In this document: positions 1-64,000 of the stretch, one piece after another | How positions within the stretch are numbered: position 1 is the stretch's first letter | Layout of the letters: each line of letters opens with the position of its first letter | NCBI GenBank assembly: GCA_034231615.1 | Contig: CM067309.1 | Coordinates: forward strand, 27,985,661-28,049,660 | Direction: 5' to 3' | Source: Meghimatium bilineatum | Taxonomy: Eukaryota > Mollusca > Gastropoda > Stylommatophora > Philomycidae | DNA length: 64,000 bases | The notes under the pieces: generated by a model | Told to the model about the DNA's origin: nothing | Seen by the model: only the letters and a program-made list of their open reading frames with translations | The model's database searches: none | Made by a program: the position numbers and the translations under genes

Positions 1-1089
1 GTGAATAATATGTCACAAAACACTGTGTTTTGACGTACTAAACAGCAAGAGCTAATGTGTGTGTAATACGACAGTATTCTGACGTATTATGCTGCATTAC
101 AACGAAATGATGTATAATAGGCCAGAATACACTCACTTCTAGTGTAGTAAGCTTCAGAACATTGAATTTGTGAGTAATATGACAGAATACATCGAGTTAT
201 AACGTAGTAAGCTAGAATACACCAAATTCGTGTCCAGACTGCAATTTCTGGTGTAGTAAGCTGCAGTACACCCAATTTGTGAGTAATATGCCATAGAACA
301 CTGAGTTTTGACGTACTAAACAGCAAGATACCTAATTTGTGTATAATTCACCAGTATTCTTAGTTATTAAGCTGCAAAACAACGAAGTCATGTGTAAGAG
401 GCCAGAATACACTCAATTCAAGGGTTGTAAGCTGCAGTACACCCAATTTGTGTGTAATATGCCACAAAACACTGAGTTTTGACGTACTAAACTGCAAGAC
501 CTAATTTGTGTGTAATACGACAGTGTTCTGACGTATTATGGTGCATTACAACGAAATGATGTATAATAGGCCAGAATACATTCACTTCTAGTGTAGTAAG
601 CTTCAGAACAATGAATTTGTGAGTAATATGCCAGAATACACCGAGATCTCACGTAGTAAGCTAGAATACACCAAATTAGTGTGTCCAGACTACAATTTCA
701 GGTGTAGTAAGCTGCAGTACACCAAATTTGTGAATAATATGTCACAAAACACTGAGTTTTGACATACTAAACAGCAAGACCTAATTTGTGTGTAATACGA
801 CAGTTTTCTGACGTATTATGGTGCATTACAACCAAATGATGTATAATAGGCCAGAATAAACTCACTTCTAGTGTAGTAAGCTTCAGAACAATGAATTTGT
901 GAGTAATATGCCAGAATACACCGAGTTCTCACGTAGTAAGCTAGAATACACCAAATTCGTGTGTCCAGACTACAATTTCTGGTGTAGTAAGCTGCAGTAC
1001 ACCCAATTTGTGAATATGTCACAAAACACTGTGTTTTGACGTACTAAACAGCAAGAGCTAATGTGTGTGTAATACGACAGTATTCTGAC

Positions 1090-1540
1090 GTATTATGCTG
1101 CATTACAACGAAATGATGTATAATAGGCCAGAATACACTCACTTCTAGTGTAGTAAGCTTCAGAACAATGAATTTGTGAGTAATATGCCAAAATACAACG
1201 AGTTCTAACGTAGTAAGCTAGAATACACCAAATTCGTGTGTCCAGACTGCAATTTCTGGTGTAGTAAGCTGCAGTACACCCAATTTGTGAGTAATATGCC
1301 ATAGAACACTGAGTTTTGACGTACTAAACAGCAAGATACCTAATTTGTGTATAATTCACCAGTGATCTTAGTTATTAAGCTGCAAAACAACGAAGTCATG
1401 TGTAACAGGCCAGAATACACTCAATTCAAGGGTTGTAAGATGCAGTACACCCAATTTGTGAGTAATATGCCACAAAACACTGAGTTTTGACGTACTAAAC
1501 AGCAAGACCTAATTTGTGTGTAATACGACAGTATTCTGAC
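1090..1540. repeat. Representative long satellite module (451 bp, eight subrepeats)
   Basis: This is one full long module, set in phase on the GTATTATG box. Its subrepeats are S1 1,090-1,149 (60 bp), S2 1,150-1,209 (60), S3 1,210-1,260 (51), S4 1,261-1,320 (60), S5 1,321-1,370 (50), S6 1,371-1,431 (61), S7 1,432-1,491 (60) and S8 1,492-1,540 (49). Each begins with a related head (GTAGTAAGC, GTACTAAAC, GTTATTAAGC, GTTGTAAG or GTATTATG). Most share an inner AATTTGTG(A/T)GTAAT(A)TG segment, so the module arose by amplification of a roughly 55-bp ancestor. S2 contains a HindIII site (AAGCTT), and S4 (and S7 when its head reads GTTGTAAGCTGCAG) a PstI site (CTGCAG). Confidence 0.93.
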
Positions 1541-3618
1541 GTATTATGCTGCATTACAACGAAATGATGTATAATAGGCCAGAATACACTCACTTCTAGT
1601 GTAGTAAGCTTCAGAACAATTAATTTGTGAGTAATATGACAGAATACATCGAGTTCTAACGTAGTAAGCTAGAATACACAAAATTCGTGTCCAGACTGCA
1701 ATTTCTGGTGTAGTAAGCTGCAGTACACCCAATTTGTGAGTAATATGCCATAGAACACTGAGTTTTGACGTACTAAACAGCAAGATACCTAATTTGTGTA
1801 TAATTCACCAGTATTCTTAGTTATTAAGCTGCAAAACAACGAAGTCATGTGTAACAGGCCAGAATACACTCAATTCAAGGGTTGTAAGCTGCAGTACACC
1901 CAATTTGTGAGTAATATGCCACAAAACACTGAGTTTTGACGTACTAAACAGCATGACCTAATTTGTGTGTAATACGACAGTATTCTGACGTATTCTGCTG
2001 CATTACAACGAAATGATGTATAATAGACCAGAATACACTCACTTCTAGTGTAGTAAGCTTCAGAACAATGAATTTGTGAGTAATATGCCAGAATACAACG
2101 AGTTCTAACGTAGTAAGCTAGAATACACCAAATTCGTGTGTCCAGACTGCAATTTCTGGTGTAGTAAGCTGCAGTACACCCAATTTGTGAGTAATATGCC
2201 ATAGAACACTGAGTTTTGACGAACTAAACAGCAAGATACCTAATTTGTGTATAATTCACCAGTGTTCTTAGTTATTAAGCTGCAAAACAACGAAGTCATG
2301 TGTAAGGCCAGAATACACTCAATTCAAGGGTTGTAAGATGCAGTACACCCAATTTGTGAGTAATATGCCACAAAACACTGAGTTTTGACGTACTAAACAG
2401 CAAGACCTAATTTGTGTGTAATACGACAGTATTCTGACGTATTATGCTGCATTACAACGAAATGATGTATAATAGGCCAGAATACACTCACTTCTAGTGT
2501 AGTAAGCTTCAGAACAATGAATTTGTGAGTAATATGCCAGAATACAACGAGTTCTAACGTAGTAAGCTAGAATACACCAAATTCGTGTGTCCAGACTGCA
2601 ATTTCTGGTGTAGTAAGCTGCAGTACACCCAATTTGTGAGTAATATGCCATAGAACACTGAGTTTTGACGTACTAAACAGCAAGATACCTAATTTGTGTA
2701 TAATTCACCAGTGTTCTTAGTTATTAAGCTGCAAAACAACGAAGTCATGTGTAAGGCCAGAATACACTCAATTCAAGGGTTGTAAGATGCAGTACACCCA
2801 ATTTGTGAGTAATATGCCACAAAACACTGAGTTTTGACGTACTAAACAGCATGACCTAATTTGTGTGTAATACGACAGTATTCTGACGTATTCTGCTGCA
2901 TTACAACGAAATGATGTATAATAGACCAGAATACACTCACTTCTAGTGTAGTAAGCTTCAGAACAATGAATTTGTGAGTAATATGCCAGAATACAACGAG
3001 TTCTAACGTAGTAAGCTAGAATACACCAAATTCGTGTGTCCAGACTACAATTTCTGGTGTAGTAAGCTGCAGTACACCCAATTTATGAATAATATGTCAC
3101 AAAACACTGAGTTTTGACATACTAAACAGCAAGACCTAATTTGTGTGTAATACGACAGTATTCTGACGTATTATGCTGCATTACAACGAAATGATGTATA
3201 ATAGGCCAGAATACACTCACTTCTAGTGTAGTAAGCTTCAGAACAATGAACTTGTGAGTAATATGCCAAAATACAACGAGTTCTAACGTAGTAAGCTAGA
3301 ATACACCAAATTCGTGTGTCCAGACTGCAATTTCTGGTGTAGTAAGCTGCAGTACACCCAATTTGTGAGTAATATGCCATAGAACACTGAGTTTTGACGT
3401 ACTAAATAGCAAGATACCTAATTTGTGTATAATTCACCAGTGTTCTTAGTTATTAAGCTGCAAAACAACGAAGTCATGTGTAACAGGCCAGAATACACTC
3501 AATTCAAGGGTTGTAAGATGCAGTACACCCAATTTGTGAGTAATATGCCACAAAACACTGAGTTTTGACGTACTAAACAGCAAGACCTAATTTGTGTGTA
3601 ATACGACAGTTTTCTGAC

Positions 3619-4067
3619 GTATTATGCTGCATTACAACGAAATGATGTATAATAGGCCAGAATACACTCACTTCTAGTGTAGTAAGCTTCAGAACATTGA
3701 ATTTGTGAGTAATATGACAGAATACATCGAGTTCTAACGTAGTAAGCTAGAATACACCAAATTCGTGTCCAGACTGCAATTTCTGGTGTAGTAAGCTGCA
3801 GTACACCCAATTTGTGAGTAATATGCCATAGAACACTGAGTTTTGACGTACTAAACAGCAAGATACCTAATTTGTGTATAATTCACCAGTATTCTTAGTT
3901 ATTAAGCTGCAAAACAACGAAGTCATGTGTAACAGGCCAGAATACACTCAATTCAAGGGTTTTAAGCTGCAGTACACCCAATTTGTGTGTAATATGCCAC
4001 AAAACACTGAGTTTTGACGTACTAAACTGCAAGACCTAATTTGTGTGTAATACGACAGTATTCTGAC
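3619..4067. repeat. 449-bp long-module variant lacking a GT in S3
   Basis: This is a long module with the same eight-subrepeat order. S3 is 49 bp because TTCGTGTGTCCAGAC has become TTCGTGTCCAGAC. The variant is linked with AACATTGAATTTG, ATATGACAG and ATACATCGAG in the same module, and the whole haplotype recurs across the window (for example 5,808, 31,946, 36,938, 41,370 and 51,072). It marks a distinct long-module lineage. Confidence 0.88.
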
Positions 4068-4347
4068 GTATTATGGTGCATTATAACGAAATGATGTATA
4101 ATAGGCCAGAATACACTCACTTCTAGTGTAGTAAGCTTCAGAACAATGAATTTGTGAGTAATATGCCAGAATACACCGAGATCTCACGTAGTAAGCTAGA
4201 ATACACCAAATTCGTGTGTCCAGACTACAATTTCTGGTGTAGTAAGCTGCAGTACACCAAATTTGTGAATAATATGTCACAAAACACTGAGTTTTGACAT
4301 ACTAAACAGCAAGACCTAATTTGTGTGTAATACGACAGTTTTCTGAC
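4068..4347. repeat. Representative short satellite module (280 bp, five subrepeats)
   Basis: A full short module runs from one GTATTATG box to the next, with subrepeats of 60+60+51+60+49 bp. Its fourth subrepeat has the head of S4 (GTAGTAAGCTGCAG) and the tail of S7 (CACAAAACACTGAG). It is what remains when the S4-S7 interval of the long module (60+50+61 = 171 bp) is removed by exchange inside homologous S4 and S7. Short modules usually carry linked markers GAATAATATGTCAC and GACATACTAA, so many descend from one ancestral short module. Confidence 0.9.
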
Positions 4348-7300
4348 GTATTATGGTGCATTACAACCAAATGATGTATAATAGGCCAGAATAAACTCAC
4401 TTCTAGTGTAGTAAGCTTCAGAACAATGAATTTGTGAGTAATATGCCAGAATACACCGAGTTCTCACGTAGTAAGCTAGAATACACCAAATTCGTGTGTC
4501 CAGACTACAATTTCTGGTGTAGTAAGCTGCAGTACACCCAATTTGTGAATAATATGTCACAAAACACTGAGTTTTGACATACTAAACAGCAAGATCTAAT
4601 TTGTGTGTAATACGACAGTATTCTGACGTATTCTGCTGCATTACAACGAAATGATGTATAATAGACCAGAATACACTCACTTCTAGTGTAGTAAGCTTCA
4701 GAACAATGAATTTGTGAGTAATATGCCAGAATACAACGAGTTCTAACGTAGTAAGCTAGAATACACCAAATTCGTGTGTCCAGACTGCAATTTCTGGTGT
4801 AGTAAGCTGCAGTACACCCAATTTGTGAGTAATATGCCATAGAACACTGAGTTTTGACGAACTAAACAGCAAGATACCTAATTTGTGTATAATTCACCAG
4901 TGTTCTTAGTTATTAAGCTGCAAAACAACGAAGTCATGTGTAAGGCCAGAATACACTCAATTCAAGGGTTGTAAGATGCAGTACACCCAATTTGTGAGTA
5001 ATATGCCACAAAACACTGAGTTTTGACGTACTAAACAGCATGACCTAATTTGTGTGTAATACGACAGTATTCTGACGTATTCTGCTGCATTACAACGAAA
5101 TGATGTATAATAGACCAGAATACACTCACTTCTAGTGTAGTAAGCTTCAGAACAATGAATTTGTGAGTAATATGCCAGAATACAACGAGTTCTAACGTAG
5201 TAAGCTAGAATACACCAAATTCGTGTGTCCAGACTACAATTTCTGGTGTAGTAAGCTGCAGTACACCCAATTTGTGAATAATATGTCACAAAACACTGAG
5301 TTTTGACATACTAAACAGCAAGACCTAATTTGTGTGTAATACGACAGTATTCTGACGTATTATGCTGCATTACAACGAAATGATGTATAATAGGCCAGAA
5401 TACACTCACTTCTAGTGTAGTAAGCTTCAGAACAATGAACTTGTGAGTAATATGCCAAAATACAACGAGTTCTAACGTAGTAAGCTAGAATACACCAAAT
5501 TCGTGTGTCCAGACTGCAATTTCTGGTGTAGTAAGCTGCAGTACACCCAATTTGTGAGTAATATGCCATAGAACACTGAGTTTTGACGTACTAAACAGCA
5601 AGATACCTAATTTGTGTATAATTCACCAGTGTTCTTAGTTATTAAGCTGCAAAACAACGAAGTCATGTGTAACAGGCCAGAATACACTCAATTCAAGGGT
5701 TGTAAGATGCAGTACACCCAATTTGTGAGTAATATGCCACAAAACACTGAGTTTTGACGTACTAAACAGCAAGACCTAATTTGTGTGTAATACGACAGTT
5801 TTCTGACGTATTATGCTGCATTACAACGAAATGATGTATAATAGGCCAGAATACACTCACTTCTAGTGTAGTAAGCTTCAGAACATTGAATTTGTGAGTA
5901 ATATGACAGAATACATCGAGTTCTAACGTAGTAAGCTAGAATACACCAAATTCGTGTCCAGACTGCAATTTCTGGTGTAGTAAGCTGCAGTACACCCAAT
6001 TTGTGAGTAATATGCCATAGAACACTGAGTTTTGACGTACTAAACAGCAAGATACCTAATTTGTGTATAATTCACCAGTATTCTTAGTTATTAAGCTGCA
6101 AAACAACGAAGTCATGTGTAACAGGCCAGAATACACTCAATTCAAGGGTTGTAAGCTGCAGTACACCCAATTTGTGTGTAATATGCCACAAAACACTGAG
6201 TTTTGACGTACTAAACTGCAAGACCTAATTTGTGTGTAATACGACAGTATTCTGACGTATTATGGTGCATTACAACGAAATGATGTATAATAGGCCAGAA
6301 TACACTCACTTCTAGTGTAGTAAGCTTCAGAACAATGAATTTGTGAGTAATATGCCAGAATACACCGAGATCTCACGTAGTAAGCTAGAATACACCAAAT
6401 TCGTGTGTCCAGACTACAATTTCTGGTGTAGTAAGCTGCAGTACACCAAATTTGTGAATAATATGTCACAAAACACTGAGTTTTGACATACTAAACAGCA
6501 AGACCTAATTTGTGTGTAATACGACAGTTTTCTGACGTATTATGGTGCATTACAACCAAATGATGTATAATAGGCCAGAATAAACTCACTTCTAGTGTAG
6601 TAAGCTTCAGAACAATGAATTTGTGAGTAATATGCCAGAATACACCGAGTTCTCACGTAGTAAGCTAGAATACACCAAATTCGTGTGTCCAGACTACAAT
6701 TTCTGGTGTAGTAAGCTGCAGTACACCCAATTTGTGAATAATATGTCACAAAACACTGAGTTTTGACATACTAAACAGCAAGATCTAATTTGTGTGTAAT
6801 ACGACAGTATTCTGACGTATTCTGCTGCATTACAACGAAATGATGTATAATAGGCCAGAATACACTCACTTCTAGTGTAGTAAGCTTCAGAACATTGAAT
6901 TTGTGAGTAATATGACAGAATACATCGAGTTCTAACGTAGTAAGCTAGAATACACCAAATTCGTGTCCAGACTGCAATTTCTGGTGTAGTAAGCTGCAGT
7001 ACACCCAATGTGTGAGTAATATGCCATAGAACACTGAGTTTTGACGTACTAAACAGCAAGATACCTAATTTGTGTATAATTCACCAGTGTTCTTAGTTAT
7101 TAAGCTGCAAAACAACGAAGTCATGTGTAACAGGCCAGAATACACTCAATTCAAGGGTTGTAAGCTGCAGTAAACCCAATTTGTGAGTAATATGCCACAA
7201 AACACTGAGTTTTGACGTACTAAACAGCAAGACCTAATTTGTGTGTAATACCACAGTATTCTGACGTATTATGGTGCATTACAACGAAATGATGTATAAT

Positions 7301-7699
7301 AGGCCAGAATACACTCACTTCTAGTGTAGTAAGCTTCAGAACAATGAATTTGTGAGTAATATGCCAGAATACACCGATATCTCACGTAGTAAGCTAGAAT
7401 ACACCAAATTCGTGTGTCCAGACTGCAATTTCTGGTGTAGTAAGCTGCAGTACACCCAATTTGTGAGTAATATGCCATAGAACACTGAGTTTTGACGTAC
7501 TAAACAGCAAGATACCTAATTTGTGTATAATTCACCAGTGTTCTTAGTTATTAAGCTGCAAAACAACGAAGTCATGTGTAACAGGCCAGAATACACTCAA
7601 TTCAAGGGTTGTAAGATGCAGTACACCCAATTTGTGAGTAATATGCCACAAAACACTGAGTTTTGACGTACTAAACTGCAAGACCTAATTTGTGTGTAA

Positions 7700-7701
7700 T
7701 A
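7700..7701. other. Apparent empty insertion site (TA) corresponding to the mariner elements
   Basis: The TA in GTGTAATACGACAG at 7,700-7,701 has the same left context as all three elements: a module with TAAACCCAATT, then ACCACAGTATTC, then GTAAGATGCAG and a CTAAACTGCAAG S8. To its right come a 280-bp module, a module with CTTCACAACAATG at about 8,066, AAGGTTTGTAAG at about 8,332 and a module with GCTAGAAAACACC at about 8,575. This is the same order found right of the third element (48,615, 48,885, 49,127). It therefore represents the unoccupied paralogous site. Confidence 0.82.
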
Positions 7702-9795
7702 CGACAGTATTCTGACGTATTATGGTGCATTACAACGAAATGATGTATAATAGGCCAGAATACACTCACTTCTAGTGTAGTAAGCTTCAGAACAATGAAT
7801 TTGTGAGTAATATGCCAGAATACACCGATATCTCACGTAGTAAGCTAGAATACACCAAATTCGTGTGTCCAGACTACAATTTCTGATGTAGTAAGCTGCA
7901 GTACACCCAATTTGTGAATAATATGTCACAAAACACTGAGTTTTGACATACTAAACAGCAAGACCTAATTTGTGTGTAATACGACAGTATTCTGACGTAT
8001 TATGCTGCATTACAACGAAATGATGTATAATAGGCCAGAATACACTCACTTCTAGTGTAGTAAGCTTCACAACAATGAATTTGTGAGTAATATGCCAGAA
8101 TACAACGAGTTCTAACGTAGTAAGCTAGAATACACCAAATTCGTGTGTCCAGACTGCAATTTCTGGTGTAGTAAGCTGCAGTACACCCAATTTGTGAGTA
8201 ATATGCCATAGAACACTGAGTTTTGACGTACTAAACAGCAAGATACCTAATTTGTGTATAATTCACCAGTGTTCTTAGTTATTAAGCTGCAAAACAACGA
8301 AGTCATGTGTAACAGGCCAGAATACACTCAATTCAAGGTTTGTAAGCTGCAGTACACCCAATTTGTGAGTAATATGCCACAAAACACTGAGTTTTGACGT
8401 ACTAATCAGCAAGACCTAATTTGTGTGTAATACGACAGTATTCTGACGTATTATGCTGCATTACAACGAAATGATGTATAATAGGCCAGAATACACTCAC
8501 TTCTAGTGTAGTAAGCTTCAGAACATTGAATTTGTGAGTAATATGACAGAATACATCGAGTTCTAACGTAGTAAGCTAGAAAACACCAAATTCGTGTCCA
8601 GACTGCAATTTCTGGTGTAGTAAGCTGCAGTACACCCAATTTGTGAGTAATATGCCATAGAACACTGAGTTTTGACGTACTAAACAGTAAGATACCTAAT
8701 TTGTGTATAATTCACCAGTATTCTTAGTTATTAAGCTGCAAAACAACGAAGTCATGTGTAACAGGCCAGAATACACTCAATTCAAGGGTTGTAAGCTGCA
8801 GTACACCCAATTTGTGTGTAATATGCCACAAAACACTGAGTTTTGACGTACTAAACAGCATGACCTAATTTGTGTGTAATACGACAGTATTCTGACGTAT
8901 TCTGCTGCATTACAACGAAATGATGTATAATAGACCAGAATACACTCACTTCTAGTGTAGTAAGCTTCAGAACAATGAATTTGTGAGTAATATGCCAGAA
9001 TACAACGAGTTCTAACGTAGTAAGCTAGAATACACCAAATTCGTGTGTCCAGACTGCAATTTCTGGTGTAGTAAGCTGCACTACACCCAATTTGTCAGTA
9101 ATATGCTATAGAACACTGAGTTTTGACGTACTAACAGCAAGATACCTAATTTGTGTATAATTCACCAGTGTTCTTAGTTATTAAGCTGCAAAACAACGAA
9201 GCCATGTGTAACAGGCCAGAATACACTCAATTCAAGTGTAGTAAGCTGCAGTACACCCATTTTGTGAGTAATATGCCACAAAACACTGAGTTTTGACGTA
9301 ATAAACAGCAAGACCTAATTTGTGTGTAATACGACATTTTTCTGACGTATTATGCTGCATTACAACGATATGATGTACAATAGGCCAGAATACACTCACT
9401 TCTAGTGTGTTAAGCTTCAGAACATTGAATTTGTGAGTAATATGACAGAATACAACAAGTTCTAACTTAGAAAGCTAGAATACACCAAATTCGTGTCCAG
9501 ACTGCAATTTTTGGTGTAGTAAGCTGCAGTACACCCAATTTGTGAGTAATATGCCATAGAACACTGAGTTTTGACGTACTAAACAGCAAGATACCTAATT
9601 TGTGTATAATTCACCAGTGTTCTTAGTTATTAAGCTGCAAAACAACGAAGTCATGTGTAACAGGCCAGAATACACTCAATTCACGGATTGTAAGCTGCAG
9701 TACACCCAATTTGTGAGTAATATGCCTCAAAACACTGAGCTTTGACGTACTAAACAGCAAGACCTAATTTGTGTGTAATACGACAGTATTCTGAC

Positions 9796-12700
9796 GTATT
9801 ATGCTGCATTACAACGAAATGATGTATAATAGGCCAGAATACACTCACTTCTAGTGTAGTAAGCTTCAGAACAATGAATTTGTGAATAATATGCCAGAAT
9901 ACAACGAGTTCTAACGTAGTAAGCTAGAATACACCAAAATTCGTGTGTCCAGACTGCAATTTCTGGTGTATTAAGCTGCAGTACACCCAATTTGTGAGTA
10001 ATATGCCATAGAACACTGAGTTTTGACGTACTAAACAGCAAGATACCTAATTTGTGTATAATTCACCAGTGTTCTTAGTTATTAAGCTGCAAAACAACGA
10101 AGTCATGTGTAACAGGCCAGAATACACTCAATTCAAGGGTTGTAAGCTGCAGTACACCCAATTTGTGTGTAATATGCCACAAAACACTGAGTTTTGACGT
10201 ACTAAACTGCAAGACCTAATTTGTGTGTAATACGACAGTATTCTGACGTATTATGCTGCATTACAACGAAATGATGTATAATAGGCCAGAATACACTCAC
10301 TTCTAGTATAGTAAGCTTCAGAACATTGAATTTGTGAGGAATATGACAGAATACAACGAATTCTCACGTAGTAAGCTAGAATACACCAAATTCGTGTGTC
10401 CAGACTGCAATTTCTGGTGTAGTAAGCTGCAGTACACCCAATTTGTGAGTAATATGCCATAGAACACTGCGTTTTGACGTACTAAACAGCAAGATACCTA
10501 ATTTGTGTATAATTCACCAGTGTTCTTAGTTATTAAGCTGCAAAACAACGAAGTCATGTGTAACAGGCCAGAATACACTCAATTCAAGGGTTGTAAGCTG
10601 CAGTAAACCCAATTTCTGAGTAATATGCCACAAAACACTGAGTTTTGACGTACTAAACAGCAAGACCTAATTTGTGTGTAATACCACAGTATTCTGACGT
10701 ATTATGGTACATTACAACGAAACGATGTATAATAGGCCAGAATACACTCACTTCTAGTATAGTAAGCTTCAGAACATTGAATTTGTGAGGAATATGACAG
10801 AATACAACGAATTCTCACGTAGTAAGCTAGAATACACCGAATTCGTGTGTCCAGACTACAATTTCTGGTGTAGTAAGCTGCAGTACACCCAATTTGTGAG
10901 TAATATGCCATAGAACACTGAGTTTTGACGTACTAAACAGCAAGATACCTAATTTGTGTATAATTCACCAGTGTTCTTAGTTATTAAGCTGCAAAACAAC
11001 GAAGTCATGTGTAACAGGCCAGAATACACTCAATTCAAGGGTTGTAAGCTGCAGTACACCCAATTTGTGTGTAATATGCCACAAAACACTGAGTTTTGAC
11101 GTACTAAACTGCAAGACCTAATTTGTGTGTAATACGACAGTATTCTGACGTATTATGGTGCATTACAACGAAATGATGTATAATAGGCCAGAATACACTC
11201 ACTTCTAGTGTAGTAAGCTTCAGAACAATGAATTTGTGAGTAATATGCCAGAATACACCAAGATCTCACGTAGTAAGCTAGAATACACCAAATTCGTGTG
11301 TCCAGACTACAATTTCTGGTGTAGTAAGCTGCAGTACACCAAATTTGTGAATAATATGTCACAAAACACTGAGTTTTGACATACTAAACAGCAAGACCTA
11401 ATTTGTGTGTAATACGACAGTTTTCTGACGTATTATGGTGCATTACAACCAAATGATGTATAATAGGCCAGAATAAACTCACTTCTAGTGTAGTAAGCTT
11501 CAGAACAATGAATTTGTGAGTAATATGCCAGAATACACCGAGTTCTCACGTAGTAAGCTAGAATACACCAAATTCGTGTGTCCAGACTGCAATTTCTGGT
11601 GTAGTAAGCTGCAGTACACCCAATTTGTGAGTAATATGCCATAGACCACTTGAGTTTTGACGTACTAAACAGCAAGATACCTAATTTGTGTATAATTCAC
11701 CAGTGTTCTTAGTTATTAAGCTGCAAAACAACGAAGTCATGTGTAACAGGCCAGAATACACTCAATTCACGGATTGTAAGCTGCAGTACACCCAATTTGT
11801 GAGTAATATGCCTCAAAACACTGAGCTTTGACGTACTAAACAGCAAGACCTAATTTGTGTGTAATACGACAGTATTCTGACGTATTATGCTGCATTACAA
11901 CGAAATGATGTATAATAGGCCAGAATACACTCACTTCTAGTGTAGTAAGCTTCAGAACAATGAATTTGTGAATAATATGCCAGAATACAACGAGTTCTAA
12001 CGTAGTAAGCTAGAATACACCAAAATTCGTGTGTCCAGTCTGCAATTTCTGGTGTAGTAAGCTGCAGTACACCCAATTTGTGAGTAATATGCCATAGAAC
12101 ACTGAATTTTGACGTACTAAACAGCAAGATACCTAATTTGTGTATAATTCACCAGTGTTCTTAGTTATTAAGCTGCAAAACAACGAAGTCATGTGTAACA
12201 GGCCAGAATACACTCAATTCAAGGGTTGTAAGCTGCAGTACACCCAATTTGTGTGTAATATGCCACAAAACACTGAGTTTTGACGTACTAAACTGCAAGA
12301 CCTAATTTGTGTGTAATACGACAGTATTCTGACGTATTATGCTGCATTACAACGAAATGATGTATAATAGGCCAGAATACACTCACTTCTAGTATAGTAA
12401 GCTTCAGAACATTGAATTTGTGAGGAATATGACAGAATACAACGAATTCTCACGTAGTAAGCTAGAATACACCAAATTCGTGTGTCCAGACTGCAATTTC
12501 TGGTGTAGTAAGCTGCAGTACACCCAATTTGTGAGTAATATGCCATAGAACACTGCGTTTTGACGTACTAAACAGCAAGATACCTAATTTGTGTATAATT
12601 CACCAGTGTTCTTAGTTATTAAGCTGCAAAACAACGAAGTCATGTGTAACAGGCCAGAATACACTCAATTCAAGGGTTGTAAGCTGCAGTAAACCCAATT

Positions 12701-12997
12701 TCTGAGTAATATGCCACAAAACACTGAGTTTTGACGTACTAAACAGCAAGACCTAATTTGTGTGTAATACCACAGTATTCTGACGTATTATGGTGCATTA
12801 CAACGAAATGATGTATAATAGGCCAGAATACACTCACTTCTAGTGTAGTAAGCTTCAGAGCAATGAATTTGTGAGTAATATGCCAGAATACACCGATATC
12901 TCACGTAGTAAGCTAGAATACACCAAATTCGTGTGTCCAGACTACAATTTCTGGTGTAATAAGCTGCAGTACACCCAATTTGTGTGTAATATGCCAC
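9796..12997. repeat. 2,086-bp tandem duplication within zone 2
   Basis: The modules beginning at 9,796, 10,248 and 10,699 recur at 11,882, 12,334 and 12,785, an offset of 2,086 bp. Both copies share the extra A in CACCAAAATTCG, the TTCTAGTATAG change and the GAGGAATATGACAG change. The third module pair is only partly matched: 10,702 carries GGTACATTACAACGAAACG and the later copy does not. Later exchange has therefore shuffled the right end. Confidence 0.75.
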
Positions 12998-15900
12998 AAA
13001 ACACTGAGTTTTGACGTACTAAACTGCAAGACCTAATTTGTGTGTAATACGACAGTATTCTGACGTATTATGGTGCATTACAACGAAATGATGTATAATA
13101 GGCCAGAATACACTCACTTCTAGTGTAGTAAGCTTCAGAACAATGAATTTGTGAGTAATATGCCAGAATACACCGAGATCTCACGTAGTAAGCTAGAATA
13201 CACCAAATTCGTGTGTCCAGACTACAATTTCTGGTGTAGTAAGCTGCAGTACACCAAATTTGTGAATAATATGTCACAAAACACTGAGTTTTGACATACT
13301 AAACAGCAAGACCTAATTTGTGTGTAATACGACAGTTTTCTGACGTATTATGGTGCATTACAACCAAATGATGTATAATAGGCCAGAATAAACTCACTTC
13401 TAGTGTAGTAAGCTTCAGAACAATGAATTTGTGAGTAATATGCCAGAATACACCGAGTTCTCACGTAGTAAGCTAGAATACACCAAATTCGTGTGTCCAG
13501 ACTGCAATTTCTGGTGTAGTAAGCTGCAGTACACCCAATTTGTGAGTAATATGCCATAGAACACTTGAGTTTTGACGTACTAAACAGCAAGATACCTAAT
13601 TTGTGTATAATTCACCAGTGTTCTTAGTTATTAAGCTGCAAAACAACGAAGTCATGTGTAACAGGCCAGAATACACTCAATTCACGGATTGTAAGCTGCA
13701 GTACACCCAATTTGTGAGTAATATGCCTCAAAACACTGAGCTTTGACGTACTAAACAGCAAGACCTAATTTGTGTGTAATACGACAGTATTCTGACGTAT
13801 TATGCTGCATTACAACGAAATGATGTATAATAGGCCAGAATACACTCACTTCTAGTATAGTAAGCTTCAGAACATTGAATTTGTGAGGAATATGACAGAA
13901 TACAACGAATTCTCACGTAGTAAGCTAGAATACACCAAATTCGTGTGTCCAGACTGCAATTTCTGGTGTAGTAAGCTGCAGTACACCCAATTTGTGAGTA
14001 ATATGCCATAGAACACTGCGTTTTGACGTACTAAACAGCAAGATACCTAATTTGTGTATAATTCACCAGTGTTCTTAGTTATTAAGCTGCAAAACAACGA
14101 AGTCATGTGTAACAGGCCAGAATACACTCAATTCAAGGGTTGTAAGCTGCAGTAAACCCAATTTCTGAGTAATATGCCACAAAACACTGAGTTTTGACGT
14201 ACTAAACAGCAAGACCTAATTTGTGTGTAATACCACAATATTCTGACGTATTATGGTGCATTACAACGAAATGATGTATAATAGGCCAGAATACACTCAC
14301 TTCTAGTGTAGTAAGCCTCAGAACAATGAATTTGTGAGTAATATGCCAGAATACACCGATATCTCACGTAGTAAGCTAGAATACACCAAATTCGTGTGTC
14401 CAGACTACAATTTCTGGTGTAATAAGCTGCAGTACACCCAATTTGTGTGTAATATGCCACAAAACACTGAGTTTTGACGTACTAAACTGCAAGACCTAAT
14501 TTGTGTGTAATACGACAGTATTCTGACGTATTATGCTGCATTACAACGAAACGATGTATAATAGGCCAGAATACACTCACTTCTAGTATAGTAAGCTTCA
14601 GAACATTGAAATTGTGAGGAATATGACAGAATACAACGAATTCTCACGTAGTAAGCTAGAATACACCAAATTCGTGTGTCCAGACTGCAATTTCTGGTGT
14701 AGTAAGCTGCAGTACACCCAATTTGTGAGTAATATGCCATAGAACACTGCGTTTTGACGTACTAAACAGCAAGATACCTAATTTGTGTATAATTCACCAG
14801 TGTTCTTAGTTATTAAGCTGCAAAACAACGAAGTCATGTGTAACAGGCCAGAATACACTCAATTCAACGGTTGTAAGCTGCAGTAAACCCAATTTCTGAG
14901 TAATATGCCACAAAACACTGAGTTTTGACGTTCTAAACAGCAAGACCTAATTTGTGTGTAATACCACAGTATTCTGACGTATTATGGTGCATTACAACGA
15001 AATGATGTATAATAGGCCAGAATACACTCACTTCTAGTGTAGTAAGCTTCAGAACAATGAATTTGTGAGTAATATGCCAGAATACACCGATATCTCACGT
15101 AGTAAGCTAGAATACACCAAATTCGTGTGTCCAGACTACAATTTCTGGTGTAATAAGCTGCAGTACACCCAATTTGTGAATAATATGTCACAAAACACTG
15201 AGTTTTGACATACTAAACAGCAAGACCTAATTTGTGTGTAATACGACAGTATTCTGACGTATTATGCTGCATTACAACGAAATGATGTATAATAGGCCAG
15301 AATACAATCACTTCTAGTGTAGTAAGCTTCAGAACAATGAATTTGTGAGTAATATGCCAGAATACAACGAGTTCTAACGTAGTAAGCTAGAATACACCGA
15401 ATTCGTGTGTCCAGACTGCAATTTCTGGTGTAGTAAGCTGCACTATACCCAATTTGTGAGTAATATGCCATAGAACACTGAGTTTTGACGTACTAAACAG
15501 CAAGATACCTAATTTGTGTATAATTCACCAGTGTTCTTAGTTATTAAGCTGCAAAACAACGAAGTCATGTGTAACAGGCCAGAATACACTCAATTCAAGG
15601 GTTGTAAGCTGCAGTACACCCAATTTGAGTGTAATATGCCACAAAACACTGAGTTTTGACGTACTAAACTGCAAGACCTAATTTGTGTGTAATACGACAG
15701 TATTCTGACGTATTATGGTGCATTACAACGAAATGATGTATAATAGGCCAGAATACACTCACTTCTAGTGTAGTAAGCTTCAGAACAATGAATTTGTGAG
15801 TAATATGCCAGAATACACCGAGATCTCACGTAGTAAGCTAGAATACACCAAATTCGTGTGTCCAGACTACAATTTCTGGTGTAGTAAGCTGCAGTACACC

Positions 15901-17173
15901 AAATTTGTGAATAATATGTCACAAAACACTGAGTTTTGACATACTAAACAGCAAGACCTAATTTGTGTGTAATACGACAGTTTTCTGACGTATTATGGTG
16001 CATTACAACCAAATGATGTATAATAGGCCAGAATAAACTCACTTCTAGTGTAGTAAGCTTCAGAACAATGAATTTGTGAGTAATATGCCAGAATACACCG
16101 AGTTCTCACGTAGTAAGCTAGAATACACCAAATTCGTGTGTCCAGACTGAAATTTCTGGTGTAGTAAGCTGCAGTACACCCAATTTGTGAGTAATATGCC
16201 ATAGAACACTTGAGTTTTGACGTACTAAACAGCAAGATACCTAATTTGTGTATAATTCACCAGTGTTCTTAGTTATTAAGCTGCAAAACAACGAAGTCAT
16301 GTGTAACAGGCCAGAATACACTCAATTCACGGATTGTAAGCTGCAGTACACCCAATTTGTGAGTAATATGCCTCAAAACACTGAGCTTTGACGTACTAAA
16401 CAGCAAGACCTAATTTGTGTGTAATACGACAGTATTCTGACGTATTATGCTGCATTACAACGAAATGATGTATAATAGGCCAGAATACACTCACTTCTAG
16501 TGTAGTAAGCTTCAGAACAATGAATTTGTGAATAATATGCCAGAATACAACGAGTTCTAACGTAGTAAGCTAGAATACACCAAAATTCGTGTGTCCAGAC
16601 TGCAATTTCTGTTGTAGTAAGCTGCAGTACACCCAATTTGTGAGTAATATGCCATAGAACACTGAGTTTTGACGTACTAAACAGCAAGATACCTAATTTG
16701 TGTATAATTCACCAGTGTTCTTAGTTATTAAGCTGCAAAACAACGAAGTCTGGTGTAACAGGCCAGAATACACTCAATTCAAGGGTTGTAAGCTGCAGTA
16801 CACCCAATTTGTGTGTAATATGCCACAAAACACTGAGTTTTGACGTACTAAACTGCAAGACCTAATTTGTGTGTAATACGACAGTATTCTGACGTATTAT
16901 GGTGCATTACAACGAAATGATGTATAATAGGCCAGAATACACTCACTTCTAGTGTAGTAAGCTTCAGAACAATGAATTTGTGAGTAATATGCCAGAATAC
17001 ACCGAGATCTCACGTAGTAAGCTAGAATACACCAAATTCGTGTGTCCAGACTACAATTTCTGGTGTAGTAAGCTGCAGTACACCAAATTTGTGAATAATA
17101 TGTCACAAAACACTGAGTTTTGACATACTAAACAGCAAGACCTAATTTGTGTGTAATACGACAGTTTTCTGAC

Positions 17174-20100
17174 GTATTATGGTGCATTACAACCAAATGA
17201 TGTATAATAGGCCAGAATAAACTCACTTCTAGTGTAGTAAGCTTCAGAACAATGAATTTGTGAGTAATATGCCAGAATACATTGAGTTCTCACGTAGTAA
17301 GCTAGAATACACCAAATTCGTGTGTCCAGACTGAAATTTCTGGTGTAGTAAGCTGCAGTACACCCAATTTGTGAGTAATATGCCATAGAACACTTGAGTT
17401 TTGACGTACTAAACAGCAAGATACCTAATTTGTGTATAATTCACCAGTGTTCTTAGTTATTAAGCTGCAAAACAACGAAGTCATGTGTAACAGGCCAGAA
17501 TACACTCAATTCACGGATTGTAAGCTGCAGTACACCCAATTTGTGAGTAATATGCCTCAAAACACTGAGCTTTGACGTACTAAACAGCAAGACCTAATTT
17601 GTGTGTAATACGACAGTATTCTGACGTATTATGCTGCATTACAACGAAATGATGTATAATAGGCCAGAATACACTCACCTCTAGTGTAGTAAGCTTCAGA
17701 ACAATGAATTTGTGAGTAATATGCCAGAATACAACGAGTTCTAACGTAGTAAGCTAGAATACACCAAATTCGTGTGTCCAGACTGCAATTTCTGGTGTAG
17801 TAAGCTGCAGTACACCCAATTTGTGAGTAATATGCCATAGAACACTGAGTTTTGACGTACTAAACAGCAAGATACCTAATTTGTGTATAATTCACCAGTA
17901 TTCTTAGTTATTAAGCTGCAAAACAACGAAGTCATGTGTAACAGGCCAGAATACACTCAATTCAAGGGTTGTAAGCTGCAGTAAACCCAATTTCTGAGTA
18001 ATATGCCACAAAACACTGAGTTTTGACGTACTAAACAGCAAGACCTAATTTGTGTGTAATACGACAGTATTCTGACGTATTATGGTGCATTACTACGAAA
18101 TGATGTATAATAGGCCAGAATACACTCACTTCTAGTGTAGTAAGCTTCAGAACAATGAATTTGTGAGTAATATGCCAGAATACACCGATATCTCACGTAG
18201 TAAGCTAGAATACACCAAATTCGTGTGTCCAGACTACAATTTCTGGTGTAATAAGCTGCAGTACACCCAATTTGTGAATAATATGTCACAAAACACTGAG
18301 TTTTGACATACTAAACAGCAAGACCTAATTTGTGTGTAATACGACAGTATTCTGACGTATTATGCTGCATTACAACGAAATGATGTATAATAGGCCAGAA
18401 TACACTCTTCTAGTGTAGTAAGCTTCAGAACAATGAATTTGTGAGTAATATGCCAGAATACAACGAGTTCTAACGTAGTAAGCTAGAATACACCAAATTC
18501 GTGTGTCCAGACTGCAATTTCTGGTGTAGTAAGCTGCAGTACACCCAATTTGTGTGTAATATGCCATAGAACACTGAGTTTTGACGTACTAAACAGCAAG
18601 ATACCTAATTTGTGTATAATTCACCAGTGTTCTTAGTTATTAAGCTGCAAAACAACGAAGTCATGTGTAACAGGCCAGAATACACTCAATTCAAGGGTTG
18701 TAAGCTGCAGTACACCAAATTTGTGAATAATATGTCACAAAACACTGAGTTTTGACATACTAAACAGCAAGACCTAATTTGTGTGTAATACGACAGTTTT
18801 CTGACGTATTATGGTGCATTACAACCAAATGATGTATAATAGGCCAGAATAAACTCACTTCTAGTGTAGTAAGCTTCAGAACAATGAATTTGTGAGTAAT
18901 ATGCCAGAATACACCGAGTTCTCACGTAGTAAGCTAGAATACACCAAATTCGTGTGTCCAGACTGAAATTTCTGGTGTAGTAAGCTGCAGTACACCCAAT
19001 TTGTGAATAATATGCCACAAAACACTGAGTTTTGACGTACTAAACAGCAAGATACCTAATTTGTGTATAATTCACCAGTGTTCTTAGTTATTAAGCTGCA
19101 AAACAACGAAGTCATGTGTAACAGGCCAGAATACACTCAATTCAAGGGTTGTAAGCTGCAGTAAACCCAATTTGTGAGTAATATGCCACAAAACACTGAG
19201 TTTTGACGTACTAAACAGCAAGACCTAATTTGTGTGTAATACGACAGTATTCTGACGTATTATGCTGCATTACAACGAAATGATGTATAATAGGCCAGAA
19301 TACACTCACTTCTAGTGTAGTAAGCTTCAGAACAATGAATTTGTGAGTAATATGCCAGAATACACCGATATCTCACGTAGTAAGCTAGAATACACCAAAT
19401 TCGTGTGTCCAGACTACAATTTCTGGTGTAATAAGCTGCAGTACACCCAATTTGTGAATAATATGTCACAAAACACTGAGTTTTGACATACTAAACAGCA
19501 AGACCTAATTTGTGTGTAATACGACAGTATTCTGACGTATTATGCTGCATTACAACGAAATGATGTATAATAGGCCAGAATACACTCTTCTAGTGTAGTA
19601 AGCTTCAGAACAATGAATTTGTGAGTAATATGCCAGAATACAACGAGTTCTAACGTAGTAAGCTAGAATACACCAAATTCGTGTGTCCAGACTGCAATTT
19701 CTGGTGTAGTAAGCTGCAGTACACCCAATTTGTGAGTAATATGCCATAGAACACTGAGTTTTGACGTACTAAACAGCAAGATACCTAATTTGTGTATAAT
19801 TCACCAGTGTTCTTAGTTATTAAGCTGCAAAACAACGAAGTCATGTGTAACAGGCCAGAATACACTCAATTCAAGGGTTGTAAGCTGCAGTACACCCAAT
19901 TTGTGTGTAATATGCCACAAAACACTGAGTTTTGACGTACTAAACTGCAAGACCTAATTTGTGTGTAATACGACAGTATTCTGACGTATTATGGTGCATT
20001 ACAACGAAATGATGTATAATAGGCCAGAATACACTCACTTCTAGTGTAGTAAGCTTCAGAACAATGAATTTGTGAGTAATATGCCAGAATACACCGAGAT

Positions 20101-22980
20101 CTCACGTAGTAAGCTAGAATACACCAAATTCGTGTGTCCAGACTACAATTTCTGGTGTAGTAAGCTGCAGTACACCAAATTTGTGAATAATATGTCACAA
20201 AACACTGAGTTTTGACATACTAAACAGCAAGACCTAATTTGTGTGTAATACGACAGTTTTCTGACGTATTATGGTGCATTACAACCAAATGATGTATAAT
20301 AGGCCAGAATAAACTCACTTCTAGTGTAGTAAGCTTCAGAACAATGAATTTGTGAGTAATATGCCAGAATACATTGAGTTCTCACGTAGTAAGCTAGAAT
20401 ACACCAAATTCGTGTGTCCAGACTGAAATTTCTGGTGTAGTAAGCTGCAGTACACCCAATTTGTGAGTAATATGCCATAGAACACTTGAGTTTTGACGTA
20501 CTAAACAGCAAGATACCTAATTTGTGTATAATTCACCAGTGTTCTTAGTTATTAAGCTGCAAAACAACGAAGTCATGTGTAACAGGCCAGAATACACTCA
20601 ATTCACGGATTGTAAGCTGCAGTACACCCAATTTGTGAGTAATATGCCTCAAAACACTGAGCTTTGACGTACTAAACAGCAAGACCTAATTTGTGTGTAA
20701 TACGACAGTATTCTGACGTATTATGCTGCATTACAACGAAATGATGTATAATAGGCCAGAATACACTCACCTCTAGTGTAGTAAGCTTCAGAACAATGAA
20801 TTTGTGAGTAATATGCCAGAATACAACGAGTTCTAACGTAGTAAGCTAGAATACACCAAATTCGTGTGTCCAGACTGCAATTTCTGGTGTAGTAAGCTGC
20901 AGTACACCCAATTTGTGAGTAATATGCCATAGAACACTGAGTTTTGACGTACTAAACAGCAAGATACCTAATTTGTGTATAATTCACCAGTATTCTTAGT
21001 TATTAAGCTGCAAAACAACGAAGTCATGTGTAACAGGCCAGAATACACTCAATTCAAGGGTTGTAAGCTGCAGTAAACCCAATTTCTGAGTAATATGCCA
21101 CAAAACACTGAGTTTTGACGTACTAAACAGCAAGACCTAATTTGTGTGTAATACGACAGTATTCTGACGTATTATGCTGCATTACAACGAAATGATGTAT
21201 AATAGGCCAGAATACACTCTTCTAGTGTAGTAAGCTTCAGAACAATGAATTTGTGAGTAATATGCCAGAATACAACGAGTTCTAACGTAGTAAGCTAGAA
21301 TACACCAAATTCGTGTGTCCAGACTGCAATTTCTGGTGTAGTAAGCTGCAGTACACCCAATTTGTGTGTAATATGCCATAGAACACTGAGTTTTGACGTA
21401 CTAAACAGCAAGATACCTAATTTGTGTATAATTCACCAGTGTTCTTAGTTATTAAGCTGCAAAACAACGAAGTCATGTGTAACAGGCCAGAATACACTCA
21501 ATTCAAGGGTTGTAAGCTGCAGTACACCAAATTTGTGAATAATATGTCACAAAACACTGAGTTTTGACATACTAAACAGCAAGACCTAATTTGTGTGTAA
21601 TACGACAGTTTTCTGACGTATTATGGTGCATTACAACCAAATGATGTATAATAGGCCAGAATAAACTCACTTCTAGTGTAGTAAGCTTCAGAACAATGAA
21701 TTTGTGAGTAATATGCCAGAATACACCGAGTTCTCACGTAGTAAGCTAGAATACACCAAATTCGTGTGTCCAGACTGAAATTTCTGGTGTAGTAAGCTGC
21801 AGTACACCCAATTTGTGAATAATATGCCACAAAACACTGAGTTTTGACGTACTAAACAGCAAGATACCTAATTTGTGTATAATTCACCAGTGTTCTTAGT
21901 TATTAAGCTGCAAAACAACGAAGTCATGTGTAACAGGCCAGAATACACTCAATTCAAGGGTTGTAAGCTGCAGTAAACCCAATTTGTGAGTAATATGCCA
22001 CAAAACACTGAGTTTTGACGTACTAAACAGCAAGACCTAATTTGTGTGTAATACGACAGTATTCTGACGTATTATGCTGCATTACAACGAAATGATGTAT
22101 AATAGGCCAGAATACACTCACTTCTAGTGTAGTAAGCTTCAGAACAATGAATTTGTGAGTAATATGCCAGAATACACCGATATCTCACGTAGTAAGCTAG
22201 AATACACCAAATTCGTGTGTCCAGACTACAATTTCTGGTGTAATAAGCTGCAGTACACCCAATTTGTGAATAATATGTCACAAAACACTGAGTTTTGACA
22301 TACTAAACAGCAAGACCTAATTTGTGTGTAATACGACAGTATTCTGACGTATTATGCTGCATTACAACGAAATGATGTATAATAGGCCAGAATACACTCT
22401 TCTAGTGTAGTAAGCTTCAGAACAATGAATTTGTGAGTAATATGCCAGAATACAACGAGTTCTAACGTAGTAAGCTAGAATACACCAAATTCGTGTGTCC
22501 AGACTGCAATTTCTGGTGTAGTAAGCTGCAGTACACCCAATTTGTGAGTAATATGCCATAGAACACTGAGTTTTGACGTACTAAACAGCAAGATACCTAA
22601 TTTGTGTATAATTCACCAGTGTTCTTAGTTATTAAGCTGCAAAACAACGAAGTCATGTGTAACAGGCCAGAATACACTCAATTCAAGGGTTTTAAGCTGC
22701 AGTACACCCAATTTGTGTGTAATATGCCACAAAACACTGAGTTTTGACGTACTAAACTGCAAGACCTAATTTGTGTGTAATACGACAGTATTCTGACGTA
22801 TTATGGTGCATTACAACGAAATGATGTATAATAGGCCAGAATACACTCACTTCTAGTGTAGTAAGCTTCATAACAATGAATTTGTGAGTAATATGCCAGA
22901 ATACACCGAGATCTCACGTAGTAAGCTAGAATACACCAAATTCGTGTGTCCAGACTACAATTTCTGGTGTAGTAAGCTGC
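17174..22980. repeat. 3,092/2,812-bp tandem duplication
   Basis: Modules at about 17,174 and 17,626 recur at 20,266 and 20,718 (offset 3,092). Modules at 18,367, 18,806, 19,257, 19,547 and 19,986 recur at 21,179, 21,618, 22,069, 22,359 and 22,798 (offset 2,812). The two offsets differ by exactly 280 because the short module at 18,077-18,356 has no counterpart in the second copy. Shared private markers include ATACACTCTTCTAG, CAGACTGAAATTTC and CTCACCTCTAGTG. Confidence 0.85.
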
Positions 22981-25900
22981 AGTACACCAAATTTGTGAAT
23001 AATATGTCACAAAACACTGAGTTTTGACATACTAAACAGCAAGACCTAATTTGTGTGTAATACGACAGTTTTCTGACGTATTATGGTGCATTACAACCAA
23101 ATGATGTATAATAGGCCAGAATAAACTCACTTCTAGTGTAGTAAGCTTCAGAACAATGAATTTGTAAGTAATATGCCAGAATACACCGAGTTCTCACGTA
23201 GTAAGCTAGAATACACCAAATTCGTGTGTCCAGACTGCAATTTCTGGTGTAGTAAGCTGCAGTACACCCAATTTGTGAATAATATGCCACAAAACACTGA
23301 GTTTTGACGTACTAAACAGCAAGATACCTAATTTGTGTATAATTCACCAGTGTTCTTAGTTATTAAGCTGCAAAACAACGAAGTCATGTGTAACAGGCCA
23401 GAATACACTCAATTCAAGGGTTGTAAGCTGCAGTAAACCCAATTTGTGAGTAATATGCTACAAAACACTGAGTTTTGACGTACTAAACAGCAAGACCTAA
23501 TTTGTGTGTAATACGACAGTATTCAGACGTATTATGCTGCATTACAACGAAATGATGTATAATAGGCCAGAATACACTCACTTCTAGTGTAGTAAGCTTC
23601 AGAACAATGAATTTGTGAGTAATATGCCAGAATACAACGAGTTCTAACGTAGTAAGCTAGAATACACCAAATTCGTGTGCCCAGACTGCAATTTCTGGTG
23701 TAGTAAGCTGCAGTACACCCAATTTGTGAGTAATATGCCATAGAACACTGAGTTTTGACGTACTAAACAGCAAGATACCTAATTTGTGTATAATTCACCA
23801 GTGTTCTTAGTTATTAAGCTGCAAAACAACGAAGTCATGTGTAACAGGCCAGAATACACTCAATTCAAGGGTTGTAAGCTGCAGTAAACCCAATTTCTGA
23901 GAAATATGCCACAAAACACTGAGTTTTGACGTACTAAACAGCAAGACCTAATTTGTGTGTAATACGACAGTATTCTGACGTATTATGGTGCATTACAACG
24001 AAATGATGTATAATAGGCCAGAATACACTCACTTCTAGTGTAGTAAGCTTCAGAACAATGAATTTGTGAGTAATATGCCAGAATACACCGAGATCTCACG
24101 TAGTAAGCTAGAATACACCAAATTCGTGTGTCCAGACTACAATTTCTGGTGTAGTAAGCTGCAGTACACCCAATTTGTGAGTAATATGCCACAAAACACT
24201 GAGTTTTGACGTACTAAACAGCAAGACCTAATTTGTGTGTAATACCACAGTATTCTGACGTATTATGGTGCATTACAACGAAATGATGTATAATAGGCCA
24301 GAATACACTCACTTCTAGTGTAGTAAGCTTCAGAACAATGAATTTGTGAGTAATATGCCAGAATACACCGATATCTCACGTAGTAAGCTAGAATAGACCA
24401 AATTCGTGTGTCCAGACTACAATTTCTGGTGTAATAAGCTGCAGTACACCCAATTTGTGAATAATATGTCACAAAACACTGAGTTTTGACATACTAAACA
24501 GCAAGACCTAATTTGTGTGTAATACGACAGTATTCTGACGTATTATGCTGCATTACAACGAAATGATGTATAATAGGCCAGAATACACTCACTTCTAGTG
24601 TAGTAAGCTTCAGAACAATGAATTTGTGAGTAATATGCCAGAATACAACGAGTTCTAACGTAGTAAGCTAGAATACACCAAATTCGTGTGTCCAGACTGC
24701 AATTTCTGGTGTAGTAAGCTGCAGTACACCCAATTTGTGAGTAATATGCCATAGAACACTGAGTTTTGACGTACTAAACAGCAAGATACCTAATTTGTGT
24801 ATAATTCACCAGTGTTCTTAGTTATTAAGCTGCAAAACAACGAAGTCATGTGTAACAGGCCAGAATACACTCAATTCAAGGGTTGTAAGCTGCAGTACAC
24901 CCAATTTGTGTGTAATATGCCACAAAACACTGAGTTTTGACGTACTAAACTGCAAGACCTAATTTGTGTGTAATACGACAGTATTCTGACGTATTATGGT
25001 GCATTACAACGAAATGATGTATAATAGGCCAGAATACACTCACTTCTAGTGTAGTAAGCTTCAGAACAATGAATTTGTGAGTAATATGCCAGAATACACC
25101 GAGATCTCACGTAGTAAGCTAGAATACACCAAATTCGTGTGTCCAGACTACAATTTCTGGTGTAGTAAGCTGCAGTACACCAAATTTGTGAATAATATGT
25201 CACAAACCACTGAGTTTTGACATACTAAACAGCAAGACCTAATTTGTGTGTAATACGACAGTTTTCTGACGTATTATGGTGCATTACAACCAAATGATGT
25301 ATAATAGGCCAGAATAAACTCACTTCTAGTGTAGTAAGCTTCAGAACAATGAATTTGTGAGTAATATGCCAGAATACACCGAGTTCTCACGTAGTAAGCT
25401 AGAATACACCAAATTCGTGTGTCCAGACTACAATTTCTGGTGTAGTAAGTTGCAGTACACCCAATTTGTGAATAATATGTCACAAAACACTGAGTTTTGA
25501 CATACTAAACAGCAAGACCTAATTTGTGTGTAATACGACAGTATTCTGACGTATTATGGTGCATTACAACGAAATGATGTATAATAGGCCAGAATACACT
25601 CACTTCTAGTGTAGTAAGCTTCAGAAAAATAAATTTGTGAGTAATATGCCAGAATACACCGAGATCTCACGTAGTAAGCTAGAATACACCAAATTCGTGT
25701 GTCCAGACTACAATTTCTGGTGTAGTAAGCTGCAGTACACCAAATTTGTGAATAATATGTCACAAAACACTGAGTTTTGACATACTAAACAGGAAGACCT
25801 AATTTGTGTGTAATACGACAGTTTTCTGACGTATTATGGTGCATTACAACCAAATGATGTATAATAGGCCAGAATAAACTCACTTCTAGTGTAGTAAGCT

Positions 25901-26090
25901 TCAGAACAATGAATTTGTGAGTAATATGCCAGAATACACCGAGTTCTCACGTAGTAAGCTAGAATACACCAAATTCGTGTGTCCAGACTACAATTTCTGG
26001 TGTAGTAAGCTGCAGTACACCCAATTTGTGAATAATATGTCACAAAACACTGAGTTTTGACATACTAAACAGCAAGACCTAATTTGTGTA

Positions 26091-29000
26091 ATACGACAGT
26101 ATTCTGTCGTATTATGCTGCATTACAACGAAATGATGTATAATAGGCCAGAATACACTCACTTCTAGTGTAGTAAGCTTCAGAACAATGAATTTGTGAGT
26201 AATATGCCAGAATACAACGAGTTCTAACGTAGTAAGCTAGAATACACCAACTTCGTGTGTCCAGACTGCAATTTCTGGTGTAGTAAGCTGCAGTACACCC
26301 AATTTGTGAGTAATATGCCATAGAACACTGAGTTTTGACGTACTAAACAGCAAGATACCTAATTTGTGTATAATTCACCAGTGTTCTTAGTTATTAAGCT
26401 GCAAAACAACGAAGTCATGTGTAAGGCCAGAATACACTCAATTCAAGGGTTGTAAGATGCAGTACACCCAATTTGTGAGTAATATGCCATAAAACACTGA
26501 GTTTTGACGTACTAACAGCAAGACCTAATTTGTGTGTAATACGACAGTATTCTGACGTATTATGCTGCATTACAACGAAATGATGTATAATAGGCCAGAA
26601 TACACTCACTTCTAGTGTAGTAAGCTTCAGAACATTGAATTTGTGAGTAATATGACAGAATACATCGAGTTCTAACGTAGTAAGCTAGAATACACCAAAT
26701 TTGTGTCCAGACTGCAATTTCTGGTGTAGTAAGCTGCAGTACACCCAATTTGTGAGTAATATGCCATAGAACACTGAGTTTTGACGTACTAAACAGCAAG
26801 ATACCTAATTTGTGTATAATTCACCAGTGTTCTTAGTTATTAAGCTGCAAAACAACGAAGTCATGTGTAACAGGCCAGAATACACTCAATTCAAGGGTTG
26901 TAAGCTGCAGTAAACCCAATTTGTGAGTAATATGCCACAAAACACTGAGTTTTGACGTACTAAACAGCAAGACCTAATTTGTGTGTAATACCACAGTATT
27001 CTGACGTATTATGGTGCATTACAACGAAATGATGTATAATAGGCCAGAATACACTCACTTCTAGTGTAGTAAGCTTCAGAACAATGAATTTGTGAGTAAT
27101 ATGCCAGAATACACCGATATCTCACGTAGTAAGCTAGAATACACCAAATTAGTGTGTCCAGACTACAATTTCTGGTGTAGTAAGCTGCAGTACACCCAAT
27201 TTGTGAATAATATGTCACAAAACACTGAGTTTTGACATACTAAACAGCAAGACCTAATTTGTGTGTAATACGACAGTATTCTGACGTATTATGCTGCATT
27301 ACAACGAAATGATGTATAATAGGCCAGAATACACTCACTTCTAGTGTAGTAAGCTTCAGAACAATGAATTTGTGAGTAATATGCCAGAATACAACGAGTT
27401 CTAACGTAGTAAGCTAGAATACACCAAATTCGTGTGTCCAGACTGCAATTTCTGGTGTAGTAAGCTGCAGTACACCCAATTTGTGAGTAATATGCCATAG
27501 AACACTGAGTTTTGACGTACTAAACAGCAAGATACCTAATTTGTGTATAATTCACCAGTATTCTTAGTTATTAAGCTGCAAAACAACGAAGTCATGTGTA
27601 ACAGGCCAGAATACACTCAATTCAAGGGTTGTAAGCTGCAGTACACCCAATTTGTGAGTAATATGCCACCAAACACTGAGTTTTGACGTACTAAACAGCA
27701 TGACCTAATTTGTGTGTAATACGACAGTATTCTGACGTGTTCTGCTGCATTACAACGAAATGATGTATAATAGACCAGAATACACTCACTTCTAGTGTAG
27801 TAAGCTTCAGAACAATGAAATTGTGAGTAATATGCCAGAATACAACGAGTTCTAACGTAGTAAGCTAGAATACACCAAATTCGTGTGTCCAGACTGCAAT
27901 TTCTGGTGTAGTAAGCTGCACTACACCCAATTTGTCAGTAATATGCTATAGAACACTGAGTTTTAACGTGCTAACAGCAAGATACCTAATTTGTGTATAA
28001 TTCACCAGTGTTCTTAGTTATTAAGCTGCAAAACAACGAAGTCATGTGTAACAGGCCAGAATACACTCAATTCAAGGGTTGTAAGCTGCAGTACACCCAA
28101 TTTGTGTGTAATATGCCACAAAACACTGAGTTTTGACGTACTAAACTGCAAGACCTAATTTGTGTGTAATACGACAGTATTCTGACGTATTATGGTGCAT
28201 TACAACGAAATGATGTATAATAGGCCAGAATACACTCACTTCTAGTGTAGTAAGCTTCAGAACATTGAATTTGTGAGTAATATGACAGAATACATCGAGT
28301 TCTAACGTAGTAAGCTAGAATACACCAAATTCGTGTGTCCAGACTACAATTTCTGGTGTAGTAAGCTGCAGTACACCAAATTTGTGAATAATATGTCACA
28401 AAACACTGAGTTTTGACATACTAAACAGCAAGACCTAATTTGTGTGTAATACGACAGTTTTCTGACGTATTATGGTGCATTACAACCAAATGATGTATAA
28501 TAGGCCAGAATAAACTCACTTCTAGTGTAGTAAGCTTCAGAACAATGAATTTGTGAGTAATATGCCAGAATACACCGAGTTCTCACGTAGTAAGCTAGAA
28601 TACACCAAATTCGTGTGTCCGGACTACAATTTCTGGTGTAGTAAGCTGCAGTACACCCAATTTGTGAATAATATGTCACAAAACACTGAGTTTTGACATA
28701 CTAAACAGCAAGACCTAATTTGTGTGTAATACGACAGTATTCTGACGTATTATGCTGCATTACAACGAAATGATGTATAATAGGCCAGAATACACTCACT
28801 TCTAGTGTAGTAAGCTTCAGAACAATGAATTTGTGAGTAATATGCCAGAATACAACGAGTTCTAACGTAGTAAGCTAGAATACACCAAATTCGTGTGTCC
28901 AGACTGCAATTTCTGGTGTAGTAAGCTGCAGTACACCCAATTTGTGAGTAATATGCCATAGAACACTGAGTTTTGACGTACTAAACAGCAAGATACCTAA

Positions 29001-31862
29001 TTTGTGTATAATTCACCAGTATTCTTAGTTATTAAGCTGCAAAACAACGAAGTCATGTGTAACAGGCCAGAATACACTCAATTCAAGGGTTGTAAGCTGC
29101 AGTACACCCAATTTGTGAGTAATATGCCACCAAACACTGAGTTTTGACGTACTAAACAGCATGACCTAATTTGTGTGTAATACGACAGTATTCTGACGTG
29201 TTCTGCTGCATTACAACGAAATGATGTATAATAGACCAGAATACACTCACTTCTAGTGTAGTAAGCTTCAGAACAATGAAATTGTGAGTAATATGCCAGA
29301 ATACAACGAGTTCTAACGTAGTAAGCTAGAATACACCAAATTCGTGTGTCCAGACTGCAATTTCTGGTGTAGTAAGCTGCACTACACCCAATTTGTCAGT
29401 AATATGCTATAGAACACTGAGTTTTAACGTGCTAACAGCAAGATACCTAATTTGTGTATAATTCACCAGTGTTCTTAGTTATTAAGCTGCAAAACAACGA
29501 AGTCATGTGTAACAGGCCAGAATACACTCAATTCAAGGGTTGTAAGCTGCAGTACACCCAATTTGTGTGTAATATGCCACAAAACACTGAGTTTTGACGT
29601 ACTAAACTGCAAGACCTAATTTGTGTGTAATACGACAGTATTCTGACGTATTATGGTGCATTACAACGAAATGATGTATAATAGGCCAGAATACACTCAC
29701 TTCTAGTGTAGTAAGCTTCAGAACATTGAATTTGTGAGTAATATGACAGAATACATCGAGTTCTAACGTAGTAAGCTAGAATACACCAAATTCGTGTGTC
29801 CAGACTACAATTTCTGGTGTAGTAAGCTGCAGTACACCAAATTTGTGAATAATATGTCACAAAACACTGAGTTTTGACATACTAAACAGCAAGACCTAAT
29901 TTGTGTGTAATACGACAGTTTTCTGACGTATTATGGTGCATTACAACCAAATGATGTATAATAGGCCAGAATAAACTCACTTCTAGTGTAGTAAGCTTCA
30001 GAACAATGAATTTGTGAGTAATATGCCAGAATACACCGAGTTCTCACGTAGTAAGCTAGAATACACCAAATTCGTGTGTCCGGACTACAATTTCTGGTGT
30101 AGTAAGCTGCAGTACACCCAATTTGTGAATAATATGTCACAAAACACTGAGTTTTGACATACTAAACAGCAAGACCTAATTTGTGTAATACGACAGTATT
30201 CTGACGTATTATGCTGCATTACAACGAAATGATGTATAATAGGCCAGAATACACTCACTTCTAGTGTAGTAAGCTTCAGAACAATGAATTTGTGAGTAAT
30301 ATGCCAGAATACAACGAGTTCTAACGTAGTAAGCTAGAATACACCAAATTCGTGTGTCCAGACTGCAATTTCTGGTGTAGTAAGCTGCACTACACCCAAT
30401 TTGTCAGTAATATGCTATAGAACACTGAGTTTTGACGTGCTAACAGCAAGATACCTAATTTGTGTATAATTCACCAGTGTTCTTAGTTATTAAGCTGCAA
30501 AACAACGAAGTCATGTGTAACAGGCCAGAATACACTCAATTCAAGGGTTGTAAGCTGCAGTACACCCAATTTGTGTGTAATATGCCACAAAACACTGTGT
30601 TTTGACGTACTAAACTGCAAGACCTAATTTGTGTGTAATACGACAGTATTCTGACGTATTATGGTGCATTACAACGAAATGATGTATAATAGGCCAGAAT
30701 ACACTCACTTCTAGTGTAGTAAGCTTCAAAACAATGAATTTGTGAGTAATATGCCAGAATACACCGAGATCTCACGTAGTAAGCTAGAATACACCAAATT
30801 CGTGTGTCCAGACTACAATTTCTGGTGTAGTAAGCTGCAGTACACTACATTTGGGAATAATATGTCACAAAACACTGAGTTTTGACATACTAAACAGCAA
30901 GACCTAATTTGTGTGTAGTACGACAGTTTTCTGACGTATTATGGTGCATTACAACCAAATGATGTATAATAGGCCAGAATAAACTCACTTCTAGTGTAGT
31001 AAGCTTCAGAACAATGAATTTGTGAGTAATATGCCAGAATACACCGAGTTCTAACGTAGTAAGCTAGAATACACCAAATTCGTGTGTCCAAACTACAATT
31101 TCTGGTGTAGTAAGCTGCACTACACCCAATTTGTCAGTAATATGCTATAGAACAATGAGTTTTGACGTACTAACAGCAAGATACCTAATTTGTGTATAAT
31201 TCACCAGTCTTCTTAGTTATTAAGCTGCAAAACAACGAAGTCATGTGTAACAGGCCAGAATACACTCAATTCAAGGGTTGTAAGCTGCAGTACACCCAAT
31301 TTGTGTGTAATATGCCACAAAACACTGAGTTTTGACGTACTAAACTGCAAGACCTAATTTGTGTGTAATACGACAGTATTCTGACGTATTATGGTGCATT
31401 ACAACGAAATGATGTATAATAGGCCAGAATACATTCACTTCTAGTGTAGTAAGCTTCAGAACAATGAATGTGTGAGTAATATGCCAGAATACACCGAGAT
31501 CTCACGTAGTAAGCTAGAATACACCAAATTAGTGTGTCCAGACTACAATTTCTGGTGTAGTAAGCTGCAGTACACCAAATTTGTGAATAATATGTCACAA
31601 AACACTGAGTTTTGACATACTAAACAGCAAGACCTAATTTGTGTGTACTACGACAGTTTTCTGACGTATTATGGTGCATTACAACCAAATGATGTATAAT
31701 AGGCCAGAATAAACTCACTTCTAGTGTAGTAAGCTTCAGAACAATGAATTTGTGAGTAATATGCCAGAATACACCGAGTTCTCACGTAGTAAGCTAGAAT
31801 ACACCAAATTCGTGTGTCCAGACTACAATTTCTGGTGTAGTAAGCTGCAGTACACCCAATTT
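26091..31862. repeat. Satellite array, zone 3
   Basis: Continuous satellite without genes. Several modules contain a distinctive S4/S5 haplotype, GCACTACACCC then GTCAGTAATATGCTATAG then a shortened CTAACAGC, at about 27,918, 29,378, 30,387 and 31,125. The neighbouring modules differ, so this haplotype has been moved between contexts. A GT deletion in AATTTGTGTAATACG occurs at about 26,084 and 30,180. No other sequence class is visible. Confidence 0.93.
27200..30140. repeat. Near-identical 1,461-bp tandem duplication
   Basis: About 27,200-28,675 recurs at offset 1,461 up to about 30,140. Rare shared variants are GCCACCAAACACTG (27,667/29,128), GACGTGTTCTGC (27,737/29,198), TTTTAACGTGCTAACAG (27,961/29,422) and GTCCGGAC (28,617/30,078). 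I saw no difference between the copies over the parts compared by eye, which points to a very recent duplication. Confidence 0.88.
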
Positions 31863-34800
31863 GTGAATAATATGTCACAAAACACTGTGTTTTGACGTAC
31901 TAAACAGCAAGAGCTAATGTGTGTGTAATACGACAGTATTCTGACGTATTATGCTGCATTACAACGAAATGATGTATAATAGGCCAGAATACACTCACTT
32001 CTAGTGTAGTAAGCTTCAGAACATTGAATTTGTGAGTAATATGACAGAATACATCGAGTTCTAACGTAGTAAGCTAGAATACACCAAATTCGTGTCCAGA
32101 CTGCAATTTCTGGTGTAGTAAGCTGCAGTACACCCAATTTGTGAGTAATATGCCATAGAACACTGAGTTTTGACGTACTAAACAGCAAGATACCTAATTT
32201 GTGTATAATTCACCAGTATTCTTAGTTATTAAGCTGCAAAACAACGAAGTCATGTGTAACAGGCCAGAATACACTCAATTCAAGGGTTGTAAGCTGCAGT
32301 ACACCCAATTTGTGTGTAATATGCCACAAAACACTGAGTTTTGACGTACTAAACTGCAAGACCTAATTTGTGTGTAATACGACAGTATTCTGACGTATTA
32401 TGGTGCATTACAACGAAATGATGTATAATAGGCCAGAATACACTCACTTCTAGTGTAGTAAGCTTCAGAACAATGAATTTGTGAGTAATATGCCAGAATA
32501 CACCGAGATCTCACGTAGTAAGCTAGAATACACCAAATTCGTGTGTCCAGACTACAATTTCTGGTGTAGTAAGCTGCAGTACACCAAATTTGTGAATAAT
32601 ATGTCACAAAACACTGAGTTTTGACATACTAAACAGCAAGACCTAATTTGTGTGTAATACGACAGTTTTCTGACGTATTATGGTGCATTACAACCAAATG
32701 ATGTATAATAGGCCAGAATAAACTCACTTCTAGTGTAGTAAGCTTCAGAACAATGAATTTGTGAGTAATATGCCAGAATACACCGAGTTCTCACGTAGTA
32801 AGCTAGAATACACCAAATTCGTGTGTCCAGACTACAATTTCTGGTGTAGTAAGCTGCAGTACACCCAATTTGTGAATAATATGTCACAAAACACTGAGTT
32901 TTGACATACTAAACAGCAAGATCTAATTTGTGTGTAATACGACAGTATTCTGACGTATTATGCTGCATTACATCGAAATGATGTATAATAGGCCAGAATA
33001 CACTCACTTCTAGTGTAGTAAGCTTCAGAACATTGAATTTGTGAGTAATATGACAGAATACATCGAGTTCTAACGTAGTAAGCTAGAATACACCAAATTC
33101 GTGTCCAGACTGCAATTTCTGGTGTAGTAAGCTGCAGTACACCCAATTTGTGAGTAATATGCCATAGAACACTGAGTTTTGACGTACTAAACAGCAAGAT
33201 ACCTAATTTGTGTATAATTCACCAGTGTTCTTAGTTATTAAGCTGCAAAACAACGAAGTCATGTGTAAGGCCAGAATACACTCAATTCAAGGGTTGTAAG
33301 ATGCAGTACACCCAATTTGTGAGTAATATGCCACAAAACACTGAGTTTTGACGTACTAAACAGCAAGACCTAATTTGTGTGTAATACGACAGTATTCTGA
33401 CGTATTATGCTGCATTACAACGAAATGATGTATAATAGGCCAGAATACACTCACTTCTAGTGTAGTAAGCTTCAGAACATTGAATTTGTGAGTAATATGC
33501 CAGAATACAACGAGTTCTAACGTAGTAAGCTAGAATACACCAAATTCGTGTGTCCAGACTGCAATTTCTGGTGTAGTAAGCTGCACTACACCCAATTTGT
33601 CAGTAATATGCTATAGAACACTGAGTTTTGACGTACTAACAGCAAGATACCTAATTTGTGTATAATTCACCAGTGTTCTTAGTTATTAAGCTGCAAAACA
33701 ACGAAGTCATGTGTAACAGGCCAGAATACACTCAATTCAAGGGTTGTAAGCTGCAGTACACCCAATTTGTGTGTAATATGCCACAAAACACTGAGTTTTG
33801 ACGTACTAAACTGCAAGACCTAATTTGTGTGTAATACGACAGTGTTCTGACGTATTATGGTGCATTACAACGAAATGATGTATAATAGGCCAGAATACAT
33901 TCACTTCTAGTGTAGTAAGCTTCAGAACAATGAATTTGTGAGTAATATGCCAGAATACACCGAGATCTCACGTAGTAAGCTAGAATACACCAAATTAGTG
34001 TGTCTAGACTACAATTTCAGGTGTAGTAAGCTGCAGTACACCAAATTTGTGAATAATATGTCACAAAACACTGAGTTTTGACATACTAAACAGCAAGACC
34101 TAATTTGTGTGTAATACGACAGTTTTCTGACGTATTATGGTGCATTACAACCAAATGATGTATAATAGGCCAGAATAAACTCACTTCTAGTGTAGTAAGC
34201 TTCAGAACAATGAATTTGTGAGTAATATGCCAGAATACACCGAGTTCTCACGTAGTAAGCTAGAATACACCAAATTCGTGTGTCCAGACTACAATTTCTG
34301 GTGTAGTAAGCTGCAGTACACCCAATTTGTGAATATGTCACAAAACACTGTGTTTTGACGTACTAAACAGCAAGAGCTAATGTGTGTGTAATACGACAGT
34401 ATTCTGACGTATTATGCTGCATTACAACGAAATGATGTATAATAGGCCAGAATACACTCACTTCTAGTGTAGTAAGCTTCAGAACAATGAATTTGTGAGT
34501 AATATGCCAAAATACAACGAGTTCTAACGTAGTAAGCTAGAATACACCAAATTCGTGTGTCCAGACTGCAATTTCTGGTGTAGTAAGCTGCAGTACACCC
34601 AATTTGTGAGTAATATGCCATAGAACACTGAGTTTTGACGTACTAAACAGCAAGATACCTAATTTGTGTATAATTCACCAGTGATCTTAGTTATTAAGCT
34701 GCAAAACAACGAAGTCATGTGTAACAGGCCAGAATACACTCAATTCAAGGGTTGTAAGATGCAGTACACCCAATTTGTGAGAAATATGCCACAAAACACT

Positions 34801-37800
34801 GAGTTTTGACGTACTAAACAGCAAGACCTAATTTGTGTGTAATACGACAGTATTCTGACGTATTATGCTGCATTACAACGAAATGATGTATAATAGGCCA
34901 GAATACACTCACTTCTAGTGTAGTATGCTTCAGAACATTGAATTTGTGAGTAATATGACAGAATACATCGAGTTCTAACGTAGTAAGCTAGAATACACAA
35001 AATTCGTGTCCAGACTGCAATTTCTCGTGTAGTAAGCTGCAGTACACCCAATTTGTGAGTAATATGCCATAGAACACTGAGTTTTGACGTACTAAACAGC
35101 AAGATACCTAATTTGTGTATAATTCACCAGTATTCTTAGTTATTAAGCTGCAAAACAACGAAGTCATGTGTAACAGGCCAGAATACACTCAATTCAAGGG
35201 TTGTAAGCTGCAGTACACCCAATTTGTGAGTAATATGCCACAAAACACTGAGTTTTGACGTACTAAACAGCATGACCTAATTTGTGTGTAATACGACAGT
35301 ATTCTGACGTATTCTGCTGCATTACAACGAAATGATGTATAATAGACCAGAATACACTCACTTCTAGTGTAGTAAGCTTCAGAACAATGAATTTGTGAGT
35401 AATATGCCAGAATACAACGAGTTCTAACGTAGTAAGCTAGAATACACCACATTCGTGTGTCCAGACTGCAATTTCTGGTGTAGTAAGCTGCAGTACACCC
35501 AATTTGTGAGTAATATGCCATAGAACACTGAGTTTTGACGAACTAAACAGCAAGATACCTAATTTGTGTATAATTCACCAGTGTTCTTAGTTATTAAGCT
35601 GCAAAACAACGAAGTCATGTGTAAGGCCAGAATACACTCAATTCAAGGGTTGTAAGATGCAGTACACCCAATTTGTGAGTAATATGCCACAAAACACTGA
35701 GTTTTGACGTACTAAACAGCAAGACCTAATTTGTGTGTAATACGACAGTATTCTGACGTATTATGCTGCATTACAGCGAAATGATGTATAATAGGCCAGA
35801 ATACACTCACTTCTAGTGTAGTAAGCTTCAGAACAATGAATTTGTGAGTAATATGCCAGAATACAACGAGTTCTAACGTAGTAAGCTAGAATACACCAAA
35901 TTCGTGTGTCCAGACTGCAATTTCTGGTGTAGTAAGCTGCAGTACACCCAATTTGTGAGTAATATGCCATAGAACACTGAGTTTTGACGTACTAAACAGC
36001 AAGATACCTAATTTGTGTATAATTCACCAGTGTTCTTAGTTATTAAGCTGCAAAACAACGAAGTCATGTGTAAGGCCAGAATACACTCAATTCAAGGGTT
36101 GTAAGATGCAGTACACCCAATTTGTGAGTAATATGCCACAAAACACTGAGTTTTGACGTACTAAACAGCATGACCTAATTTGTGTGTAATACGACAGTAT
36201 TCTGACGTATTATGCTGCATTACAACGAAATGATGTATAATAGGCCAGAATACACTCACTTCTAGTGTAGTAAGCTTCAGAACAATGAACTTGTGAGTAA
36301 TATGCCAAAATACAACGAGTTCTAACGTAGTAAGCTAGAATACACCAAATTCGTGTGTCCAGACTGCAATTTCTGGTGTAGTAAGCTGCAGTACACCCAA
36401 TTTGTGAATAATATGTCACAAAACACTGAGTTTTGACATACTAAACAGCAAGACCTAATTTGTGTGTAATACGACAGTATTCTGACGTATTATGCTGCAT
36501 TACAACGAAATGATGTATAATAGGCCAGAATACACTCACTTCTAGTGTAGTAAGCTTCAGAACAATGAACTTGTGAGTAATATGCCAAAATACAACGAGT
36601 TCTAACGTAGTAAGCTAGAATACACCAAATTCGTGTGTCCAGACTGCAATTTCTGGTGTAGTAAGCTGCAGTACACCCAATTTGTGAGTAATATGCCATA
36701 GAACACTGAGTTTTGACGTACTAAACAGCAAGATACCTAATTTGTGTATAATTCACCAGTGTTCTTAGTTATTAAGCTGCAAAACAACGAAGTCATGTGT
36801 AACAGGCCAGAATACACTCAATTCAAGGGTTGTAAGATGCAGTACACCCAATTTGTGAGTAATATGCCACAAAACACTGAGTTTTGACGTACTAAACAGC
36901 AAGACCTAATTTGTGTGTAATACGACAGTTTTCTGACGTATTATGCTGCATTACAACGAAATGATGTATAATAGGCCAGAATACACTCACTTCTAGTGTA
37001 GTAAGCTTCAGAACATTGAATTTGTGAGTAATATGACAGAATACATCGAGTTCTAACGTAGTAAGCTAGAATACACCAAATTCGTGTCCAGACTGCAATT
37101 TCTGGTGTAGTAAGCTGCAGTACACCCAATTTGTGAGTAATATGCCATAGAACACTGAGTTTTGACGTACTAAACAGCAAGATACCTAATTTGTGTATAA
37201 TTCACCAGTATTATTAGTTATTAAGCTGCAAAACAACGAAGTCATGTGTAACAGGCCAGAATACACTCAATTCAAGGGTTGTAAGCTGCAGTACACCCAA
37301 TTTGTGTGTAATATGCCACAAAACACTGAGTTTTGACGTACTAAACTGCAAGACCTAATTTGTGTGTAATACGACAGTTTTCTGACGTATTATGGTGCAT
37401 TACAACCAAATGATGTATAATAGGCCAGAATAAACTCACGTCTAGTGTAGTAAGCTTCAGAACAATGAATTTGTGAGTAATATGCCAGAATACACCGAGT
37501 TCTCACGTAGTAAGCTAGAATACACCAAATTCGTGTGTCCAGACTACAATTTCTGGTGTAGTAAGCTGCAGTACACCCAATTTGTGAATAATATGTCACA
37601 AAACACTGAGTTTTGACATACTAAACAGCAAGATCTAATTTGTGTGTAATACGACAGTATTCTGACGTATTATGCTGCATTACAACGAAATGATGTATAA
37701 TAGGCCAGAATACACTCACTTCTAGTGTAGTAAGCTTCAGAACATTGAATTTGTGAGTAATATGACAGAATACATCGAGTTCTAACGTAGTAAGCTAGAA

Positions 37801-38551
37801 TACACCAAATTCGTGTCCAGACTGCAATTTCTGGTGTAGTAAGCTGCAGTACACCCAATTTGTGAGTAATATGCCATAGAACACTGAGTTTTGACGTACT
37901 AAACAGCAAGATACCTAATTTGTGTATAATTCACCAGTGTTCTTAGTTATTAAGCTGCAAAACAACGAAGTCATGTGTAACAGGCCAGAATACACTCAAT
38001 TCAAGGGTTGTAAGCTGCAGTAAACCCAATTTGTGAGTAATATGCCACAAAACACTGAGTTTTGACGTACTAAACAGCAAGACCTAATTTGTGTGTAATA
38101 CCACAGTATTCTGACGTATTATGGTGCATTACAACGAAATGATGTATAATATGCCAGAATACACTCACTTCTAGTGTAGTAAGCTTCAGAACAATGAATT
38201 TGTGAGTAATATGCCAGAATACACCGATATCTCACGTAGTAAGCTAGAATACACCAAATTCGTGTGTCCAGACTGCAATTTCTGGTGTAGTAAGCTGCAG
38301 TACACCCAATTTGTGAGTAATATGCCATAGAACACTGAGTTTTGACGTACTAAACAGCAAGATACCTAATTTGTGTATAATTCACCAGTGTTCTTAGTTA
38401 TTAAGCTGCAAAACAACGAAGTCATGTGTAACAGGCCAGAATACACTCAATTCAAGGGTTGTAAGATGCAGTACACCCAATTTGTGAGTAATATGCCACA
38501 AAACACTGAGTTTTGACGTACTAAACTGCAAGACCTAATTTGTGTGTAATA
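31863..38551. repeat. Satellite array, zone 4 (left flank of the first mariner copy)
   Basis: Satellite of the same type as zone 1, running to the TA (38,550-38,551) that precedes the first mariner copy. Modules at 34,132, 34,409, 34,860, 35,186, 35,758, 36,487 and 36,938 match 813, 1,090, 1,541, 1,867, 2,439, 3,168 and 3,619 at offset 33,319. The last module before the element has AATATGCCAGAATACACTC in S1, where most modules have AATAGGCCAG. This private change is shared by all three element flanks. No gene is present. Confidence 0.94.
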
Positions 38552-38582
38552 CGAGGCGTGTTCAAATGAAAACGGGACTTGT
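38552..38582 (+). repeat. Left terminal inverted repeat, mariner copy 1
   Basis: These 31 bp begin CGAGGCGTGTTC and end GGGACTTGT. They are the exact reverse complement of 39,245-39,275, and the match stops after base 31 (next T versus G). Terminal repeats of about 30 bp next to a TA are typical of mariner elements and are where the transposase binds. Confidence 0.96.
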
Positions 38583-38712
38583 TACACCACGCGTGATAGA
38601 GCGCACTGATATTGATGACATTTTGCACTAGTAATGAGTATCCAATAATTTACATACGGTCACGTGTTCATCTTCCCAGCATGCATATGTGCTGTAGAAG
38701 ACTGTTAACAAT

Positions 38713-39153
38713 ATGGCGGGTGTGATTCCGAACCCGTCCAAAGTGAATCAGCGTGCTGTGATCCAGTTTCTTTCATTTGAAGGATGTCAAGCAGTAGACA
38801 TTCATCGGAGAATGAAGGCTAAGCGACCAGGCAGACTTTCTCAAGGTGTGATTCTTCTCCACGACAACGCTCGTCCGCACGTCGCAAAAATTGTGCAGGA
38901 AACATTGGCAAAGAAGAATTGGGAAGTTCTTCATCACCCAGCCTATAGTCCCGATTTATCCCCGTGTGATTTCCATTTGTTCGGACCGTTGAAGAAAGCA
39001 CTAAAGGGACAGCGATTCAACAGCGACGCAGACGTGAAGACAGCGGTGACCACATGGTTCAGAGAACAGCCACGCAACTTTTTCTCGGACGGCATTCGAC
39101 GTCTACCTAAACAGTGGGATGCTTGCCTAAATGCATACGGAGATTTTTTCTGA
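38713..39153 (+). CDS. Internally deleted mariner transposase ORF (146 aa), copy 1
   Basis: The ORF starts at an ATG with A at -3 and G at +4 and ends at TGA. Residues about 10-34 (NQRAVIQFLSFEG, DIHRRM) match the first helix-turn-helix of mariner transposases. From about residue 35 the sequence jumps to KRPGRLSQGVILLHDNARPH, which in full-length proteins lies just before the second catalytic aspartate. D51 (HDNARPH) and D86 (SPDLSPCDFHLF) are separated by 34 residues, the DD34D mariner spacing. The C-terminus reads WDACLNAYGDFF. Full-length family members have about 340-350 residues, so about 200 are missing, including the second helix-turn-helix, the linker and the first catalytic aspartate. 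Catalysis is therefore not expected. The deletion kept the frame, so a DNA-binding or inhibitory peptide is possible but unproven. Confidence 0.9.
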   Translation: MAGVIPNPSKVNQRAVIQFLSFEGCQAVDIHRRMKAKRPGRLSQGVILLHDNARPHVAKIVQETLAKKNWEVLHHPAYSPDLSPCDFHLFGPLKKALKGQRFNSDADVKTAVTTWFREQPRNFFSDGIRRLPKQWDACLNAYGDFF

Positions 39154-39235
39154 TGAACCCAGGTGCATTCTTATTCACAAGTGGTTGCTTTGTTCAATTC
39201 CGTTGAAAATATTAAATTGCGTATGATACTTTTTA

Positions 39236-39241
39236 AATAAA
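39236..39241 (+). promoter_or_regulatory. Polyadenylation signal AATAAA, mariner copy 1
   Basis: A canonical AATAAA lies 82 bp after the ORF stop and just before the right terminal repeat. It could direct 3'-end formation of an element transcript. The match is short and no expression evidence is available. Confidence 0.5.
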
Positions 39242-39244
39242 TCC

Positions 39245-39275
39245 ACAAGTCCCGTTTTCATTTGAACACGCCTCG
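39245..39275 (-). repeat. Right terminal inverted repeat, mariner copy 1
   Basis: Exact 31-bp reverse complement of the left terminal repeat. The junction with satellite reads CCTCGTACGACAG, creating an 8-bp palindrome TCGTACGA that includes a BsiWI site (CGTACG). I noticed that site only at the element junctions. Confidence 0.96.
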
Positions 39276-42200
39276 TACGACAGTATTCTGACGTATTATG
39301 CTGCATTACAACGAAATGATGTATAATAGGCCAGAATACACTCACTTCTAGTGTAGTAAGCTTCAGAACATTGAATTTGTGAGTAATATGACAGAATACA
39401 TCGAGTTCTAACGTAGTAAGCTAGAAAACACCAAATTCGTGTCCAGACTGCAATTTCTGGTGTAGTAAGCTGCAGTACACCCAATTTGTGAGTAATATGC
39501 CATAGAACACTGAGTTTTGACGTACTAAACAGTAAGATACCTAATTTGTGTATAATTCACCAGTATTCTTAGTTATTAAGCTGCAAAACAACGAAGTCAT
39601 GTGTAACAGGCCAGAATACACTCAATTAAAGGGTTGTAAGCTGCAGTACACCCAATTTGTGTGTAATATGCCACAAAACACTGAGTTTTGACGTACTAAA
39701 CAGCATGACCTAATTTGTGTGTAATACGACAGTATTCTGACGTATTCTGCTGCATTACAACGAAATGATGTATAATAGACCAGAATACACTCACTTCTAG
39801 TGTAGTAAGCTTCAGAACAATGAATTTGTGAGTAATATGCCAGAATACAACGAGTTCTAACGTAGTAAGCTAGAATACACCAAATTCGTGTGTCCAGACT
39901 GCAATTTCTGGTGTAGTAAGCTGCACTACACCCAATTTGTCAGTAATATGCTATAGAACACTGAGTTTTGACGTACTAACAGCAAGATACCTAATTTGTG
40001 TAATTCACCAGTGTTCTTAGTTATTAAGCTGCAAAACAACGAAGCCATGTGTAACAGGCCAGAATACACTCAATTCAAGTGTAGTAAGCTGCAGTACACC
40101 CATTTTGTGAGTAATATGCCACAAAACACTGAGTTTTGACGTAATAAACAGCAAGACCTAATTTGTGTGTAATACGACAGTATTCTGACGTATTATGCTG
40201 CATTACAGCGAAATGATGTATAATAGGCCAGAATACACTCACTTCTAGTGTAGTAAGCTTCAGAACAATGAATTTGTGAGTAATATGCCAGAATACAACG
40301 AGTTCTAACGTAGTAAGCTAGAATACACCAAATTCGTGTGTCCAGACTGCAATTTCTGGTGTAGTAAGCTGCAGTACACCCAATTTGTGAGTAATATGCC
40401 ATAGAACACTGAGTTTTGACGTACTAAACAGCAAGATACCTAATTTGTGTATAATTCACCAGTGTTCTTAGTTATTAAGCTGCAAAACAACGAAGTCATG
40501 TGTAAGGCCAGAATACACTCAATTCAAGGGTTGTAAGATGCAGTACACCCAATTTGTGAGTAATATGCCACAAAACACTGAGTTTTGACGTACTAAACAG
40601 CATGACCTAATTTGTGTGTAATACGACAGTATTCTGACGTATTATGCTGCATTACAACGAAATGATGTATAATAGGCCAGAATACACTCACTTCTAGTGT
40701 AGTAAGCTTCAGAACAATGAACTTGTGAGTAATATGCCAAAATACAACGAGTTCTAACGTAGTAAGCTAGAATACACCAAATTCGTGTGTCCAGACTGCA
40801 ATTTCTGGTGTAGTAAGCTGCAGTACACCCAATTTGTGAATAATATGTCACAAAACACTGAGTTTTGACATACTAAACAGCAAGACCTAATTTGTGTGTA
40901 ATACGACAGTATTCTGACGTATTATGCTGCATTACAACGAAATGATGTATAATAGGCCAGAATACACTCACTTCTAGTGTAGTAAGCTTCAGAACAATGA
41001 ACTTGTGAGTAATATGCCAAAATACAACGAGTTCTAACGTAGTAAGCTAGAATACACCAAATTCGTGTGTCCAGACTGCAATTTCTGGTGTAGTAAGCTG
41101 CAGTACACCCAATTTGTGAGTAATATGCCATAGAACACTGAGTTTTGACGTACTAAACAGCAAGATACCTAATTTGTGTATAATTCACCAGTGTTCTTAG
41201 TTATTAAGCTGCAAAACAACGAAGTCATGTGTAACAGGCCAGAATACACTCAATTCAAGGGTTGTAAGATGCAGTACACCCAATTTGTGAGTAATATGCC
41301 ACAAAACACTGAGTTTTGACGTACTAAACAGCAAGACCTAATTTGTGTGTAATACGACAGTTTTCTGACGTATTATGCTGCATTACAACGAAATGATGTA
41401 TAATAGGCCAGAATACACTCACTTCTAGTGTAGTAAGCTTCAGAACATTGAATTTGTGAGTAATATGACAGAATACATCGAGTTCTAACGTAGTAAGCTA
41501 GAATACACCAAATTCGTGTCCAGACTGCAATTTCTGGTGTAGTAAGCTGCAGTACACCCAATTTGTGAGTAATATGCCATAGAACACTGAGTTTTGACGT
41601 ACTAAACAGCAAGATACCTAATTTGTGTATAATTCACCAGTATTATTAGTTATTAAGCTGCAAAACAACGAAGTCATGTGTAACAGGCCAGAATACACTC
41701 AATTCAAGGGTTGTAAGCTGCAGTACACCCAATTTGTGTGTAATATGCCACAAAACACTGAGTTTTGACGTACTAAACTGCAAGACCTAATTTGTGTGTA
41801 ATACGACAGTTTTCTGACGTATTATGGTGCATTACAACCAAATGATGTATAATAGGCCAGAATAAACTCACGTCTAGTGTAGTAAGCTTCAGAACAATGA
41901 ATTTGTGAGTAATATGCCAGAATACACCGAGTTCTCACGTAGTAAGCTAGAATACACCAAATTCGTGTGTCCAGACTACAATTTCTGGTGTAGTAAGCTG
42001 CATTACACCCAATTTGTGAATAATATGTCACAAAACACTGAGTTTTGACATACTAAACAGCAAGATCTAATTTGTGTGTAATACGACAGTATTCTGACGT
42101 ATTATGCTGCATTACAACGAAATGATGTATAATAGGCCAGAATACACTCACTTCTAGTGTAGTAAGCTTCAGAACATTGAATTTGTGAGTAATATGACAG

Positions 42201-42983
42201 AATACATCGAGTTCTAACGTAGTAAGCTAGAATACACCAAATTCGTGTCCAGACTGCAATTTCTGGTGTAGTAAGCTGCAGTACACCCAATTTGTGAGTA
42301 ATATGCCATAGAACACTGAGTTTTGACGTACTAAACAGCAAGATACCTAATTTGTGTATAATTCACCAGTGTTCTTAGTTATTAAGCTGCAAAACAACGA
42401 AGTCATGTGTAACAGGCCAGAATACACTCAATTCAAGGGTTGTAAGCTGCAGTAAACCCAATTTGTGAGTAATATGCCACAAAACACTGAGTTTTGACGT
42501 ACTAAACAGCAAGACCTAATTTGTGTGTAATACCACAGTATTCTGACGTATTATGGTGCATTACAACGAAATGATGTATAATATGCCAGAATACACTCAC
42601 TTCTAGTGTAGTAAGCTTCAGAACAATGAATTTGTGAGTAATATGCCAGAATACACCGATATCTCACGTAGTAAGCTAGAATACACCAAATTCGTGTGTC
42701 CAGACTGCAATTTCTGGTGTAGTAAGCTGCAGTACACCCAATTTGTGAGTAATATGCCATAGAACACTGAGTTTTGACGTACTAAACAGCAAGATACCTA
42801 ATTTGTGTATAATTCACCAGTGTTCTTAGTTATTAAGCTGCAAAACAACGAAGTCATGTGTAACAGGCCAGAATACACTCAATTCAAGGGTTGTAAGATG
42901 CAGTACACCCAATTTGTGAGTAATATGCCACAAAACACTGAGTTTTGACGTACTAAACTGCAAGACCTAATTTGTGTGTAATA
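39276..42983. repeat. Satellite array, zone 5 (between mariner copies 1 and 2)
   Basis: Satellite only, beginning and ending with the TA target duplications. The first module has GCTAGAAAACACC and AATTAAAGGGTTG, shared with the right flanks of copies 2 and 3. Near 40,145-40,180 the sequence switches to a copy of the region that starts near 35,746, and then repeats that region up to the next element. No gene is present. Confidence 0.94.
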
Positions 42984-43014
42984 CGAGGCGTGTTCAAATG
43001 AAAACGGGACTTGT
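42984..43014 (+). repeat. Left terminal inverted repeat, mariner copy 2
   Basis: 31 bp beginning CGAGGCGTGTTC, the exact reverse complement of 43,677-43,707. Confidence 0.95.
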
Positions 43015-43144
43015 TACACCACGCGTGATAGAGCGCACTGATATTGATGACATTTTGCACTAGTAATGAGTATCCAATAATTTACATACGGTCACGTGTT
43101 CATCTTCCCAGCATGCATATGTGCTGTAGAAGACTGTTAACAAT

Positions 43145-43585
43145 ATGGCGGGTGTGATTCCGAACCCGTCCAAAGTGAATCAGCGTGCTGTGATCCAGTT
43201 TCTTTCATTTGAAGGATGTCAAGCAGTAGACATTCATCGGAGAATGAAGGCTAAGCGACCAGGCAGACTTTCTCAAGGTGTGATTCTTCTCCACGACAAC
43301 GCTCGTCCGCACGTCGCAAAAATTGTGCAGGAAACATTGGCAAAGAAGAATTGGGAAGTTCTTCATCACCCAGCCTATAGTCCCGATTTATCCCCGTGTG
43401 ATTTCCATTTGTTCGGACCGTTGAAGAAAGCACTAAAGGGACAGCGATTCAACAGCGACGCAGACGTGAAGACAGCGGTGACCACATGGTTCAGAGAACA
43501 GCCACGCAACTTTTTCTCGGACGGCATTCGACGTCTACCTAAACAGTGGGATGCTTGCCTAAATGCATACGGAGATTTTTTCTGA
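43145..43585 (+). CDS. Internally deleted mariner transposase ORF (146 aa), copy 2
   Basis: The encoded protein is identical to that of copy 1. It has a partial N-terminal helix-turn-helix (residues about 10-34), a deletion junction near residue 35, catalytic D51 and D86 with 34 residues between them, and the C-terminal AYGDFF. The first catalytic aspartate is absent, so it should not be an active transposase. Identity between copies reflects recent segmental duplication. It cannot be read as purifying selection, because the surrounding satellite is equally similar. Confidence 0.9.
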   Translation: MAGVIPNPSKVNQRAVIQFLSFEGCQAVDIHRRMKAKRPGRLSQGVILLHDNARPHVAKIVQETLAKKNWEVLHHPAYSPDLSPCDFHLFGPLKKALKGQRFNSDADVKTAVTTWFREQPRNFFSDGIRRLPKQWDACLNAYGDFF

Positions 43586-43667
43586 TGAACCCAGGTGCAT
43601 TCTTATTCACAAGTGGTTGCTTTGTTCAATTCCGTTGAAAATATTAAATTGCGTATGATACTTTTTA

Positions 43668-43673
43668 AATAAA
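43668..43673 (+). promoter_or_regulatory. Polyadenylation signal AATAAA, mariner copy 2
   Basis: Same position in the element as in copy 1: after the ORF and just inside the right terminal repeat. It is a motif match only. Confidence 0.5.
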
Positions 43674-43676
43674 TCC

Positions 43677-43707
43677 ACAAGTCCCGTTTTCATTTGAACA
43701 CGCCTCG
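43677..43707 (-). repeat. Right terminal inverted repeat, mariner copy 2
   Basis: Exact 31-bp inverted copy of 42,984-43,014. The junction again forms TCGTACGA with the satellite. Confidence 0.95.
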
Positions 43708-46700
43708 TACGACAGTATTCTGACGTATTATGCTGCATTACAACGAAATGATGTATAATAGGCCAGAATACACTCACTTCTAGTGTAGTAAGCTTCAGAA
43801 CATTGAATTTGTGAGTAATATGACAGAATACATCGAGTTCTAACGTAGTAAGCTAGAAAACACCAAATTCGTGTCCAGACTGCAATTTCTGGTGTAGTAA
43901 GCTGCAGTACACCCAATTTGTGAGTAATATGCCATAGAACACTGAGTTTTGACGTACTAAACAGTAAGATACCTAATTTGTGTATAATTCACCAGTATTC
44001 TTAGTTATTAAGCTGCAAAACAACGAAGTCATGTGTAACAGGCCAGAATACACTCAATTAAAGGGTTGTAAGCTGCAGTACACCCAATTTGTGTGTAATA
44101 TGCCACAAAACACTGAGTTTTGACGTACTAAACAGCATGACCTAATTTGTGTGTAATACGACAGTATTCTGACGTATTCTGCTGCATTACAACGAAATGA
44201 TGTATAATAGACCAGAATACACTCACTTCTAGTGTAGTAAGCTTCAGAACAATGAATTTGTGAGTAATATGCCAGAATACAACGAGTTCTAACGTAGTAA
44301 GCTAGAATACACCAAATTCGTGTGTCCAGACTGCAATTTCTGGTGTAGTAAGCTGCACTACACCCAATTTGTCAGTAATATGCTATAGAACACTGAGTTT
44401 TGACGTACTAACAGCAAGATACCTAATTTGTGTAATTCACCAGTGTTCTTAGTTATTAAGCTGCAAAACAACGAAGCCATGTGTAACAGGCCAGAATACA
44501 CTCAATTCAAGTGTAGTAAGCTGCAGTACACCCATTTTGTGAGTAATATGCCACAAAACACTGAGTTTTGACGTAATAAACAGCAAGACCTAATTTGTGT
44601 GTAATACGACATTTTTCTGACGTATTATGCTGCATTACAACGATATGATGTACAATAGGCCAGAATACACTCACTTCTAGTGTGTTAAGCTTCAGAAGAT
44701 TGAATTTGTGAGTAATATGACAGAATACAACAAGTTCTAACTTAGAAAGCTAGAATACACCAAATTCGTGTCCAGACTGCAATTTCTGGTGTAGTAAGCT
44801 GCAGTACACCCAATTTGTGAGTAATATGCCATAGAACACTGAGTTTTGACGTACTAAACAGCAAGATACCTAATTTGTGTATAATTCACCAGTGTTCTTA
44901 GTTATTAAGCTGCAAAACAACGAAGTCATGTGTAACAGGCCAGAATACACTCAATTCAAGTGTAGTAAGCTGCAGTACACCCAATTTGTGAGTAATATGC
45001 CACAAAACACTGAGTTTTGACGTACTAAACTGCAAGACCTAATTTGTGTGTAATACGACAGTATTCTGACGTATTATGGTGCATTACAACGAAATGATGT
45101 ATAATAGGCCAGAATACACTCACTTCTAGTGTAGTAAGCTTCAGAACAATGAATTTGTGAGTAATATGCCAGAATACACCGATATCTCACGTAGTAAGCT
45201 AGAATACACCAAATTCGTGTCCAGACTACAATTTCTGGTGTAGTAAGCTGCAGTACACCCAATTTGTGAATAATATGTCACAAAACACTGAGTTTTGACA
45301 GACTAAACAGCAAGACCTAATTTGTGTGTAATACGACAGTATTCTGACGTATTATGCTGCATTACAACGAAATGATGTATAATAGGCCAGAATACACTCA
45401 CTTCTAGTGTAGTAAGCTTCAGAACAATGAATTTGTGAGTAATATGCCAGAATACAACGAGTTCTAACGTAGTAAGCTAGAATACACCAAATTCGTGTGT
45501 CCAGACTGCAATTTCTGGTGTAGTAAGCTGCAGTACACCCAATTTGTGAGTAATATGCCATAGAACACTGAGTTTTGACGTACTAAACAGCAAGATACCT
45601 AATTTGTGTATAATTCACCAGTGTTCTTAGTTATTAAGCTGCAAAACAACGAAGTCATGTGTAACAGGCCAGAATACACTCAATTCAAGGGTTGTAAGCT
45701 GCAGTACACCCAATTTGTGAGTAATATGCCACAAAACACTGAGTTTTGACGTACTAAACAGCAAGACCTAATTTGTGTGTAATACGACAGTATTCTGACG
45801 TATTATGCTGCATTACAACGAAATGATGTATAATAGGCCAGAATACACTCACTTCTAGTGTAGTAAGCTTCAGAACATTGAATTTGTGAGTAATATGACA
45901 GAATACATCGAGTTCTAACGTAGTAAGCTAGAATACACCAAATTCGTGTCCAGACTGCAATTTCTGGTGTAGTAAGCTGCAGTACACCCAATTTGTGAGT
46001 AATATGCCATAGAACACTGAGTTTTGACGTACTAAACAGCAAGATACCTAATTTGTGTATAATTCACCAGTATTCTTAGTTATTAAGCTGCAAAACAACG
46101 AAGTCATGTGTAACAGGCCAGAATACACTCAATTCAAGGGTTGTAAGCTGCAGTAAACCCAATTTGTGAGTAATATGCCAGAAAACACCGAGATCTCACG
46201 TAGTAAGCTAGAATACACCAAATTCGTGTGTCCAGACTACAATTTCTGGTGTAGTAAGCTGCAGTACACCCAATTTGTGTGTAATATGCCACAAAACACT
46301 GAGTTTTGACGTACTAAACTGCAAGACCTAATTTGTGTGTAATACGACAGTTTTCTGACGTATTATGGTGCATTACAACCAAATGATGTATAATAGGCCA
46401 GAATAAACTCACGTCTAGTGTAGTAAGCTTCAGAACAATGAATTTGTGAGTAATATGCCAGAATACACCGAGTTCTCACGTAGTAAGCTAGAATACACCA
46501 AATTCGTGTGTCCAGACTACAATTTCTGGTGTAGTAAGCTGCAGTACACCCAATTTGTGAATAATATGTCACAAAACACTGAGTTTTGACATACTAAACA
46601 GCAAGATCTAATTTGTGTGTAATACGACAGTATTCTGACGTATTATGCTGCATTACAACGAAATGATGTATAATAGGCCAGAATACACTCACTTCTAGTG

Positions 46701-47524
46701 TAGTAAGCTTCAGAACATTGAATTTGTGAGTAATATGACAGAATACATCGAGTTCTAACGTAGTAAGCTAGAATACACCACATTCGTGTCCAGACTGCAA
46801 TTTCTGGTGTAGTAAGCTGCAGTACACCCAATTTGTGAGTAATATGCCATAGAACACTGAGTTTTGACGTACTAAACAGCAAGATACCTAATTTGTGTAT
46901 AATTCACCAGTGTTCTTAGTTATTAAGCTGCAAAACAACGAAGTCATGTGTAACAGGCCAGAATACACTCAATTCAAGGGTTGTAAGCTGCAGTAAACCC
47001 AATTTGTGAGTAATATGCCACAAAACACTGAGTTTTGACGTACTAAACAGCAAGACCTAATTTGTGTGTAATACCACAGTATTCTGACGTATTATGGTGC
47101 ATTACAACGAAATGATGTATAATATGCCAGAATACACTCACTTCTAGTGTAGTAAGCTTCAGAACAATGAATTTGTGAGTAATATGCCAGAATACACCGA
47201 TATCTCACGTAGTAAGCTAGAATACACCAAATTCGTGTGTCCAGACTGCAATTTCTGGTGTAGTAAGCTGCAGTACACCCAATTTGTGAGTAATATGCCA
47301 TAGAACACTGAGTTTTGACGTACTAAACAGCAAGATACCTAATTTGTGTATAATTCACCAGTGTTCTTAGTTATTAAGCTGCAAAACAACGAAGTCATGT
47401 GTAACAGGCCAGAATACACTCAATTCAAGGGTTGTAAGATGCAGTACACCCAATTTGTGAGTAATATGCCACAAAACACTGAGTTTTGACGTACTAAACT
47501 GCAAGACCTAATTTGTGTGTAATA
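43708..47524. repeat. Satellite array, zone 6 (between mariner copies 2 and 3)
   Basis: Satellite only. Its first part continues past the point where copy 1's flank switches. It contains GACATTTTTCTGACG and CGATATGATGTACAAT near 44,610-44,650, as in zone 1 at about 9,330-9,380. It includes the unusual 560-bp module described separately and ends at the TA 47,523-47,524. Confidence 0.94.
45800..46359. repeat. Expanded 560-bp long module with ten subrepeats
   Basis: This is a long module with 111 extra bp. At 46,140-46,199 the subrepeat starts as S7 (GTTGTAAGCTGCAGTAAACC) but ends as S2 (GCCAGAAAACACCGAGATCTCAC). A normal S3 (46,200-46,250), an S4/S7-type subrepeat (46,251-46,310) and S8 (46,311-46,359) follow. 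The crossover lies in the shared GTGAGTAATATGCCA stretch. The event explains why copies 2 and 3 are 111 bp further apart on this side than the corresponding 449-bp module would give. Confidence 0.85.
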
Positions 47525-47555
47525 CGAGGCGTGTTCAAATGAAAACGGGACTTGT
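47525..47555 (+). repeat. Left terminal inverted repeat, mariner copy 3
   Basis: 31 bp beginning CGAGGCGTGTTC, the exact reverse complement of 48,218-48,248. Confidence 0.95.
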
Positions 47556-47685
47556 TACACCACGCGTGATAGAGCGCACTGATATTGATGACATTTTGCA
47601 CTAGTAATGAGTATCCAATAATTTACATACGGTCACGTGTTCATCTTCCCAGCATGCATATGTGCTGTAGAAGACTGTTAACAAT

Positions 47686-48126
47686 ATGGCGGGTGTGATT
47701 CCGAACCCGTCCAAAGTGAATCAGCGTGCTGTGATCCAGTTTCTTTCATTTGAAGGATGTCAAGCAGTAGACATTCATCGGAGAATGAAGGCTAAGCGAC
47801 CAGGCAGACTTTCTCAAGGTGTGATTCTTCTCCACGACAACGCTCGTCCGCACGTCGCAAAAATTGTGCAGGAAACATTGGCAAAGAAGAATTGGGAAGT
47901 TCTTCATCACCCAGCCTATAGTCCCGATTTATCCCCGTGTGATTTCCATTTGTTCGGACCGTTGAAGAAAGCACTAAAGGGACAGCGATTCAACAGCGAC
48001 GCAGACGTGAAGACAGCGGTGACCACATGGTTCAGAGAACAGCCACGCAACTTTTTCTCGGACGGCATTCGACGTCTACCTAAACAGTGGGATGCTTGCC
48101 TAAATGCATACGGAGATTTTTTCTGA
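47686..48126 (+). CDS. Internally deleted mariner transposase ORF (146 aa), copy 3
   Basis: The protein is identical to copies 1 and 2, with the same in-frame deletion after residue about 34, the last two aspartates of the DD34D triad (D51, D86) and no first aspartate. No SET domain or other fusion partner is visible upstream or downstream, since the element is surrounded by satellite. The ORF is a remnant carried as part of a higher-order satellite repeat. Confidence 0.9.
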   Translation: MAGVIPNPSKVNQRAVIQFLSFEGCQAVDIHRRMKAKRPGRLSQGVILLHDNARPHVAKIVQETLAKKNWEVLHHPAYSPDLSPCDFHLFGPLKKALKGQRFNSDADVKTAVTTWFREQPRNFFSDGIRRLPKQWDACLNAYGDFF

Positions 48127-48208
48127 TGAACCCAGGTGCATTCTTATTCACAAGTGGTTGCTTTGTTCAATTCCGTTGAAAATATTAAATTGCGTATGAT
48201 ACTTTTTA

Positions 48209-48214
48209 AATAAA
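48209..48214 (+). promoter_or_regulatory. Polyadenylation signal AATAAA, mariner copy 3
   Basis: Same relative position as in the other two copies. It is a motif match only. Confidence 0.5.
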
Positions 48215-48217
48215 TCC

Positions 48218-48248
48218 ACAAGTCCCGTTTTCATTTGAACACGCCTCG
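48218..48248 (-). repeat. Right terminal inverted repeat, mariner copy 3
   Basis: Exact 31-bp inverted copy of 47,525-47,555, with TCGTACGA at the satellite junction. Confidence 0.95.
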
Positions 48249-51200
48249 TACGACAGTATTCTGACGTATTATGGTGCATTACAACGAAATGATGTATAAT
48301 AGGCCAGAATACACTCACTTCTAGTGTAGTAAGCTTCAGAACAATGAATTTGTGAGTAATATGCCAGAATACACCGATATCTCACGTAGTAAGCTAGAAT
48401 ACACCAAATTCGTGTGTCCAGACTACAATTTCTGGTGTAGTAAGCTGCAGTACACCCAATTTGTGAATAATATGTCACAAAACACTGAGTTTTGACATAC
48501 TAAACAGCAAGACCTAATTTGTGTGTAATACGACAGTATTCTGACGTATTATGCTGCATTACAACGAAATGATGTATAATAGGCCAGAATACACTCACTT
48601 CTAGTGTAGTAAGCTTCACAACAATGAATTTGTGAGTAATATGCCAGAATACAACGAGTTCTAACGTAGTAAGCTAGAATACACCAAATTCGTGTGTCCA
48701 GACTGCAATTTCTGGTGTAGTAAGCTGCAGTACACCCAATTTGTGAGTAATATGCCATAGAACACTGAGTTTTGACGTACTAAACAGCAAGATACCTAAT
48801 TTGTGTATAATTCACCAGTGTTCTTAGTTATTAAGCTGCAAAACAACGAAGTCATGTGTAACAGGCCAGAATACACTCAATTCAAGGTTTGTAAGCTGCA
48901 GTACACCCAATTTGTGAGTAATATGCCACAAAACACTGAGTTTTGACGTACTAAACAGCAAGACCTAATTTGTGTGTAATACGACAGTATTCTGACGTAT
49001 TATGCTGCATTACAACGAAATGATGTATAATAGGCCAGAATACACTCACTTCTAGTGTAGTAAGCTTCAGAACATTGAATTTGTGAGTAATATGACAGAA
49101 TACATCGAGTTCTAACGTAGTAAGCTAGAAAACACCAAATTCGTGTCCAGACTGCAATTTCTGGTGTAGTAAGCTGCAGTACACCCAATTTGTGAGTAAT
49201 ATGCCATAGAACACTGAGTTTTGACGTACTAAACAGTAAGATACCTAATTTGTGTATAATTCACCAGTATTCTTAGTTATTAAGCTGCAAAACAACGAAG
49301 TCATGTGTAACAGGCCAGAATACACTCAATTAAAGGGTTGTAAGCTGCAGTACACCCAATTTGTGTGTAATATGCCACAAAACACTGAGTTTTGACGTAC
49401 TAAACAGCATGACCTAATTTGTGTGTAATACGACAGTATTCTGACGTATTCTGCTGCATTACAACGAAATGATGTATAATAGACCAGAATACACTCACTT
49501 CTAGTGTAGTAAGCTTCAGAACAATGAATTTGTGAGTAATATGCCAGAATACAACGAGTTCTAACGTAGTAAGCTAGAATACACCAAATTCGTGTGTCCA
49601 GACTGCAATTTCTGGTGTAGTAAGCTGCGCTACACCCAATTTGTCAGTAATATGCTATAGAACACTGAGTTTTGACGTACTAACAGCAAGATACCTAATT
49701 TGTGTAATTCACCAGTGTTCTTAGTTATTAAGCTGCAAAACAACGAAGCCATGTGTAACAGGCCAGAATACACTCAATTCAAGTGTAGTAAGCTGCAGTA
49801 CACCCATTTTGTGAGTAATATGCCACAAAACACAGAGTTTTGACGTAATAAACAGCAAGACCTAATTTGTGTGTAATACGACATTTTTCTGACGTATTAT
49901 GCTGCATTACAACGATATGATGTACAATAGGCCAGAATACACTCACTTCTAGTGTGTTAAGCTTCAGAAGATTGAATTTGTGAGTAATATGACAGAATAC
50001 AACAAGTTCTAACTTAGAAAGCTAGAATACACCAAATTCGTGTCCAGACTGCAATTTCTGGTGTAGTAAGCTGCAGTACACCCAATTTGTGAGTAATATG
50101 CCATAGAACACTGAGTTTTGACGTACTAAACAGCAAGATACCTAATTTGTGTATAATTCACCAGTGTTCTTAGTTATTAAGCTGCAAAACAACGAAGTCA
50201 TGTGTAACAGGCCAGAATACACTCAATTCAAGTGTAGTAAGCTGCAGTACACCCAATTTGTGAGTAATATGCCACAAAACACTGAGTTTTGACGTACTAA
50301 ACTGCAAGACCTAATTTGTGTGTAATACGACAGTATTCTGACGTATTATGGTGCATTACAACGAAATGATGTATAATAGGCCAGAATACACTCACTTCTA
50401 GTGTAGTAAGCTTCAGAACAATGAATTTGTGAGTAATATGCCAGAATACACCGATATCTCACGTAGTAAGCTAGAATACACCAAATTCGTGTCCAGACTA
50501 CAATTTCTGGTGTAGTAAGCTGCAGTACACCCAATTTGTGAATAATATGTCACAAAACACTGAGTTTTGACAGACTAAACAGCAAGACCTAATTTGTGTG
50601 TAATACGACAGTATTCTGACGTATTATGCTGCATTACAACGAAATGATGTATAATAGGCCAGAATACACTCACTTCTAGTGTAGTAAGCTTCAGAACAAT
50701 GAATTTGTGAGTAATATGCCAGAATACAACGAGTTCTAACGTAGTAAGCTAGAATACACCAAATTCGTGTGTCCAGACTGCAATTTCTGGTGTAGTAAGC
50801 TGCAGTACACCCAATTTGTGAGTAATATGCCATAGAACACTGAGTTTTGACGTACTAAACAGCAAGATACCTAATTTGTGTATAATTCACCAGTGTTCTT
50901 AGTTATTAAGCTGCAAAACAACGAAGTCATGTGTAACAGGCCAGAATACACTCAATTCAAGGGTTGTAAGCTGCAGTACACCCAATTTGTGAGTAATATG
51001 CCACAAAACACTGAGTTTTGACGTACTAAACAGCAAGACCTAATTTGTGTGTAATACGACAGTATTCTGACGTATTATGCTGCATTACAACGAAATGATG
51101 TATAATAGGCCAGAATACACTCACTTCTAGTGTAGTAAGCTTCAGAACATTGAATTTGTGAGTAATATGACAGAATACATCGAGTTCTAACGTAGTAAGC

Positions 51201-51399
51201 TAGAATACACCAAATTCGTGTCCAGACTGCAATTTCTGGTGTAGTAAGCTGCAGTACACCCAATTTGTGAGTAATATGCCATAGAACACTGAGTTTTGAC
51301 GTACTAAACAGCAAGATACCTAATTTGTGTATAATTCACCAGTATTCTTAGTTATTAAGCTGCAAAACAACGAAGTCATGTGTAACAGGCCAGAATACA
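48249..51399. repeat. Satellite array, zone 7 (right flank of mariner copy 3)
   Basis: Satellite only. The first 731 bp (a short plus a long module) are missing at copies 1 and 2 but match the region right of the empty site at 7,701. From 48,997 onward the sequence follows 43,725 onward at offset 5,272, including GCTAGAAAACACC, the GTCAGTAATATGCTATAG haplotype and CGATATGATGTACAAT. No gene is present. Confidence 0.93.
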
Positions 51400-53877
51400 C
51401 TCAATTCAAGGGTTGTAAGCTGCAGTACACCCAATTTGTGAGTAATATGCCACAAAACACTGGGTTTTGACGTACTAAACAGCATGACCTAATTTGTGTG
51501 TAATACGACAGTATTCTGACGTATTCTGCTGCATTACAACGAAATGATGTATAATAGACCAGAATACACTCACTTCTAGTGTAGTAAGCTTCAGAACAAT
51601 GAATGTGTGAGTAATATGCCAGAATACAACGAGTTCTAACGTAGTAAGCTAGAATACACCAAATTCGTGTGTCCAGACTGCAATTTCTGGTGTAGTAAGC
51701 TGCACTACACCCAATTTGTCAGTAATATGCTATAGAACACTGAGTTTTGACGTACTAACAGCAAGATACCTAATTTGTGTATAATTCACCAGTGTTCTTA
51801 GTTATTAAGCTGCAAAACAACGAAGCCATGTGTAACAGGCCAGAATACACTCAATTCAAGTGTAGTAAGCTGCAGTACACCCATTTTGTGAGTAATATGC
51901 CACAAAACACTGAGTTTTGACGTAATAAACAGCAAGACCTAATTTGTGTGTAATACGACATTTTTCTGACGTATTATGCTGCATTACAACGATATGATGT
52001 ATAATAGGCCAGAATACACTCACTTCTAGTGTGTTAAGCTTCAGAACATTGAATTTGTGAGTAATATGACAGAATACAACAAGTTCTAACGTAGAAAGCT
52101 AGAATACACCAAATTCGTGTCCAGACTGCAATTTATGGTGTAGTAAGCTGCAGTACACCCAATTTGTGAGTAATATGCCATAGAACACTGAGTTTTGACG
52201 TACTAAACAGCAAGATACCTAATTTGTGTATAATTCACCAGTGTTCTTAGTTATTAAGCTGCAAAACAACGAAGTCATGTGTAACAGGCCAGAATACACT
52301 CAATTCAAGGGTTGTAAGCTGCAGTACACCCAATTTGTGAGTAATATGCCACAAAACACTGAGTTTTGACGTACTAAACAGCAAGACCTAATTTGTGTGT
52401 AATACGACAGTATTCTGACGTATTATGCTGCAATACAACGAAATGATGTATAATAGGCCAGAATACACTCACTTCTAGTGTAGTAAGCTTCAGAACATTG
52501 AATTTGTGAGTAATATGACAGAATACATCGAGTTCTAACGTAGTAAGCTAGAATACACCAAATTCGTGTCCAGACTGCAATTGCTGGTGTAGTAAGCTGC
52601 AGTACACCCAATTTGTGAGTAATATGCCATAGAACACTGAGTTTTGACGTACTAAACAGCAAGATACCTAATTTGTGTATAATTCACCAGTGTTCTTAGT
52701 TATTAAGCTGCAAAACAACGAAGTCATGTGTAACAGGCCAGAATACACTCAATTCAAGGGTTGTAAGCTGCAGTACACCCAATTTGTGTGTAATATGCCA
52801 CAAAACACTGAGTTTTGACGTACTAAACTGCAAGACCTAATGTGTGTGTAATACGACAGTATTCTGACGTATTATGGTGCAATACAACGAAATGATGTAT
52901 AATAGGCCAGAATACACTCACTTCTAGTGTAGTAAGCTTCAGAACAATGAATTTGTGAGTAATATGCCAGAATACACCGAGATCTCACGTAGTAAGCTAG
53001 AATACACCAAATTCGTGTGTCCAGACTACAATTTCTGGTGTAGTAAGCTGCAGTACACCAAATTTGTGAATAATATGTCACAAAACACTGAGTTTTGACA
53101 TACTAAACAGCAAGACCTATTTTGTGTGTAATACGACAGTTTTCTGACGTATTATGGTGCATTACAACCAAATGATGTATAATAGGCCAGAATAAACTCA
53201 CTTCTAGTGTAGTAAGCTTCAGAACAATGAATTTGTGAGTAATATGCCAGAATACACCGAGTTCTCACGTAGTAAGCTAGAATACACCAAATTCGTGTGT
53301 CCAGACTACAATTTCTGGTGTAGTAAGCTGCAGTACACCCAATTTGTGAATAATATGTCACAAAACTGAGTTTTGACATACTAAACAGCAAGACCTAATT
53401 TGTGTGTAATACGACAGTATTCTGACGTATTATGCTGCATTACAACGAAATGATGTATAATAGGCCAGAATACACTCACTTCTAGTGTAGTAAGCTTCAG
53501 AACAATGAATTTGTGAGTAATATGCCAGAATACAACGAGTTCTAACGTAGTAAGCTAGAATACACCAAATTCGTGTGTCCAGACTGCAATTTCTGGTGTA
53601 GTAAGCTGCAGTACACCCAATTTGTGAGTAATATGCCATAGAACACTGAGTTTTGACGTACTAAACAGCAAGATACCTAATTTGTGTATAATGCACCAGT
53701 GTTCTTAGTTATTAAGCTGCAAAACAACAAAGTCATGTGTAACAGGCCAGAATACACTCAATTCAAGGGTTGTAAGCTGCAGTACACCCAATTTGTGAGT
53801 AATATGCCACAAAACACTGAGTTTTGACGTACTAAACAGCAAGACGTAATTTGTGTGTAATACGACAGTATTCTGAC

Positions 53878-56800
53878 GTATTATGCTGCATTACAACGAA
53901 ATGATGTATAATAGGCCAGAATACACTCACTTCTAGTGTAGTAAGCTTCAGAACAATGAATTTGTGAGTAATATGCCAGAATACAACGAGTTCTAACGTA
54001 GTAAGCTAGAATACACCAAATTCGTGTGTCCAGACGGCAATTTCTGGTGTAGTAAGCTGCAGTACACCCAATTTGTGAGTAATATGCCATAGAACACTGA
54101 GTTTTGACGTACTAAACAGTAAGATACCTAATTTGTGTATAATTCACCAGTGTTCTTAGTTATTAAGCTGCAAAACAACGAAGCCATGTGTAACAGGCCA
54201 GAATACACTCAATTCAAGTGTAGTAAGCTGCAGTACACCCAATTTGTGAGTAATATGCCACAAAACACTGAGTTTTGACGTACTAAACAGCAAGACCTAA
54301 TTTGTGTGTAATACGACAGTATTCTGAAGTATTATGCTGCATTACAACGAAATTATGTATAATAGGCCAGAATACACTCACTTCTAGTGTAGTAAGCTTC
54401 AGAACATTGAATTTGTGAGTAATATGACAGAATACATCGAGTTCTAACGTAGTAAGCTAGAATACACCAAATTCGTGTCCAGACTGCAATTTCTGGTGTA
54501 GTAAGCTGCAGTACACCCAATTTGTGAGTAATATGCCATAGAACACTTAGTTTAGACGTACTAAACAGCAAGATACCTAATTTGTGTATAATTCACCAGT
54601 ATTCTTAGTTATTAAGCTGCAAAACAACGAAGTCATGTGTAACAGGCCAGAATACACTCAATTCAAGGGTTGTAAGCTGCAGTACACCCAATTTGTGAGT
54701 AATATGCCACAAAACACTGAGTTTTGACGTACTAAACAGCATTACCTAATTTGTGTGTAATACGACAGTATTCTGACGTATTCTGCTGCATTACAACGAA
54801 ATGATGTATAATAGACCAGAATACACTCACTTCTAGTGTAGTAAGCTTCAGAACAATGAATTTGTGAGTAATATGCCAGAATACAACGAGTTCTAACGTA
54901 GTAAGCTAGAATACACCAAATTCGTGTGTCCAGACTGCAATTTCTGGTGTAGTAAGCTGCACTACACCCAATTTGTCAGTAATATGCTATAGAACACTGA
55001 GTTTTGACGTACTAACAGCAAGATACCTAATTTGTGTATAATTCACCAGTGTTCTTAGTTATTAAGCTGCAAAACAACGAAGTCATGTGTAACAGGCCAG
55101 AATACACTCAATTCAATGGTTGTAAGCTGCAGTACACCCAATTTGTGTGTAATATGCCACAAAACACTGAGTTTTGACGTACTAAACTGCAAGACCTAAT
55201 TTGTGTGTAATACCACAGTATTCTGACGTATTATGGTGCATTACAACGAAATGATGTATAATAGGCCAGAATACACTCACTTCTAGTGTAGTAAGCTTCA
55301 GAACAATGAATTTGTGAGTAATATGCCAGAATACACCGATATCTCACGTAGTAAGCTAGAATACACCAAATTCGTGTCCAGACTACAATTTCTGGTGTAG
55401 TAAGCTGCAGTACACCCAATTTGTGAATAATATGTCACAAAACACTGAGTTTTGACAGACTAAACAGCAAGACCTAATTTGTGTGTAATACGACAGTATT
55501 CTGACGTATTATGCTGCATTACAACGAAATGATGTATAATAGGCCAGAATACACTCACTTCTAGTGTAGTAAGCTTCAGAACAATGAATTTGTGAGTAAT
55601 ATGCCAGAATACAACGAGTTCTAACGTAGTAAGCTAGAATACACCAAATTCGTGTGTCCAGACGGCAATTTCTGGTGTAGTAAGCTGCAGTACACCCAAT
55701 TTGTGAGTAATATGCCATAGAACACTGAGTTTTGACGTACTAAACAGTAAGATACCTAATTTGTGTATAATTCACCAGTGTTCTTAGTTATTAAGCTGCA
55801 AAACAACGAAGCCATGTGTAACAGGCCAGAATACACTCAATTCAAGTGTAGTAAGCTGCAGTACACCCAATTTGTGAGTAATATGCCACAAAACACTGAG
55901 TTTTGACGTACTAAACAGCAAGACCTAATTTGTGTGTAATACGACAGTATTCTGACGTATTATGCTGCATTACAACGAAATTATGTATAATAGGCCAGAA
56001 TACACTCACTTCTAGTGTAGTAAGCTTCAGAACATTGAATTTGTGAGTAATATGACAGAATACATCGAGTTCTAACGTAGTAAGCTAGAATACACCAAAT
56101 TCGTGTTCAGACTGCAATTTCTGGTGTAGTAAGCTGCAGTACACCCAATTTGTGAGTAATATGCCATAGAACACTTAGTTTAGACGTACTAAACAGCAAG
56201 ATACCTAATTTGTGTATAATTCACCAGTATTCTTAGTTATTAAGCTGCAAAACAACGAAGTCATGTGTAACAGGCCAGAATACACTCAATTCAAGGGTTG
56301 TAAGCTGCAGTACACTCAATTTGTGAGTAATATGCCACAAAACACTGAGTTTTGACGTACTAAACAGCATTACCTAATTTGTGTGTAATACGACAGTATT
56401 CTGACGTATTCTGCTGCATTACAACGAAATGATGTATAATAGACCAGAATACACTCACTTCTAGTGTAGTAAGCTTCAGAACAATGAATTTGTGAGTAAT
56501 ATGCCAGAATACAACGAGTTCTAACGTAGTAAGCTAGAATACACCAAATTCGTGTGTCCAGACTGCAATTTCTGGTGTAGTAAGCTGCACTACACCCAAT
56601 TTGTCAGTAATATGCTATAGAACACTGAGTTTTGACGTACTAACAGCAAGATACCTAATTTGTGTATAATTCACCAGTGTTCTTAGTTATTAAGCTGCAA
56701 AACAACGAAGTCATGTGTAACAGGCCAGAATACACTCAATTCAAGGGTTGTAAGCTGCAGTACACCCAATTTGTGTGTAATATGCCACAAAACACTGAGT

Positions 56801-57133
56801 TTTGACGTACTAAACTGCAAGACCTAATTTGTGTGTAATACCACAGTATTCTGACGTATTATGGTGCATTACAACGAAATGATGTATAATAGGCCAGAAT
56901 ACACTCACTTCTAGTGTAGTAAGCTTCAGAACAATGAATTTGTGAGTAATATGCCAGAATACACCGATATCTCACGTAGTAAGCTAGAATACACCAAATT
57001 CGTGTCCAGACTACAATTTCTGGTGTAGTAAGCTGCAGTACACCCAATTTGTGAATAATATGTCACAAAACACTGAGTTTTGACAGACTAAACAGCAAGA
57101 CCTAATTTGTGTGTAATACGACAGTATTCTGAC
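53878..57133. repeat. 1,628-bp tandem duplication (higher-order period)
   Basis: 53,878-55,505 is followed by a second copy at 55,506-57,133. Shared rare variants at offset 1,628 are CAGACGGCAATTTC, CGAAATTATGTATAAT (54,352/55,980), GAACACTTAGTTTAGACG (54,541/56,169) and CAGCATTACCTAATT (54,738/56,366). The same 1,628-bp offset also links GACATTTTTCTG at 57,851 and 59,479. 1,628 bp equals three long modules plus one short one. Confidence 0.85.
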
Positions 57134-57415
57134 GTATTATGCTGCATTACAACGAAATGATGTATAATAGGCCAGAATACACTCACTTCTAGTGTAGTAA
57201 GCTTCAGAACAATGAATTTGTGAGTAATATGCCAGAATACAACGAGTTCTAACGTAGTAAGCTAGAATACACCACATTCGTGTGTCCAGACTGCAATTTC
57301 TGGTGTAGTAAGCTGCAGTACACCCAATTTGTGAGTAATATGCCATAGAACACTGAGTTTTGACGTACTAAACAGCAAGATACCTAATTTGTGTATAATT
57401 CACCAGTATTCTGAC
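57134..57415. repeat. Chimeric 282-bp module with an S5/S8 fusion
   Basis: Subrepeats are 60+60+51+60+51 bp. The last one (57,365-57,415) starts as S5 (GCAAGATACCTAATTTGTGTATAATTCACC) and ends as S8 (CAGTATTCTGAC), then passes directly into a GTATTATG box. S6, S7 and most of S8 are missing. The exchange lies in the shared AGTATTCT segment. This short module was formed by a different deletion from the standard 280-bp type. Confidence 0.85.
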
Positions 57416-60400
57416 GTATTATGCTGCAATACAACGAAATGATGTATAATAGGCCAGAATACACTCACTTCTAGTGTAGTAAGCTTCAGAACATTGAATT
57501 TGTGAGTAATATGACAGAATACATCGAGTTCTAACGTAGTAAGCTAGAATACACCAAATTCGTGTCCAGACTGCAATTGCTGGTGTAGTAAGCTGCAGTA
57601 CACCCAATTTGTGAGTAATATGCCATAGAACACTGAGTTTTGACGTACTAAGAGCAAGATACCTAATTTGTGTATAATTCACCAGTGTTCTTAGTTATTA
57701 AGCTGCAAAACAACGAAGCCATGTGTAACAGGCCAGAATACACTCAATTCAAGTGTAGTAAGCTGCAGTACACCCATTTTGTGAGTAATATGCCACAAAA
57801 CACTGAGTTTTGACGTAATAAACAGCAAGACCTAATTTGTGTGTAATACGACATTTTTCTGACGTATTATGCTGCATTACAACGATATGATGTATAATAG
57901 GCCAGAATACACTCACTTCTAGTGTGTTAAGCTTCAGAACATTGAATTTGTGAGTAATATGACAGAATACAACAAGTTCTAACGTAGAAAGCTAGAATAC
58001 ACCAAATTCGTGTCCAGACTGCAATTTATGGTGTAGTAAGCTGCAGTACACCCAATTTGTGAGTAATATGCCATAGAACACTGAGTTTTGACGTACTAAA
58101 CAGCAAGATACCTAATTTGTGTATAATTCACCAGTGTTCTTAGTTATTAAGCTGCAAAACAACGAAGTCATGTGTAACAGGCCAGAATACACTCAATTCA
58201 AGTGTAGTAAGCTGCAGTACACCCAATTTGTGAGTAATATGCCACAAAACACTGAGTTTTGACGTACTAAACTGCAAGACCTAATTTGTGTGTAATACGA
58301 CAGTATTCTGACGTATTATGGTGCATTACAACGAAATGATGTATAATAGGCCAGAATACACTCACTTCTAGTGTAGTAAGCTTCAGAACAATGAATTTGT
58401 GAGTAATATGCCAGAATACACCGAGATCTCACGTAGTAAGCTAGAATACATCAAATTCGTGTGTCCAGACTACAATTTCTGGTGTAGTAAGCTGCAGTAC
58501 ACCCAATTTGTGAATAATATGTCACAAAACACTGAGTTTTGACATACTAAGCAAGACCTAATTTGTGTGTAATACGACAGTATTCTGACGTATTATGCTG
58601 CATTACAACGAAATGATGTATAATAGGCCAGAATACACTCACTTCTAGTGTAGTAAGCTTCAGAACAATGAATTTGTGAGTAATATGCCAGAATACAACG
58701 AGTTCTAACGTAGTAAGCTAGAATACACCACATTCGTGTGTCCAGACTGCAATTTCTGGTGTAGTAAGCTGCAGTACACCCAATTTGTGAGTAATATGCC
58801 ATAGAACACTGAGTTTTGACGTACTAAACAGCAAGATACCTAATTTGTGTATAATTCACCAGTGTTCTTAGTTATTAAGCTGCAAAACAACGAAGTCATG
58901 TGTAACAGGCCAGAATACACTCAATTCAAGGGTTGTAAGCTGCAGTACACCCAATTTGTGAGTAATATGCCACAAAACACTGAGTTTTGACGTACTAAAC
59001 AGCAAGACCTAATTTGTGTGTAATACGACAGTATTCTGACGTATTATGCTGCAATACAACGAAATGATGTATAATAGGCCAGAATACACTCACTTCTAGT
59101 GTAGTAAGCTTCAGAACATTGAATTTGTGAGTAATATGACAGAATACATCGAGTTCTAACGTAGTAAGCTAGAATACACCAAATTCGTGTGTCCAGACTG
59201 CAATTTCTGGTGTAGTAAGCTGCACTACACCCAATTTGTCAGTAATATGCTATAGAACACTGAGTTTTGACGTACTAAGAGCAAGATACCTAATTTGTGT
59301 ATAATTCACCAGTGTTCTTAGTTATTAAGCTGCAAAACAACGAAGCCATGTGTAACAGGCCAGAATACACTCAATTCAAGTGTAGTAAGCTGCAGTACAC
59401 CCATTTTGTGAGTAATATGCCACAAAACACTGAGTTTTGACGTAATAAACAGCAAGACCTAATTTGTGTGTAATACGACATTTTTCTGACGTATTATGCT
59501 GCATTACAACGATATGATGTATAATAGGCCAGAATACACTCACTTCTAGTGTGTTAAGCTTCAGAACATTGAATTTGTGAGTAATATGACAGAATACAAC
59601 AAGTTCTAACGTAGAAAGCTAGAATACACCAAATTCGTGTCCAGACTGCAATTTATGGTGTAGTAAGCTGCAGTACACCCAATTTGTGAGTAATATGCCA
59701 TAAACACTGAGTTTTGACGTACTAAACAGCAAGATACCTAATTTGTGTATAATTCACCAGTGTTCTTAGTTATTAAGCTGCAAAACAACGAAGTCATGTG
59801 TAACAGGCCAGAATACACTCAATTCAAGTGTAGTAAGCTGCAGTACACCCAATTTGTGAGTAATATGCCACAAAACACTGAGTTTTGACGTACTAAACTG
59901 CAAGACCTAATTTGTGTGTAATACGACAGTATTCTGACGTATTATGGTGCATTACAACGAAATGATGTATAATAGGCCAGAATACACTCACTTCTAGTGT
60001 AGTAAGCTTCAGAACAATGAATTTGTGAGTAATATGCCAGAATACACCGAGATCTCACGTAGTAAGCTAGAATACACCAAATTCGTGTGTCCAGACTACA
60101 ATTTCTGGTGTAGTAAGCTGCAGTACACCCAATTTGTGAATAATATGTCACAAAACACTGAGTTTTGACATACTAAGCAAGACCTAATTTGTGTGTAATA
60201 CGACAGTATTCTGACGTATTATGCTGCATTACAACGAAATGATGTATAATAGGCCAGAAAAAACTCACTTCTAGTGTAGTAAGCTTCAGAACAATGAATT
60301 TGTGAGTAATATGCCAGAATACAACGAGTTCTAACATAGTAAGCTAGAATACACCAAATTCGTGTGTCCAGACGGCAATTTCTGGTGTAGTAAGCTGCAG

Positions 60401-63400
60401 TACACCCAATTTGTGAGTAATATGCCATAGAACACTGAGTTTTGACGTACTAAACAGTAAGATACCTAATTTGTGTATAATTCACCAGTGTTCTTAGTTA
60501 TTAAGCTGCAAAACCACGAAGTCATGTGTAACAGGCCAGAATACACTCAATTCAAGTGTAGTAAGCTGCAGTACACCCAATTTGTGAGTAATATGCCACA
60601 AAACACTGAGTTTTGACGTACTAAACAGCAAGACCTAATTTGTGTGTAATACGACAGTATTCTGACGTATTATGCTGCATTACAACGAAATTATGTATAA
60701 TAGGCCAGAATACACTCACTTCTAGTGTAGGAAGCTTCAGAACATTGAATTTGTGAGTAATATGACAGAATACATCGAGTTCTAACGTAGTAAGCTAGAA
60801 TACACCAAATTCGTGTCCAGACTGCAATTTCTGGTGTAGTAAGCTGCAGTACACCCAATTTGTGAGTAATATGCCATAGAACACTGAGTTTTGACGTACT
60901 AAACAGCAAGATACCTAATTTGTGTATAATTCACCAGTATTCTTAGTTATTAAGCTGCAAAACAACGAAGTCATGTGTAACAGGCCAGAATACACTCAAT
61001 TCAAGGGTTGTAAGCTGCAGTACACCCAATTTGTGAGTAATATGCCACAAAACACTGAGTTTTGACGTACTAAACAGCATGACCTAATTTGTGTGTAATA
61101 CGACAGTATTCTGACGTATTCTGCTGCATTACAACGAAATGATGTATAATAGACCAGAATACACTCACTTCTAGTGTTGTAAGCTTCAGAACAATGAATT
61201 TGTGAGTAATATGCCAGAATACAACGAGTTCTAACGTAGTAAGCTAGAATACACCAAATTCGTGTGTCCAGACTGCAATTTCTGGTGTAGTAAGCTGCAC
61301 TACACCCAATTTGTCAGTAATATGCTATAGAACACTGAGTTTTGACGTACTAACAGCAAGATACCTAATTTGTGTATAATTCACCAGTGTTCTTAGTTAT
61401 TAAGCTGCAAAACAACGAAGTCATGTGTAACAGGCCAGAATACACTCAATTCAAGGGTTGTAAGCTGCAGTACACCCAATTTGTGTGTAATATGCCACAA
61501 AACACTGAGTTTTGACGTACTAAACTGCAAGACCTAATTTGTGTGTAATACGACAGTATTCTGACGTATTATGGTGCAATACAACGAAATGATGTATAAT
61601 AGGCCAGAATACACTCACTTCTAGTGTAGTAAGCTTCAGAACAATGAATTTGTGAGTAATATGCCAGAATACACCGAGATCTCACGTAGTAAGCTAGAAT
61701 ACACCAAATTCGTGTGTCCAGACTACAATTTCTGGTGTAGTAAGCTGCAGTACACCAAATTTGTGAATAATATGTCACAAAACACTGAGTTTTGACATAC
61801 TAAACAGCAAGACCTATTTTGTGTGTAATACGACAGTTTTCTGACGTATTATGGTGCATTACAACCAAATGATGTATAATAGGCCAGAATAAACTCACTT
61901 CTAGTGTAGTAAGCTTCAGAACAATGAATTTGTGAGCAATATGCCAGAATACACCGAGTTCTCACGTAGTAAGCTAGAATACACCAAATTCGTGTGTCCA
62001 GACTACAATTTCTGGTGTAGTAAGCTGCAGTACACCCAATTTGTGAATAATATGTCACAAAACTGAGTTTTGACATACTAAACAGCAAGACCTAATTTGT
62101 GTGTAATACGACAGTATTCTGACGTATTATGCTGCATTACAACGAAATGATGTATAATAGGCCAGAATACACTCACTTCTAGTGTAGTAAGCTTCAGAAC
62201 AATGAATTTGTGAGTAATATGCCAGAATACAACGAGTTCTAACGTAGTAAGCTAGAATACACCAAATTCGTGTGTCCAGACTGCAATTTCTGGTGTAGTA
62301 AGCTGCACTACACCCAATTTGTCAGTAATATGCTATAGAACACTGAGTTTTGACGTACTAACAGCAAGATACCTAATTTGTGTATAATTCACCAGTGTTC
62401 TTAGTTATTAAGCTGCAAAACAACGAAGTCATGTGTAACAGGCCAGAATACACTCAATTCAAGGGTTGTAAGCTGCAGTACACCCAATTTGTGTGTAATA
62501 TGCCACAAAACACTGAGTTTTGACGTACTAAACTGCAAGACCTAATTTGTGTGTAATACCACAGTATTCTGACGTATTATGGTGCATTACAACGAAATGA
62601 TGTATAATAGGCCAGAATACACTCACTTCTAGTGTAGTAAGCTTCAGAACAATGAATTTGTGAGTAATATGCCAGAATACACCGAGATCTCACGTAGTAA
62701 GCTAGAATACACCAAATTCGTGTGTCCAGACTACAATTTCTGGTGTAGTAAGCTGCAGTACACTAAATTTGTGAATAATATGTCACAAAACACTGAGTTT
62801 TGACAGACTAAACAGCAAGACCTAATTTGTGTGTAATACGACAGTATTCTGACGTATTATGCTGCATTACAACGAAATGATGTATAATAGGCCAGAATAC
62901 ACTCACTTCTAGTGTAGTAAGCTTCAGAACAATGAATTTGTGAGTAATATGCCAGAATACAACGAGTTCTAACGTAGTAAGCTAGAATACACCACATTCG
63001 TGTGTCCAGACTGCAATTTCTGGTGTAGTAAGCTGCAGTACACCCAATTTGTGAGTAATATGCCATAGAACACTGAGTTTTGACGTACTAAACAGCAAGA
63101 TACCTAATTTGTGTATAATTCACCAGTGTTCTTAGTTATTAAGCTGCAAAACAACGAAGTCATGTGTAACAGGCCAGAATACACTCAATTCAAGGGTTGT
63201 AAGCTGCAGTACACCCAATTTGTGAGTAATATGCCACAAAACACTGAGTTTTGACGTACTAAACAGCAAGACCTAATTTGTGTGTAATACGACAGTATTC
63301 TGACGTATTATGCTGCAATACAACGAAATGATGTATAATAGGCCAGAATACACTCACTTCTAGTGTAGTAAGCTTCAGAACATTGAATTTGTGAGTAATA

Positions 63401-64000
63401 TGACAGAATACATCGAGTTCTAACGTAGTAAGCTAGAATACACCAAATTCGTGTCCAGACTGCAATTGCTGGTGTAGTAAGCTGCAGTACACCCAATTTG
63501 TGAGTAATATGCCATAGAACACTGAGTTTTGACGTACTAAACAGCAAGATACCTAATTTGTGTATAATTCACCAGTATTCTTAGTTATTAAGCTGCAAAA
63601 CAACGAAGTCATGTGTAACAGGCCAGAATACACTCAATTCAAGGGTTGTAAGCTGCAGTACACCCAATTTGTGAGTAATATGCCACAAAACACTGAGTTT
63701 TGACGTAATAAACAGCAAGACCTAATTTGTGTGTAATACGACATTTTTCTGACGTATTCTGCTGCATTACAACGATATGATGTATAATAGGCCAGAATAC
63801 ACTCACTTCTAGTGTGTTAAGCTTCAGAACATTGAATTTGTGAGTAATATGACAGAATACAACAAGTTCTAACGTAGAAAGCTAGAATACACCAAATTCG
63901 TGTCCAGACTGCAATTTATGGTGTAGTAAGCTGCAGTACACCCAATTTGTGAGTAATATGCCATAGAACACTGAGTTTTGACGTACTAAATAGCAAGATA

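Follow-up and report, generated by a model that had tools for sequence, protein, structure and literature searches.

A single mariner insertion probably multiplied by tandem duplication within a satellite array of Meghimatium bilineatum

Gain of transposable element copies through turnover of a tandemly repeated host sequence is a known kind of process, with precedents in R2 in rDNA and in a mariner in ant satellite DNA. In the centromere satellite of the plant Arabidopsis, copies of the LTR retrotransposon ATHILA were reportedly multiplied after insertion by rearrangement of the satellite, whereas the element considered here is a DNA transposon. For the degenerate R2 elements in the rDNA of Bacillus rossius, characterized as a "dead element replicating", copy gain via unequal recombination of the tandem host repeat has been argued (PMC4370867). 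The likeness to the present locus lies in inactive elements gaining copies through a host tandem repeat, but R2 is a non-LTR retrotransposon with a specific rDNA site, whereas here a TA-inserting DNA transposon resides in a satellite and the breakpoints can be resolved. In Messor ants, the mariner Mboumar and IRE-130 are found in satellite DNA, including five Mboumar copies at one TA; a possible hot spot has been considered for these same-TA copies, for which an in vitro test gave no support (PMC2581405). Both systems have mariners inside satellite DNA, several of them at one TA of a repeated unit, and they differ in that the flanks described below point to duplication of one insertion and in that our element is non-autonomous.

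The window analysed here is a 64,000-bp stretch of contig CM067309.1, and with 200 kb of upstream sequence a total of 264 kb was examined. It contains the following features:

1-64000, unstranded: satellite array of ~60-bp subrepeats in modules of ~280 and 450 bp
38552-39275, + strand: E1, internally deleted mariner of 724 bp (no differences from E2 and E3), with 31-bp terminal inverted repeats (TIRs) and TA duplication
42984-43707, + strand: E2, 724-bp mariner as E1 (comparison with E1 and E3)
47525-48248, + strand: E3, 724-bp mariner as E1, with the putative original right flank

The array extends upstream beyond the window. Besides the three elements, only one stretch of at least 40 bp in the 264 kb was without satellite matches, and this 109-bp stretch (C12:27841861) proved on reading to be ordinary satellite near a chunk edge of the script. 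TA dinucleotides number 6,258 in the satellite of the window and 26,686 in the 264 kb, the latter including 650 empty sites of the element's TA class (one substitution allowed). The first-pass annotation described three internally identical mariners at the same TA of the same subrepeat in one orientation, and this was borne out: the elements show 0 differences over 724 bp, end in perfect 31-bp inverted repeats, and are flanked on both ends by the TA of a homologous satellite site. Given so many available TAs, the shared site of the three elements exceeds chance. The window contains the BsiWI site that the annotation placed at the right junction exactly three times.

The transposase remnant of the element consists of ~36 N-terminal residues fused to the C-terminal third, the middle being absent, and matches Mos1 (E 7.6e-29), SETMAR (E 8e-24), and Pfam DDE_3 (3.5e-8). 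Between its last two acidic positions, which we take to be catalytic, there are 34 residues (hand count on the reading frame), and the first acidic residue is absent from the remnant. The TA duplication, the TIRs, the remnant with its D34D spacing, and the evidence of mobility given below all identify the element as a non-autonomous mariner derivative (DD34D) of the Tc1/mariner superfamily. A search of a plasmid collection with the 724-bp element gave no match.

E1 and E2 lie in two members of a tandem duplication:

35713-40179, unstranded: 4,432-bp tandem duplication, member 1, carrying E1; 1 mismatch (37571) in 4,467 bp at offset 4432
40145-44611, unstranded: 4,432-bp tandem duplication, member 2, carrying E2 (offset comparison with member 1)

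The two members overlap by 35 bp, and the E1/E2 identity tract of 4,467 bp is 35 bp longer than the offset, as predicted by one tandem duplication. The offset of 4,432 bp given earlier for this pair is thus valid on both flanks. The relationship of E3 to the other two elements involves further segments:

37281-38551 (E2: 41713-42983; E3: 46254-47524), unstranded: E1 left flank, common to all three elements (1,271-bp comparison)
43708-46155, unstranded: E2 right flank, homologous to 48980-51427 (2 mismatches in 2,448 bp, offset 5272)
46156-46253, unstranded: junction zone of the putative 5,272-bp duplication, no more than 98 bp of common satellite
48249-48979, unstranded: 731 bp adjoining E3 and missing at E1 and E2 (5272-4541 = 731), matching element-free 7700-8431 with 2 mismatches in 732
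48980-51427, unstranded: homologue of the E2 right flank, beginning 731 bp past E3

The previously reported E2/E3 offset of 4,541 bp applies to the 1,271 bp on the left (1 mismatch for E1/E2, 1 for E1/E3, and 2 for E2/E3), to the element, and to an exact right-flank match of E3 with E1 and E2 of 25 bp only, but not farther right, where the long homology lies 5,272 bp away; the E2/E3 pair therefore does not represent a simple unit of 4,541 bp, an explanation that was rejected. The match to 51428 onward weakens from 46156 (2 mismatches to 46188, dense beyond), and identity with the E1 left flank begins at 46254. The 98 bp of this junction zone are found unchanged at many places in the array. With up to 98 bp of common satellite between its two sides, the 5,272-bp junction departs from a clean in-register crossover and calls for one more small event or for a partner that had diverged.

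A private left-flank change had also been proposed for the three elements. The single sequence AATATGCCAG is common, with 525 copies on the + strand in 264 kb, but a pair spaced 60 bp occurs in the 264 kb only at 38148, 42580, and 47121, beside E1, E2, and E3, and it is this pair that is private. By itself, the T at 38152 is no rarity, as 76 of the 573 alignments spanning 1,150 bp or more have it. A privacy test with a 2% limit, whose alignments take in neighbouring registers, listed 37440 and 38466, that is, positions rare elsewhere rather than absent, and left 38152 unlisted.

Relatives of the flanks that lack the element are present in the same window:

481-2981, unstranded: element-free relative of the farther left flank of E1 (33800-36300), 11 mismatches in 2,501 bp, ungapped, crossing the 35713 boundary
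6431-8431, unstranded: element-free paralogue with the empty site 7700-7701; 10 mismatches in 1,271 bp to the E1 left flank, 11 to the E3 left flank, and 2 in 732 bp to the E3 right flank

Over longer distances, the paralogue differs from the left side of E1 by 10 mismatches in 1,600 bp plus 4 in 1,204 bp, and from the right side of E3 by 4 in 1,401 bp. Among element-free relatives of the left flank, identity is 99.21% for the closest and 97.95% for the next. Because the paralogue matches both sides and the left flank of E1 is unbroken across 35713, our reading is that the E1 left flank and the E3 right flank are probably the original sides of the insertion. The paralogue is not an exact empty allele, as it differs in module number from the left side of E1 and the registers -33319, -31130, and -30850 are all required for the alignment. 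A break in the left side of E1 at 35713, where ungapped paralogue identity at register -31130 ends, would have argued against an original left side at E1; it was considered and discarded, the flank continuing unbroken at register -33319. A 280-bp deletion after the duplication was likewise dropped: at the six positions within 37298-37347 that differ from the paralogue, E1 and E3 agree with each other and with the paralogue's neighbouring module, and this difference therefore predates the duplication.

We consider it very probable that one insertion was followed by a 5,272-bp tandem duplication, a 731-bp deletion, and a 4,432-bp tandem duplication. In this history, a 724-bp non-autonomous mariner deletion derivative would have entered a satellite module at one TA in a single event, and unequal exchange between misaligned modules would have generated the 5,272-bp tandem duplication with two elements. 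Next, 731 bp directly to the right of the element, corresponding to one 280-bp and one 450-bp module, would have been deleted from the left copy. Another unequal exchange, this time at a conserved site of the module, would have produced the 4,432-bp tandem duplication of this left copy, giving E1 and E2. The identities, breakpoints, divergence, and element-free relatives are read directly from the assembly, while we infer the order of events and unequal exchange rather than another tandem-duplication process. The divergence fits this order, with 4 mismatches in 4,443 bp for E2/E3 vs. 1 in 4,467 bp for E1/E2, although the counts are small (4 vs. 1). The shared target duplication, flanks closer to each other than to other repeats of the array, and offsets and tract lengths that fit tandem duplication all argue for multiplication by the host tandem repeat, and the original proposal is upheld in that a single insertion gained its copies within the satellite, with unequal exchange as the most likely route.

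Duplications without the element are common in the array. Of the 26 recent tracts in the 264 kb that reach 2 kb (built by chaining exact matches of 150 bp or more, and counted by hand as pairs of places rather than independent events), 22 do not involve it, so that the element looks like a passenger with a presumably passive role; the same count leaves the element as a promoter of local duplication unsupported. The multiplying higher-order repeat of the first-pass annotation was not recovered: there are three copies only, which do not form a regular element-bearing satellite unit across the array, and two duplications plus one deletion suffice to explain them. Neither the 200 kb upstream nor a genome-wide search for the exact left junction yielded another element-bearing repeat, although altered junctions in the array beyond the 264 kb (C12 about 27.29-27.79 Mb and 28.05-28.10 Mb) would escape that pattern; in satellite the search detected only the three copies in this array. 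Two extra matches, on C23 and C24, are non-satellite and were set aside: one belongs to a distant element, the other to an 886-bp derivative whose site is unrelated.

Elsewhere in the genome, nine further 724-bp copies share the internal deletion but sit at nine TA sites unrelated to one another; their flanks match neither one another nor the satellite, which indicates spread by transposition. The genome-wide copy count is a lower bound, one listing having omitted the C24 copy. TA is present on both sides of these nine copies and of L053, L054, L055, and L057; L007 and L049 have a changed final element base, after which TA follows. At element position 144, E1, E2, and E3 have T and all nine dispersed copies have C, but T144 is also found in two other deletion derivatives and C144 in one further derivative, so that this position is a shared polymorphism and a weak marker. 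The earlier statement that the transposon was amplified by its satellite and not by transposition consequently holds for the three copies here but not for the element family.

Among other explanations, an abortive transposase cut or another break at the right end of the element may have seeded the 731-bp deletion, whose breakpoint lies in the 25 bp adjoining the element and inside a ~167-bp homology block; a defective mariner would then help to remodel the satellite that copies it, a reading that we regard as very unlikely. Gene conversion or break-induced copying could have carried a ~2-kb element-bearing patch to the third position, dispensing with duplication and deletion, as the similarity of E3 to E1 and E2 at one offset is limited to the element, 1,271 bp to its left, and 25 exactly matching bp to its right. 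However, the right flank of E3 matches the element-free paralogue and so resembles the original context there and not a recipient, and tandem duplication accounts for the 5,272-bp right-flank offset, making such copying quite improbable. Satellite arrays are difficult to assemble, and one or both duplications could be false in this single assembly, in which the E1 and E2 blocks are 1 base apart in 4,467; such an artefact is very unlikely, as distinct junctions and differences mark the copies, the right sides of E2 and E3 differ by 731 bp, and comparable duplications are seen throughout the array, albeit in the same assembly. Three separate insertions at a preferred TA would agree with the common TA and orientation of E1, E2, and E3 and with the Messor case, in which a repeated element has five Mboumar copies at a single TA and a hot spot was proposed (PMC2581405), but they are extremely improbable and were rejected on the shared flanks, which over 1.3 to 4.5 kb show almost the same similarity as the elements (element-free relatives, 99.21% and 97.95%), with the change pair beside all three elements and nowhere else in the 264 kb, no other copy in the 200 kb upstream, 650 empty sites of the class in the 264 kb, and dispersed copies at unrelated TAs.

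Duplication of one insertion within the satellite, the history we favour, would add to the known cases a base-resolved account of a DNA transposon gaining copies by satellite turnover, in which element-free relatives, the probable original flanks, and breakpoints are visible. For other reports of transposons sharing one satellite site, flank identity and offsets, checked before a hot spot is invoked, provide a simple and direct test between a same-TA hot spot and satellite duplication. As the 12 copies of the 724-bp form compared comprise three in the satellite and nine dispersed ones, with the satellite three representing one of ten insertion sites, copy counts in satellites can overstate transposition.

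Each of the three elements is 724 bp long, carries perfect 31-bp inverted repeats and is flanked by TA on both sides. The first-pass annotation had described them as identical and in the same orientation, and this was confirmed, with 0 differences among them:

38552-39275, same strand as the other two, mariner element E1
42984-43707, same strand, mariner element E2
47525-48248, same strand, mariner element E3

In the remaining frame, ~36 residues from the N terminus of a mariner transposase are joined to its C-terminal third; this remnant is similar to Mos1 and SETMAR. Derivatives of 896 and 932 bp elsewhere in the genome retain sequence absent from E1-E3, and a short AAGGC repeat lies at the deletion junction; both points are consistent with the 724-bp form having lost its interior through a deletion between short repeats.

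The claimed 4,432-bp offset between E1 and E2 is borne out by the agreement of 35713-40179 with its copy at this distance (a single mismatch over 4,467 bp, counting the element). This tract is 35 bp longer than the offset; the extra 35 bp, which contain an A site (one of three kinds of module landmark, labelled A, B, and C), are identical at 35713, 40145, and 44577. Such a pattern is the footprint of a single tandem duplication produced by exchange at a conserved site.

For E2 and E3, the proposed 4,541-bp offset applies to the left flank of E3 (1,271 bp, with one mismatch to E1 and two to E2), but not to the right, where the exact match to E1 and E2 stops after 25 bp and the long homology lies at offset 5,272 (E2 right flank against 48980-51427, two mismatches in 2,448 bp). 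The difference between the two offsets, 731 bp, corresponds to 48249-48979, which adjoins E3 but has no counterpart next to E1 or E2. A deletion of this kind could draw on a homology block of ~167 bp with 8 mismatches, and the breakpoint falls within the first 25 bp of that block. Between the two sides of the 5,272-bp event, up to 98 bp (46156-46253) are common satellite, leaving a small unexplained step. Of 4,443 bases compared between E2 and E3, 4 differ (left flank 2/1,271, element 0/724, right flank 2/2,448), against 1 of 4,467 between E1 and E2. The 5,272-bp event is therefore probably older than the 4,432-bp event, although these counts are small. The A site, which is also the insertion site, coincides with two of the three inferred breakpoints, perhaps only because no other stretch is as well conserved:

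35713-35747, A site, 4,432-bp duplication
40145-40179, A site, 4,432-bp duplication
44577-44611, A site, 4,432-bp duplication
48249-48273, A site, 731-bp deletion

An element-free paralogue in the same array (6431-8431) differs from the E3 flanks by 11 mismatches in 1,271 bp on the left and 2 in 732 bp on the right, and its neighbourhood matches the E3 right flank with 4 mismatches in 1,401 bp. The E1 left flank aligns to this neighbourhood in two registers separated by one 280-bp module: 35748-37347 shows 10 mismatches in 1,600 bp and 37348-38551 shows 4 in 1,204 bp. At 37298-37347, E1 and E3 have in common six departures from the paralogue that match the paralogue's next module, so the 280-bp difference predates the duplication. 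Farther left, 33800-36300 matches 481-2981 without gaps (11 mismatches in 2,501 bp) and crosses the 35713 boundary uninterrupted, which removes a doubt about the left side of E1. Since both sides match element-free relatives, E1 retains the original left side and E3 its right-hand counterpart, in line with an origin of the intervening DNA through tandem duplication of one insertion. The register of the 33800-36300 match lies 2,189 bp away from the previous E1-left register, and the element locus and the paralogue region thus differ in module number. The registers 2,189 and 280 bp apart that relate 481-9100 to 33800-49649 point to a 2,189-bp unit having been gained or lost here at an earlier stage.

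Apart from the elements, the window is satellite, with ~60-bp subrepeats organized into modules of ~280 and ~450 bp. Modules at 46064 and 57400, in which the next site after B is a C site at a spacing of ~172 bp, resemble hybrid junctions left by out-of-register exchange. The same satellite was found in 8 of 20 surrounding 2-kb samples (27.49 to 27.94 Mb) and was absent from the other 12 (two left, ten right). The array therefore extends roughly from 27.3-27.5 to 28.05-28.10 Mb on contig CM067309.1 (C12), and E1-E3 are near its right edge. Across 264 kb of gap-free array (the window plus 200 kb upstream), 26 chained tracts of ≥2 kb with ≤6 mismatches link two places, counted as pairs of places and not as independent events. 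The element is not involved in 22 of these. Duplications of such length are commonplace in the array, and there is no need to invoke the element as their cause. Many recent element-free duplications of this scale occur in C12:27785661-27985660, including one of 4,059 bp at offset 8,220 and another of 3,485 bp at offset 3,447, both with identical copies.

An element-bearing higher-order repeat had been proposed, yet no such repeats were found in the 200 kb upstream. An exact genome-wide search with the left junction returned five places: three lie in the array, while the other two, a derivative on C24 and a distant element on C23, are outside satellite. As far as exact junctions show, E1-E3 thus form a local cluster of three and not a spreading higher-order repeat.

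The proposal that amplification occurred "not by transposition" does not extend to the family. In the 1.61-Gb assembly (32 contigs), the 724-bp form is present, besides E1-E3, in at least nine more copies (one is 723 bp long): two each on C1 and C2, and one each on C11, C12 at 34.45 Mb, C14, C19, and C22. Three other derivatives lie on C9, C17, and C22; these counts are lower bounds, as the 886-bp C24 derivative was absent from the matches listed. All nine dispersed copies have TA on either side, and their 500-bp flanks show no match among themselves or to the satellite. The family has thus moved by transposition, with E1-E3 as one branch. Position 144 is C in all nine, T in E1-E3 and two of the other derivatives, and gapped in the third; it is also C in the C24 derivative, which weakens it as a marker. 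These other internally deleted mariners (L053, L054, L055, and L057; 896, 932, 702, and 886 bp) share the ends of the 724-bp form, and every one occupies a separate TA site.

ATHILA copies in the Arabidopsis centromere satellite reportedly multiplied after insertion by satellite rearrangement. The satellite DNA of ants contains Mboumar mariners, five of which share one TA of IRE-130, and no hot spot was seen in vitro (PMC2581405). Degenerate R2 copies are argued to multiply via unequal recombination of rDNA (PMC4370867), and transposons and satellites in general are treated in reviews (PMC9659126, PMC12628747). It is well supported that the three-copy cluster is real and the process of a known kind, the new part being its detailed history.
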